Shown here piece by piece: positions 1 through 48,828 of a DNA stretch of 48,828 nucleotides. The DNA lies in assembly GCF_013141825.1 (NCBI RefSeq), contig NZ_RZNH01000042.1, positions 1 to 48,828 of the forward strand, in the 5' to 3' direction. Numbering within the stretch: position 1 is the stretch's first letter; each line of letters opens with the position of its first letter. The position numbers and the translations under genes were made by a program. This stretch comes from Marinifilum caeruleilacunae (GTDB lineage Bacteria; Bacteroidota; Bacteroidia; Bacteroidales; Marinifilaceae). The notes under the pieces were generated by a model, which saw only the letters and a list, made by a program, of their open reading frames with translations, did no database searches and had not been told where the DNA came from.

Positions 1-54
1 TCATGATCATGGCTAATTCTCTAAAATAAGTATCCAAAAAAAGGATGCATAAGC

Positions 55-84
55 CAATAGCTTGTTGTAGTCATGAAGCTATTG
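55..84. other. 9-bp perfect inverted repeat (hairpin)
   Basis: CAATAGCTT at 55-63 pairs perfectly with AAGCTATTG at 76-84 around a 12-nt loop. It lies just past the 3' end of the broken nuclease reading frame on the minus strand. There is no T-run after it, so it is at best a weak terminator or processing hairpin. Confidence 0.35.
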
Positions 85-109
85 TAAGATCAAAAAGTAT
101 CTCTTAATT

Positions 110-700
110 TTAGGTATCGATTTGTCCAATTGGTTTTGACGTCATACATTCTCCAACCCCTGTTTCTATTGTAATTTTTGCAAAGAATAGCTTTGAGTTC
201 CTTTTGCCCAAAGAGATGACATTTTTAATGTATTTCTCTATTGTCTTATTCTCTGTATCTTCCTTTACTTCTTTCAAAAAATCAAGAAGAGAATTGATGT
301 CTTCGTCATTTTTGTACCTAGTGAGTTCAGATAAGAATTTATTGCCGTGATTGTTTTTATTTGTAACTAATAAGAAATCAGTTTTCTTTATAAAATTGAG
401 GCTATTACTCTATGATTTTATAATCTCAGTCCAATTGCTTAAGGTTTTCCAAAGGTCTATATCCATAAGTGTAAGGTTCTGAGTTTCTCCTTCGGAATTC
501 TTTAAAACACTATTTTTGGTCTGATAAAGTATTTGTCCACTCGGAGTATCAATATGAATGTCGTCTTTAACTTCAAAACCGATCTTCTGACCAGGAATCA
601 GTTGTAGTGATAAGTACATGAAGTAGTAAAATTGATAATCAAAACCAATTGCTTGTGGACCTGCGGTGTGTTGTTCAATAACTTTGTTTTTTTTTGTCAT
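110..700 (-). pseudogene. Cap4/DUF4297-like dsDNA nuclease N-terminal domain, interrupted by in-frame stop
   Basis: The intact part is 96 residues from the ATG at 700. It shows the conserved start of the dsDNA nuclease domain found in Cap4/DUF4297 antiphage proteins: GFDYQFYYF near residue 20, an EVKDD acidic strand near 43, and a Q-x-K core in YQTKNS near 60, as in PD-(D/E)xK-type nucleases. A TAG at 410-412 then ends the frame. Reading through it, the same frame stays open for another 99 codons to a stop at 110-112 and still looks like the family (FLLVTNKN, then a Lys/Glu-rich helical stretch). Cap4-type proteins are normally much longer and have a C-terminal sensor domain, which is not seen here. 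I read this as a defence gene inactivated by a nonsense change and 3' truncation. It sits inside the integrase-bearing element beside tRNA-Arg. A sequencing error at 410-412 is the main alternative, but it would not restore the missing C-terminus. Confidence 0.6.
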
Positions 701-1036
701 TGGCTATTAGTTAAGTTGAAACTTTTATGGAAAAGTAGGCAGAAACTGTGCTTTTCAATACAAGTTAGAAGTGCATGTTTAACCTTATTCTTTAATCCCT
801 CCAAAACTATTAGATCCATTATTCTGTTGCTTTGACAGAGAAGGTCAATAAAATTAATTAAATGATATACAAAGTACAATTGTAATATTTTGTTTAGAAA
901 TGTTCTAATTAATCATGTAGGTCACGTATTAATAATTTGCTAGAGTGGGTTAGGCTGGGCTGGGCTTGGTCTTTTGAGATGCGAATTGATAAATTCTATC
1001 TGAATAAATATCAATGAATTAGTTTGGAAATTGTAT
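701..1036. other. Intergenic, no convincing gene
   Basis: This is 336 bases of AT-rich sequence between the broken nuclease gene and the integrase. A 60-codon minus-strand frame (697-879) runs into the nuclease start but has no recognisable features. A short G-rich stretch with tandem GGGCT units lies near 945-970. I see no RNA gene or clear promoter. Confidence 0.4.
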
Positions 1037-2254
1037 TTATCTGAGTTTTAATTTCAATTTATTCATATCTCTACTGACTTTTTCATTCACAACTTTAGAA
1101 TAAATTTGAGTAGTTCGAATATTCTTATGTCCCAGCATCGAGCTTATAGATTCGATAGGAACACCATTGGCTAAAGTCACTGTTGTTGCGAATGTATGTC
1201 TGGCAATATAAAAAGTTAAGTTTTTAGTAATTCCAGTTAGGTCAGCTAGTTCTTTTAAATAAGCATTTAGTTTTTGATTGCTGAGGTGGGGAAGTATATG
1301 GTTCTCAGACTTTTTGCCTGGTGATGATTTATATTTTTTTATTAATTGTTCGGGAATAGGAAGTAATGGAATATTTGAAGGAACTTTGGTTTTCTGTCGT
1401 TGTGAAATAATCCAATTATTACCATCGATTCCTTTTCTGATGTTTTCTGTAGTAAGGTTGGTAACATCAATATATGCCAAGCCAGAATAACAAGAGAATA
1501 AAAAGATGTCTCTTACAAAATCTAAACGTGGGATTGATAGATTTAGGATTTCAAGTTTTTTAAGTTCTTCTTTAGTAAGGCACTCTCTTTTAACTTCTAC
1601 CAAAGTAGATTTGTATTTTGTAAATGGATCTTTTTTTATCCATTCATTTTTAATAGCAAGAATAATTATCTTTTTAAAGTTTTTAATGTATCTATTCGTT
1701 GTGTTATTATTGCATTTACCAACTGTTTTCAAATAGTGTTCAAAATCTACAATAAAAGAATACTTAATTCGGTTTAGAGGGATGTCTTTAAGATTATATT
1801 GGTATTTAAGAAAATTCTTAACGTGACCTAAAGCTGTATTATACCTCCCTAAGGTGCCAGGAGCGTAAGAAACTCCAACCAAGTCTGAAATTTGTTTATT
1901 GTGATATTCAAATACTTCCAGAAGCATTTTTCTATCTTCATCAGTGCCAAGAAAACGAGCTTTAAGCTTTTTTGCATTGATTTCTTCATCATTCTTTACC
2001 ATTTCGGTATGATGATCGTAAATTCGGTTTTTTATAGCGTCCAGAAATTGATTTATTTGGACTCCACCTTTCTTTTTAGAAAAGGCTTTGCTCAATTTGC
2101 TATTCCATTTTAAAGGATGAATATATCTTCCTGTAGCTATTTCAACACGTTCTTGCTCAATAGATATGCGCATGTAAATAGGGGCTTCGCCATACTTATT
2201 GCTACGGTTTTTTCGTATTAAGAAGCTGATATTTAAGGTGGAAAAATTGCTCAT
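1037..2254 (-). CDS. Tyrosine recombinase / site-specific integrase (Bacteroidetes mobile-element type)
   Basis: 405 residues, the usual length for Bacteroidetes conjugative-transposon and genomic-island integrases. Order of domains: an N-terminal arm-binding domain (about 1-95, with the typical LIRKNRSNKYGEAPIYMR start), a SAM-like core-binding domain (about 105-205), and the catalytic domain (about 225-400). In the catalytic part I can see SGLAYIDV (the box I region), ARHTFATT, LGHKNIRTT and the nucleophile region QIYSKV. The box I arginine of classical lambda-type enzymes is not obvious, and the first His of the H-x-x-R motif is Tyr (FYIARHTF). Substitution at box I is common in this clade. 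The gene lies about 310 bases from the 3' end of tRNA-Arg and is transcribed away from it, the usual layout for an element integrated at a tRNA 3' end. It very likely drives excision and integration of the element to its left. Confidence 0.9.
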   Translation of the reverse strand: MSNFSTLNISFLIRKNRSNKYGEAPIYMRISIEQERVEIATGRYIHPLKWNSKLSKAFSKKKGGVQINQFLDAIKNRIYDHHTEMVKNDEEINAKKLKARFLGTDEDRKMLLEVFEYHNKQISDLVGVSYAPGTLGRYNTALGHVKNFLKYQYNLKDIPLNRIKYSFIVDFEHYLKTVGKCNNNTTNRYIKNFKKIIILAIKNEWIKKDPFTKYKSTLVEVKRECLTKEELKKLEILNLSIPRLDFVRDIFLFSCYSGLAYIDVTNLTTENIRKGIDGNNWIISQRQKTKVPSNIPLLPIPEQLIKKYKSSPGKKSENHILPHLSNQKLNAYLKELADLTGITKNLTFYIARHTFATTVTLANGVPIESISSMLGHKNIRTTQIYSKVVNEKVSRDMNKLKLKLR

Positions 2255-2506
2255 GCTCTGTTGATTTTACAACAATTGATATCGGTTTTTACCAAAAGTT
2301 GCGTAAATTGATGAATGATGTTTAGTACAATTTACGAAAAAACAAGCACTTATAAAAATGAAAAATTAAAGTTGGTGTCGTTTAATATGTTTTAATACAG
2401 ATTGTTATGTGGGTTACGGTGAACAGTTTAGGAGTGGGTGTTTGTTCACCTGTGAGTTCCCTTTCCCAATGGTATTATTTGAAATAGAATGAATGAAGGA
2501 AAAACA
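2255..2506. other. Integrase-tRNA intergenic region with inverted repeat (possible recombination site)
   Basis: No gene is seen. GGTGAACA at 2418-2425 and TGTTCACC at 2443-2450 form a perfect 8-bp inverted repeat with a 17-nt spacer. Between an integrase gene and its probable tRNA target, such a repeat could be a core or arm site for the recombinase, but this is inference. I could not find the tRNA 3' end duplicated elsewhere in the window, so the far end of the element is outside it. Confidence 0.35.
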
Positions 2507-2541
2507 AAAACACCTGTAAATCAATGGATTTACAGGTGTTT
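2507..2541 (-). terminator. Rho-independent terminator of tRNA-Arg
   Basis: A 14-bp perfect stem (2509-2522 with 2527-2540) has a 4-nt loop and is followed on the minus strand by TTTTTGTTTTT. It lies 24 nt past the tRNA 3' end. Confidence 0.8.
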
Positions 2542-2564
2542 GATTCTAAATGAATCCTAAGTTG

Positions 2565-2638
2565 TGAACACGGAGGGAGTCGAACCCCCAACCTCCACAG
2601 CCGTAATGTGGTGCACTATCCAGTTATGCTACGCGTCC
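2565..2638 (-). tRNA. tRNA-Arg (anticodon ACG)
   Basis: A 74-nt cloverleaf can be folded by eye. Acceptor strands GGACGCG and CGTGTTC pair with G-U wobbles, and the discriminator base is A. The D arm closes with GCA/TGC. The anticodon stem CCACA/TGTGG carries loop TTACGGC, giving anticodon ACG. The T stem encloses TTCGACT. The 3' CCA is not encoded. It reads CGU-type arginine codons. It has its own promoter (2659-2690) and terminator (2507-2541), and it is the probable target of the adjacent integrase. Confidence 0.93.
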
Positions 2639-2658
2639 GTTTCGCCTTAAAGACGCTG

Positions 2659-2690
2659 CAAATATAGGGAAAATTAGAGACGTAATGCAA
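2659..2690 (-). promoter_or_regulatory. Promoter of tRNA-Arg (Bacteroidetes type)
   Basis: On the minus strand, TTG (2690-2688) is followed after 21 nt by TATATTTG (2666-2659). This matches the Bacteroidetes consensus TTTG-N(17-23)-TAnnTTTG. It lies 20 nt upstream of the mature tRNA 5' end. Confidence 0.7.
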
Positions 2691-2838
2691 GTGTTTTTAC
2701 GCTTTTTTTTAGAAAAAAATAATTCCAAAAGCCCTGTCAAATCTTAAAAAACTCTAAATCTTTCACATAGGCCTGAACAATACTTTAAAAAAGATTAATT
2801 TTACCAATAATTGATTTTCTGATCATCGAAAGATAGAA

Positions 2839-2863
2839 TTGGAACAGTATTTTTCTATTTTTG
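2839..2863 (+). promoter_or_regulatory. Possible promoter of the AsmA-like gene
   Basis: TATTTTTG at 2856-2863 fits the -7 consensus TAnnTTTG. The only TTG upstream (2839-2841) is 14 nt away, shorter than usual, so the -33 element is doubtful. Confidence 0.3.
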
Positions 2864-2891
2864 TTATGTAAAACCAAAATTCACTTTATAT

Positions 2892-5372
2892 ATGAAGAAG
2901 TTTCTTAAAATTTTTGGAGGAATATTTGTTTTCCTTTTGGCTTTGTTAATTGTGTTGCCATACTTTTTTAAAGATCAGATATTTGAAAAAGTAAAGCAGG
3001 AAGTTGACAATACCCTCGATGCAAAGGTAGAAATTGGAGATCTGTCTCTATCGATGCTAAAAAACTTCCCGAACCTTTATATCGAATTGCAGAATGTAAG
3101 TGTGGTTGGAAAAAATGAGTTCGAATCAGACAGTCTTGCTTTCGTGAGTAGATTATATACTGCGGTTGATTTGTCGTCTGCTTTATCGGGGTCGAAAATT
3201 GAGGTTGGAGCAATTGTACTGGAAGACTCTAAGGTGCTGGCTAAAGTGTTGGAGAATGGAAAAGCCAATTGGGATATCGTGAAATCTTCGGGAGAAGAGG
3301 TAGTTGAAGAGGAGAGCGGAGAAGCATCTGACTTTAAAGTGATATTCGATGAGGTAAGAATAGAGAACTTTGCAGTAGTTTACGATGATGCAAGTTTGCA
3401 AACGCTTTTTGCCATTGAGGACCTGGATTTGAATTTAAGTGGGGATTTTTCTGCCAAAGAAACCAACCTGGATGTTCATACGACCTTAAGTGGAATCAGC
3501 CTGGATTATGAAGGAACGCGCTACTTAAATAGAGCCAATATGAATCTAACGGCTGATATTGCAGCTGATTTAGAAAATATGGTTTTTAAATTCATGGAAA
3601 ATCAGTTGGGCATTAACGACCTTCATTTTGGAATAGATGGACAGGTAGGCATGTTGGATGATGGTTACAGTATGGATTTGAAATTAAAGGCTGATAAGAC
3701 CGATTTTAAATCGCTCCTGGCTATGGTTCCAGATGTTTTTAAATCGGACCTGGAAGGATTGGAAACAACCGGACAGTTTGACTTAAGCGCATTTGCAAAA
3801 GGGGAATACAGAGAAGAATCTTACCCTGCCTTTGGTGCCAATTTAAAAGTTGATAAAGCAAGCTTAAAATATGCCGATTTGCCTGAATCTGTTGAAAATA
3901 TTCAGATTGATGCAAAAGTGAATCACCCGGGAGGTGAACTGGATTTACTGACTACAGATGTTAATAAATTCCATTTCGAGGTAGCCAATAACCCTTTCAA
4001 TGCCGAACTGCATGTGAAAAACCCGATTTCAGATCCACTTTTAAGTGGTTTCTTTAAAGGAGTAATCGATTTTGAAAAAATCAAACATGCCATTCCGATG
4101 GATAGCATTAAAATTGCTGGTAAGGTGAATTCTGATGTTGTATTCAATGGACGTTATTCAGTCATCGAAAAAGAGGAATACGAGAAGTTTATGGCCAAAG
4201 GAAGCGTGGTGTTGAACGATTTTGTGTTTACCACTCCAGATTTCCCTCAAGGTGTAAAAATCCTGAAATCTGTTCTTGATTTTACCCCTCGATATATTAG
4301 CCTGAACTCTTTTGACTCAAGAATCGGTAAATCCGATATCCAATTGAAGGGGAAGATTGAGAATTACATTCCTTATGCCATGAAAGGGAAGGTATTGAAA
4401 GGGAATTTCAATATGAGCTCTAATATGATGGATTTGAATGAGTTCATGACTGAAGAAGTGGAGGAAACCGAAACTCCTACCGATACAGTACCTTTATCGG
4501 TAATCGAGGTACCGGCAAATTTGGATTTACGATTAAGCTCGAACTTTAAGACCATCCGTTTCGATAAAATGGATATTAAAGATGTGAAAGGATTAATTGT
4601 AGTAAAAAACGCGGCTGCTAAACTTACCAACCTTTCCATGAATATGCTAAAAGGGCAGATGACCATGAACGGCATGTACAAAACGCTTGATGTTAGCAAA
4701 CCAGAAATCGATTTTGGCTTGGATATCAACAACTTTGATATCAACGACGCTTACCATTCTTTGAGCATGATTAAGCAAATGATGCCAATTGCGATGAATT
4801 GTGAAGGAAAGGTTTCTTCGGATATGAGTATTACGGGTTTACTTGATGCAGAAATGAATCCAATTCCTTCAAGTTTAAACGGGAAAGGTTCACTACACTC
4901 CCGTAAAATCCTGATAAAGGAAAACAAAGCCTTTGATGCATTGGCCGCGGCCCTTAAAAATGACGAGTACAAGAGAATTTCGGTAACCCAATTTGATATG
5001 GAATTCGTGATTACCAATGGGAATGTAGAGGTAAAGCCATTTACTGCAAATGTTGCAGGTAATCCGGCTACGATTTACGGTACACAGTCGGTCGATGGCA
5101 AACTTAATTTTACAATGGATATGAAATTGCCTAAAGAGGATTTGGGTAGTGATATTAATGCGATGTTTGCCCAGGTTCCTGGATTAGATAATGTTCCTGC
5201 ATTTGATGTAGCAGTTAAAATTACAGGAACTGTAGATAATCCTGTGGTGAAACCAGATTTGAGTAAAGCCATTAAGCAAGCTCAAAAAGCAGTAGCAAAA
5301 GAATTGGAACGTAAAGCCAAGAAAGAACTGGAGAAAAAAGGTAAAGATCTTTTAAAGAAACTGTTCAAGTAG
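2892..5372 (+). CDS. AsmA-like protein
   Basis: 826 residues. A single membrane anchor is at residues about 4-27, followed by a long beta-rich periplasmic region. The opening (one TM helix, then a stretch like DTLDAKVEIGDLSLSMLKNFP) is typical of the AsmA/DUF748 superfamily, and the last 300 residues resemble the AsmA C-terminal region. Members in Proteobacteria (AsmA, TamB, YhdP) are thought to bridge the envelope and carry phospholipids to the outer membrane. The exact role in Bacteroidota is not settled. The C-terminus is an unusual Lys/Glu-rich amphipathic tail (about 790-826). The gene stands alone, between tRNA-Arg and an LruC lipoprotein gene, with its own terminator. The start is the ATG that gives the membrane anchor. 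Confidence 0.85.
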   Translation: MKKFLKIFGGIFVFLLALLIVLPYFFKDQIFEKVKQEVDNTLDAKVEIGDLSLSMLKNFPNLYIELQNVSVVGKNEFESDSLAFVSRLYTAVDLSSALSGSKIEVGAIVLEDSKVLAKVLENGKANWDIVKSSGEEVVEEESGEASDFKVIFDEVRIENFAVVYDDASLQTLFAIEDLDLNLSGDFSAKETNLDVHTTLSGISLDYEGTRYLNRANMNLTADIAADLENMVFKFMENQLGINDLHFGIDGQVGMLDDGYSMDLKLKADKTDFKSLLAMVPDVFKSDLEGLETTGQFDLSAFAKGEYREESYPAFGANLKVDKASLKYADLPESVENIQIDAKVNHPGGELDLLTTDVNKFHFEVANNPFNAELHVKNPISDPLLSGFFKGVIDFEKIKHAIPMDSIKIAGKVNSDVVFNGRYSVIEKEEYEKFMAKGSVVLNDFVFTTPDFPQGVKILKSVLDFTPRYISLNSFDSRIGKSDIQLKGKIENYIPYAMKGKVLKGNFNMSSNMMDLNEFMTEEVEETETPTDTVPLSVIEVPANLDLRLSSNFKTIRFDKMDIKDVKGLIVVKNAAAKLTNLSMNMLKGQMTMNGMYKTLDVSKPEIDFGLDINNFDINDAYHSLSMIKQMMPIAMNCEGKVSSDMSITGLLDAEMNPIPSSLNGKGSLHSRKILIKENKAFDALAAALKNDEYKRISVTQFDMEFVITNGNVEVKPFTANVAGNPATIYGTQSVDGKLNFTMDMKLPKEDLGSDINAMFAQVPGLDNVPAFDVAVKITGTVDNPVVKPDLSKAIKQAQKAVAKELERKAKKELEKKGKDLLKKLFK

Positions 5373-5391
5373 AACGATTAAAATAAATTGT

Positions 5392-5426
5392 AAAGCGGAT
5401 AGCCTTGGTGGTTATCCGCTTTTCGT
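5392..5426 (+). terminator. Terminator after the AsmA-like gene
   Basis: A 13-bp stem (5392-5404 with 5410-5422, one G-U pair) has a 5-nt loop and ends in a short T-rich tract, 20 nt after the AsmA stop. Confidence 0.75.
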
Positions 5427-5526
5427 TTGTAATGGTTCTAAGTAATCCGGGAACAGTAACAATTTTGCTTGCCTGACGTATCAAAAGACTATTACAGTTT
5501 AATTTTAATAAAACTACTATTGACTT

Positions 5527-7635
5527 ATGAGACTACTTAAATTTACCCTATGGTATTTTTTTGCCATATGCGTAAGCATTGGCTTTTATGCATGTTCTGA
5601 TGATGGAACAGACGATAATGGTACTGTTGACCCACCTGAACAGCCTGGCAAATACGCTGGTTTCGATTTTAAAACTACACAGGAATACGATATTCGCTTA
5701 ACTGCCTCGAGTGCAACCAATACTGCTATCGATGGCGTGTATATTGAATTGTTCACAGAAAAACCAATTGATACAGCTGGTTTATTTGTTCCCAATTACG
5801 AGAAAGTCAGATTTTTTAAAGGTTTAACCAATCCAAATGGATACCTGGAGTGTAAATTAAATCCGCCAGCAAGCGCCGATAGTTTGTATGTGCTGACCTA
5901 TCATATTGGTTTGCCACAGCTAACAACAGTGGCTCTTGAAAGCGAAATTATTAATATTGAACTTGGCGGTGATATTGCCAGCAAATCAACAACGAAAACA
6001 AGTGTAAAAGTTGATGAAATTCCAGATGTAGATGAAGATAATGGATACTATATCCTTGGTGACTGGGGCAAGAAAGGAAAACCGGAATACCTGGAAGCTG
6101 AAGATGATGAAATTACAAATGATTTTCTCGAAAGAGTGAATGCATCTGTTCCTGAAACCAAACCTTTGACCGAAACACATCCGGAATACCTGGAAAACAG
6201 TGATGATGGAAACATTGTGATGGTGGAAAATGGTGAAGTATGGGTAACCTTTGTGCACGAAGGAGCAGGCTGGAAAAATGCTTTGGGATACTACACTTAT
6301 CCAACAGAAAATCCACCGGCAAGTGTCGATGATATTGAAGACATGACCATTATATTCCCTAATGTTTCGATGGGTAATAAAGATGAAATTCAATCGGGAA
6401 ACAAAGTACAATTATTGTATTTGAATCAGGAAGAAGAGGAGTATGAAAAACTATTCCCAGCAGGCAGAACCATTGGTTGGTTCCTGGTTGCACATGGCTG
6501 GCAAGATGGAAAACGAGAAGTTGATGAAGGTGTATACACCCACTATTCTAATATTTATTTAAATATAGAAGAGACGGAAGATCTACAAAAACACAATATT
6601 GTTTTATTCGACGACGATACTGAGCGATTTGTGTTGGCCTTTGAAGATGTTGCCAGAAATTCATCAGCTTGTGATAATGATTTTAACGATGCAGTATTCT
6701 ATGCTACTTTTAATCCAATTACAGCAGTGCAAAAGGAAGATTACCAGGCAATTGATGATGAAAATGATGATACGGATAATGATGGAACCAGCGATGAGTT
6801 CGACGAATATCCGGAAGATCCGACAAAGGCATTTAATAACTATTATGTAGCTGAAAACGAGTTTGGAACACTTGCGTTTGAAGATCTTTGGCCGGCAAAA
6901 GGTGATTATGATTTTAACGATTTGGTGGTTGCATATAACTTCAATCAAATTACAAATTCGGATAATAATGTAGTTGAAATACAAGCTAAAATGCAGGTAC
7001 GTGCTATTGGTGCATCAAAGAAAAATGCTTTTGGATTTTCATTGGATGTAGCGCCAAATGCGGTTGCTTCTGTCACAGGTCAGCAAATTACAGGCAATTA
7101 TCTGAATATTGCTTCCAATGGTACCGAAAATGGTCAATCAAAAGCAACAATTATCTGTTTCGATGATCCTTATAATATCATTGAGCATCCTGGAGGTGGA
7201 AGTGGCGTAAATACATCTCCTTCGGCACCTTACGCAACGCCTGAAACCATGGAAATGGTGATTGTAATGAGCGAACCGGTTCAAATGGATAATATTGGAA
7301 CGCCTCCGTTTAACCCATTTATTATTGTGGATCAGGAGAGAGCAATGGAGGTTCATTTGCCAAATCATGAACCAACTGATCTTGCAGATCAAAACATGTT
7401 TGGCTCCTATGATGATGATAGTAATGCAGGTGCTGCAAAATATTACGTTTCGGATCAGTTTCTTCCTTGGGCGATCAATTTACCAGTAACTTTTGATTAT
7501 CCTGCTGAGAAGAAGAGTATACTAAATACCTATAACCATTTTGACAGCTGGGCAAGCAGCAATGGTGAGCTAAATAAAGATTGGTATATGGACGAGAGCG
7601 GATATAGAAACTCAAGTAATATTTATTCCAAATAA
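5527..7635 (+). CDS. LruC-domain-containing lipoprotein
   Basis: 702 residues with a lipoprotein signal peptide whose lipobox is GFYAC (Cys at residue 23), followed by an acidic SDDGTDDNG linker, so surface or outer-membrane anchoring is likely. A DUF4114-like motif (NDFNDAVFYATFNP) lies near 385-400. It is followed by an acidic loop DTDNDGTSDEFDEYPEDP, which looks like a thrombospondin-type-3 calcium-binding loop. The LruC motif (LAFEDLWPAKGDYDFNDLVV) comes next, near 450-475. LruC proteins are cell-surface proteins of unknown function found widely in Bacteroidota and some marine Proteobacteria. The gene is monocistronic, with a strong terminator after it. The next gene encodes a small outer-membrane barrel in the same orientation; a functional link between them is possible but unproven. 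Confidence 0.88.
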   Translation: MRLLKFTLWYFFAICVSIGFYACSDDGTDDNGTVDPPEQPGKYAGFDFKTTQEYDIRLTASSATNTAIDGVYIELFTEKPIDTAGLFVPNYEKVRFFKGLTNPNGYLECKLNPPASADSLYVLTYHIGLPQLTTVALESEIINIELGGDIASKSTTKTSVKVDEIPDVDEDNGYYILGDWGKKGKPEYLEAEDDEITNDFLERVNASVPETKPLTETHPEYLENSDDGNIVMVENGEVWVTFVHEGAGWKNALGYYTYPTENPPASVDDIEDMTIIFPNVSMGNKDEIQSGNKVQLLYLNQEEEEYEKLFPAGRTIGWFLVAHGWQDGKREVDEGVYTHYSNIYLNIEETEDLQKHNIVLFDDDTERFVLAFEDVARNSSACDNDFNDAVFYATFNPITAVQKEDYQAIDDENDDTDNDGTSDEFDEYPEDPTKAFNNYYVAENEFGTLAFEDLWPAKGDYDFNDLVVAYNFNQITNSDNNVVEIQAKMQVRAIGASKKNAFGFSLDVAPNAVASVTGQQITGNYLNIASNGTENGQSKATIICFDDPYNIIEHPGGGSGVNTSPSAPYATPETMEMVIVMSEPVQMDNIGTPPFNPFIIVDQERAMEVHLPNHEPTDLADQNMFGSYDDDSNAGAAKYYVSDQFLPWAINLPVTFDYPAEKKSILNTYNHFDSWASSNGELNKDWYMDESGYRNSSNIYSK

Positions 7636-7659
7636 TCTCAAAGTAAATAGTTGCAAATG

Positions 7660-7688
7660 AGAGGCCTTTTCGAGGCCTCTTTTTTTTT
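7660..7688 (+). terminator. Terminator after the LruC-domain gene
   Basis: The stem AGAGGCCT/AGGCCTCT (7660-7667 with 7673-7680) is followed by an uninterrupted T-run. It is a strong intrinsic terminator. Confidence 0.9.
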
Positions 7689-7741
7689 GACCATCCTTAT
7701 GAGTTTTAGTATCTTGATATCTAAACCTCTATCACACATTC

Positions 7742-8374
7742 ATGAAACTTAAAATTTTAATTGCTGTTCTTGGTCTTATGCTTATTGCTCGAACCCTTAA
7801 TGCACAGGAAAGTAAAACTTCAAGCGACAATTTTTATATCGATTTATCGGCAACATTGGGAAATTTTTATGGTGGTGATATCTCCTTAAATTACATTCAC
7901 AACAACAAAGTTTCCTTCCAGTTTTTCTATAACAGATTTGAACGAAAAGATCCATCCGTGCCTGCGGATTACAGTGGTGGTTTGGTCGACCTGTTTACAT
8001 TTGGCGGAAAGTACCCTAACGAGCGCTTAGAATCGATAGGTATATTGGGAGGCCTGGTTTTACCATACAAGGGAAGTAAAAAGGGAAGGTGGAACCTAAG
8101 AGCTGGTTTTGCATATTCCAAGTTTAGAAAACCTATGAACTATGAGAAGTTGGATGCTGGTATTGTTGGGAGTTTATTTGTTGGTAATTATAGCTGGTTG
8201 TTTGAGGAAAGTGAAAGCATGAGTCTTGTTCTAAAGCCCGAATTGGAGATTGCATTTTTCAAACATGTGGGAACTGGATTTCATGCCAATCTTATTTATA
8301 ATAAGCATGCATTTATTGTAGGGTTGGGACTTAGTATAAAGTTTGGTTTTGTGAGAGGAAAACTAGCAAATTAA
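7742..8374 (+). CDS. Outer-membrane beta-barrel protein, small
   Basis: 210 residues. A classical signal peptide covers about 1-21 and ends in LNAQ, a common Bacteroidota cleavage context. The mature part alternates aromatic and polar residues (for example NFYGGDISLNYIHNNKVSFQ) and ends in a run of beta-strands (HAFIVGLGLSIKFGFV), which fits a small outer-membrane barrel of about eight strands. I cannot assign a named family or substrate. It has no operon partner: terminators lie on both sides. Confidence 0.7.
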   Translation: MKLKILIAVLGLMLIARTLNAQESKTSSDNFYIDLSATLGNFYGGDISLNYIHNNKVSFQFFYNRFERKDPSVPADYSGGLVDLFTFGGKYPNERLESIGILGGLVLPYKGSKKGRWNLRAGFAYSKFRKPMNYEKLDAGIVGSLFVGNYSWLFEESESMSLVLKPELEIAFFKHVGTGFHANLIYNKHAFIVGLGLSIKFGFVRGKLAN

Positions 8375-8384
8375 AGGCACAAAA

Positions 8385-8408
8385 AAGGACGGCAACCACT
8401 CCGTCCTT
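8385..8408 (+). terminator. Terminator hairpin, first of a repeated pair
   Basis: AAGGACGG (8385-8392) pairs with CCGTCCTT (8401-8408) around loop CAACCACT, 11 nt after the barrel gene. The T-tract is short. A closely related hairpin with compensatory stem changes and almost the same loop lies at 8589-8614. The bases just after both hairpins are also alike (TATTCACTTTAAA), so the two look like copies of one element. Confidence 0.6.
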
Positions 8409-8588
8409 CTTCATATTCACTTTAAAACCTGAACTTTCCACGGAAAATTCGTTGACAATATATGAATAAAATTATAATGGAACAATAAAAAGGTTAATAA
8501 AAATTAAACAAAACTAATTAAATAGATTCATTATCAATTAAATAGGTGTTTGATTACGGGAAAATAACAGGAGGGTGTAAAATACAAA
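8409..8588. other. Intergenic region between convergent genes
   Basis: This is AT-rich sequence between two related hairpins, at the meeting point of the plus-strand barrel gene and the minus-strand efflux operon. I see no open frame or RNA gene. Confidence 0.4.
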
Positions 8589-8614
8589 AGAGGATGGTAA
8601 CCACTCCATCCTCT
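8589..8614 (-). terminator. Terminator of the efflux operon, second of a repeated pair
   Basis: AGAGGATGG (8589-8597) pairs with CCATCCTCT (8606-8614) around loop TAACCACT. Read on the minus strand it is followed by TTTGTATTTT, so it would end the metal-efflux operon whose last stop codon is at 8725. Confidence 0.6.
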
Positions 8615-8724
8615 TCTATCTATTCACTTTAAACCTTAAAAACGGAAATCGTTTTGCTTGTTCTACGCCGCTTGTTTCAAAAAGGTTTTAAAAAAAGTGG
8701 TATTTTAACTCATTCCAAATAATA

Positions 8725-9903
8725 TTACAGTTTATATTTCAGTAATTCGGTAATGGTTTTGTAATATTCATGCTCTACTTCAAGGTAAGTGTCAACACTT
8801 TCGTAATAATAAATATTTTCGGTAAGATATTCAATTACAGATATTTCGCTATGATTTAGTGCTTTTTGAAGAAGCGTGTCATATCTTTTTTCTGTAAAAA
8901 TACTTTCATACTCTTTCAGGCTTTTTTCAAGATTTAAAAAGTTTCGAAAAAGTTTCAAAAATTTATTTTCGAGCTCCATTTTTCCAATTAAAAATTCTTC
9001 TTTGCTAAATTGTTCAAGAAGTTTGGCGCGTTTCACCTTGTTCTTATTTTCCCATAAAGGTATACTTAATCCAAGTTTCATACCGTTGGCTTGTTTCATG
9101 ATATCTGAATTCAGGTAACGATAGCCGATACTTAATTTAGGAAGCGAGTTGCTTTTCACAAGCGAAGTCTCTTTCGCGGCAATTTTTTCATTGGCACTTA
9201 AAAGCTTCATTTGTGGATCAGCTTGTAAGGATTCTAAGAGCAATTCCTGCATTTGCTTATCAATACTCATTAGAGGATACTCTAGCAGCCTAAGATCTAT
9301 TTCCTTTCCGCCGTTTAGTGTAATCAAATCATCAGTAAGATTCGAAGTTTTACTTTCAATCATTTTTAACTGATTGGCAGTGTTCAAACGAAGCATCTTA
9401 ATTTTATTGGCCTCAAGTATGGTTGCATCGCCCTCCTCCAGTCGTTTTTGAAAAAGTTCATTTAACTTTTCAGCATTGTTCAAACGTGCATTCAGCTCAA
9501 CTTGTTGCTTGTTGTAGTAAATTAAGCGTATGCAAAGTAATTTTGCCTCAAGTAGAATCTCCTGCCTCGATTTTGCCTTGTAATTTTCAGTATTGGCAAT
9601 TTGCTCTTTTTTTAACTGATTTTTATACAAGTAGCTTGTCGGAAAATCAAAAGATTGGCTAAGAAGTATTTCATAAGGTTTTCCTTCTTCAGATGAAAAG
9701 CTCTTTTCCCACTCGAATTCAGGGTTGGCCAAATTCGTTTGAGCCTTGAATGCCAGTTTTTGGGCTTCAAAAAACTGTTCATTTGCTTTTAGTGCAGGAT
9801 TGTTTTTTTCAATAGTTGAAAGCACTTCTTGAACCGTGTTTTGAGCCCTTGCTGAAAGGCTCAAAACCAATATCATGCTTAGGAGTATTATTTTATTCAT
9901 CAT
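8725..9903 (-). CDS. TolC-family outer-membrane channel (CzcC/CusC-like) of heavy-metal RND efflux system
   Basis: 392 residues with a signal peptide (about 1-20, ending in ARAQ). The body is mostly alpha-helical coiled coil with two related halves, as in outer-membrane efflux (OEP/TolC) proteins, and near the lower end of the family's length. It would form the outer-membrane exit duct for the RND pump encoded just upstream. The ATGATG start overlaps the 3' end of the pump gene by 11 nt, which implies translational coupling. It is the last gene of the operon, and a hairpin terminator follows at 8589-8614. Which metal is exported cannot be told from this subunit. Confidence 0.88.
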   Translation of the reverse strand: MMNKIILLSMILVLSLSARAQNTVQEVLSTIEKNNPALKANEQFFEAQKLAFKAQTNLANPEFEWEKSFSSEEGKPYEILLSQSFDFPTSYLYKNQLKKEQIANTENYKAKSRQEILLEAKLLCIRLIYYNKQQVELNARLNNAEKLNELFQKRLEEGDATILEANKIKMLRLNTANQLKMIESKTSNLTDDLITLNGGKEIDLRLLEYPLMSIDKQMQELLLESLQADPQMKLLSANEKIAAKETSLVKSNSLPKLSIGYRYLNSDIMKQANGMKLGLSIPLWENKNKVKRAKLLEQFSKEEFLIGKMELENKFLKLFRNFLNLEKSLKEYESIFTEKRYDTLLQKALNHSEISVIEYLTENIYYYESVDTYLEVEHEYYKTITELLKYKL

Positions 9904-12900
9904 CTTTCTTTTTCTTGTTTAATACCAGGTAAACGATCGGAATAACATAGATATTCAGAAGGGTAGAGGTTAGCAATCCTCCAAGAATTACAATCGCCAT
10001 AGGGCTTTGAATTTCATTTCCAGGCTGATCGCTGGCCAGAGCCATAGGAATCAAAGCCAGGGCCGCTGTTAAGGCTGTCATCAAAATTGGGCTCAATCGA
10101 TTCACCGAACCACTTAATATGATCTCCTTAAGCTGTAAACCTTTTTCCTGTAAACTCTGATAGTTTGATATCAGTAGAATTCCATTTCTGGTCGCAATGC
10201 CAAATAAGGTTATGAAACCAATAATTGCAGGAATACTTAGCATACCAGAAGTAAAGAAAATGGTAAACACACCTCCAATTAAAGCCAAGGGTAGATTGAG
10301 CATGATGATTCCTGCCAACTGAGAACTTCTAAATTCCTGGAGCAGGAGAAGGAAGATAATCAGTAAACTAAATATGGATGCAATCATTAGAATTCTGGAA
10401 GCTTTTGCCTCACTTTCGAATTGTCCGCCATATTCAATGCGGTATCCTTCTGGCAGCTTGATGTTATCGTCCACACTTTTTTGAATATCGGCAACAATAC
10501 CACTCAAATCTCTATCGGCAACATTGGCCGATACAACCAATTTTCGTTGTACATTTTCACGACTTATGGTATTTGGTCCCGATAAAGACTGAATATCGGC
10601 AACATAGCTGAATGGAACTTTCTTTCCATCCCAGGTGTCGATTAAAGCATTCCTGATGGCTTCAATACTTCCTCGATTTTCTTCGTTGTATTTTACAACC
10701 AAATCGAAGGCCCTGATTCCTTCAAATACATCAGAAACTTTTGCACCCCCAAAAGCTACATGAATAAACTCCGAAAACTGTGAGATTGAGATGCCATATT
10801 TTGCCAGCATATCTCTTCTTGGAGTAATTCTTACCTGTGGAATTTCTACCTGCTGTTCAACGTTCACATCAACCACACCTTCTATGGTTGAGATGGAAGC
10901 TTTAATTTGATTGGCAGTTTGAAACATCAGGTTCAAGTCGTCGCCAAACATTTTAATGGCTATATTGGCTTTGGTACCCGAAAGAATATGGTCTATTCTA
11001 TGACTTAATGGTTGTCCGATGGCAAAATTAACGCCCTGAATCTGGTTTAGTTTCTCCCTAACTTCCTGTAAAAATTCCGATTTACTTCGATCCGTCAATA
11101 TGAAAGGAACCTCAATTTCTGACGTATTCACACCAAAGGAATGCTCATCCAGCTCTGAACGACCCGTTCTTCTGGCTGTGAGTTTAACTTCGGGAATGGT
11201 TAGCAGTGCCTCTTCGGCCAATACCTTGGTTTTATTCGATTCCTCGAGAGCAATACCTGGTTTTGTAATCGCAGTAATCGTTAAAGATCCTTCATTAAAA
11301 TCGGGCAGGAAGTTACGCCCAAGACTTGTTAATGTAATAATGGATGCAATAAACAAAACAGCGGCTCCTCCTAAGATTAACTTTTTATGATTTAGTGCTG
11401 CTTGTAATGAATTTCCATACCATTTATTTAATCGGGAAACCAACCAGCTTTCCTTACTTTTTTTATCGAGCATTTTATCGCCGGTAAGCATAAAACTGCA
11501 CAGCACAGGAGTTAGTGTTATGGCCACGATTAAGGAGGCAAATAACGCTACAATAAATGCAATACCAAGAGGTTGAAGCATTCTTCCTTCCATCCCGCTA
11601 AGGAAGAAAAGAGGCAAAAATGCCGCGATAATAATAAAGGTTGCATTAATAATGGACGACCTGATTTCGCAAGAAGCATCGTAAACCACTTTGATAGGAT
11701 TTGTTCGCTTTTCTTTTGGCAGAAGATGATTTTGCCTTAAACGCTTGTACACATTTTCAACATCAATAATGGCATCATCTACCAAATCTCCAATGGCAAT
11801 GGCCATACCGCCAAGTGTCATGGTATTAATGGTAATTCCTAAAAATTTTAATGTAATTACGGTTACCAGCAAAGAAATTGGAATGGCCAATAGTGAGATC
11901 ATAGTGGTCCTGTAATTCATCAGGAACAGGAACAGAATTACGATCACAAATACCGAACCTTCCAACAAGGCTTTTTGCACATTTCCAATGGAAGAGTTAA
12001 TAAAATCCGCTTGACGGAATATGTGTGTATTTACATTGATTCCCTCTGGCAATGATTTGGATAGCTCTTCGATTGAAGCATCCAGTTTTTCTGTTAGCTT
12101 TAGCGTATTTACACCGGGCTGCTTTTTCACAGTAAGCAATACCGATTGCTTGGCATTGATTGTTGCAGCACCAATTTTGGGAGCCGCGGCAGCTTTCACT
12201 TCTGCAATATCGCTAATGCGGATCGGAACGTTATTGTACATCTTAACAACAGAGTTGCCAAGTTCTTCGAAGTCTGAAGTTCGCGCAATTCCCCTAATGT
12301 TATACTGATTTCCATATTCGTTAATGAAACCTCCGGCAGAATTCTGATTGGTTGCTTCGGCAGCTTTCATCAGCTCATCGATACTTACATGATAGTATCG
12401 CATTTTTTGAGGGTTCGCAAGGATTTGGTACTGTTTGTAATCTCCACCAATTACCACCACCTGGGCAACCCCATTAATAGCTAACAATTGTGGCCTGATG
12501 GTCCAATCGGCAATGGTTCGCAACTCCATCGGATCAACAGTATCCGATTGTAAGCCAATCATTAATACCTCGCCCATGATCGACGACTGAGGAGCAAGGG
12601 TTGGATTTCCTGCACCTTCGGGCAATAATTCAGACAATGGCATTAGTTTTTCACTAACAATTTGCCTGGCTCGATAGATATCTGTTCCCCATTCAAACTC
12701 AATCCAAACAATGGAAAATCCTGCTGAAGATGAAGAACGTAACCTTCTCACATCGGTGGCTCCATTTACGGCAGTTTCGATGGGAAAAGTAACTAACTTT
12801 TCCACTTCTTCCGGTGCCATACCATGAGCCTCGGTCATAACAACTACGGTTGGAGCTGTTAAATCCGGAAACACATCCACATCCATATTTACTGTAGTGT

Positions 12901-12985
12901 AGCTACCGCCTATAATAAGTAGGGCAGAAACAAACATTACAAGAATGCGGTTGTGCAATGCATATTGTATGATTTTATTTAGCAC
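9893..12985 (-). CDS. CzcA/CusA-family heavy-metal efflux RND transporter
   Basis: About 1031 residues from a GTG at 12985. An upstream ATG at 13078 would add 31 residues without RND features and would overlap the adaptor gene by 47 nt, so I prefer the GTG, which begins VLNKIIQYALHNR like other family members. The order is an N-terminal TM helix, a porter domain with VFPDLTAPTVVVMTEAHGM, TM helices from about 340, a second porter half, and a final helix bundle. The proton-relay segment GMAIAIGDLVDDAIIDVEN (around residues 400-418) carries several acidic residues, as in metal (HME) RND pumps. Divalent pumps such as CzcA and monovalent pumps such as CusA differ in this motif. The DD...D pattern here argues against a simple CusA type, but I cannot name the metal. 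The pump takes metal ions from periplasm or cytosol and passes them through the TolC-like partner. It is the fourth gene of a five-gene operon. Confidence 0.92.
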   Translation of the reverse strand: MLNKIIQYALHNRILVMFVSALLIIGGSYTTVNMDVDVFPDLTAPTVVVMTEAHGMAPEEVEKLVTFPIETAVNGATDVRRLRSSSSAGFSIVWIEFEWGTDIYRARQIVSEKLMPLSELLPEGAGNPTLAPQSSIMGEVLMIGLQSDTVDPMELRTIADWTIRPQLLAINGVAQVVVIGGDYKQYQILANPQKMRYYHVSIDELMKAAEATNQNSAGGFINEYGNQYNIRGIARTSDFEELGNSVVKMYNNVPIRISDIAEVKAAAAPKIGAATINAKQSVLLTVKKQPGVNTLKLTEKLDASIEELSKSLPEGINVNTHIFRQADFINSSIGNVQKALLEGSVFVIVILFLFLMNYRTTMISLLAIPISLLVTVITLKFLGITINTMTLGGMAIAIGDLVDDAIIDVENVYKRLRQNHLLPKEKRTNPIKVVYDASCEIRSSIINATFIIIAAFLPLFFLSGMEGRMLQPLGIAFIVALFASLIVAITLTPVLCSFMLTGDKMLDKKSKESWLVSRLNKWYGNSLQAALNHKKLILGGAAVLFIASIITLTSLGRNFLPDFNEGSLTITAITKPGIALEESNKTKVLAEEALLTIPEVKLTARRTGRSELDEHSFGVNTSEIEVPFILTDRSKSEFLQEVREKLNQIQGVNFAIGQPLSHRIDHILSGTKANIAIKMFGDDLNLMFQTANQIKASISTIEGVVDVNVEQQVEIPQVRITPRRDMLAKYGISISQFSEFIHVAFGGAKVSDVFEGIRAFDLVVKYNEENRGSIEAIRNALIDTWDGKKVPFSYVADIQSLSGPNTISRENVQRKLVVSANVADRDLSGIVADIQKSVDDNIKLPEGYRIEYGGQFESEAKASRILMIASIFSLLIIFLLLLQEFRSSQLAGIIMLNLPLALIGGVFTIFFTSGMLSIPAIIGFITLFGIATRNGILLISNYQSLQEKGLQLKEIILSGSVNRLSPILMTALTAALALIPMALASDQPGNEIQSPMAIVILGGLLTSTLLNIYVIPIVYLVLNKKKKDDE

Positions 12986-13031
12986 AATGTATCTTTTTAA
13001 ATTTTTAAAATCGGTAAATAATTTCGAACCA

Positions 13032-14579
13032 TTAATGTTCGTGAGAATGAGCTGGTAAGGATCCTGCCAAAGAAGCAAGTTTCACAAAGTAAGCTCCTTG
13101 TGTAACAACTCTGTCACCCTCATTTAATCCGTTAAGGATTTCCACTTCACGACCATTATCGGCTCCAATTTTGATAAATCTTTTTTCAAAACTTTCGCCA
13201 CCAGTTTGAACAAAAACGTATTTCAATCCTTGATCTTCAAGAATTGCCGATTTTTCAATGTGCAATACGTTTTTGGCATTTTCCGATTTCAAATAGACCT
13301 CGACAAATGAGCCTGCGTAAAGTTCTGGTGTTAAATCCAACTCAAAATACAATGGTGTGGTATAATCTTCCTCATGGATATCCTTTCCGTAGGCAATGAT
13401 TCTACCATTTAATTCTTCGGTACTAAACACCTTATCGCGATAAGGAAGCTTAAAATTGGCCGATTTAATATGAGTCAGTTCCTGCAAGTGCTTTTGGTAT
13501 ACATCAGCTTTCAGCATTAATTTCGATCCTTGATCTACTTTCGCTAATACACTTCCTTTTTCAACATATTGTCCTTCGTTAACGTAGATGTTACAAACAA
13601 ATCCGTTTACCGGAGAAAGAATGGAAAGTCCGTTGGCGGTAAAATTCTTGTTGATACTGTTGAATTGAACCTTAGCATTTTCATAGGCCGATTTGGCCTC
13701 AAGGAAAGCTTTTTCAGTAACAATTTTATCTTCTCGCAAGCTTTTTGCCCTTTCAAATTCAGCTTCTGTTTTTTCGAGCTTTAGTTTTGCTTCGGTGTAT
13801 TGTGTTGATAAGTTGCTGCCAGCCAATTCTTTACCAGAAATGGTGAACAATGGAGCATTTTTACGAATGGTTTTTCCTGCCACAATATCGGTCGAACTAA
13901 AGTGTACAACACCACTTGTTTTAGCAACTACCTGCTTCTCCATGTTTACAGCTGGTTGTAGTGTGCCAGTTGTCTTGATAATGTTTTGGAAGTTAGAATT
14001 TTTAACTTCAGCGGTAGCAAAATCAATTTTCCATGCCTGTTCTTTCAGGAAACTGATCTCATTATCCGTTCCTGATTCCTGAACTGCTGCATTGTCAGCT
14101 TCTGTATGATCCTTATAAACAGGGATGTTTTTGGCAACAAACTTTTCCTTTCCATACTTCGAATTCACTTCAAATACCAATGTTGCCGAACCTGCTTTTT
14201 TAGGCATTAGCGCAGGTGTAAAAATGCCATTTCTGCTTGGTGCATTTACAGTGTTTGCGTAGCCTTTTCCTTCTACCATAAGAATGACTTTTACACTTCC
14301 TTCTGTATAAGGTTTGTAGGTTTTTAAGTTGGTTAAGTGTGTGGTAAATTTCGATACATGATCTAACATGAGTTTAGGAAACTCTACAAATAACTCTGTG
14401 TTTTCGTTGTATAAAGTAAGGCTCATTGTAGAATGATCTTCTTCGCCATGAGCTGCGTGAGTATCAGGGCCATGCGCATGTCCACCATGATCGTGTCCGT
14501 GCGAATTGGTATTTGGCTTACATGCCATTAATAATGATAAGGCAAAACTTATCCAGATATATCGTTTCATTTTATTCAT
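13032..14579 (-). CDS. Efflux RND periplasmic adaptor (CusB/CzcB-like), His-rich lipoprotein
   Basis: 515 residues. The lipobox LLMAC places the acylated Cys near residue 20. It is followed by a His-rich segment (HGHDHGGHAHG...HAAHGEEDH, residues about 27-50) suited to binding Zn, Co, Cu or Ni in the periplasm. An extra beta-sandwich domain (about 55-160) precedes the standard adaptor core: a barrel-sandwich half-motif near 210-245, a helical hairpin (about 255-320), the returning half-motif (LSPVNGFVCNIYVNEGQYVEKG), a beta-barrel, and a membrane-proximal domain ending in GLNEGDRVVTQGAYFVKLASL. The adaptor joins the inner-membrane pump to the outer-membrane channel. It lies 46 nt upstream of the pump start and downstream of two His-rich genes. 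An internal ATG three codons later is an equally good start. Confidence 0.9.
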   Translation of the reverse strand: MNKMKRYIWISFALSLLMACKPNTNSHGHDHGGHAHGPDTHAAHGEEDHSTMSLTLYNENTELFVEFPKLMLDHVSKFTTHLTNLKTYKPYTEGSVKVILMVEGKGYANTVNAPSRNGIFTPALMPKKAGSATLVFEVNSKYGKEKFVAKNIPVYKDHTEADNAAVQESGTDNEISFLKEQAWKIDFATAEVKNSNFQNIIKTTGTLQPAVNMEKQVVAKTSGVVHFSSTDIVAGKTIRKNAPLFTISGKELAGSNLSTQYTEAKLKLEKTEAEFERAKSLREDKIVTEKAFLEAKSAYENAKVQFNSINKNFTANGLSILSPVNGFVCNIYVNEGQYVEKGSVLAKVDQGSKLMLKADVYQKHLQELTHIKSANFKLPYRDKVFSTEELNGRIIAYGKDIHEEDYTTPLYFELDLTPELYAGSFVEVYLKSENAKNVLHIEKSAILEDQGLKYVFVQTGGESFEKRFIKIGADNGREVEILNGLNEGDRVVTQGAYFVKLASLAGSLPAHSHEH

Positions 14580-14649
14580 TTCTTGAATTTATAACTCATA
14601 ATTTCAATAGCCGAGCCGGAGTTTAGGTTCCCCGACTCAGCTAATTTTT

Positions 14650-14934
14650 TTAATGCTTGTGCCCGTGATCGTGATCGTGATCGTGATCGTGGTCGTGATC
14701 ATGGTCATGATCATGTCCCTCTTCATGTTTGGTGCTATCTACTTCAAACTCTTCCTGGTGATGCGCACTGTCATGATCATGAGAGTGAGCTCCTTCGCCA
14801 TGGTCGTGTCCGTGATCATGGTCGTGACCTTCATGAGAATGGATTTCTTCTTTTTTCTCAGATTTTTTACCTGAATTAGCACATGATGTAAATAGCAGTC
14901 CACAAATGGACAGAACAAATAATAATTTTTTCAT
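14650..14934 (-). CDS. Small poly-His/Asp lipoprotein, putative metal-binding
   Basis: 94 residues from the ATG at 14934, chosen because it starts the signal peptide MKKLLFVLSICGLLFTSC. The upstream in-frame start would add 19 residues with no signal features. The lipobox is LFTSC. The mature chain is only about 76 residues, yet holds about 24 His, mostly as HD/HG pairs, ending in eight Asp-His pairs and GHKH. It has no folded domain that I recognise. By composition and by its place between the adaptor and another His-rich gene, it probably binds or buffers the exported metal at the membrane surface. Its signal peptide closely resembles that of the Cys-rich lipoprotein at 16582-16914. The run of eight near-identical hexanucleotide units that encodes the tail could vary in length by slippage. 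Confidence 0.8.
   Translation of the reverse strand: MKKLLFVLSICGLLFTSCANSGKKSEKKEEIHSHEGHDHDHGHDHGEGAHSHDHDSAHHQEEFEVDSTKHEEGHDHDHDHDHDHDHDHDHGHKH
14665..14712. repeat. Hexanucleotide tandem repeat (eight units) coding the His-Asp tail
   Basis: Four perfect GTGATC units (14665-14688) are followed by four one- or two-base variants up to 14712. On the minus strand they encode alternating Asp and His. Unit loss or gain keeps the frame and changes only tail length. Confidence 0.85.
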
Positions 14935-15125
14935 TGGATTGAAATTTGAGTTAGGTTGCAGAAAAACAGGCAAATACATATTATAGTACACAGTGTTTAT
15001 CTACAACACTTGTTATAAATGATATTAATAATGAGTTTAAATGTATTGTGTAGTATGTATCATAATGTTGTAATGTATGACACAATGATTGCATGAGAGC
15101 AATATAAATACTACAAGCATATTCT

Positions 15126-15548
15126 TTAAGCTAAGAATGAACTGGGCGGACCTCTCCTAGGAGGCGTAAACCTGAGTGGTTCGGGAGTTAATTGTTGGTT
15201 GCGTAATTTAAAGCTATGTAGCTTTTTACTTTCCTCACAATCCAGTTGGACATGATCGGCCTGAAGGAAAACCTTATAAATATTTTCCTTTTGAACTCTG
15301 TTGTGAGTAAGAACGCAGCATGTTTCACCACTGGCTTCATGACTGTGACTCCAGTGCACACCATTATGACGATGAGCATTAGCATGAGAGTGCGAATGTC
15401 CATGATGATGGCTTTTTATTACCGAGACATGATGGTGATTATCGAATTGATGAATGTGGTGGTCATGAGGAACAATATCGTGTGCCAGCAATACCAACAT
15501 TGGTATTACCATACTCAAACACATCAGATAGTTTTTAATCTTCCTCAT
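15126..15548 (-). CDS. Small His-rich secreted or membrane-anchored protein, first gene of metal-efflux operon
   Basis: 140 residues of unknown function. A hydrophobic segment (about 6-22) could be an uncleaved anchor or a signal peptide. It is followed by a strongly His-rich stretch (HDIVPHDHHIHQFDNHHH, then HHHGHSHSHANAHRHNGVHWSHSHE) and a CC pair near residue 77. The C-terminus is PPRRGPPSSFLA. Small proteins with a similar ending (R-x-P-P) occur in front of metal efflux genes in Proteobacteria, for example DUF2946, but I cannot prove relationship. Position and composition support a role in metal sensing, buffering or delivery to the pump. A good promoter lies just upstream (15567-15597). 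Confidence 0.65.
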   Translation of the reverse strand: MRKIKNYLMCLSMVIPMLVLLAHDIVPHDHHIHQFDNHHHVSVIKSHHHGHSHSHANAHRHNGVHWSHSHEASGETCCVLTHNRVQKENIYKVFLQADHVQLDCEESKKLHSFKLRNQQLTPEPLRFTPPRRGPPSSFLA

Positions 15549-15566
15549 TTACGCAATTGTTTGCGA

Positions 15567-15597
15567 CAAATATAAATTATCAAAAATAGAAATCCAA
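15567..15597 (-). promoter_or_regulatory. Promoter of the metal-efflux operon
   Basis: On the minus strand, TTG (15597-15595) is followed after 20 nt by TATATTTG (15574-15567), matching the Bacteroidetes consensus. It is 19 nt upstream of the first ATG of the operon. I see no metal-regulator gene next to it. Confidence 0.65.
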
Positions 15598-15630
15598 TAC
15601 CTAAGATATGTGATTAATATTTCTCTAACA

Positions 15631-15662
15631 AAAAATCCATGAAAATGTATTCATGGATTTTT
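15631..15662 (-). terminator. Terminator after the acyltransferase gene
   Basis: A perfect 13-bp stem (15631-15643 with 15650-15662) has a 6-nt loop and A/T runs on both sides. It separates the acyltransferase gene from the efflux operon. Confidence 0.75.
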
Positions 15663-15681
15663 ATAATAAATTGATTAATAG

Positions 15682-16341
15682 TTAATACAGCTCGTGGCTG
15701 ATTTTTCCTTCCAGTTTTTTTGCAGGGTTGCCTACATAAACGCCCCATTCTTCCGTTTTTTGTTTTGTTAAACTTGCACCCATGGCTAGCAGGGTGCCTT
15801 TGGCCAAATGAGAATAATCGCGAATGGTTGCATTCACTCCAAAAAAGCAGTAGGATTCTATGGTACAATGACCCGACATGACTACATGGGAGGTGAAAAA
15901 AACGTGGTCTTTAATTTCGCCATGATGCCCAATGTGATTGCCACTCCATAGAACCACATTATTGCCAATTTTAGTAAATGGCTGCAAGGTATTATCTTCC
16001 AGTATGAAACAGTTCTCACCAATCTCGTTCCCACAAACCGTAGCTTTTGAACTGATGTATGAAATGTAATCGTAACCTTTTTCTTTTCCAGCCAGGTATA
16101 CTTTTTCTCTTAACTGGTTCATTTTTTTACCAGTCATAGGTGCAAATAGTTTGTATTGGCTTGGTGGGTATTCATTTTCCACGCTTTCAAAAGCCACCAC
16201 TGGCAGTCCTTTGAAAGAATCTTCTTTAATGTATTCCTGATTTACCGTGAATGCCACAACTTCGTGCTCACTGTCGTTTTCGAGGTACCAATGAGCCAGT
16301 TCAGCAGTGTCTAAAATTCCGAAAATAATTACCTTAGCCAT
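15682..16341 (-). CDS. NeuD-like sugar O-acyltransferase (hexapeptide repeat)
   Basis: 219 residues. The N-terminal part (MAKVIIFGILDTAELAHWYLEND) is the Rossmann-like PglD N-terminal domain seen in NeuD/PglD acyltransferases. From about residue 100 there is a left-handed beta-helix of hexapeptide repeats (IGENCFILEDNTLQPFTKIGNNVVLWSGN). HIGHHGEI holds the probable catalytic His. The C-terminal VYVGNPAKKLEG is the usual end of acetyl-CoA-dependent sugar acetyltransferases. It probably acetylates an amino or hydroxyl group of a nucleotide sugar or surface glycan. No glycan gene cluster is nearby, so the substrate is unknown. It is a single-gene unit with its own terminator. Confidence 0.82.
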   Translation of the reverse strand: MAKVIIFGILDTAELAHWYLENDSEHEVVAFTVNQEYIKEDSFKGLPVVAFESVENEYPPSQYKLFAPMTGKKMNQLREKVYLAGKEKGYDYISYISSKATVCGNEIGENCFILEDNTLQPFTKIGNNVVLWSGNHIGHHGEIKDHVFFTSHVVMSGHCTIESYCFFGVNATIRDYSHLAKGTLLAMGASLTKQKTEEWGVYVGNPAKKLEGKISHELY

Positions 16342-16523
16342 ACCATAAATTTGTTTGTGCTTAAAAAAGATCCGATTGAGTATTTTCCAATTGTTCGTAG
16401 GAAGTGAGGTAGATGTGCTTGTCTATCTATAAGATAATCAAGATCATAATGAAAAACAAATTTAATTGTACTCTAGTTTTATTTTTGATAAATAGATTTT
16501 GATTGTAAGATTACACTAACAGG

Positions 16524-16558
16524 TACAAAAAAAGGCCGCTCCTAAATAGTGCGACCTT
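16524..16558 (-). terminator. Terminator after the Cys-rich lipoprotein gene
   Basis: AAGGCCGC (16532-16539) pairs with GCGACCTT (16551-16558) with one wobble. On the minus strand a run of seven Ts follows. Confidence 0.8.
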
Positions 16559-16581
16559 ATCAATATCTTTTAAAAAAAGTC

Positions 16582-16914
16582 TTATGACTCTTTGCTGCAT
16601 TCTTTTTTGCAATCACCTTTGCATTCAGTTGCTGCAGTAGCTTCTGTTTTTTCTTTCGAACAACAAGATTTATTAGCTTCGGCTTTTTTGTCTTCGCAAC
16701 AAGATTTTTTAGTTTCAGCAGTAGCTTCCTTTGAACATTCAGTTTTTGTACCGTGAGTACATCCTTGTGAACATCCTTTTTCTAAATCTGCACTAGCTTC
16801 AGTTTTTTCTTTTGAACAACAAGCTTTTTCTTCAGCTGAAGCCGTTTTGGTTTTGTTTCCACAAGAGCTTAATACGAATCCGCAGATTGCGATAGCAAAT
16901 AATAGTTTTTTCAT
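16582..16914 (-). CDS. Cys-rich lipoprotein with CC repeats, putative metal-binding
   Basis: 110 residues with a lipoprotein signal peptide (MKKLLFAIAICGFVLSSC). The mature chain has 13 Cys including the lipidated one, with three CC pairs in a loose repeat (ACCSKEKTEA, SCCEDKKAEA, SCCSKEKTEA) separated by Lys/Glu/Ala-rich linkers, and single Cys residues in GC and EC pairs. No fold is evident, so it looks metallothionein-like in composition. The signal peptide is nearly the same as that of the poly-His lipoprotein about 1.7 kb away, which suggests the two are diverged copies with His replaced by Cys. Binding of a soft metal (Cu, Zn, Cd) in the periplasm is the likely role, but this is inference. 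It is a single-gene unit. Confidence 0.75.
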   Translation of the reverse strand: MKKLLFAIAICGFVLSSCGNKTKTASAEEKACCSKEKTEASADLEKGCSQGCTHGTKTECSKEATAETKKSCCEDKKAEANKSCCSKEKTEATAATECKGDCKKECSKES

Positions 16915-17083
16915 TTTTCTGATCTATTTAAATAAAATTAATTACCCCTTTATTTTAGAATCGTGAATATATCCTTTATAGCTATTATTTGCAAATCAAT
17001 TATTATGATATCTGGATAGATAAATTAAATATCGAAAGGGTTTGGGTAGGACTATGATTTGGGAATGAATATCTTCTAAAAAA

Positions 17084-17121
17084 AATAAGTGTATCTCTGT
17101 TTTTAAAGGGATACACTTATT
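17084..17121 (-). terminator. Terminator after the secreted beta-repeat gene
   Basis: A 12-bp perfect stem (17084-17095 with 17110-17121) is followed on the minus strand by a T-run. A second small palindrome, GATTCTTAAGAATC, lies at 17132-17145. Confidence 0.8.
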
Positions 17122-17172
17122 AAAAAAATGTGATTCTTAAGAATCATCTGGTCACTCGACCCACATTGGTCA

Positions 17173-17772
17173 TTACTTTCTGAAGGCATAATTGTAAACT
17201 TTTTCGTTTGATGTTAGACGAACTTTATAATTTCCTTCAGGCAATGCAGTAACATTGAATTTCTTCGAAAATGTTGGTGCAGATAAATATGACTCTTCAA
17301 ACACCTCGTTTCCATAAGCATCGATAATCGATAGATTGAATTTTTTGTTTTCGAAAGACAGGTAGCTAACAAACAGACTGTTATCTTCAGATCTGAATAA
17401 AGTTTTTTCAGCTAATTTTTTAGCAGTTTCAACTTTTAGTTTGCTGTCTTCTACCGAAAATTCTTTTTCTACTTTGTTATCGGCTCCTACAAGAACAATT
17501 TTGTAAACACCATCTTCCAGGTATGAAAAATCGAATAACTTCTGGTCGGTTGTAGTACTGTTTACTTTTTTAGAGTAGTACAAATTACCTTCTGCATCGT
17601 AAATTTTCATTTTCAATACCGACTCGGTTGGATTGATAATTGATACAATGGATAAATCGGTATCCAAATAAGGGTTGATTTTGATGTTACCTGTTGCAAA
17701 TGCCGAACTTGCTCCCAAGAAAAGTATTACTCCCAATACGAATCCTTTTAGATTTAAATTTGCTTTTTTCAT
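17173..17772 (-). CDS. Secreted protein with two beta-sandwich repeats (T9SS-tail-like)
   Basis: 199 residues. The signal peptide spans about 1-27 (VILFLGASSAFA). The mature chain consists of two similar beta-sandwich units, about 35-110 and 125-199. Each has the pattern of Bacteroidota C-terminal sorting-like or DUF3244-like domains: a strand with Y/D-AxGN (DAEGNLYYSKKV; DAYGNEVFEESY), then LxxGxYKVxL (LEDGVYKIVLV; LPEGNYKVRLT), ending in KVYNYAFRK. There is no N-terminal passenger, so it is not a typical type IX cargo protein. A role in surface adhesion or as a small periplasmic protein is possible. It is a single gene with its own terminator. Confidence 0.6.
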   Translation of the reverse strand: MKKANLNLKGFVLGVILFLGASSAFATGNIKINPYLDTDLSIVSIINPTESVLKMKIYDAEGNLYYSKKVNSTTTDQKLFDFSYLEDGVYKIVLVGADNKVEKEFSVEDSKLKVETAKKLAEKTLFRSEDNSLFVSYLSFENKKFNLSIIDAYGNEVFEESYLSAPTFSKKFNVTALPEGNYKVRLTSNEKVYNYAFRK

Positions 17773-18178
17773 TTGATAAAAATTTAATAATTAAATGTTA
17801 ATAAAATCAGCTCTTGTTTTTTCTCTTATGCTGATGTTGTAAATCTATGTATTCTTGCTAGAAATGATCTAAATAAAATCTCCCAAAATCGAAGAAATAA
17901 CGAAAAAATGAACTTATAACGGTTTCGGAAAGCCCCGAAATTGTTTGCGTTACGTAGATTTAATAAAGAATTTTGTCATTATTAACATGATTCTTGCATT
18001 TAAGAGGTTTATGATAACGTTTACGGAATTTTGGAAAAAGGGGCAAAACGTCATTTTTTGACTGAACTGGAAAAAAAGTGATCAAAAAATGATGGAATTT
18101 TGAGTTTGAAAATGGTCAATTAGGACTATTTTTGATGCCGAAAATAGATTGCTATATATATTAAAGAAGCTTTTATAA
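17773..18178. other. Divergent intergenic region with inverted repeat
   Basis: This is about 400 bases between divergent genes. TCATTTTTTGA at 18051-18061 and TCAAAAAATGA at 18082-18092 form an 11-bp inverted repeat with a 20-nt spacer. It lies just upstream of the probable promoter at 18105-18134, where an operator could be placed. No small ORF is convincing. Confidence 0.4.
18105..18134 (+). promoter_or_regulatory. Promoter of the TIM-barrel gene
   Basis: TTTG (18105-18108) is followed after 18 nt by TATTTTTG (18127-18134), a full match to the Bacteroidetes consensus. It is 44 nt upstream of the ATG. Confidence 0.65.
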
Positions 18179-19177
18179 ATGAAATATCAGAACCTGATTG
18201 ATTTTTCGGTTCATCCAAGCGATGTGAATCGATTTGAAAATGCCTGGGAAGGGTTGTCGGAATATATTGAGCAGAAAGATTTGGATGGAATTGAATTGTT
18301 GATTGGCTATGAAGATCAGTCGGATGAAATTCCAAAGGAGATTGTAAAATCGGTACACTTGCCTTTTTGGGTTACCTGGTTGAATGTTTGGAGAAAGGGA
18401 GAGGAAGCTGTAAAAAGTTATTTCCCGGAAATGTCGGAAGAGTACTTGAAATTTTGCTGTGGTGGGAAGAATCAAAAGGAAATGGTGGCGGCTCAAAGAA
18501 AACTTTGGGAGAATGCGGCTGCTTATGAACCCGCACATGCCGTTTTACATGCTGCACATGTTGAGTTGGAACATTCCTTTACCAGGGATTTTACCTATAA
18601 GAGTACAGAGGTACTTTCAGCTTTTGCCGAATTATTGAATCAAACAACAAAGGAGTTTAATGGAAGCGAACCACCTGTAAAGTTGGCAATTGAAAATTTG
18701 TGGTGGCCAGGTTTGGATTTATTGTTTCCTGCAGTTGCTGATGATTTTGCAGCCCAGCTTCATTTTTCGAATTGGGATTTACTGCTCGATACAGGACATT
18801 TAATGAATACCAATCCTGCACTGCGTTGCGAAGATGAAGCCGTTGATTTTGTTTTGGATCGAATCAGTCGTTTATCGAAAGAGATGCAGCATAAAATAAA
18901 CAGTTTGCATCTAAACTTAAGCTTATCGGGAGAATATCAGTTAAAACAAGTAATGAATGGTTTACCTGAAGACTGGAGTCAATTGAGTCATTTGGATAAA
19001 TATACCTGTGCAAGAAAACATGTTTTGCAAATCGATCAGCACATGCCATTTCAAACAGAAAGAGTAAAAGAGATTATCTCTGAAGTGAATCCTGAAATTG
19101 TGGTACACGAATTTATTACAAAAGATATTCAGGAATTTTCACAGAAATTGGAGATACAAAGAAATAATTTAGCCTAG
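18179..19177 (+). CDS. Sugar-phosphate-isomerase/epimerase-like TIM-barrel protein
   Basis: 332 residues without a signal peptide, so cytoplasmic. The ends of the barrel strands can be followed: LDGIELLIG (strand 1 region), SVHLPFWVTW, AVLHAAHVE, LAIENLWWPG, LLLDTGHLMN, INSLHLNLS and EIVVHEF. The pattern of E, D-x-GH, H and E at strand ends is that of xylose-isomerase-like / AP-endonuclease-2 TIM barrels, which bind a divalent metal. Members act on sugars, inositols or related compounds, and the substrate here cannot be inferred. The neighbours (DUF1579-like protein, truncated hemoglobin, B12 uptake) do not form an operon with it: a terminator overlaps its stop codon. It might act in corrinoid-linked metabolism, but only position suggests it. 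Confidence 0.65.
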   Translation: MKYQNLIDFSVHPSDVNRFENAWEGLSEYIEQKDLDGIELLIGYEDQSDEIPKEIVKSVHLPFWVTWLNVWRKGEEAVKSYFPEMSEEYLKFCCGGKNQKEMVAAQRKLWENAAAYEPAHAVLHAAHVELEHSFTRDFTYKSTEVLSAFAELLNQTTKEFNGSEPPVKLAIENLWWPGLDLLFPAVADDFAAQLHFSNWDLLLDTGHLMNTNPALRCEDEAVDFVLDRISRLSKEMQHKINSLHLNLSLSGEYQLKQVMNGLPEDWSQLSHLDKYTCARKHVLQIDQHMPFQTERVKEIISEVNPEIVVHEFITKDIQEFSQKLEIQRNNLA

Positions 19178-19203
19178 GACACGTCTTTACGTGTCCTTTT
19201 TTT
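19176..19203 (+). terminator. Terminator overlapping the stop of the TIM-barrel gene
   Basis: AGGACACGT (19176-19184) pairs with ACGTGTCCT (19189-19197) around a 4-nt loop, followed by a T-run. The stem begins inside the TAG stop codon, and the T-run reaches the end of the convergent gene. Confidence 0.85.
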
Positions 19204-19726
19204 ATTTCACCCGATGCCATGTATTGTAAATGCATCCCGAATAATCTTTACCTGGAGCAGCTAGCTCAAATCCTTCCTTAAAGCTGTTTTCATCAATTAT
19301 TTCAAAAGTGATTCTGGCTCTGAAGCCGGCTGGAACATTCTCTACAGCTTCGGTTTCAAAAACAAATACTCCTTCCTTTGGTGTTGATAGTACGTATTGG
19401 TTTACGTAGCCTTCAATATTGAACTGTCGATAGATGATTTTCTTTCTAAAGGCATCAAAACTAATATATCCTTTATCGATATGTAATTCTCCTTCCGGAT
19501 GTTTTTCACTTGGTTCAAATTTGGTTTCAACATCTAAGCCAATGTATTGCCCATTCATTTCTGTTGTAAAGCTTTGTTTGCCAATGCCTTTTCCAGCCTT
19601 TCCAGTGGTCTGGCTTTCCCAATTACCCATAAAATATTCTAATGCTGCAAATTTTTGAGCTAGGGGAGTTTGCTGTGAGTATCCTAAAAAAGGGATAAAA
19701 ACGAGCAATAGTAATAGGTTTTTCAT
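19202..19726 (-). CDS. DUF1579-like secreted protein
   Basis: 174 residues with a signal peptide (about 1-17, FLGYSQ). The mature part opens with LEYFMGNWESQTTGKAG and continues as a beta-rich domain (MNGQYIGLDVETKF, YISFDAFRKKIIYRQF) that resembles DUF1579 and other lipocalin-like small barrels. Proteins of this type may bind small hydrophobic ligands, but no function is established. It is convergent with the TIM-barrel gene and transcribed alone. Confidence 0.65.
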   Translation of the reverse strand: MKNLLLLLVFIPFLGYSQQTPLAQKFAALEYFMGNWESQTTGKAGKGIGKQSFTTEMNGQYIGLDVETKFEPSEKHPEGELHIDKGYISFDAFRKKIIYRQFNIEGYVNQYVLSTPKEGVFVFETEAVENVPAGFRARITFEIIDENSFKEGFELAAPGKDYSGCIYNTWHRVK

Positions 19727-19851
19727 AGGTGTAAATTCATCTTATTTAGAATGGGAAAGATACCATTTTATAGGCATTTCAGAAGTTTTTGCTTGTTTAA
19801 TTAATTGACATTGCTTGTAAATCTCCGTAAATTCCTGATTATTTTAATTTT

Positions 19852-19857
19852 AGGAGG
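19852..19857 (+). promoter_or_regulatory. Canonical Shine-Dalgarno AGGAGG before the hemoglobin gene
   Basis: A full AGGAGG sits 8 nt before the ATG at 19866. Such sites are rare in Bacteroidota, whose ribosomes make little use of the anti-SD, and no other gene in this window has one as clear. Confidence 0.6.
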
Positions 19858-19865
19858 ATTTAAAA

Positions 19866-20225
19866 ATGGATTTATCACTTTATGAACGATTAGGTGGTAG
19901 CGAGGGAATTACAAAGATAGCCAGTGATGCTGTTGATTTGCATCTAAATAATCCTGCAATTTCACCTCGTTATTTGAAAAGCGACGTGGCAGTTTTGAAA
20001 AAAGGAGCTGCTAATTTCTTTATTATGGGTACCGGAGGACCAAATGTTTACGAAGGAAAAGACATGCTGGCAACTCACAAAGGAATGAATATCAGCGATG
20101 TAGAATTTAATGCTGTGATTGATGACATCTTACAGGCATTGGAAATGAACAATGTAGGTCAGAAAGAAAAGGAGGAAGTCCTTTTTGTTTTGTATGGCAT
20201 GAAGAAAGAAATTGTTGCTGTCTGA
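19866..20225 (+). CDS. Truncated hemoglobin (group 1-like)
   Basis: 119 residues, the usual size for a trHb. The start LYERLGGSEGITKIASDAVD, the GGPNVYEGKDM segment before the F helix and ATHKGMNIS with the proximal haem-binding His (near residue 75) are family hallmarks. The B helix is unusual: where group 1 globins normally have F-Y (distal TyrB10), this protein has VDLHLNNPAIS and seems a few residues shorter, so the distal pocket may lack the Tyr that stabilises bound O2. It might detoxify NO or sense redox state rather than store O2, but this is inference. It is followed directly by the B12 riboswitch region. Confidence 0.85.
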   Translation: MDLSLYERLGGSEGITKIASDAVDLHLNNPAISPRYLKSDVAVLKKGAANFFIMGTGGPNVYEGKDMLATHKGMNISDVEFNAVIDDILQALEMNNVGQKEKEEVLFVLYGMKKEIVAV

Positions 20226-20379
20226 AAAAAGTTACAAAGAGCTATGCAAGAGATTGAATCCACCATGATTTGATCTCTTTTTTTTGCAGTTAACTGCTGC
20301 AATTGCTTTTTTAATGCTTTGAAAATCCACTCTTCAAACTCATTTCGAATGATGTTGTATAACCCAAAGCCAAAACTTC
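20226..20379. other. Intergenic, no gene seen
   Basis: About 150 bases follow the hemoglobin gene before the B12 locus promoter. Polypyrimidine CTCTTTTTTTTGCAG is present near 20274-20288, which may act in termination together with preceding weak pairing. I see no ORF. Confidence 0.35.
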
Positions 20380-20408
20380 TTGTATTTCCAAAATATTACA
20401 TAGCTTTG
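20380..20408 (+). promoter_or_regulatory. Promoter of the btuF-btuC-btuD-like operon
   Basis: TTG (20380-20382) is followed after 18 nt by TAGCTTTG (20401-20408). The cobalamin riboswitch begins a few nucleotides later. Confidence 0.6.
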
Positions 20409-20412
20409 CAAC

Positions 20413-20520
20413 AATTGGGTTTCTTAATAAAGAATGAAAAGGGAATTTGGTGAGAATCCAAAGCTGTCCCCGCAGCCGTGATCCTATCGTAAATAGGTAA
20501 GTCGGAATACCTGCCTGGTG
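20413..20520 (+). promoter_or_regulatory. Cobalamin riboswitch 1 (short form)
   Basis: The conserved core is present in order: AAAGGGAA, GGTGAGAATCC, CTGTCCCCGCAGCCGTGA (the B12-box type segment), then GTCGGAATACCTGCC. The region between GTGA and AGTCGGA is short and lacks the CCACTG...GGGAAGG arm found in the other two riboswitches of this locus. After the core, an imperfect stem (about 20531-20558) is followed by TATAATTTTTT (20561-20571), a possible terminator of the expression platform. It should repress the importer genes downstream when corrinoid is plentiful. Confidence 0.9.
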
Positions 20521-20620
20521 AATAAACTATTTCGTGACTTCGGGGAACTGAGTAACGAGAGTATAATTTTTTAAGAATTGTATTTTCTTATCGTCCTTCC
20601 CCACAATATTTGTGGAAGAA

Positions 20621-21802
20621 ATGAACTTATTTAAATCTTATTATTTGGGATTGTGTGCAGCAAGCATCTTGCTGTTTTCGTCCTGTAATTCTACCAGCTC
20701 CAAATCGCAAACTGAACAGCAAGCGGTACATTCTCTTGCAGATTCTGCCTTTTATTACAAGGCCAATGTTAAGTATGCCAAAGGTTTTCAGATTACCCAT
20801 TTGCAAAAGGGTTTGAAAGAACTGATAGTTTGGGATCCGTGGAATCCTGGTAAGGTGTTTCAAAAATACTACCTAAAAAACAGGGGAGAGGAAGTGAAGA
20901 ATATTCCTGGAGACGCTTTACTGGTTGAAGTTCCTGTAAAGAGTATTGCCGCCTTATCGAGTACACAAGTTGGAATTCTAAAATTTCTGGGGGTTGAGGA
21001 TAAAATTGTTGCTGTCTCCTTGCCCGATCGCATTTACGATGAGGAAATCGATCAGAAATTTAAGGAAGGAAAGATTCAGGCCGTTGGACATTCGGAAACT
21101 TTAAATTTCGAGAAGATCGTTGAGATTGATCCTGATTTGGTGATGGTGGCAGGTTTTATGAAGATAACAGATCGTGAAACGAAACTAATGCAAGCAGGTT
21201 TGCCAGTTGCTTACAATATTGAGTGGATGGAATCATCGCCACTGGCAAGAGCCGAATGGGCTAAATTTATTGCAGCATTTTTTAATAAAGAAGCCGAAGC
21301 CAACCAACATTTCGACGAGGTTGAAGCCAAATATATCGATTTAAAAAAATTGGTAAAAGATGTAAAAACTGGACCAAGCATTTTATCGGGTTATAACTTT
21401 AAAGGAACCTGGTACATGCCAGGTGGACAATCGTATTTGGCTCAATTTTTAAGAGATGGTAAGGCCGATTATTGTTGGTTTTCGGACAGCACAAGTGGCA
21501 GTATGCCCTTAAGTTTCGAAACTGTATTCGACAAACAACATGATGCTGATATTTGGTTTGGTCCCGGGCAGTGTAAAACGATAAAAGATCTGGAGAATCT
21601 GGATGAGAGATATACCTTATTCGAAGCTTATAAAACAAAGCAGGTGTATTGCTACACAAAACGAATGAAGGAGAGTGGTGCAAATGACTGGTTCGAATCG
21701 GGCGTAATGCAGCCAGATATTGTATTCAAGGACATCATCAAGATTTTGCATCCGGACTTGCTGCCTGATTATGAATTGCATTTTTATCAGAAATTGAAGT
21801 AA
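20621..21802 (+). CDS. btuF: Cobalamin ABC transporter substrate-binding lipoprotein (BtuF-like)
   Basis: 393 residues from the ATG at 20621. A GTG nine bases earlier is also open, but the ATG begins the signal peptide. The lipobox is LFSSC. The first part of the mature chain (about 45-85) is typical of the FecB/BtuF family in Bacteroidota, with ELIVWDPWNPGKVFQKYYLK. The core follows with VPVKSIAALSSTQVGILKFLGVEDKIVAV and IDPDLVMVAG. The C-terminal lobe ends with a helix after MQPDIVFKDIIKILHP. Iron-siderophore binding proteins share this fold, but the cobalamin riboswitch upstream and the BtuC/BtuD-like genes behind it point to corrinoid. It delivers the ligand to the inner-membrane permease. 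Confidence 0.88.
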   Translation: MNLFKSYYLGLCAASILLFSSCNSTSSKSQTEQQAVHSLADSAFYYKANVKYAKGFQITHLQKGLKELIVWDPWNPGKVFQKYYLKNRGEEVKNIPGDALLVEVPVKSIAALSSTQVGILKFLGVEDKIVAVSLPDRIYDEEIDQKFKEGKIQAVGHSETLNFEKIVEIDPDLVMVAGFMKITDRETKLMQAGLPVAYNIEWMESSPLARAEWAKFIAAFFNKEAEANQHFDEVEAKYIDLKKLVKDVKTGPSILSGYNFKGTWYMPGGQSYLAQFLRDGKADYCWFSDSTSGSMPLSFETVFDKQHDADIWFGPGQCKTIKDLENLDERYTLFEAYKTKQVYCYTKRMKESGANDWFESGVMQPDIVFKDIIKILHPDLLPDYELHFYQKLK

Positions 21803-21806
21803 GAGT

Positions 21807-22862
21807 ATGATGATTTCGAATAAGGGTAAAGTTGTAACCCTGCTTTTTAGTTGCCTGGGGCTGATTATCATTGGTCTTTTATTGCTGGACCTGATCTTTG
21901 GTTCGGTGAGCATTCCTTTTGAAAAGGTATTTGCCATTCTAACGGGGAGCGAGGTAAAGACCTCCTGGAACTATATCGTACTTAACTTTAGGTTGCCAAA
22001 AGCATTGACTGCCATTTTTGTGGGTGCAGGATTATCCGTTACCGGATTAATGATGCAAACGCTTTTTCGAAATCCATTGGCAGGACCTTTCGTTTTGGGG
22101 ATTAGCTCGGGAGCAAGTTTAGGCGTTGCATTAATGGTAATGGCTTCGGCCATTGTACCCGCTTTTTTTGGTGCTGTTTCGGCAGCTCTGGGAAACTGGG
22201 CTTTGGTAGTTGCTGCGGTGGCAGGTGCATCCCTTGTTTTTTTATTGGTGGCGCTGGCATCAATTCGTATTTCCGATTCTGTATCCCTATTAATTATAGG
22301 AATCATGTTTGGAAGTATAACCGGAGCCATCGTAAATATTCTTCAATATTTTAGTGAACCAGAACAGATTCAAAGTTTCATTGTCTGGACTTTTGGATCG
22401 TTGGCAGGAGTGACCTGGATGGAAATGCAGGTAATGGGGCCTATCGTTTTATCAGGATTGATTTTATCATTTTTCCTGATTAAGCCCATGGATGCTTTGC
22501 TACTTGGAGAGAATTATGCACGTGGAGTTGGCATATCGGTAAACAGAACCAGGATAGCGGTAATTATTTGTACGGCTTTAATTGCAGGAACTTTAACCGC
22601 ATTTACTGGTCCGATAGCTTTTGTTGGAGTAGCTGTGCCGCATATTGCCCGATCCATTTTCAGAACAGCAAGCCATAAGGTCTTAATGCCTGCTGTTGTG
22701 CTTATAGGAGCAGCAATCATGCTAATATGTGATATCTTTTCTCAGTTGCCGGGAAACCAAAGTACTTTGCCAATTAATTCGGTAACAGCACTCTTTGGAG
22801 GCCCGGTTGTAATTTGGGTGATTATCAGGAGTAGAAATGTTAAAGCATCCTTTGGAGGATAG
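21807..22862 (+). CDS. btuC: Cobalamin ABC transporter permease (BtuC/FecCD family)
   Basis: 351 residues with about ten transmembrane helices. Family landmarks are FRLPKALTAIFVGAGLSVTGLMMQTLFRNPLAGPFVLGISSGASLG (periplasmic loop and helix 2-3 region), GMFGS-like helix with SVSLLIIGIMFGSITG, and GPIAFVGVAVPHIARSIF, the cytoplasmic coupling region that contacts the ATPase. It starts four nucleotides after the btuF stop and its own stop is immediately followed by the ATPase ATG, so the three genes form one tight operon under riboswitch 1. Specificity for B12 comes from the riboswitch and neighbours, not from the permease sequence itself. Confidence 0.92.
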   Translation: MMISNKGKVVTLLFSCLGLIIIGLLLLDLIFGSVSIPFEKVFAILTGSEVKTSWNYIVLNFRLPKALTAIFVGAGLSVTGLMMQTLFRNPLAGPFVLGISSGASLGVALMVMASAIVPAFFGAVSAALGNWALVVAAVAGASLVFLLVALASIRISDSVSLLIIGIMFGSITGAIVNILQYFSEPEQIQSFIVWTFGSLAGVTWMEMQVMGPIVLSGLILSFFLIKPMDALLLGENYARGVGISVNRTRIAVIICTALIAGTLTAFTGPIAFVGVAVPHIARSIFRTASHKVLMPAVVLIGAAIMLICDIFSQLPGNQSTLPINSVTALFGGPVVIWVIIRSRNVKASFGG

Positions 22863-23894
22863 ATGGTGATGAAAGAGGAAATGAATCAAAATATATTGGT
22901 TACCAAGAATTTGTCGATTGGATATAAACAATCCAAAAAGGAAGTCTTGTGTTTACTTTCTGATATTAACCTTACCATTCGAAGAGGTGAAATGGTATGT
23001 TTATTGGGGCCTAACGGGGCTGGTAAATCTACATTAATGCGTACCATTGCCGGCATACAAGCTCCATTGGCTGGTCGAACTTTGGTTGAAGATATTCCCA
23101 TTCGAGACAGAAATTTTAAGGAGATTGCCCAGCTTTTAAGTATCGTACTTACCGAACGAATTAATGTGGGGAACCTAACTGTGTATCATATCGTTTCCCT
23201 GGGACGTCATCCGTATACTTCTTGGATGGGCAAATTGTCTGATGCCGATAATGAGAAAATAAAATGGGCGCTCGAACAGGTTGGTTTGTTGCATTATGCC
23301 AATCATTTTATCAATCAGTTGAGCGATGGAGAACGTCAACGAGTAATGATTGCGAAAGCCCTGGCACAGGATACTCCTTTAATCATGCTCGATGAGCCAA
23401 CTGCACATCTTGACCTGCCAAATCGTGTAGAAATTATGCGCTTGCTTCATCGTTTGGCAAGGGAAACGAATAAAGCCATTCTGTTGTCAACCCATGAACT
23501 GGATTTGGCCTTGCAAGCTGCCGATTTAATTTGGCTGATGGCCAGAAACCAGCCCGTTAAGGTTGGCGCTCCCGAAGATTTGGTGCTGAATGGAAGCATA
23601 GAGGATACCTTTCAAAACAAATCTTTCAATTTTGATCGAAAAACCGGAAACTTCATCATGAATTATCAGAAAAAACAGATGATTCAACTCCTGGGTAATG
23701 ATGTGATGGGATTTTGGACCCAACGAGCTTTATCGCGTGAAGGTTACCAGGTAACCTGTGAAAAAGCCGGCGATTGTTGCGTGCAATTGCTGGAGGATTG
23801 TATGGAGTGGGAAGTTCACCGAAATGGTGAAGTAACCCGATGTAAAAGCATACAGTCTTTATTGAGCCATCTTAAAGAATCATTCCAGTTATAA
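22863..23894 (+). CDS. btuD: Cobalamin ABC transporter ATP-binding protein (BtuD-like) with C-terminal extension
   Basis: 343 residues, versus about 250 for a typical FecE/BtuD ATPase. All nucleotide-binding motifs are intact: Walker A GPNGAGKST (about 51-59), signature LSDGERQRV (about 154-162), Walker B LIMLDEPTAH and the H-loop LSTHE. After the ATPase core there is an extra domain of about 85 residues (from about 258), with MGFWTQRALSREGYQVTCEKAG and a cluster of Cys (DCCVQLLEDC). Similar tails occur in Bacteroidota relatives; their role is not known to me, but regulation by corrinoid or redox is conceivable. The ATG abuts the btuC stop. Confidence 0.9.
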   Translation: MVMKEEMNQNILVTKNLSIGYKQSKKEVLCLLSDINLTIRRGEMVCLLGPNGAGKSTLMRTIAGIQAPLAGRTLVEDIPIRDRNFKEIAQLLSIVLTERINVGNLTVYHIVSLGRHPYTSWMGKLSDADNEKIKWALEQVGLLHYANHFINQLSDGERQRVMIAKALAQDTPLIMLDEPTAHLDLPNRVEIMRLLHRLARETNKAILLSTHELDLALQAADLIWLMARNQPVKVGAPEDLVLNGSIEDTFQNKSFNFDRKTGNFIMNYQKKQMIQLLGNDVMGFWTQRALSREGYQVTCEKAGDCCVQLLEDCMEWEVHRNGEVTRCKSIQSLLSHLKESFQL

Positions 23895-23960
23895 TAAAAT
23901 ATTTTTTGTAAATCATTACAATAACTGTCATTTTCATGATTTCTATCGTGAAAATTTATA

Positions 23961-23968
23961 TACATTTG
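23961..23968 (+). promoter_or_regulatory. -7 element (TACATTTG) of the btuB-like gene
   Basis: TACATTTG followed by C matches the Bacteroidetes -7 element and is placed just before cobalamin riboswitch 2. I do not see a clear -33 TTG at the right distance. Confidence 0.5.
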
Positions 23969-23972
23969 CCTT

Positions 23973-24155
23973 GCATTTGGTTTTTGCTCCTCTAACAGGG
24001 GTAAAATGAAAAGGGAATTCGGTGAGAATCCGAAACTATACCCGTAGCTGTAAGTTCTAAAATCAGCTTTTTGAAATTCTCCTTGCCACTGTTCCAATAC
24101 ATCGGAATGGGAAGGCCTCAAAAAGTAGAACAAGTCAGAAGACCTGCCATTGCAT
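23973..24155 (+). promoter_or_regulatory. Cobalamin riboswitch 2 (long form)
   Basis: The conserved core is AAAAGGGAATTCGGTGAGAA, ATACCCGTAGCTGTAAG, the extra arm GCCACTGTTCC...GGAATGGGAAGG, and finally AAGTCAGAAGACCTGCC. The extra arm places it with the larger (Cbl-I/AdoCbl-type) architecture. A leader of about 170 nt without a gene lies between it and the receptor ATG at 24328, which must hold the expression platform. Confidence 0.93.
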
Positions 24156-24327
24156 TTTTTAAAAGTCATTGCTTTCGGGAAAAAGAGCAAGTGAACGGAA
24201 ATACAATCAATCATTTGTAGAAGGATGTTAATGCCATAACTGGTCCTTGGGAATGTATTGTTTATTTTTCTTGAGCTCCCTGTTTGCATGCATGAGTTAA
24301 ACTTATTTTCATTTAATTTTTTCAAAC

Positions 24328-26481
24328 ATGAAAAGAACATTTTTAACGGCTTTTGCATTGCTATCATTATTTAATTTTGCAGTTAAAGCTGATGAAATTC
24401 CAAATCCAACCGATGATAAAAAGGTTGTGAAGCATTTGAATTTGGAGGAGGTTGAAATCAATGCTTCGCGTGTAAATGTAAAAGTGAAAGATTTGCCCCA
24501 AAAAATTGAAGTCATCACAAAAAGAACCATCGAAGCTTCCCCTGCAAGCCATGTGGCTGGTTTATTAAAGAGATCTGCATCTATCGATATATTGCAGTAC
24601 CCAGGAGTTTCTGCAGTAGTTAGTATGCGTGGTTTTACACCATCGCCGAGTGTAAAATATACAGTGATTTTGGTTGATGGAAAACCTTCAGGTACTGATA
24701 ATATCGCCAGTATAAACTTGCAGAATGTTGAGCGAGTTGAGATTTTAAAAGGTCCATTTTCTGCCCAATATGGATCAGCTGCCATGGCCGGAGTGGTCAA
24801 TATTGTAACAAAAAATAGCACGGGAAAAATTGGTGGCCGTGTTGATGTTGAATATGGCAGCTTTCAGACTTCAAACTTAAATTTAGCTACTGGTGGATCG
24901 ATTTCTGAAGAGTTGGATTTTGACTTTGGTTTTTCTTATAAAAATCAGGCAAAAGACTATAAAACGGGTGATAAAAATTTATATGATGAAAGCTATGCAA
25001 AATCGATACTAGATGAAAGCAGCTATGGAGAGCGAATGGAAAATACACAATTCACAACCTACAATCTGAATGGTCGACTTGGTGTCAAAATCGCCAAGGA
25101 TTGGAAAATTAACCTGAACGGTACGTACTATAAAGGCGATGATATTGAAACACCAGGTAATTTTTGGCATACCGAAGGAATGGATTCTAAGGATATTGAA
25201 CGTTATTCTGCCGGAATTGATGTGTTAGGAAAAATTAAAAATCATCAACTTACATTTTCGCCTTACTACTCAAATGAGGAGAATAAAACTTTTGACGTAG
25301 GATCGGATGGTTATGGAGACTTTGAAAGCATTTATAAGAATTATGGTTTTCAGTTGTTGGATTCATATCAATTCGGAAGTCACAATCTTGGTTTGGGAAT
25401 GGATCATAAAACGGAAGAATATGAAAGCACAAATTTTGCACCCAATGGTGATGTAGAGGCTCCATATCAGCCAGATTATAAGAATATTGCAACAGGGATG
25501 TTTGCGCAATTGCAATTTAAGCTTGTTGATGATCGATTAAACCTGATGCTTGGCGCAAGGGGAGATCATATCAAATTTAAACTGGAGGCCGACAATTTGC
25601 TGGGAAATGATAAAAGCAGCGAAGACTATTGGGAGTTTACTGGTAATTTTGGTGTGAAATACGAAATATGGGAAGGTTTATCGGCTCACACCAGCTATGG
25701 GAATGCATTTTTAGCACCAAAAGCTTACCAGGTTGCAGGTAAATATACCAGGGGAACTTCTACTACAGTTGGGAATCCAGAACTTGAACCTGAAACCTCT
25801 AAAACAGTTGATTTTGGATTGGCCTATAACAGTTACCAGAAGGGAATAGCTGTAGATCTAACTTATTTTAATACCCATCATAAGGACAAAATCATTAGAA
25901 CTTATTTGCCTGATTACAGCACCACATATACCAATGCGCATAGTGCTGATATGGATGGATTGGAAGTAACTGCTTCTTATGATTTTGGAGCTTTAAAGCA
26001 ATATGACTATTCTCTTCGTTTGTATTTGAACTACACGCATTTGTTTGATGCTAAAGTGAAATATGAAGATGCCTTGGGTAATAAGCTGGAAGGAGAAATG
26101 AGATTTGTACGTAACAATACTGCCTCATTTGGAATTGAATACGATAACCTGAAAGGATTCTCTACAAAATTAAACGGTAGATATATTGGCCACAGATATG
26201 AAAACAATTACATGTACCTGGCTGATTATTCGAACTGGCCCGATATCACCAAAGAGCCAATTGTATATCAGGGAAAAGAAGTACGTCCTAAATTGGTAAA
26301 CGAAGAGTTGCTGTATCATCCGATATCATATGTATTTGATTATTCGGCTAGCTATACTTTTAAAGAGCATTATACACTTGGAATAAGCATTGCCAATTTG
26401 CTGAACGAAAACTACACAGAAAAGGATGGCTACAATATGCCGGGTAGAAGCATTATGGCAAAATTTTCATATCAGTTTTAG
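24328..26481 (+). CDS. btuB: TonB-dependent vitamin B12 receptor (BtuB-like)
   Basis: 717 residues with a signal peptide (about 1-21). The plug domain starts with a TonB-box-like VEINASRV segment and continues with LKRSASIDILQYPGVSAVVSMRGFTP, VILVDGKPSG and VEILKGPFSAQYGSAAMAGVVNIVTK, all standard for TonB-dependent receptors. The barrel has typical strand pairs such as AHTSYGNAFLAPKAYQVAG and NPELEPETSKTVDFGL, and ends in the aromatic SYQF. Cobalamin riboswitch 2 upstream fixes the substrate class as corrinoid. It is transcribed alone, with a strong terminator after it. Confidence 0.9.
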   Translation: MKRTFLTAFALLSLFNFAVKADEIPNPTDDKKVVKHLNLEEVEINASRVNVKVKDLPQKIEVITKRTIEASPASHVAGLLKRSASIDILQYPGVSAVVSMRGFTPSPSVKYTVILVDGKPSGTDNIASINLQNVERVEILKGPFSAQYGSAAMAGVVNIVTKNSTGKIGGRVDVEYGSFQTSNLNLATGGSISEELDFDFGFSYKNQAKDYKTGDKNLYDESYAKSILDESSYGERMENTQFTTYNLNGRLGVKIAKDWKINLNGTYYKGDDIETPGNFWHTEGMDSKDIERYSAGIDVLGKIKNHQLTFSPYYSNEENKTFDVGSDGYGDFESIYKNYGFQLLDSYQFGSHNLGLGMDHKTEEYESTNFAPNGDVEAPYQPDYKNIATGMFAQLQFKLVDDRLNLMLGARGDHIKFKLEADNLLGNDKSSEDYWEFTGNFGVKYEIWEGLSAHTSYGNAFLAPKAYQVAGKYTRGTSTTVGNPELEPETSKTVDFGLAYNSYQKGIAVDLTYFNTHHKDKIIRTYLPDYSTTYTNAHSADMDGLEVTASYDFGALKQYDYSLRLYLNYTHLFDAKVKYEDALGNKLEGEMRFVRNNTASFGIEYDNLKGFSTKLNGRYIGHRYENNYMYLADYSNWPDITKEPIVYQGKEVRPKLVNEELLYHPISYVFDYSASYTFKEHYTLGISIANLLNENYTEKDGYNMPGRSIMAKFSYQF

Positions 26482-26503
26482 TTTGGATATTTTTTAATAG
26501 AAA

Positions 26504-26540
26504 AAGGGGAGGTCTTAAGGTGAAGGCTTCCCCTTAATTA
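26504..26540 (+). terminator. Terminator after the btuB-like gene
   Basis: A 13-bp stem (26504-26516 with 26523-26535, two G-U pairs) has a 6-nt loop, with a T/A-rich tail. It lies between the receptor stop and the third riboswitch. Confidence 0.7.
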
Positions 26541-26621
26541 TTAATAAATGTATTGTTAACACCTGATATACAGCATGTTTTTTAAATTGATTTAATTAGT
26601 GGATTTATTGGTCTTTTTTTT

Positions 26622-26629
26622 TACATTTG
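26622..26629 (+). promoter_or_regulatory. -7 element (TACATTTG) of the second receptor operon
   Basis: TACATTTGC precedes cobalamin riboswitch 3 by a few nucleotides. The same octamer in the same place occurs before riboswitch 2. Confidence 0.5.
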
Positions 26630-26635
26630 CAGCGC

Positions 26636-26815
26636 AATTGGTTCTCAAATATTTGAATTTTTTCAAATGGAGATGAAAAGGGAATCCGGTTAAAATCCGG
26701 AGCTGTTCCCGTAGCTGTAAGTTCTATTAATGCTTTTATTCCACTATGCCACTGTTCCAATATCGGAATGGGAAGGCCGATAAAAGTTGAACAAGCCAGA
26801 AGACCTGCCAGTTAG
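26636..26815 (+). promoter_or_regulatory. Cobalamin riboswitch 3 (long form)
   Basis: The conserved core is GAAAAGGGAATCCGG, TTCCCGTAGCTGTAAG, the extra arm GCCACTGTTCC...GGAATGGGAAGG, and AGAAGACCTGCC. It resembles riboswitch 2 closely, including the variable arm, so the two probably arose by duplication. Controls the TonB receptor and BtuG-like gene. Confidence 0.93.
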
Positions 26816-26914
26816 CATTTGATTTTCAAAACATTCGGTGAAGGTGTTTGGAAAATGATGGTTGCCTTTAACTATTGTTATCCTTTCGTGTTCCCTGCTA
26901 TATCAATTGGTAAG

Positions 26915-28786
26915 ATGAAGTGGAGTTTATTTTTTTTCTTAATTTTCTTGAGTGTTAATATCCAGGCTCAAAACATTGGTAAGGATACTGTGCAATTAAA
27001 TACGATTGATATTGTTGCACCCAGACTCAAACATTTTTCTTCAACCGAGAAAAAGATTAAAGTTGATTCTATTATCCTACAAAAGTACGAAGGCAAAGAT
27101 TTGGCAGGGATATTACAAAAAGTTTCATTATTAAATGTTTCTTCTAATGGTTCTCAAGGAGCTCTATCCACGGTTAGCATTCGGGGAGCTTCTGCAACTC
27201 ATACATCGGTAAATTGGAACGGAGTACCGGTAAATTCACTTACAACAGGATCGGCCGATTTGTCTTTGATTGGAGCTGGTAGTTTTGACGATGTGCAAAT
27301 AGTTTATGGAGCGGTTGGTTCACTCTATGGAAGTGGAACAATGGGAGGAGCTATTGAATTGTCCAATACTCCAAATTGGAAAGATGAATCGTCGCTTGGT
27401 TTACAATCGGAATTTGGAAGTTTTTCGAATTACAAAACAAAATTGTACGGAAAGTATTCAAATAATTGGATTTCTTATACTGCACAGGCCTTTTTTCAAT
27501 ATGGTAAAAATGATTTTACTTATACAGATAAATATGATTTTGGATCTCCGACTGAACGTTTGACTCATAATGAAAACAGGGCATACGGAACCATTCATGA
27601 TTTACATTTTAAATTTGATAAGCACTTTATTGATTTGGGTGCATGGTACCAGGCAAAGAAAAAGAATATTGCTGGCATAATGGGAATTGGTGAACCAAGA
27701 AGCAGTCAGCAACAAAGAGACTCTTCCCTCAAGGTATATTTGGGTTGGAAGACTCTAGTCGGAAAATTTCGTGTGGAGCTAAAATCAGCATATTTATACG
27801 ATTACCTGAAGTATACCAATGGCTATTTGTCTGAAATATCTTCGGAAAGGATATTGAACGATGCAAACATACGCTATTACCATAATTCAAAGTTTAGTTT
27901 GGATATAAACGCCAAATATTCCTGGTTGAAAGGCCAAACCAACAATTATGAGAAAGAGGAGTATGAATCCAGAATAACGCTTGCCGGAAAATATACACCA
28001 AAATTCGGAACATTCATTATTACGATTGGCAAAGAGTGGAATACGGAGATCAATCCACCTGAAATGTATTCCTTTAGTAGTTTGTGGAATGTGATTCCTA
28101 AATTTTTGGATGTTAGAGCAAAATGGGGAACTCATTTTCGTAGACCTACTTTTAACGAAAGGTATTGGCAGCCAGGAGGTAATGAGGAAATAAAAGCAGA
28201 GGAAGGTTGGAATGCTGAGTTGGGATTGACTATATTATCCCTAGTAAGCAATTTTGGAAAAATTAGCACAGATGTAGCTGTCTACCAGTCCAAGAACAAG
28301 AATGCCATTTCGTGGCAACCAACAGGCTCACATTGGAGCCCCTTAAATACAGGGCAGATGATAAGTAAGGGATTGGAGATGGAAGTAAAGCATTCGTTAG
28401 CTGTTGGAAGTAAAAAATATATGCAAACCATGTTTAAGTATGCCTATAACGACGCCTATAATAATGATAAATCTAGTGCGGATTATAAGCAAACCATAGC
28501 CTATCGCCCTCACCATATCACTAAAATTTTGAATGATTTTATATCAGAGAAATGGAATGCTGGTGTTATTGCAACCTTCAGATCAAATACTAAAAACTGG
28601 GAAGAACAAAAAGTTGATGGAAATTTTCTACTTGATGTGAATGGAGGATATCAGTTTAAAACAGAGTATGCAAAGTTTAGTTTAACAGGTAGGATTGAGA
28701 ATATTTTAGATAAATCGTATGAGCTGGTTAAGTATTACCCCATGCCGGGCCGAGCTTATTATTTAGGGGTGAATGTAATTTTTTAA
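26915..28786 (+). CDS. TonB-dependent receptor, cobalamin-riboswitch controlled
   Basis: 623 residues from the ATG at 26915, which starts a proper signal peptide (MKWSLFFFLIFLSVNIQAQ). The frame is open upstream to 26819, but that part overlaps the riboswitch and lacks signal features. Plug landmarks are LNTIDIVAPRL (TonB-box region), LQKVSLLNVSSNGSQGALSTVSIRG, VNWNGVPVNSL and VQIVYGAVGSLYGSGTMGGAIELS. The barrel includes WGTHFRRPTFNERYWQPGGNEE and ends with GVNVIF. It is shorter than the BtuB-like protein and only distantly related. It likely imports a different corrinoid or a precursor. The surface lipoprotein gene follows after 13 nt and is co-transcribed. Confidence 0.88.
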   Translation: MKWSLFFFLIFLSVNIQAQNIGKDTVQLNTIDIVAPRLKHFSSTEKKIKVDSIILQKYEGKDLAGILQKVSLLNVSSNGSQGALSTVSIRGASATHTSVNWNGVPVNSLTTGSADLSLIGAGSFDDVQIVYGAVGSLYGSGTMGGAIELSNTPNWKDESSLGLQSEFGSFSNYKTKLYGKYSNNWISYTAQAFFQYGKNDFTYTDKYDFGSPTERLTHNENRAYGTIHDLHFKFDKHFIDLGAWYQAKKKNIAGIMGIGEPRSSQQQRDSSLKVYLGWKTLVGKFRVELKSAYLYDYLKYTNGYLSEISSERILNDANIRYYHNSKFSLDINAKYSWLKGQTNNYEKEEYESRITLAGKYTPKFGTFIITIGKEWNTEINPPEMYSFSSLWNVIPKFLDVRAKWGTHFRRPTFNERYWQPGGNEEIKAEEGWNAELGLTILSLVSNFGKISTDVAVYQSKNKNAISWQPTGSHWSPLNTGQMISKGLEMEVKHSLAVGSKKYMQTMFKYAYNDAYNNDKSSADYKQTIAYRPHHITKILNDFISEKWNAGVIATFRSNTKNWEEQKVDGNFLLDVNGGYQFKTEYAKFSLTGRIENILDKSYELVKYYPMPGRAYYLGVNVIF

Positions 28787-28799
28787 TACAATCATAATC

Positions 28800-30200
28800 A
28801 TGAAAAAGTTTTTAAAATTTAGCCTGGGCTTGCTAATAGCAAGTGCTTTATTCGTTTCTTGTACAGACGACGATGATAATGCAATGCCAACATTGTCTGT
28901 AAACAAAGGTGTTGTTATTGAAAATGGTGCAAGCATAACAATTACTCCTTCAGAATTGGCTGTAGTTGATACGGATACGGAAGATGTAAATATTATTTAC
29001 ACTGTGACTACTGCAACCGAAAATGGTATTCTTGCCAATGCAGATGACCTTTCAACAGCTATTGATCAATTTACTCAAGCTGATGTGGCAGCTTCAAAAG
29101 TTGTGTACGTTCATAACGGAAGCCAAACCTTAACCGATGAGTTTTCATTTAAAGTTACCGATGGAGATAACGAACTTACAGGTACTTTTAATATTAGCAT
29201 TGGTGAAAAACAGATCAGCTTTTTCTATATTTTGAACGAGGGGAGTTCTAATGGTAGTTTAAGTATGATCAACAGAAATGATGAGGTGACTAATAATTAC
29301 TTCTCGACTGCAAATAATGGCGTTGCATTGGGACAGTACCCTCAATCTATGGCTGTAAATGATGATTATGCTTTTATTGTTGTAACTACAGCAAGCGGTG
29401 CAGGTTATGTTGAGGTTGCAAATAAAATTGATTTTACCCATAATGCAACAATAGATGGTTTCTCTTATCCTCGAGAAATTACCTTAGCTGGCGATAAAGC
29501 GTATGTTTCTAATGGAAATGGTCAGGATGCAAACTATGCAAAGGAAAACAACGAAATTTATATTATTGACCTAAATACTATGACAAAAACAGGAGAGATT
29601 GCAGTTGGTGCCGGTCCTGAAAAAATGGTAGTATCGAATGGTAAATTATATGTTGCTAATAGTGGTGGTTGGTCTAACGATGATAATACAGTATCAGTTA
29701 TCGATATTGAGTCTGATCAGGTTTTAGAAACCATTACTGTGAAATCTTGCCCTAAAGATATGGTTGTTGATGCTAATGGCGACATTTGGGTGTATTGTTC
29801 AGGTGTTCCAGATTATTCTAACTGGCCAAATGTAACTTATACCAATTCTGGAATTTCTGTAATAACTGAATCAACCAGTGCAGTAACCTCATATGATTTG
29901 ACGAACCTTTCGACAAGTGGGATCAAAAATATTGCAATAAACAAGGCGAAAGATGTTGTTTACTTCATGTCGGATGCAGTTTATGCAATGAATATATCTG
30001 ATACGGCATTGCCAACAATTAAACTTATTGATACTACATTCTATGGTATGGATGTAAATCCTGTAAGTGATAACTTATGGTTGTGCGAAGCAATAGATGC
30101 TACAACTCCAGGTACCGTTCATGTTTACAATAGTGAAGGTGCAGAACTGAAAAGTTTTACCGTTGGTACTATGCCGAACTCGACTACTTTTAGCTATTAG
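28800..30200 (+). CDS. Surface beta-propeller lipoprotein, BtuG-like
   Basis: 466 residues. The lipobox LFVSC is followed by TDDDDN, an acidic signal used in Bacteroidota for lipoprotein export to the cell surface. Residues about 30-132 form a cadherin/CSPG-like Ig-type domain (ELAVVDTDTEDVNIIYTV...DEFSFKVTDGDNELTGTFNISI). Residues about 138-466 form a YncE-type propeller with repeated blades (GPEKMVVSNGKLYVANSGG, CPKDMVVDANGDIWVYCSG). In Bacteroides, BtuG is a surface propeller lipoprotein that binds B12 very tightly and hands it to BtuB. The fold, lipidation, receptor partner and riboswitch all agree with that role here. The N-terminal Ig-like domain is, as far as I recall, absent from the characterised BtuG, so the name is a prediction. 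Confidence 0.75.
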   Translation: MKKFLKFSLGLLIASALFVSCTDDDDNAMPTLSVNKGVVIENGASITITPSELAVVDTDTEDVNIIYTVTTATENGILANADDLSTAIDQFTQADVAASKVVYVHNGSQTLTDEFSFKVTDGDNELTGTFNISIGEKQISFFYILNEGSSNGSLSMINRNDEVTNNYFSTANNGVALGQYPQSMAVNDDYAFIVVTTASGAGYVEVANKIDFTHNATIDGFSYPREITLAGDKAYVSNGNGQDANYAKENNEIYIIDLNTMTKTGEIAVGAGPEKMVVSNGKLYVANSGGWSNDDNTVSVIDIESDQVLETITVKSCPKDMVVDANGDIWVYCSGVPDYSNWPNVTYTNSGISVITESTSAVTSYDLTNLSTSGIKNIAINKAKDVVYFMSDAVYAMNISDTALPTIKLIDTTFYGMDVNPVSDNLWLCEAIDATTPGTVHVYNSEGAELKSFTVGTMPNSTTFSY

Positions 30201-30217
30201 ATAGGATAGAGTTGCTC

Positions 30218-30256
30218 AAAAAAAAGCTTGACCCATTTGGGTCAAGCTTTTTTTTT
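30218..30256 (+). terminator. Terminator after the btuG-like gene (copy A)
   Basis: A 17-bp perfect stem (30218-30234 with 30239-30255) has a 4-nt loop and a long T-run. The core AAAGCTTGACCC...GGGTCAAGCTTT recurs at 32308-32339, on the other side of the next gene. Confidence 0.93.
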
Positions 30257-30686
30257 GCAATCAAGTATAAATAAATTAAGATTCACGTAGGTTATTTAAA
30301 AATTCAATTTGTTGATAATGTAACCTGAGTATTAAGATTTTGAAAAATGGCAAACGTGAATAACATAACAATCGTTTGAATATGTTATTCAACATGAGAA
30401 TACATAATAAATAACTAGTTTTATAGGCATTTATAATCTATATTTGTTATGTATATTATAATAGTGTGTAAGGATAGATATAAAATTACAAAAATATTGA
30501 TTTTAAAAATATATGGAAGTAGATTTTGCATAATGACCCTTGAACTAAAGTTGCAGATATTGAAATGTATGTGTCGATATTAAATTGTTTTTGTCTATCG
30601 TTATAAATTATTGGACTGAAAATTAAATAATGTAAGCTTCATGTTTTACATGAAATTTACACTTAATATAATAAATCTTAAATAAA
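30257..30686. other. AT-rich intergenic region before the frameshifted lipoprotein gene
   Basis: This is about 430 bases with no ORF. It holds a 10-bp inverted repeat (GAATAACATA/TATGTTATTC, about 30357-30389), a possible -7 element TATATTTG at 30439-30446 and a short palindrome TTCATGTTTTACATGAA near 30638-30654. It is among the most AT-rich parts of the window. Confidence 0.4.
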
Positions 30687-32260
30687 ATGAAAAGTTATTT
30701 TTAATTATTGGAATCGTAGGGATTCTATTTTCTTCATGTTCGGATAATGATAAATTGGATGAAGATATTACAGATGTTTTGAATGATGAGGTTAGTGCAA
30801 AAACGAATGAGAAATATTTGTTGCAATTTGCGGAGATCTTATCCAAGGCTACATATGAAAGAGAAGATGTCAGAGAATTTCTTAAAACAGAATCCATAAA
30901 ACAATTTGATAAGAACTATGATGTACTATACCTATTAGTAAAAAATAAGGAAATCAATGGGAATTCATTCCGAGATATATTAGTGTCGTACTCATCAAAA
31001 GAAATAATTACAGAAATTGAGTCAAATGTTCCATTGTTGAATATCTTGGTTCCAGAAATTATGATGTTTAATATTAAACCAGAAAACTTAAATATTAAGG
31101 ATAATGAAGTTCCTGTCGTTGTATCTGAGGAGATTGAGACTTCATTGTATTTGAATGGAGAGAAGGAACTTAGTCTAGAAAAAGGTGAAGTGCCAAATTT
31201 CCATGTATTTGTGGTAAATGAAAATAGTAGAGTTATAGTTCCTATAGACGAAATCGGTGATACGAAAAATTTAAATGTCAGTTCTATTCAATTTAAGTCA
31301 CCTAATTTTGATGGAACTAAGGAAGCTATAATTAAAACTGACACAAAATCAACTATGACCGACTTTAACTTTGTCGGGCCTAGAGCGCTGACAGCTTTTA
31401 CTCATTTTAATAGAAACGATGGAAGTATTTATCAAAAAGCATTTCAAAGGGACTATTTATATTATGGTATTACACCAACACAAAGATCCGGGAGTCTAAA
31501 TAGATCTATGTCAGAGTATTTAAGTTATATATCAATAAATCCTACTACTTATTTTAAAGTATCAGATCAAGTGGATACGGGATCAAATAGTGATGATCCG
31601 TATATACAAAATTATGAAACTACTCAAAAAAGTAGGGAGCTATCGCAAGAAGAGCTTATAGATAGAATGTGGACCAAAGGGGCTTATGAGTTTCGATTCG
31701 AGGTTATAACATCTACAAATCAGCATCCGCAGATTGTATATGTTCCACTAAAGCCATATGAAATATGGAATTTTAATATTACACACGAAAGGGAACACTC
31801 AACCTGGTTTAGTTCTTCAAAACATATTTATAAAATTAATCCTAATAATTTTACGGCTAAAAATATTTTCTTACAGAACAAAATATCTTTAGGAAAGTGG
31901 CATTTAGCTGAAGAATCTTTATATAGGTATGTTAATATCATTGAAGAAGATGAAAGTATTGATAAAACGATAACTATGACATATGAATCTACAAAAGTTC
32001 ATACAAATAAGTTTAATGGAGATTTGAAGCTAGATGTTGGGATTGGAAAAGGAACAGTTACGGCGGATGTCACGGAGTCCAATACGATTAGAGAAAATAA
32101 AACAGTTAATATTATTCGAAAGGAAAAATCAGATGATTTAGGTAGTGTAAGAATATATTTTTATGAACCCATAATTGAAACTATAATAGGAGGTGGTCCA
32201 CTTTGTGTTATGAAAACTTACAATACTGGTCATGTTACATTTGGGATCACTGTGGAGTAA
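30687..32260 (+). CDS. Unknown lipoprotein, frameshifted at codon 3
   Basis: I do not recognise this protein. The long frame is open back to 30683 but has no ordinary start until a TTG at 30755. The sequence just upstream of that TTG encodes, in frame, KLFLIIGIVGILFSSCSDNDK, a complete lipoprotein signal peptide with lipobox LFSSC. An ATG is present at 30687, but in the wrong frame: ATGAAAAGTT needs one more A to read MKKLFLII. So the gene carries a one-base loss in a short A-run at codon 3, or a sequence error. The predicted protein would be about 523 residues. The C-terminal 130 residues alternate polar and hydrophobic residues with many Thr/Asn/Lys (KTITMTYESTKV..., GDLKLDVGIGKGTVTADV), like long amphipathic beta-hairpins; a pore-forming or adhesive role is only speculation. 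It is AT-rich compared with its neighbours and flanked by two near-identical terminators, which suggests transfer. Confidence 0.6.
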
Positions 32261-32307
32261 TTTCCATGATTGCGGTGGTTTAAAAATGAATAAGTACAAG
32301 ATAAAAC

Positions 32308-32342
32308 AAAAGCTTGACTCAAAAATGGGTCAAGCTTTTTTA
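32308..32342. terminator. Bidirectional terminator (copy B of the 30218 hairpin)
   Basis: AAAAGCTTGACTC (32308-32320) pairs with GGGTCAAGCTTTT (32327-32339) with one G-U pair, and has T-rich tracts in both directions. It can serve the plus-strand lipoprotein gene and the convergent minus-strand gene. The core stem is nearly the same as at 30218-30255. Confidence 0.8.
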
Positions 32343-32359
32343 TTTGTTTCAAAAAGGAA

Positions 32360-32995
32360 TTAGTTCAATTCCTTTCGCATGATCGATTTGCTGTTTTTGT
32401 TTTTCGATTCAAAACCCATTTTTTCCATGTATTTCAACATTTTGGTAGAAGAGCAATACACCGACTTAATATTGTGCTTGCCTAAAGTCTGTTTTAAGCT
32501 TTTGTACAAGTAATCTCCTACTTTAAAATCCCTGTATTGAGGAAGTGCATAATCCAATTCAATTCTTAATTCGCTCTCTTCCTGTGTACCGATAAAGATT
32601 CCTGCAACCGCCATATTTCTTAATACAAAAATGCCCATTTGCTTTTCTCTTTTCTCGAAATTAGGATAAAAGCCGGCGATATCTTTTTTATAGTAATCCA
32701 GAAAATGCATCAGCAGTTCGTCGTTTTCTTTAATTTCGATTACTTTGAAATCTTCTTTGCGTGCATACATCTTTTTTAGGTTATAGATATTGGCACACAC
32801 AATTAAAAAGTTCATGATTCCTACGGGCAAAGATCCAATTAAAAATCCGTAGGTAGAAAACAGAATCGCTCCTGCCAGGTTGTACCATCGAAGTTTGATA
32901 ATCGATGTCATACTTAAGGATACCAGTACCAGTACAGAGGCTGCGTAACCAATCCATTCCAATACAGAAATGCCTAAAATGTTAACTTCTAACAT
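32360..32995 (-). CDS. YgjV-like membrane protein fused to GNAT-like domain
   Basis: 211 residues. The N-terminal 75 residues hold three hydrophobic helices (about 8-28, 33-53, 55-73) with WIGYAASVLVLVSLSMTS, LRWYNLAGAILFSTYG and PVGIMNFLIVCANIY. This is the pattern of small YgjV/PnuC-like membrane proteins. The remaining part is soluble and resembles a GNAT acetyltransferase: a strand pair (FVLRNMAVAGIFIG, LRIELDYALPQYRDFKVGDYLY) and the final MEKMGFESKNK. No signal peptide is present. The function is unknown; the membrane part may bind a small ligand and the GNAT-like part may modify or sense acyl-CoA. It lies downstream of the phosphofructokinase gene, separated by about 200 bases. Confidence 0.65.
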   Translation of the reverse strand: MLEVNILGISVLEWIGYAASVLVLVSLSMTSIIKLRWYNLAGAILFSTYGFLIGSLPVGIMNFLIVCANIYNLKKMYARKEDFKVIEIKENDELLMHFLDYYKKDIAGFYPNFEKREKQMGIFVLRNMAVAGIFIGTQEESELRIELDYALPQYRDFKVGDYLYKSLKQTLGKHNIKSVYCSSTKMLKYMEKMGFESKNKNSKSIMRKELN

Positions 32996-33141
32996 AGTTT
33001 TTTTTGATTTAAAAATTTAATTAAATACTGTTCCGGTTTGCCCAAAGCGATTTAATTATTACAAGAATCAACTTGTAAGTTACATTATCTGTAAATTAAA
33101 TTACTTCGATCAAACAAATAAAAAGGAATGGTTGTGAAAGT

Positions 33142-33174
33142 AGAAACCTTTCAACGCAATGTCGAAAGGCTTCT
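33142..33174 (-). terminator. Possible terminator hairpin after phosphofructokinase
   Basis: On the minus strand AGAAGCCTTTC pairs with GAAAGGTTTCT (33142-33152 with 33164-33174, one G-U pair). There is no strong T-run, so the call is weak. Confidence 0.35.
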
Positions 33175-33200
33175 CAAATGTACAAAAATATGTTGTGTTT

Positions 33201-34403
33201 TTACAAGCCTGTCATTAAAAACAATGGCTGTAATTCGAAACTGTTATACTTTGGTCGCAGCCTGTCTATATTATAATATCGATCTACATCAACCAGTTTT
33301 TTGGTGCTGGTTACAATATCGATAGGAGCGTTATCGTATCTACCGTTACGCAGGGTAATTAAGCGCCCGTGAATGCCCTTAATAATTAAATCGAGAGCCA
33401 AATTACCAAAGGCCATTGGCACAATAGAATCAATCGCATCAGGGTCGCCACAGCGAACCATATAACCTAACTTTTGATTGATTACATTAATTGGTTTGGA
33501 ATTGTTGAATTTTGGGGATAGAAGCTTCATTTGATCAGAAACCATATCACCAATACCACCCAATTTTTTATGGCCATAATCATCTGTAACATCATCCTGG
33601 AAAATCATTTCTTCACCAGAGAATGCTGCACCTTCCGATATCAGAACCACCGAGTAGCGACTTGGATTCGAGAATCGATCCTGAATCATCAGTTCGGTTA
33701 ATCTTTCGATATCGAAATTGTGTTCAGGAATAACGCACCTGTTGGCAGCTCCTGCCAGGGTTGGAAGAATGGCTGTAAAACCGGCATAGCGTCCAAATAC
33801 TTCAAGAACCAGCAACCTTTCGTGCGATCCGGCCGAAGTTCTTAAACTGTGCGTAAGCGAAATGGTTCGGGTAATGCAGGTGCTAAATCCAATGCAATAA
33901 TCCGTTCCCGGAACATCATTATCCATGGTTTTCGGAATGGCAATCACTTTAAAGCCTTCCTGGTACAAACGTACACCATAGCTCAAAGTATCATCTCCAC
34001 CAATTGGAATCAGGTAATCAATATTTAAGAAATCCAGGTTCGAAAGAACCTCTTCAGTCAAATCATTTACATCCTTGTCGTACTTGTCTTTTAAATGATG
34101 CGGAACTCTTTCTCTTGAGGTTTTCGAAGGATTTACTCTTGAAGTATGGAGGAAGGTCCCACCAGTACGGCCAACTTTATTCACCAACTCTTCGGTTAGG
34201 ACCTCGTAATTTTCACTATTGTCTGCTTTTTCATCTCTTACGATATCAATCAGGCCTCTCCAGCCTTTTCGAATACCGATAACTTTATAACCTTCTCGTA
34301 ATGCTCTAATGGTTACGGCGCGAATTGCTGGATTCAATCCCGGAACATCACCGCCACCGGTTAGGATGCCTATTATCCCTCTGCAAGAATTATTATTTTT
34401 CAT
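33201..34403 (-). CDS. Phosphofructokinase, predicted PPi-dependent
   Basis: 400 residues, longer than the 320-residue bacterial ATP-PFK. It catalyses phosphorylation of fructose 6-phosphate in glycolysis. The N-terminal GGGDVPGLNPAIR loop, the TGGTFLHTSR segment and PKTMDNDVPGT with the catalytic Asp pair identify the family. Two residues decide the phosphoryl donor: ATP enzymes have Gly in both, PPi enzymes have Asp and Lys. Here GGDDT (residues 135-139) has the Asp and IPKTMDND has Lys158, so a pyrophosphate-dependent enzyme is predicted, able to run in both directions. The gene is transcribed alone. The same window holds a polyphosphate kinase, so inorganic phosphate polymers may matter in this organism's energy budget. 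Confidence 0.88.
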   Translation of the reverse strand: MKNNNSCRGIIGILTGGGDVPGLNPAIRAVTIRALREGYKVIGIRKGWRGLIDIVRDEKADNSENYEVLTEELVNKVGRTGGTFLHTSRVNPSKTSRERVPHHLKDKYDKDVNDLTEEVLSNLDFLNIDYLIPIGGDDTLSYGVRLYQEGFKVIAIPKTMDNDVPGTDYCIGFSTCITRTISLTHSLRTSAGSHERLLVLEVFGRYAGFTAILPTLAGAANRCVIPEHNFDIERLTELMIQDRFSNPSRYSVVLISEGAAFSGEEMIFQDDVTDDYGHKKLGGIGDMVSDQMKLLSPKFNNSKPINVINQKLGYMVRCGDPDAIDSIVPMAFGNLALDLIIKGIHGRLITLRNGRYDNAPIDIVTSTKKLVDVDRYYNIDRLRPKYNSFELQPLFLMTGL

Positions 34404-34634
34404 AGCAATAAACTTTAGTGATTGATATCAAATGTTATATCATTAAATTAAAATGGTTTTGATACAATACCGATATACATTAAAGTTCATTTAGAAACGA
34501 AGTGTAACAAATAATGCTTTCAAATGATCATCGGTATAAAATCACTATAAGTTATCATTTTGTTAATAAAAATTCAAGCTGTGTAGGAAGTATTAAAGTA
34601 GAATTAAAAGGGAATCAATCAATTAAGAATTGTT

Positions 34635-35297
34635 CTAATTACCAAATGCGAATGCAATGATGTTTGCGCCCATTTTTAGCGCCTCTAAATGTTTTTCTTC
34701 TGTGTTGTTATGAACAGATGTATCTTCCCAGCCATCGCCTAAATCGGTTTCGTAGCTATAAAAGCAAACCAACCTGCCTTTGTAGAACAAGCCAAAGCCC
34801 TGGGGTGCTTTTCCATCGTGCTCATGAATTTTTGGCAAACCAGTCGGGAATTCGTATACCTGGTGATAAATTGGATGAGAGTAGGGCAGTTCAACCAATT
34901 CTTCATCGGGAAACACTTTTTTAATCTCTCTTCTAAAATAAGCATTCAGACCATAATTATCGTCCACATGAAGAAACCCTCCGGCCATTAAATATTTTCT
35001 AAGGTTGATAACCTCCTGGTTGTTCAAAACAATATTCCCATGCCCTGTTACATGCAGAAAGGGGAGAGAAAAAATTTCTGGACTGCCAACTTCAACCGTA
35101 ATCGGCTCCGCCTGAATGTTGGCAACTTTATTGTCTTTGCAAAATTGAATCAGGTTAGGCAATGATCCCGGATTTGCATACCAATCACCACCTCCATTGT
35201 ATTTTAACAATCCAATTCGGGCTGTTGTATTTTGCGATTGGGCCATTAAGCCCAAAAACAATAGCGATGTTAATAGTATGTAATGCGGGATTTTCAT
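34635..35297 (-). CDS. DUF4159 domain-containing secreted protein
   Basis: 220 residues from the ATG at 35297, one base after the upstream rsmE stop; an in-frame start 15 nt earlier overlaps rsmE. The signal peptide is about 1-22 (LLTSLLFLGLMAQSQ). The mature protein is a single DUF4159 domain: ARIGLLKYNGGGDWYANPGSL, the central FLHVTGHGNIVLNNQE, LRKYLMAGGFLHVDDNYG and a C-terminal ALKMGANIIAFAFGN. The domain is often found with gliding or surface-related genes and von Willebrand/BatA operons, and resembles a class-I glutamine amidotransferase-like (ThuA-type) fold; no activity is known. Probable operon with rsmE and the HD-PycTM gene. Confidence 0.85.
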   Translation of the reverse strand: MKIPHYILLTSLLFLGLMAQSQNTTARIGLLKYNGGGDWYANPGSLPNLIQFCKDNKVANIQAEPITVEVGSPEIFSLPFLHVTGHGNIVLNNQEVINLRKYLMAGGFLHVDDNYGLNAYFRREIKKVFPDEELVELPYSHPIYHQVYEFPTGLPKIHEHDGKAPQGFGLFYKGRLVCFYSYETDLGDGWEDTSVHNNTEEKHLEALKMGANIIAFAFGN

Positions 35298-35298
35298 T

Positions 35299-36000
35299 CT
35301 AATAATTTGCAAGGCTTACAATATTGCAGGCAACCACCCCGGCAGTTTCGGTACGCAAACGACTTTCGCCAAGCGATATTTCCTGGAAACCATTGGCCTT
35401 AGCCAATTCAACCTCCTCGGGACTAAAATCGCCTTCAGGGCCAACAAGAACCAAACATTTAGATTTTGGCTTGCACAATTGTTTCAAGTGAGTTTTTTCG
35501 CCCGGATTACAATGAGCAATGAACTTGTCACCATCGAAATCGGCGGTAACCAGATCTGCGAATTTTGTAAGCTCGTTTAATTTGGGATGATAAGCTTTTA
35601 GCGATTGCTTTACAGCCGATGTAATAACCTTAAACAAACGATCATGCTTTACCACTTTCCTTTCTGAATGTGCACTTAAAAGAGGCGTGAATTCACTAGT
35701 GCCGATTTCGGTGCACTTTTCAAGAAACCATTCGGTTCTGTCGATATTTTTGGTAGGAGCCAAAGCCAGGTGCAGGTCATAATCCAATTTGCCAAACTCC
35801 TCTTTCTTTTCGATGCATTCAACCGTACAGCGTTTGGGATGTGCATCAATTATTTTGGCGGTAAAAAGTGTTCCCTTTCCATCAATCAAATGGATTTCAT
35901 CTTCTTCTTTTAGCCTTAAAACACGAACGCAATGTTTCGATTCAACTTCATCAAGCTGATAGTACTGGTCTTGTATATCCGGAGTGTAAAATAAATTCAT
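35299..36000 (-). CDS. rsmE: 16S rRNA (uracil-1498-N3)-methyltransferase RsmE
   Basis: 233 residues, the usual length. The N-terminal PUA-like domain (MNLFYTPDIQDQYYQLDEVESKHCVRVLRLKEED) is followed by a SPOUT methyltransferase domain with its trefoil knot: LALAPTKNIDRTEWFLEKCTEIG, LVLVGPEGDFSPEEV (S-adenosylmethionine site) and the C-terminal ISLGESRLRTETAGVVA. It methylates U1498 in the ribosomal decoding centre. It lies 50 nt downstream of the HD-PycTM gene and 1 nt upstream of the DUF4159 start, so the three are probably co-transcribed. Confidence 0.95.
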   Translation of the reverse strand: MNLFYTPDIQDQYYQLDEVESKHCVRVLRLKEEDEIHLIDGKGTLFTAKIIDAHPKRCTVECIEKKEEFGKLDYDLHLALAPTKNIDRTEWFLEKCTEIGTSEFTPLLSAHSERKVVKHDRLFKVITSAVKQSLKAYHPKLNELTKFADLVTADFDGDKFIAHCNPGEKTHLKQLCKPKSKCLVLVGPEGDFSPEEVELAKANGFQEISLGESRLRTETAGVVACNIVSLANY

Positions 36001-36050
36001 AGTAAACTGCCCATTTTATTGGGCTGCAAATTTAGTTTTTGTTGAGCTAT

Positions 36051-37244
36051 TTACCACATCAAAGGCTGATATATTGCAGCTAAAATAAATGCCACAACCG
36101 ACAAAATCAGTCCATACATAAATATGGTATAGGAAATTCTCAAAAAGCGGTATTTTTTACCCAAAACCTTACCCAGGTAATACTGATCTTTAATCAGACT
36201 ATCGTAAAGCTCATCGTAATCTGTCATCATCCCTTTTAATGCTTTTGAATATATACCCAAATCCATATTGTGGAAATTCCCAAAGAATAATAGATTCACT
36301 CTTTTTTGCTTCACATCTTCTTCCGAAAATTTCCCATCGGTTACAATAGGGCGTGTTGCCATTACCGAATAGGTGATGGTAACCAAACACACAATCAGCA
36401 AAATTATACATGGAATAATGAAGTGTGGAACCTCCATAATATTCTTGAAAATGAAAAAGATAGCCGAGATAATGATCGAGTTGACAGAAATCATTAAGTT
36501 GGCTTTGCTATCGGCAATCGAACTCAAATTGATCTGGTTTCTTGCCGTTACCTTAAACATGGTCTCGATTCCTCTCTGAGGCATTTTTAACTTGATGTTC
36601 TGACTCTCAAGCTTACTTACTTTTTCATTCAGTTTCTTGATTTCCTTATCGTGATAGCCCTTTATTTTTGCGACTACTTTCTGGTAGTTTACTTCTTTCT
36701 TCTTTCCAAATACCTTTTTTCCATATTTGGTTTTGTATTTGTGATTTTGCAAAAAGGCTAATGTATCCTCCCAATATAGTCTTGGCGGTATTTCACGCTT
36801 GTAAAGCGCCTCTTTTTCTTCGCGAAGTTGCTCAGAGCTTTTCATGTAGCTTTTCGATGCCAGGTGGTATAAATCGGCATCGCAAAGGGCATTGCAAACC
36901 GGGTTTTCGCAAGGTGGATGAGGAATTTTTGTATGTAGAATGGCTTGTGTTACCTGTGTAATTTTCTCTTCCGGATAATTTCTCTCCGCTAAAAATACCC
37001 TTGCATTTCGAGCGCTCAACTCTTCATGATTTGCATAATCTTCGTAATATCCCGAATCGTGGAACCAGGCGGCCAGAATTAAAATCTCCATCTGTTCTTC
37101 ACTGAATTCCAGTGCAGCACCAATCTTATTGGCATGTTTTACTACATTCTGGGTATGTTCTAAATTGTGATAGGTATACAATGGTTTTATTGCATCTTCA
37201 ATAAGCTTAGTAACATATTTTTCAGCTTCCTGGATCATATTCAT
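36051..37244 (-). CDS. HD-domain protein with Pycsar-effector-like (PycTM, DUF5706) C-terminus
   Basis: 397 residues. The N-terminal part (about 20-140) is an HD phosphohydrolase: H30 in YHNLEHTQNVV, the H62-D63 pair in WFHDSGYY, a further His near 104 and D122 in CDADLYHL, so all metal ligands seem intact. A Lys/Glu-rich coiled coil (about 195-220) links it to a membrane domain that starts with RNQINLSSIADSKANLMISVNSIIISAIF (positions about 235-263) and has further helices at about 275-295 and 370-392. This second part matches the Pycsar effector family (DUF5706), whose TM members respond to cyclic UMP or cyclic CMP made by PycC cyclases in phage defence. No pyrimidine cyclase gene is present nearby, so the protein may use the domain for another nucleotide signal, with the HD domain degrading it. 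It is the first gene of a probable operon with rsmE. Confidence 0.82.
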   Translation of the reverse strand: MNMIQEAEKYVTKLIEDAIKPLYTYHNLEHTQNVVKHANKIGAALEFSEEQMEILILAAWFHDSGYYEDYANHEELSARNARVFLAERNYPEEKITQVTQAILHTKIPHPPCENPVCNALCDADLYHLASKSYMKSSEQLREEKEALYKREIPPRLYWEDTLAFLQNHKYKTKYGKKVFGKKKEVNYQKVVAKIKGYHDKEIKKLNEKVSKLESQNIKLKMPQRGIETMFKVTARNQINLSSIADSKANLMISVNSIIISAIFFIFKNIMEVPHFIIPCIILLIVCLVTITYSVMATRPIVTDGKFSEEDVKQKRVNLLFFGNFHNMDLGIYSKALKGMMTDYDELYDSLIKDQYYLGKVLGKKYRFLRISYTIFMYGLILSVVAFILAAIYQPLMW

Positions 37245-37415
37245 AATTTGAATTTTTCAGTTCTTGAGGTTTTTTTTGACTGAATAAATATAGTCATTAA
37301 ACATGAAATGCTTCTGTTAAAAAAATAGAAATGCCTCGATTGACCTTTTTTTATTGGTAATTGGGGCTTATTTATTAATTTTATGATTCCAATTGATAAA
37401 AGTTAAAACCTCCAT

Positions 37416-38348
37416 ATGATTAAAGTAATTCATACACTGATTAGTATTCTTGCTATTGTATTTTTTCTCGAAGCTTGCGCCCAAAAAAAGGAGCAGAAAA
37501 TGATCTATTTGTCGGAGAACTACGAGAAATTCCCATATGATATTTATGAGCCGAATAAGAAGTTCGAAATGAAGGATGAGTTGAGAGAGATATCGGCTTT
37601 GACTTATTATAGCGAGAATTCTGTATTGTGTGTGAACGACGAAAAAGGTGTCATCTACAAATACAATCACAAAAAGAAAGAGGTAACTAAAAAATACGAA
37701 TTCGATCACCCTGGAGATTATGAAGGCATTGAGCTGATAGATTCTATTGTTTATGTGCTTCGTTCGGATGGGAAAGTGTTTAAAGTGGAAAACTTTAAGG
37801 ATAAAAAGAAGATCAATTCGGTAAAAAGATCAACTCACTTAAATGCGGGGAATGATACAGAAGGATTGGGTTACGATCCCAATACAAATGCATTATTGGT
37901 AGCCTGTAAAGGAAGCCCTGCCCACTCTAAAAAATACCATGGCAAACGTGCTATTTATGAATTTTCTATCGAAAAAAATGAATTGTCAAAAACGCCTAAA
38001 TATTTGATCGATCAGGATCAGATCCGAAAGATTTTGGAATTTGATGCCTACTCCAGATTTTCGGTCCAATTAATGGAGAATATCAATCCTTCGCAAGGTG
38101 ATATTACTTTTCAACCTTCGGCAGTGGCTGTTCATCCCATTACAAAAAATCTTTATGTGCTGGGGTCGGTGGGAAAAATATTGGTTGTGTTAAATCCAGC
38201 AGGAGAAATTCAGGCCATTGTTAAACTAAAGCGCAAAATTTTCCGCCAACCAGAAGGCATATGCTTTGCGCCCGATGGAACCATGTATATCTCCAACGAA
38301 GGAAGAGGGCAAAAAGCAAACATTTTAAAATATCGATTTAAACAATAA
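37416..38348 (+). CDS. SdiA-regulated-like beta-propeller lipoprotein
   Basis: 310 residues. The signal peptide ends in the lipobox LEAC (Cys at about residue 21), followed by AQKKEQK. The mature part is a beta-propeller of the SdiA-regulated family: ELREISALTYYSENSVLCVNDEKGVIYKYN, HPGDYEGIELIDSIVYVLRSDGKVF, ntEGLGYDPNTNALLVACKG, FQPSAVAVHPITKNLYVLGS and FRQPEGICFAPDGTMYISNEGRG. Such proteins often sit beside phosphatase-like or phytase-like genes; the function is not known. It is directly followed, after 41 nt, by the large phosphoesterase-like outer-membrane protein, probably in one operon. Confidence 0.82.
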   Translation: MIKVIHTLISILAIVFFLEACAQKKEQKMIYLSENYEKFPYDIYEPNKKFEMKDELREISALTYYSENSVLCVNDEKGVIYKYNHKKKEVTKKYEFDHPGDYEGIELIDSIVYVLRSDGKVFKVENFKDKKKINSVKRSTHLNAGNDTEGLGYDPNTNALLVACKGSPAHSKKYHGKRAIYEFSIEKNELSKTPKYLIDQDQIRKILEFDAYSRFSVQLMENINPSQGDITFQPSAVAVHPITKNLYVLGSVGKILVVLNPAGEIQAIVKLKRKIFRQPEGICFAPDGTMYISNEGRGQKANILKYRFKQ

Positions 38349-38389
38349 TTAGAATTCATTTTTCGTATTTGATACAAAAAACAGAAAAC

Positions 38390-41300
38390 ATGAAAAAATT
38401 CTATACACTTCTTTGTCTGTTAAGTGTGGTACTTTGTGCCAATGCTCAAGACAATCAAATCAATAAGGCGCCCAATGCAAATTTGTTGGAGCATTCGCTA
38501 TTCTTTATCGGAGATGTTGGAGAAGCCAATATTGTTGATGCCAATCTGGAAATGCTTCAGAATCAACTCATGCAAGTAGAGGACAAAGCCACTCTTGTAT
38601 TTTTGGGGAACAGCATTTCGAAAGAGTATGCCAAACAGGAAATTGAAGACATTAGTTCGGGTGATCAGAATCTGATAAAGCTATTGGATTTGGTGAAAAA
38701 ATTCAATGGTGAAAGTTTTTTCATCCCTGGCGAAAAAGAGTGGAACCAAGGACATAAGCATGGTTGGGAAGCCATTATGAATCTGGAAACCTTTATAGAA
38801 GATTATGTAGGAAAAGGCGATGTATTCCTGCCTACAGGTGGATGTCCTGGGCCAGTAGAAATTGAAATAGGCGATGATGTAGTTTTGCTCATTGTCGACT
38901 CTCAGTGGTGGCTTCATGCAGCCGATAAACCTGAGGCCGAATGTGGTCTTGAAAGTTCTACCGACTTTCTCATTCTTTTAAGCGATGCCTTAAAAAGAAA
39001 TAAGGATAAAAAGATTGTATTTGCCAGTCACCATCCGATGTATAGTGCAGGAAAACATGGAGGGAATTTTCCATTTATCGGTCCTATTGAATTGTATCGC
39101 AAGCTGTTTGGAACGCCACAGGATTTTGCCTATCCATTCTACAAACAAATGAGGTATATGGGCAGAAAACTGGGAAGAGGCTATGAAAACATTATTACTG
39201 TTTCGGCTCACGATAATAGCCTTCAGTTTACCGAAAAAGATGAATCCTTTTATGTTGTTTCCGGATCGGGAAGTAAGGCCGAATATGTTTCGGAGAAGAA
39301 AATGGATGTGGCACTTCGTGAAATTGGTTTTACCAGGCTTAATTTTTATTCGAACGATGAGGTTTGGTTGGAAATGTGGTCGGTTGGAAGAAGTGGAGCA
39401 GAGGCGCCAAAACTTGCCTTCCAGAAAAAGCTCTTCACCAAAACAATGCCTAGTGCACAAGATCTGGCTGAAAAATACAAAGATTTAAACTTTTCAGATA
39501 GTACCATAACAATAGCTGCCAGCGATTTATATGCTACCGATAGTAAATCGAAACGAAATCTGCTTGGAAACAATTACCGTAAAGAATGGGAAACACCTGT
39601 TGAGGTTCCTGTATTTGATATCGGTACAGAAAAAGGAGGTTTAAAAATTTTGAAACGAGGTGGTGGACAGCAAACACGATCTCTGCGATTGGAAGCGAAA
39701 GATGGCAAGCAGTATGTGTTAAGATCGGTAGAAAAATATACCGAGAAGGCCATACCTCCAGGATTAAGAGGGACTTTTGCTGCAAGTATTGTTCAGGATG
39801 GAATTTCTTACTCTTATCCATATGCTGCAATAGCAGTACCAAAATTGGCCGATGCTGCAGGCGTATATCATACCAACCCTAAAATTGTATATGTGCCCGA
39901 TGATCCTCGATTTGGAATCTACCAGGACGACTTCAAGAACGAACTCTACCTTTTTGAAGAAAGACCCAACGATGATATGTCTGATATGGACAATTTTGGC
40001 AACACGAAAGATGTTTTGGGAACCGATAAACTAATTGAGAAAAGATTTAAGAATTCAGATTTAGTGATTGATGAAACGGCTGTTTTACGTGCCCGACTTT
40101 TCGATATTTTCCTGAATGACTGGGATAGGCATGATGATCAGTGGAGATGGGCAACATTTAAAAAGGATGGGAAAACCATTGCCAAGCCAATTCCGCGCGA
40201 TCGCGACCAGGTATTCTTTTACAGCGATGGGAAGGTGCCTTGGCTAATCAGAAGAAAATGGGCCATGCCTAAATTCCAGAGTTTCGATTCCATTGTAGAA
40301 AATGTTGTTGGGCTAGGTTTCAACGCAAGGTATTTCGATCGCAATTTCCTTCAATCTAAAAACAAGAAAGACTGGATTGCAATGGCAAAAGAACTGAAAC
40401 AAAACCTTAGCGATGAGGTGATTGAAACAGCCATTAAAGACCTTCCAAAAGAGGTATATTCCATTTCGGCCAATGATATTGTTGCAAAACTAAAGGCCAG
40501 AAGAGATCAGTTGCCTGATTTGGCAGTAGAATTTTACGATTACCTGGCCAAAGAGGTTGATATTGTTGGTACCAATGATACGGAAGATTTTGATGCCGAA
40601 TGGGATGAGCAAGGAAACCTGCACGTGAAGGTGCGCAGACTGAGTAAGAAAGGAAACAAGAAAGAAAAACTATATGATCGTAAATTCCTGGTTGGAGAAA
40701 CTAAAGAAGTTCGGATTTATGGACTGGGTGGTAAGGATGAATTTGATATCGATGGTAAATACTCGAAAGGTGTGAAACTTAGAATTGTTGGGGGAACCGG
40801 TAAAGACAGGTTTAGAATCGATAGTACCCGAAAATCAAATCTTGCGATTTACGATAAGTCGAAAACAAAGGTGAAAGGTAATGGAGCTTTTCAAAATCGA
40901 TTATCGAAAAACAAGAGTGTGAATGTTTACGATAGAAAATCGTTTAAATATGATATTGTTAGTCCGGGAGCCAATCTAAATTTTGTGAGTGATGATGGAT
41001 TAACGCTTGGCGCTGGCTTTAACGTGAAAAAACAGAGCTTTAGAAAAGAGCCTTACGGATCCTTACACAAATTCCTGGTGAACTATGCCTTTATGTATCC
41101 ATCGGCCCAGTTTAAGTATTCTGGTGAAATGATTGGAGTATTCTCATCATTGGATTTACTGGCCAATATCAGTTACAATACGCCGAATTTTCAGGGTTAT
41201 TATTACGGGCTTGGAAATGAAACCGAAAACCCGGAGTTGGATGATAAAGAGTACAATAGAATTCGAATGGGAAGAACTGAGTTTGGCTTGCAGGTAAGAA

Positions 41301-42004
41301 AAAAACTATCGGCCAAGCAGAGTATTTCTTTCGGTCCATTCTACGAGCAGTTAGAACTTAAAGCAACTCCCGATCGATTTGTAACCGACTTTAGTAATCC
41401 GGATAACGATTTAGATTTACTTACTGATTTTAATACCAGAAAATACATTGGTTTAAAAATTAAACATGAGTGGGATACACGCGATAATAAAGTGATTCCA
41501 TCGCGTGGGGTATACTGGACCAATTCATGGAGTTTCTATCGAGGGTTGGAAAAGAACGATCATAATTTCCAAAAAATGGAAACAGATTTAAGGTTTTATG
41601 CGAGTCTTGGTAGACCTCAACGTAGTATATTTGCAATTCGATTTGGGGCAGCTCACAATACCAGTGGTTACTCCTTTTACCAGGCCAATAAATTGGGTTT
41701 AAAATCGAACCTTAGAGGATACCGTCAGGATCGATTTGCGGGTGATGATATTGTATATCAGAATACCGATTTTCGATTTAGACTGGCAAGATTTAAATCG
41801 TATTTCCTTGGTGGAGAGCTGGGGGTTTTGGCCTTTAACGATTTTGGTCGTGTTTGGCTCAATGGCGAAGATTCCAATAAATGGCACCATGGGTACGGTG
41901 GAGGTTTTTGGCTATCGCCGTATAAATTAATGGTGCTGACTGCCAATTTTGGAATGTCGGAAGAAGAGAATATTTTCTCTTTAGAGTTTAAGTATATGTT
42001 TTAA
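38390..42004 (+). CDS. Large outer-membrane protein: degenerate phosphoesterase-like + kinase-like + surface-antigen (D15-like) barrel
   Basis: 1204 residues from the ATG at 38390; a TTG seven codons earlier is open but the ATG starts the signal peptide (MKKFYTLLCLLSVVLCANAQ). Part 1 (about 30-330) follows the calcineurin-type metallophosphatase scheme, but key metal ligands are changed: GDVGE is kept, while the usual GDN is GNS (about 73), GNHDW is GEKEW (about 114), and GHxH is AHDN; only the H of ASHHPMY remains. Part 2 (about 415-620) has a Gly-rich loop (GGGQQTRS), VLRSVEK, NDWDRHDDQW (576-585) and PRDRDQ (602-607), spaced like the catalytic and metal loops of HipA/FAM20-like kinases. 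Part 3 (about 850-1204) is an outer-membrane barrel of surface-antigen type ending in FKYMF. I do not know the function. Proteins of this architecture recur in Bacteroidota as far as I recall. It probably forms an operon with the preceding propeller lipoprotein. Confidence 0.75.
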   Translation: MKKFYTLLCLLSVVLCANAQDNQINKAPNANLLEHSLFFIGDVGEANIVDANLEMLQNQLMQVEDKATLVFLGNSISKEYAKQEIEDISSGDQNLIKLLDLVKKFNGESFFIPGEKEWNQGHKHGWEAIMNLETFIEDYVGKGDVFLPTGGCPGPVEIEIGDDVVLLIVDSQWWLHAADKPEAECGLESSTDFLILLSDALKRNKDKKIVFASHHPMYSAGKHGGNFPFIGPIELYRKLFGTPQDFAYPFYKQMRYMGRKLGRGYENIITVSAHDNSLQFTEKDESFYVVSGSGSKAEYVSEKKMDVALREIGFTRLNFYSNDEVWLEMWSVGRSGAEAPKLAFQKKLFTKTMPSAQDLAEKYKDLNFSDSTITIAASDLYATDSKSKRNLLGNNYRKEWETPVEVPVFDIGTEKGGLKILKRGGGQQTRSLRLEAKDGKQYVLRSVEKYTEKAIPPGLRGTFAASIVQDGISYSYPYAAIAVPKLADAAGVYHTNPKIVYVPDDPRFGIYQDDFKNELYLFEERPNDDMSDMDNFGNTKDVLGTDKLIEKRFKNSDLVIDETAVLRARLFDIFLNDWDRHDDQWRWATFKKDGKTIAKPIPRDRDQVFFYSDGKVPWLIRRKWAMPKFQSFDSIVENVVGLGFNARYFDRNFLQSKNKKDWIAMAKELKQNLSDEVIETAIKDLPKEVYSISANDIVAKLKARRDQLPDLAVEFYDYLAKEVDIVGTNDTEDFDAEWDEQGNLHVKVRRLSKKGNKKEKLYDRKFLVGETKEVRIYGLGGKDEFDIDGKYSKGVKLRIVGGTGKDRFRIDSTRKSNLAIYDKSKTKVKGNGAFQNRLSKNKSVNVYDRKSFKYDIVSPGANLNFVSDDGLTLGAGFNVKKQSFRKEPYGSLHKFLVNYAFMYPSAQFKYSGEMIGVFSSLDLLANISYNTPNFQGYYYGLGNETENPELDDKEYNRIRMGRTEFGLQVRKKLSAKQSISFGPFYEQLELKATPDRFVTDFSNPDNDLDLLTDFNTRKYIGLKIKHEWDTRDNKVIPSRGVYWTNSWSFYRGLEKNDHNFQKMETDLRFYASLGRPQRSIFAIRFGAAHNTSGYSFYQANKLGLKSNLRGYRQDRFAGDDIVYQNTDFRFRLARFKSYFLGGELGVLAFNDFGRVWLNGEDSNKWHHGYGGGFWLSPYKLMVLTANFGMSEEENIFSLEFKYMF

Positions 42005-42054
42005 ATGCAGTTAGAAATTCTAAAATCTAATTGCTAACTACCTTATAGAATAGT

Positions 42055-44418
42055 ATGAAAGTTTGTATTGCGGAGAAACCAAGTGTAGCGCGCGAAATCG
42101 CCTTAATATTAGGGGCAAAATCGAAAAGAGATGGATATTACGAAGGCAATGGATATCAAATATCCTGGACCTTTGGACACCTGTGCACCTTGAAAGAACC
42201 GCATGAATACGACATGAACTGGAAATACTGGCACATGAACGATTTGCCTATTATTCCGGCACGATTTGGAATTCGGGTAATTCCAGATGGAGGAGTTCAG
42301 AAACAGTTTGAAATTCTGGAGAAACTCATCTCGAAAGCTGAAGAAGTGATCAACTGTGGTGATGCGGGAATAGAAGGAGAGGTGATTCAACGATGGGTTT
42401 TGCACAAAGCCAAATGCAATGTGCCGGTAAAACGTTTATGGATTTCATCGCTAACCGAAGAGGCCATTCGCGAGGGATTTCAAAATTTGAGAGAAGGAAG
42501 CGATTTTGATAAGTTGTATGCTGCAGGTTCTTCGAGAGCGATTGGAGATTGGCTGCTGGGAATTAATGCAACTCGACTGTACACCTTGAAGTATGCAAAC
42601 GGAAAGTCGGTTTTATCTATCGGTAGGGTGCAAACACCTACATTGGCGTTGATTGTAAATCGACAAAAGGAGATTGATAATTTTGTGCCACAAACTTATT
42701 GGGAGCTAAAAACCATTTACCGCGATGTAAGTTTTGCAGCAACCAGGGGACGATTCGATAAAAAAGAGGAAGGTGTGGCATTTTTAGATAAGATTAAATC
42801 TGAGCCTTTCGAAATTGTTTCTGTAGAAAAAAAGAGTGGGAAAGAGCAACCGCCAAGACTATACGATTTGACTTCTTTACAGGTTGATTGTAACCGAAAA
42901 TTTAGCTTGTCGGCCGAAGATACCTTACGAATTATTCAGAGCTTATACGAGAAGAAATTGACTACTTATCCGAGGGTTGATACAACTTACTTGTCTGATG
43001 ATATCTATAAAAAAGTCCCGGGAATTTTAAAGAAACTGACTCCATACAAAGATTTTATAGATCCACTTTTAAAGGAGAAAATCAGGAAATCGAAAAAAGT
43101 ATTCGATGATAAAAAAGTAACCGATCACCATGCAATTATTCCAACAGGAGTAAATCCCTCGGGAATTAAATACGAAGAAAAACAGGTGTACGATTTGGTT
43201 ACCCGACGTTTTATTTCGGTCTTTTATCCCGATTGTAAGGTGAGTAATACTACGGTAATGGGTAAAGTTACCGATATCGATTTTAAGGCAACAGGAAAGC
43301 AAATTATAGAGCCAGGTTGGCGTGTTTTGTATGCAAAAGACAGCAATGTTGGTGAAGGTGTTATTCTTCCGGCTTTTGTGAAGGGAGAAACAGGAGAACA
43401 TCAGCCCGATTTGGCTGAAAAGCAAACTCAACCGCCAAAATACTATTCGGAGGCTACACTGCTGCGTGCCATGGAAACAGCCGGTAAACAAGTGGATGAT
43501 GATGAATTGAGAGAGCTAATGAAGGAAAACGGGATTGGCCGTCCATCGACACGTGCAAATATCATTGAAACCTTGTTTAAGCGCAGGTACATTAAAAAGG
43601 AAAAGAAACGACTGGTGGCAACCATTACAGGCATACAGTTGATCGATACGATACAAAATGAGTTGCTAAAATCGGCCGAGCTAACCGGGCAATGGGAGAA
43701 GAAGCTGAAGGATATAGAATTGGGGAATTTTGAAGTAAACCAATTTATGGCCGAGCTAAAGAATATGGTTGTTGGTATTGTCTGGGATGTAAAATCAAGA
43801 AAAAATATCAATGCCATCGAGGTAATTGATGAGGAGAAGGAAAAGGAGAAAAAGAAAGCCGAAGCAAAGAAGAAAAAATCAGCTCCAGCTGAATTGCTTT
43901 GCCCGAAATGCAAAGAGGGAAAAATTGTAAAAGGAAAATCGGTGTGGGGATGTACCAATTGGAAAAACGGATGCGAGATGAGACTTCCTTTCGAATTTGG
44001 TGGCAAAAAAATTACCGACAAACAGGTTGAAGCATTGATACTAAAAGGCAAAACACCAAAAATTAAAGGTTTTACTGTAGATGGCAACAAGCTGAATGGA
44101 AACCTGGTTCTGGATCCCGATTTTAGCATCAGTATCCTCGAAGAGGAAAAAGAAATCCTGACTTGTCCGGTGTGTAAATCGGGTACATTGCTGAAAGGAA
44201 ATGCTGCATTTGGTTGCTCTAACTATAAAAATGGCTGTAAGTTTATTGTTCCATTTGTGTTTATGGAGAAAAAACTAAGCGAAGCACAAATTAAATCGCT
44301 GGTAAAACAACAGAAAACCGGTTTGATAAAAGGGTTTACCGATCCTCAAAGCCAGGAAAAGGTAAATGGCAAACTGATATTGGATAATCAGGGCAAAATT
44401 GTGTTTGGAAAACAGTAA
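42055..44418 (+). CDS. topB: DNA topoisomerase III (type IA)
   Basis: 787 residues; the E. coli enzyme has 653, and the excess is C-terminal. The TOPRIM domain starts with CIAEKPSVAREIA and has NCGDAGIEGEVIQRWV in place of the usual DPDREGE, a variant common in Bacteroidota TopIII. The catalytic tyrosine is Y305 in TTYPRVD. HHAIIPTG and NGIGRPSTRANIIETL are further family motifs. Two C-terminal C4 zinc modules follow (LCPKCKEGK...CTNWKNGC, about 619-643; TCPVCKSGT...CSNYKNGC, about 703-727), each with a similar trailing domain. It relaxes negatively supercoiled DNA and resolves recombination or replication intermediates. Its mobile-element relatives are common in Bacteroidota, but this copy has no conjugation genes beside it and looks chromosomal. 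Confidence 0.95.
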   Translation: MKVCIAEKPSVAREIALILGAKSKRDGYYEGNGYQISWTFGHLCTLKEPHEYDMNWKYWHMNDLPIIPARFGIRVIPDGGVQKQFEILEKLISKAEEVINCGDAGIEGEVIQRWVLHKAKCNVPVKRLWISSLTEEAIREGFQNLREGSDFDKLYAAGSSRAIGDWLLGINATRLYTLKYANGKSVLSIGRVQTPTLALIVNRQKEIDNFVPQTYWELKTIYRDVSFAATRGRFDKKEEGVAFLDKIKSEPFEIVSVEKKSGKEQPPRLYDLTSLQVDCNRKFSLSAEDTLRIIQSLYEKKLTTYPRVDTTYLSDDIYKKVPGILKKLTPYKDFIDPLLKEKIRKSKKVFDDKKVTDHHAIIPTGVNPSGIKYEEKQVYDLVTRRFISVFYPDCKVSNTTVMGKVTDIDFKATGKQIIEPGWRVLYAKDSNVGEGVILPAFVKGETGEHQPDLAEKQTQPPKYYSEATLLRAMETAGKQVDDDELRELMKENGIGRPSTRANIIETLFKRRYIKKEKKRLVATITGIQLIDTIQNELLKSAELTGQWEKKLKDIELGNFEVNQFMAELKNMVVGIVWDVKSRKNINAIEVIDEEKEKEKKKAEAKKKKSAPAELLCPKCKEGKIVKGKSVWGCTNWKNGCEMRLPFEFGGKKITDKQVEALILKGKTPKIKGFTVDGNKLNGNLVLDPDFSISILEEEKEILTCPVCKSGTLLKGNAAFGCSNYKNGCKFIVPFVFMEKKLSEAQIKSLVKQQKTGLIKGFTDPQSQEKVNGKLILDNQGKIVFGKQ

Positions 44419-44436
44419 TCTCGATAAAAGGTGAAA

Positions 44437-44937
44437 TTACTGTTTGTATTTTTTAGGAAATTCGTACAAACAAATCTTGCCCGATCTGGCTTCAATGTCT
44501 TTCCAGTCGCTTACGTCAAACTCGATTCCAATAACCGTGCAAGTAGGAACGTATTCATAAAATTCAACACTTAAATTAAAGGCCAGGTATTCAATGCTTG
44601 GGTTGTGACCAAAAATCATCACCGAATCATTATTGTTTCCATGCTGGTCGAGCATGCCCAAAAATTCATGGGTGGTGAATCCATCATAGAGTTCATCTAA
44701 CTGGACAATTGATTCTTGTTTGTACTCCAGGATATCAGCAAACAAACGAGCCGTTTGAATGGCTCTGTTTGCAGTGCTTGAAATCATAATATCTGGTTTG
44801 GCATCTTTTAACAGCAACTTTTTAGCAATCAAATTTGAATCGTTAATGCCTCTTTCTTTCAAATTTCTTTGAAAGTCGGTAATATCGTAACGAATTACCT
44901 CTGTTTTAGCGTGTCTGACTAAAAATAAACGTTTCAT
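44437..44937 (-). CDS. sixA: SixA-like phosphohistidine phosphatase (histidine phosphatase family)
   Basis: 166 residues, a single domain. The N-terminal LFLVRHAKTE carries the RH-x catalytic His (near residue 8). ISSTANRAIQTARLFADIL and MIFGHNPSIEYLAF carry the second Arg and the second His of the phosphoglycerate-mutase fold. SixA removes phosphate from His on HPt domains or related proteins. The gene lies 33 nt downstream of polyphosphate kinase and is convergent with topB, whose stop is only 18 nt away. Pairing with ppk is common in Bacteroidota and may mean that SixA acts in phosphate signalling or on a phosphohistidine intermediate. Confidence 0.88.
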   Translation of the reverse strand: MKRLFLVRHAKTEVIRYDITDFQRNLKERGINDSNLIAKKLLLKDAKPDIMISSTANRAIQTARLFADILEYKQESIVQLDELYDGFTTHEFLGMLDQHGNNNDSVMIFGHNPSIEYLAFNLSVEFYEYVPTCTVIGIEFDVSDWKDIEARSGKICLYEFPKKYKQ

Positions 44938-44970
44938 GGCTTTGGGTTTTTAAGTTACTGCTGTTCTGCT

Positions 44971-47073
44971 TTATTCTTCTATTGTTATTTTTTCTTTATG
45001 AGCTTTTTCTTTCTCTTTTAAGAAATCCATAATGGCCATTTGAGAACGCACTTCTGGTTCTCCTTCCTTTCTTTCGATAGGAACATTATCAAGTTTTCCG
45101 TTTAATATTCGGGCACTTACATTGTCGGCAAGCTGAAGCTGTAGGATGTGGATAATTTCATTTTTGATATCCACATCATGAATTGGGAATGCACATTCAA
45201 TTCTTCTTTGAAGATTTCGGTTCATCCAATCGGCCGAAGAAAGGTAAAGCAATTCCTCTCCCTGGTTGTAAAAATAGAATGCCCTGGCATGTTCCAGGAA
45301 CTGATCAACAATTCGAATAATACGAATGTTTTTCGAATACTTCTGATCTGGCTTTAAACAGCAAATACCACGAACAATTAAGTCGATTTCCACCCCATTT
45401 TCACTGGCTTCATATAACTTTTTAATCATTTCGCGCTCTTGTAAGCCATTCATTTTAAGTAGGATGTAGCCTTTTTTTCCATTTTTTACATTCTCAATTT
45501 CCTGATCAATCAGGCGAATCAACTCGCTCTTTAAATTGAATTGGCCAACTAACAGTTTGTTGAACTCATATCCAGGAGTTTTATTTTCCAGGTAATCGAA
45601 GAGTTGCTTCATTTCCTGTATCATCACTTTATCGGATGTCAGGAATCCATGATCGGCATATATTTTGGCTGTTTTTTCGTTAAAATTGCCTGTGCTTAAA
45701 AATGCGTAATCTCTTTTGTCATCCTTACGGATTACCAGGGCAATTTTCGCATGCACTTTTAATCCAGGAATACTATAGATAATTTTAATTCCGGCTTTGC
45801 GCATTTCACGCGCCGAGCGCAGGTTTGCTTCTTCGTCGAAACGAGCTTTTACCTCAACAAAAACAGTCACTTTTTTCCCATTATGAGCGGCATTGATCAG
45901 GGCATTTACAACGGCAGAATTATCAGCCACTCGATACTGAGTAGCCTTAATTTCTTCCACCTTAGGGTCTAGCGCTGCCTCGTTTAGGAAACGGATAACA
46001 TATTTGTACGATTGATAAGGGAAGTGCAAAATGCGATCTTTCTTGCGAATGGTTTTAAAGATTGATTTTGTTCCTCCTTTCAATTCCTCTATGCTTAAGG
46101 GATGATAGGGTTCCAGCTCCAGATCAGGAAATTTTGGATTCGGAAAACCAAAGAAATCCTGGAAATTGTGATATCGGCCACCTTTTACCATATCGTTTGG
46201 CAATAAATCAAAGGAATCCTTCAGGAATCGAAGAAATTCTTTTGGAATCGATTCATCGTAAAGGAAACGGGAAGGAGAGCCGGTTTCGCGTTTTTTCAGG
46301 CTTCGTTCAATCATGTCAATCAAATCACCCGAATACTCATCTTCGATTAATAAATCGGCATCGCGACTCAATTTAAAACTGAAACTTGAAGCTATCTTAT
46401 AACCCGGGAATAGCACCTTCATTCTTAGCTTCACGATATCGTCGAGGAACATGATATAATGTTTGCCATCAACTTCCGGAAGTTCTATAAATCTTGGGAA
46501 GTGATGACATGGAACTTTAATGATTGCGTAACGTGCCCTCTGATTTTTAGGGCTTGAATCTCCATCTTTTTTACTTCGGCGCTTAAATAGTTTTACCGCC
46601 AAATAGATGGAGTTGTTCTGCAAAAATGGTTTGATTTGCTGTTTTAAAAGCAGCATGGGTTGTGCATGCGGAAGAATATTCTCCAAAAAGAAATCTTTCA
46701 CATACTGATGATGCTCATCGCTTAATGCTTCATCCTGAAGCAATATGATATTGTTTTCGCGAAGTTGCGGGATAATACTATCTCGAAATATCTTTCCAAA
46801 TTCAACCTGCTGACGATCTACCTCAGCATTAATTTTTTTCAGAATGTTATCAGGATTCTCTCTTAGGTTTTTCTTGTCTTCGGGAGGTAATTCTGTAAAT
46901 CTTTTATAGGTGCCAACACGTACACGATAGAATTCATCAAGGTTAGATGAATAAATTGCGAGGAACTTAATTCGTTCGTACAGAGGCAAATCTTCATTGG
47001 TTGCCACTTCCAACACCCTTTTGTTGAAAGATAACCAACTTAAATCTCGGTTAAGGAATTGATATTTTGACAT
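44971..47073 (-). CDS. ppk1: Polyphosphate kinase 1
   Basis: 700 residues, the usual length. The N-terminal domain opens with FLNRDLSWLSFNKRVLE. The head domain is followed by two phospholipase-D-like catalytic domains: GLKVHAKIALVIRKDD has the autophosphorylated His (near 430), LSTGNFNEKTAKIYADHGFLT comes next, and VDQFLEHARAFYFYN and LSSADWMNRNLQRRIECAFP form the second active-site half. It makes polyphosphate from ATP reversibly. The start is ATG at 47073 with about 260 bases of AT-rich sequence upstream in which I find no pho-box-like repeat. Confidence 0.96.
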   Translation of the reverse strand: MSKYQFLNRDLSWLSFNKRVLEVATNEDLPLYERIKFLAIYSSNLDEFYRVRVGTYKRFTELPPEDKKNLRENPDNILKKINAEVDRQQVEFGKIFRDSIIPQLRENNIILLQDEALSDEHHQYVKDFFLENILPHAQPMLLLKQQIKPFLQNNSIYLAVKLFKRRSKKDGDSSPKNQRARYAIIKVPCHHFPRFIELPEVDGKHYIMFLDDIVKLRMKVLFPGYKIASSFSFKLSRDADLLIEDEYSGDLIDMIERSLKKRETGSPSRFLYDESIPKEFLRFLKDSFDLLPNDMVKGGRYHNFQDFFGFPNPKFPDLELEPYHPLSIEELKGGTKSIFKTIRKKDRILHFPYQSYKYVIRFLNEAALDPKVEEIKATQYRVADNSAVVNALINAAHNGKKVTVFVEVKARFDEEANLRSAREMRKAGIKIIYSIPGLKVHAKIALVIRKDDKRDYAFLSTGNFNEKTAKIYADHGFLTSDKVMIQEMKQLFDYLENKTPGYEFNKLLVGQFNLKSELIRLIDQEIENVKNGKKGYILLKMNGLQEREMIKKLYEASENGVEIDLIVRGICCLKPDQKYSKNIRIIRIVDQFLEHARAFYFYNQGEELLYLSSADWMNRNLQRRIECAFPIHDVDIKNEIIHILQLQLADNVSARILNGKLDNVPIERKEGEPEVRSQMAIMDFLKEKEKAHKEKITIEE

Positions 47074-47331
47074 GTAGTGATATTGCTAATTGTGAAAATC
47101 TGTGTCATTAAAAATAGTCAATTTTTTGCTTCTTTTTGTTACGAAATGGTGAAGGAAGTGTAGATTTTTTATGGAATTTGAATTTTAATAGAGATAGGCT
47201 AATGCCATGTTTCTGCAATCATCCTATTGGGATTCACCTCGGCCCGTTTTCATTCCTGATTTATTGACTATTATTCTGTTCTCTTGCATTTGATGCAGAT
47301 TGCTTAATTAGCAATGATTTAAACCAGGTGT

Positions 47332-47790
47332 TTACCTGTATATAACATTAACATTGGAATCTTTTAAAAACTGTACCAGCCTGCCTGAATATCTATCCTG
47401 AACGCAACTAATCTTATAAGTTGAATTGTTGAGTAGCTTGAAACTTACTTTTAAGAATTTTGATTTTTTCTGAATTTCAACCGCTTCGATATCTGTTGTG
47501 CTGAAACGAAAAAGATTTTGCTTTTTAAACTTCAGGTATTTTATGGCTGAAAGCAAGGCGATTAGCATGGCAATAATGGCGATGATCAATACAGCAATGC
47601 CTGATGGACTTGTAATCTCACGCTCACTGCTAAACAGGTTGAATGCAGAGCTCAGAATAACAAGTATCATGGCCAGCGTATTAATCAAAGCTGCACCTGT
47701 ATTACCTGTGAAAGAAATTGTTCGATCGTCGAATTGTAAATCCATGTCCATGATGCGCTGCCCATGGACTTTGGTTATTATTGAATTCAT
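47332..47790 (-). CDS. Small two-helix membrane protein, PH-like
   Basis: 152 residues from the ATG at 47790, four bases downstream of the DUF2007 stop; earlier in-frame starts would lie inside that gene. After a short cytoplasmic start (MNSIITKVHGQRIMDMDLQFDD) there are two close hydrophobic helices (about 32-52 and 62-87), then a beta-rich cytoplasmic tail (LFRFSTTDIEAVEIQKKSKFLKVSFKLLNNSTYKISCV) that resembles bacterial PH or DUF304-type domains. No function is known. Co-transcription with the DUF2007 gene is very likely. Confidence 0.6.
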   Translation of the reverse strand: MNSIITKVHGQRIMDMDLQFDDRTISFTGNTGAALINTLAMILVILSSAFNLFSSEREITSPSGIAVLIIAIIAMLIALLSAIKYLKFKKQNLFRFSTTDIEAVEIQKKSKFLKVSFKLLNNSTYKISCVQDRYSGRLVQFLKDSNVNVIYR

Positions 47791-47794
47791 GGAT

Positions 47795-48034
47795 TTACTC
47801 TGTTTTATTTTGCACAAACTCTTCGATAAGCGGTTTTGCACTCTCCATATCGCCGCTTAAAATACAAAGCTTAACTGCACCAATAGCACCACCCGAGTAA
47901 TGTGGGGCAATGGTTCCAATGTATTCATCTTTTACAAAACTTTTAATCTGGTGATCGGCCAATATGGTTTTTAGCATTTCAACTTCCCATGCTAAGCCTG
48001 TGTAAACCTCTATAAGTGTGTTTTCTGCTGTCAT
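47795..48034 (-). CDS. DUF2007-family protein
   Basis: 79 residues. The pattern (LIEVYTGLAWEVEMLKTILADHQIKSFVKDE, then a small loop, then VKLCILSGDMESAKPLIEEFVQN) is that of DUF2007, a small signal-transduction-like alpha/beta domain of the ferredoxin-like kind. No enzymatic residues are evident. It is followed after four bases by the small membrane protein and may regulate it. The 3' half of the MITE-like element begins 53 bases upstream of its start. Confidence 0.82.
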   Translation of the reverse strand: MTAENTLIEVYTGLAWEVEMLKTILADHQIKSFVKDEYIGTIAPHYSGGAIGAVKLCILSGDMESAKPLIEEFVQNKTE

Positions 48035-48087
48035 AATAGTGTTGTGTTATTTCATTTATTTAAAAATATAAAAAAATAGGTAAAGTA

Positions 48088-48360
48088 TAATAACCTGAGT
48101 TCGATTAAAAATATCTGCACAGTTTGAACTGTTTTTGAGTAGAAATTTTCTCAGATTATCGAAGTAATATCGGGATATTTCGAGGGAATTTGAGGAGATT
48201 TATGCCAAAAGCAGTCAAAAACTTATAAAAGCCCGCTTCATCCAATCTTTACATTAATAAATCTTCAAAATATCCCGATATTCTTTCAGTTTTTTTAATG
48301 TAAACCTTGAATAAATCTGACTTTCTGTGATTGATATTTTTAATCGAACTCAGGTTAATA
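48088..48360. mobile_element. MITE-like element (263 bp) with 23-bp terminal inverted repeats and TAATA target duplication
   Basis: Positions 48093-48115 are the exact reverse complement of 48333-48355 (23 bp, beginning ACCTGAGTTCGATT). The element is bordered on both sides by TAATA (48088-48092 and 48356-48360), a 5-bp target-site duplication. Inside, AATATCGGGATATT (48166-48179) and its reverse complement (48269-48282) each lie exactly 50 nt from the terminal repeats, so the whole element is an imperfect palindrome. It has no ORF. It fits a non-autonomous derivative of an insertion sequence whose family I cannot name from the ends alone. It sits between the DUF2007 gene and ywbE. Confidence 0.85.
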
Positions 48361-48409
48361 TGTTATAAAAGATTGTAGTTGGAATAGAAGATTTCTCCAT
48401 AAAAGCACT

Positions 48410-48417
48410 TAAATTTG
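48410..48417 (+). promoter_or_regulatory. Possible -7 element of ywbE
   Basis: TAAATTTG matches TAnnTTTG and lies 28 nt before the ATG and 50 nt past the MITE. No -33 element is obvious. Confidence 0.4.
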
Positions 48418-48444
48418 TATAAGGGACTAACAAAAACCAAGATT

Positions 48445-48642
48445 ATGAAAGAAGGAGATAAAAGAGAGAACATAAAACCTGGTTTGAAGGTGAAAATTGT
48501 TTTGAAGGAAGATCAGAGGTCTGGAAAACTTACCGAAGGAGTGGTTAAGGATTTACTTACCAATTCGGCAGTTCACCCTCATGGCATTAAGGTGCGATTG
48601 GAAAGTGGGGAAGTTGGACGTGTTAAAGAGATTGTAGAATAA
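48445..48642 (+). CDS. YwbE-family protein
   Basis: 65 residues from the ATG at 48445. An earlier in-frame start would add ten residues without family likeness. The sequence IKPGLKVKIVLKEDQRSGKLTEGVVKDLLTNS, then HPHGIKVRLESGEVGRVKEI, is the full YwbE family pattern (DUF2196), a small basic beta-barrel of unknown function found in many bacteria; a KOW/SH3-like nucleic-acid role has been suggested by fold. The IS3-family element begins about 40 bases after its stop. Confidence 0.88.
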   Translation: MKEGDKRENIKPGLKVKIVLKEDQRSGKLTEGVVKDLLTNSAVHPHGIKVRLESGEVGRVKEIVE

Positions 48643-48680
48643 TCTGATGCCAGCATAAATCAAAAGCCATACTTCTGTTG

Positions 48681-48828
48681 TGAAGTGAACCCCAAATATT
48701 GGACGGTTATAAAATAAGTTAATGATATTGAGTTCGGTATTTTACCGGACTCAATCCGTTTAAATGAGTCTTTATTCTAATATTATTGTAGTAATTTATA
48801 TACTCCTCCAGTTCCTTTAGAAAGTGTT
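48681..48828 (-). mobile_element. IS3-family insertion sequence, 3' end (truncated by the window edge)
   Basis: The tip TGAAGTGAACCCC...TTGGAC has the sequence style of IS3-family (IS150 group) ends. It encloses the last codons of a transposase on the minus strand. Only about 150 bases are in the window, so the element may be complete beyond the edge. Confidence 0.75.
48719..48828 (-). CDS. IS3-family transposase (orfB), C-terminal fragment
   Basis: The last 35 codons are visible and end at the TAA at 48719-48721. They read [16 protein letters not shown], then [17 protein letters not shown], which is the end of the DDE integrase core (rve) in IS150-type transposases: YxxYYNxxRxHxxLxGLSPxxYR. 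The start lies past the right edge of the window. Confidence 0.85.

Follow-up and report, generated by a model that had tools for sequence, protein, structure and literature searches.

Architecture of the locus and its relatives

The stretch of DNA analysed here (the window) spans 48,828 nt of the forward strand of contig NZ_RZNH01000042.1 from Marinifilum caeruleilacunae (assembly GCF_013141825.1). It encodes a protein with a metallophosphoesterase-type domain, a kinase-like centre and an outer-membrane barrel, an arrangement already proposed in a first-pass annotation and confirmed by the open reading frame, a Pfam scan and the motif positions. The following features are referred to below:

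36051..37244, - strand: HD domain and PycTM membrane protein, conserved neighbour
37416..38348, + strand: SdiA-regulated-like propeller protein with an apparent lipobox, on the same strand as the three-module gene and 41 bases upstream of it
38390..42004, + strand: whole three-module gene, ATG at 38390, stop at 42004, 1204 aa
38390..38449, + strand: signal peptide apparent by eye, residues 1-20
38480..39424, + strand: metallophosphoesterase-type domain with ligand motifs that are degenerate in this clade, residues 31-345
39527..40549, + strand: kinase-like domain, residues 380-720, boundaries set by us
39659..39673, + strand: core of the Gly-rich loop, GGGQQ, residues 424-428
39716..39736, + strand: VLRSVEK, residues 443-449, with conserved R445 and K449
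39956..39958, + strand: conserved Glu E523, putatively in the helix-C Glu role
40118..40144, + strand: DWDRHDDQW, residues 577-585, catalytic-loop-like, with D579
40193..40207, + strand: PRDRD, residues 602-606, with D604 and the metal-binding-Asp-like D606
40550..40939, + strand: beta-rich-looking stretch, residues 721-850, with a GGxGxD-like motif
40940..42001, + strand: Omp85 superfamily barrel, residues 851-1204, with LRGY at 1108-1111
44437..44937, - strand: histidine phosphatase superfamily protein, conserved neighbour
44971..47073, - strand: polyphosphate kinase (Ppk1), conserved neighbour

Each of the motifs GNS (73-75), GEKEW (114-118), AHDN (273-276), GGGQQ (424-428), VLRSVEK (443-449), NDWDRHDDQW (576-585) and PRDRDQ (602-607) occurs once in the protein. 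The stretch between centre and barrel, residues 721-850, is the fastest-evolving part in two of four comparisons (L011 and L005).

The C-terminal module, previously called a D15-like barrel, is indeed assigned to Omp85 by Pfam (PF01103, residues 919-1168, E 4e-13, 50 bits against a cut-off of 24). The loop-6-type motif of the Omp85 superfamily, [LV]RG[YF], lies in the last 330 residues of 82 of the 98 members over 780 aa. The Pfam scan of the window protein found no POTRA family at E<=1, and non-POTRA Omp85 subfamilies have been described, among them the 'Metallo' subfamily that Heinz and Lithgow described in 2014, in which PF00149 is joined to an Omp85 barrel (PMC4104836). PF00149 is called a metalloprotease there, and the word kinase does not occur in the available text of that paper. 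Judged by the architecture described in that text, the 'Metallo' set and the present family are likely identical, although here a third, kinase-like domain stands between phosphoesterase and barrel, the phosphoesterase of the window protein is degenerate and shorter family members are without it. The suggestion that this was not a described system must therefore be narrowed: the metallophosphoesterase-Omp85 combination was already on record (PMC4104836), whereas the kinase goes unmentioned in the available part of that source, and our literature search found no paper on the kinase-like part. A metallophosphoesterase of Riemerella anatipestifer (Niu et al. 2021) was considered as a characterised member and rejected, as a review places it with the type IX secretion effectors (PMC10202324), which would not suit an Omp85 barrel protein.

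In the N-terminal module, Pfam Metallophos (PF00149) matches residues 38-225 below its curated cut-off (E 0.0089, 16.9 versus 21.5 bits). Scoring used five motifs that we take to be the metal-ligand set of metallophosphoesterases, counted in 57 three-module proteins, the distant ones having been retrieved for their resemblance to the domain of the window protein and 6 further proteins >1000 aa being left out. All five motifs are kept in none of the 15 Marinifilum/Labilibaculum copies, window protein included, and in 35 of the 42 distant relatives. Phosphoesterase degeneracy is lineage-specific, and the earlier description of a dead phosphoesterase fits this clade but not most distant relatives, where the domain looks intact; the family would thus typically be a fusion of a kinase-like domain and a phosphatase.

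Of 395 genomes, 159, counting that of the window, contain a sequence that matches at least part of the whole protein at E<=1e-10. In two genomes the modules are separate adjacent genes: L045 and L046 each have one for the centre, one for a metallophosphoesterase (E 2.3e-8 and 1.6e-6, over the cut-off) and one for an Omp85 barrel (E 7.7e-13 and 2e-11). The propeller gene lies immediately upstream in 15/15 close loci and in 10/28 and 12/28 distant loci. The neighbouring histidine phosphatase is presumably SixA-like.

Conservation and joint loss of motifs in the centre

Aligning relatives over DWDRH and the Asp residues of PRDRD, as had been advised, found D579 kept in 52, D604 in 52 and D606 in 51 of 54 rows (out of 67, close copies left out), alongside R445 in 53, K449 in 51, E523 in 53 and D572 in all 54. 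Removal at 85% identity reduced 108 rows to 92 non-redundant Bacteroidota centres, and 80 of these have all seven residues. Conservation of the motifs exceeds chance and extends family-wide, in agreement with the first-pass reading. R445 and K449 are both candidates for the role of the beta-3 Lys of typical kinases, an ambiguity that counts against the kinase reading. So does the absence of a single key residue, D579 in three cases, from each of four members that are ordinary in other respects.

The Gly-rich loop, the basic pair, the catalytic-loop Asp and the second Asp are jointly lost in seven divergent copies (L173, L189, L190, L064 and L164, plus L057 and L060, which adjoin an intact copy), while other conserved positions are mostly retained, a pattern expected of pseudokinases. 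Among these copies E523 is kept in 3/7 and D604 in 4/7. Seven site-adjacent positions that played no part in choosing the degenerate copies (G424, G425, Q428, R580, H581, Q584 and R605) account for 9 retained cells out of 49, against 154 out of 189 for 27 other positions of like conservation in the same copies. Since this grouping was made after the retention counts had been seen, and three of the seven copies resemble one clade in their residue pattern, the permutation value of 2e-5 is descriptive only.

Altered copies stand next to intact ones at L057, L060, L186 and L187, reminiscent of the Fam20A-Fam20C pseudokinase-kinase pair (PMC4421857); Fam20A and Fam20C form a pair, whereas the bacterial ones are known here as neighbouring copies. 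The persistence of degenerate copies, both alone and beside an intact copy, would also suit a kinase-like domain that is catalytically inert in practice and assists the Omp85 part in assembly or transport by acting as its lid or sensor. We regard this as quite improbable, as a scaffold would have no need of the seven residues that most members keep.

Comparison of the centre with kinase-fold families

The Pfam scan of the window protein leaves the centre without any match at E<=1, and no convincing match to the centre was found in Pfam, NCBIfam or PDB sequences; PDB sequence and profile searches each turned up a single weak match, at E about 0.2. CotH (PF08757) matches none of 41 centre members at E<=1. 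One member of a 41-row alignment (A1), whose rows we chose from the centres found, matches DUF4032 at E 0.094, which was judged to be chance. Viral contigs scanned with the centre and with A1 yielded no confirmed relative, and phage records no match at E<=1e-3.

Profiles were compared using rows kept from 28/30 CotH, 18/20 HipA, 22/25 APH and 9/9 SelO loci, with 3 CotH rows added for a 45-pair comparison. Centre-CotH is the best of the 45 pairs (33.8), followed by CotH-HipA (29.4), and the best pair without a kinase-fold link scores 24.0. None of 60 block shuffles reaches 33.8, although their maximum of 28.7 is close to the CotH-HipA score. In a separate comparison centre-CotH scores 32.2, reached by 0/150 column shuffles (maximum 22.8). 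The CotH-SelO profile score is 30.8. By these scores the centre is nearest to the CotH kinases among the profiles compared. Taken absolutely, the link is weak, with an hhalign probability of 10-28% and pairwise E-values that do not come from a database search.

HipA gives no significant match to the centre, with profile scores of 19.1 and 20.1, the former not above chance (HipA_C, PF07804; shuffle mean 15.95, sd 3.0, maximum 28.4), and neither SelO (16.3) nor APH matches it. The same method misses known kinase-fold pairs (CotH-APH 15.6, HipA-SelO 20.2, HipA-APH 14.8), so these missing matches say little either way. HipA and FAM20C share the general motif order with the centre. A scan for FAM20C in 99 Bacteroidota genomes gave none over the cut-off and 16 with weaker matches at E<=1. 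The HipA/FAM20-like reading first put forward is to be amended to the extent that the closest profile is that of CotH, one of the three families named for a fold search.

In the profile alignments DWDRH and the CotH WD motif fall in register, as do PRDRD and the CotH DxD motif. CotH is a protein kinase for which Asp228 and Asp251 have been published as positions of inactivation (PMC7821199). The N-lobe motifs differ, GGGxQT and RSxxK in the centre against RGNTS and KKSFK in CotH, and CotH as characterised in the available text is a spore-coat protein (PMC7821199), whereas the centre sits on an outer-membrane barrel protein. From these likenesses we infer a kinase fold. The centre could instead have another fold and be a metal-dependent hydrolase of the envelope, or a binding domain there, with Asp-rich motifs that have converged on those of kinases, and Pfam, NCBIfam and PDB sequence searches do find no kinase family. 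This reading is made improbable by the succession along the centre (Gly-loop and basic pair, then Glu, then DWDRH and PRDRD), by the loss of the motifs as a set in degenerate copies, and by a CotH match above the controls run.

A putative transferase at the outer membrane

We consider it reasonably probable that the centre is a divergent, CotH-related, kinase-like catalytic domain carried on an Omp85 barrel, exported and most likely periplasmic. The signal peptide would export it and the C-terminal barrel would anchor it at the outer membrane. The Gly-rich loop, with R445 and K449, would hold the phosphates of the donor, D579 would be the catalytic-loop Asp, and a metal may be bound by Q584 and D606 (with D604). 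The conserved residues suggest that the protein could phosphorylate some component of the cell envelope.

PlpD, another Omp85 fusion, itself has POTRA. It resembles the window protein in having a soluble enzyme domain before the barrel, one that is patatin-like, with neither a kinase-like nor a phosphatase domain in the architecture given in the available text (PMC11116518). PlpD was formerly thought to work as a translocon, and this was considered for the 'Metallo' group (PMC4104836); by analogy, the Omp85 part here could bring both soluble domains to the cell surface, autotransporter-like, for extracellular chemistry. This seems unlikely, given that later work located the PlpD passenger in the periplasm exclusively (PMC11116518), a precedent for periplasmic placement. 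In addition, 9 of 107 family members are <650 aa, and several such separate centre proteins have a signal peptide or lipobox of their own (by eye), so the periplasm can be reached without a translocon.

The periplasm is not known to contain ATP, which counts against the kinase reading and leaves the donor unexplained. The fold might then serve another chemistry, nucleotidyl transfer as in SelO, a kinase-fold protein, or glutamyl transfer as described for SidJ, another such protein, or use a non-ATP donor such as polyphosphate. The ppk1 gene is nearby in 15/15 close, 4/28 distant three-module and 11/28 distant centre-barrel loci; Ppk1 is cytoplasmic, so its proximity is no proof of the donor. 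With the SelO profile unmatched and the nearest match, CotH, a protein kinase (PMC7821199), we rate a different chemistry or donor as rather unlikely.

Taking the centre as a kinase-like domain, most three-module relatives would pair it with an intact-looking metallophosphoesterase, and one molecule could both add and remove phosphate on an envelope substrate (protein, lipid or glycan). For the window's clade, where the phosphatase site is degenerate and the kinase-like site intact, we propose a one-way transferase whose N-terminal domain may serve for binding or scaffolding. A more speculative possibility, which we put forward tentatively as less likely than not, is that a CotH-like kinase and a metallophosphoesterase, side by side on one Omp85 barrel, form a kinase-phosphatase switch within a single outer-membrane protein. 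Such a switch would control how far some envelope protein or lipid of Bacteroidota is phosphorylated; its donor would not be cytosolic ATP but perhaps polyphosphate, in view of the ppk1 neighbourhood, and inactive copies would act as regulatory partners.

To our knowledge, little is known of phosphorylation outside the cytoplasm in Gram-negative bacteria. If the centre is a kinase, a widespread Bacteroidota family would place a kinase, often with an opposing phosphatase, at the outer membrane, raising the question of which phosphate donor works there, and the 'Metallo' Omp85 group would gain a chemistry different from the proteolysis originally proposed for it.

Domain layout and relatives of the window protein

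The gene opens with ATG. Its product of 1204 aa (hereafter the window protein, to which residue numbers refer) carries an apparent signal peptide.

38390..42004, + strand: gene of the window protein
Residues 38-225: metallophosphoesterase (Pfam, below threshold)
Residues about 380-720: the kinase-like centre, then a beta-rich-looking stretch up to 850
Residues 919-1168: Omp85 barrel (Pfam, E 4e-13)

Pfam thus places the C-terminal barrel expected by the first-pass annotation in Omp85, and the sole NCBIfam match of the protein was to an Omp85 family, under its cut-off. The centre has no Pfam or NCBIfam match; Pfam searches with 41 of its relatives gave only scattered chance-level matches (best E 0.0098), and PDB searches gave a single weak match by sequence and a single one by profile, each with E about 0.2 and neither convincing. 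A search of the window's own genome at E<=10 gave no further copy.

Fourteen close relatives (70-89% identity) belong to Marinifilum, Labilibaculum and a single Marinifilaceae MAG. Counting the window's genome, the whole protein, any part of it, is matched at E<=1e-10 in 159 of 395 Bacteroidota genomes, and the centre profile at E<=0.001 in 22 of 247 genomes of the same class. Sorted by length alone, 107 collected members comprise 63 of more than 1000 aa (three-module size, with phosphoesterase, centre and barrel), 35 of 780-1000 aa (centre-and-barrel size) and nine below 650 aa. Several of these nine have a signal peptide or lipobox as judged by eye; one of 400 aa (L188) does not reach the length of the profile and may be fragmentary.

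Among Omp85 proteins, Heinz and Lithgow (2014, PMC4104836) recognize a ‘Metallo’ subfamily that carries PF00149, a domain they term a metalloprotease; their main text nowhere uses the word ‘kinase’. Searches of titles and abstract starts in the open-licence PMC literature, whether for Omp85 together with a kinase-like domain or for relatives of CotH in Bacteroidetes, gave no description of the family among the matches listed. PlpD likewise joins a soluble domain to an Omp85 barrel, and its enzyme domain can remain periplasmic (PMC11116518).

Evidence on the kinase-like reading of the centre

Against profiles made from Bacteroidota genomes, the centre scored 32.2 with CotH, compared with a mean of 15.9 (sd 2.2, max 22.8) in 150 column shuffles. 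In a larger set the same pair scored 33.8, the top of 45 pairs (60 block shuffles: mean 16.9, sd 3.1, max 28.7), above CotH-HipA (29.4), and pairs without a kinase-fold link reached at most 24.0. CotH-SelO scored 30.8 in a further comparison. The method is of limited sensitivity, since it missed the kinase-fold pairs CotH-APH (15.6), HipA-SelO (20.2) and HipA-APH (14.8), and by this measure the centre matches neither HipA (20.1) nor SelO (16.3) nor APH (16.1). Among the kinase families named for a fold search in the first-pass annotation, CotH gained support as the best pair and HipA did not. With an hhalign probability of 10-28%, the score points to CotH, short of proof. In the profile alignments DWDRH falls on the WD of CotH and PRDRD on its DxD; in B. 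subtilis CotH, inactivating changes are reported at Asp228 and Asp251 (PMC7821199). The kinase-like reading is moderately supported by these comparisons.

Conservation supports it well. R445 and K449 (a basic pair), E523, D572, D579 (of DWDRH), and D604 and D606 (of PRDRD) are all kept in 80 of 92 non-redundant rows, so that the motif aspartates singled out for checking are largely conserved. Of the other 12 rows, four miss one residue (one has E523V, three have G or S at D579), the fetched locus L165 misses two, and seven miss three or more (the second copy of L057, the first copy of L060, and those of L064, L164, L173, L189 and L190). In these seven degenerate copies other residues around the proposed site (G424, G425, Q428, R580, H581, Q584, R605) are kept in 9/49 cells, against 154/189 for 27 comparison positions of like conservation. 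Seven positions drawn at random from the 34 were as poorly kept in a fraction 2e-5 of 50,000 draws, a descriptive figure because the positions were grouped after retention counts were known and three of the seven copies resemble one clade by residue pattern. The Gly-loop (GGGQQ, 424-428), the basic pair, the Asp-Arg-His of the catalytic loop and the second Asp are largely lost together; E523 (kept in 3/7) and D604 (4/7) are less often lost, and D470, R569, D572, G614, P686, R704, T771 and D783 are retained in 7/7.

The degenerate copy L173:5881-8340, of centre-barrel size and annotated as a hypothetical protein, lies on a Parabacteroides distasonis plasmid, and those of L189 and L190 are similar to it. 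Genes for the centre alone stand side by side in L186:5126-10151 (three) and L187:5433-8778 (two), in each case one copy having Ser at D579 and the adjoining copies being intact at the seven positions.

The phosphoesterase domain

The proposal of a dead phosphoesterase holds for the window's clade, where 0/15 Marinifilum/Labilibaculum copies have the full set of five metal-ligand motifs, but not for distant relatives, where 35/42 have it (38/42 ignoring stretches absent from the alignment); these counts leave out six further proteins >1000 aa. In four comparisons, with synonymous sites mostly saturated, pN/pS was 0.10-0.23 for this domain, compared with 0.08-0.16 (kinase-like part) and 0.06-0.24 (barrel). 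Being under constraint, the degenerate domain is probably kept for binding or structure.

Gene neighbourhood and module organization

Neighbours were counted within the fetched flanks, which span about 4-7 kb and are shorter at contig ends; missing neighbours may therefore be edge effects.

Neighbouring genes (15 close; 28 distant three-module; 28 centre-barrel loci)
SdiA-regulated-like propeller, directly upstream, same strand: 15/15; 10/28; 12/28
ppk1, in vicinity: 15/15; 4/28; 11/28
HD-PycTM, in vicinity: 14/15; 24/28; 11/28
Histidine phosphatase, in vicinity: 15/15; 0/28; 9/28

A CotH-cluster gene is also present in three centre-barrel loci, in L153 together with a PAP2 phosphatase gene, and other lipid-phosphate genes lie near single loci (an APP1 phosphatase in L186, an undecaprenyl-diphosphate phosphatase in L175). 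As raw counts, the neighbours fit a phosphate theme but point to no particular substrate.

The HD-domain and PycTM (Pycsar-effector-type) membrane protein, at 36051-37244 in the window, is the commonest counted neighbour of distant three-module genes. At L153:7425-10385, phosphate-porin-like, CotH and PAP2 phosphatase genes lie in a row adjoining the centre-barrel gene, and the three corresponding gene clusters are found again in L154 and L156. An 808-aa protein (L135:4557-6980) is matched neither in Pfam at E<=0.01 nor in NCBIfam at E<=0.001, and its cluster recurs by family genes in 11/28 distant three-module loci. Elsewhere in the window, 20612-30200 encodes in a row a periplasmic binding protein, an ABC permease and ATPase of B12/iron type, two proteins resembling TonB receptors and one with propeller repeats, an apparent uptake cluster, perhaps for corrinoid or siderophore.

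In L045 (4746-8792) and L046 (2512-6467) the centre, metallophosphoesterase (E 2.3e-8 and 1.6e-6, respectively) and Omp85 barrel (E 7.7e-13 and 2e-11) are each encoded by a gene of their own, the three genes following one another. The L045 set is adjoined by ABC transporter and ABC-2 permease genes, an outer-membrane efflux gene and mgtE. Whether fused or split in this way, the three parts act as one unit. The family with three modules is real and widespread.
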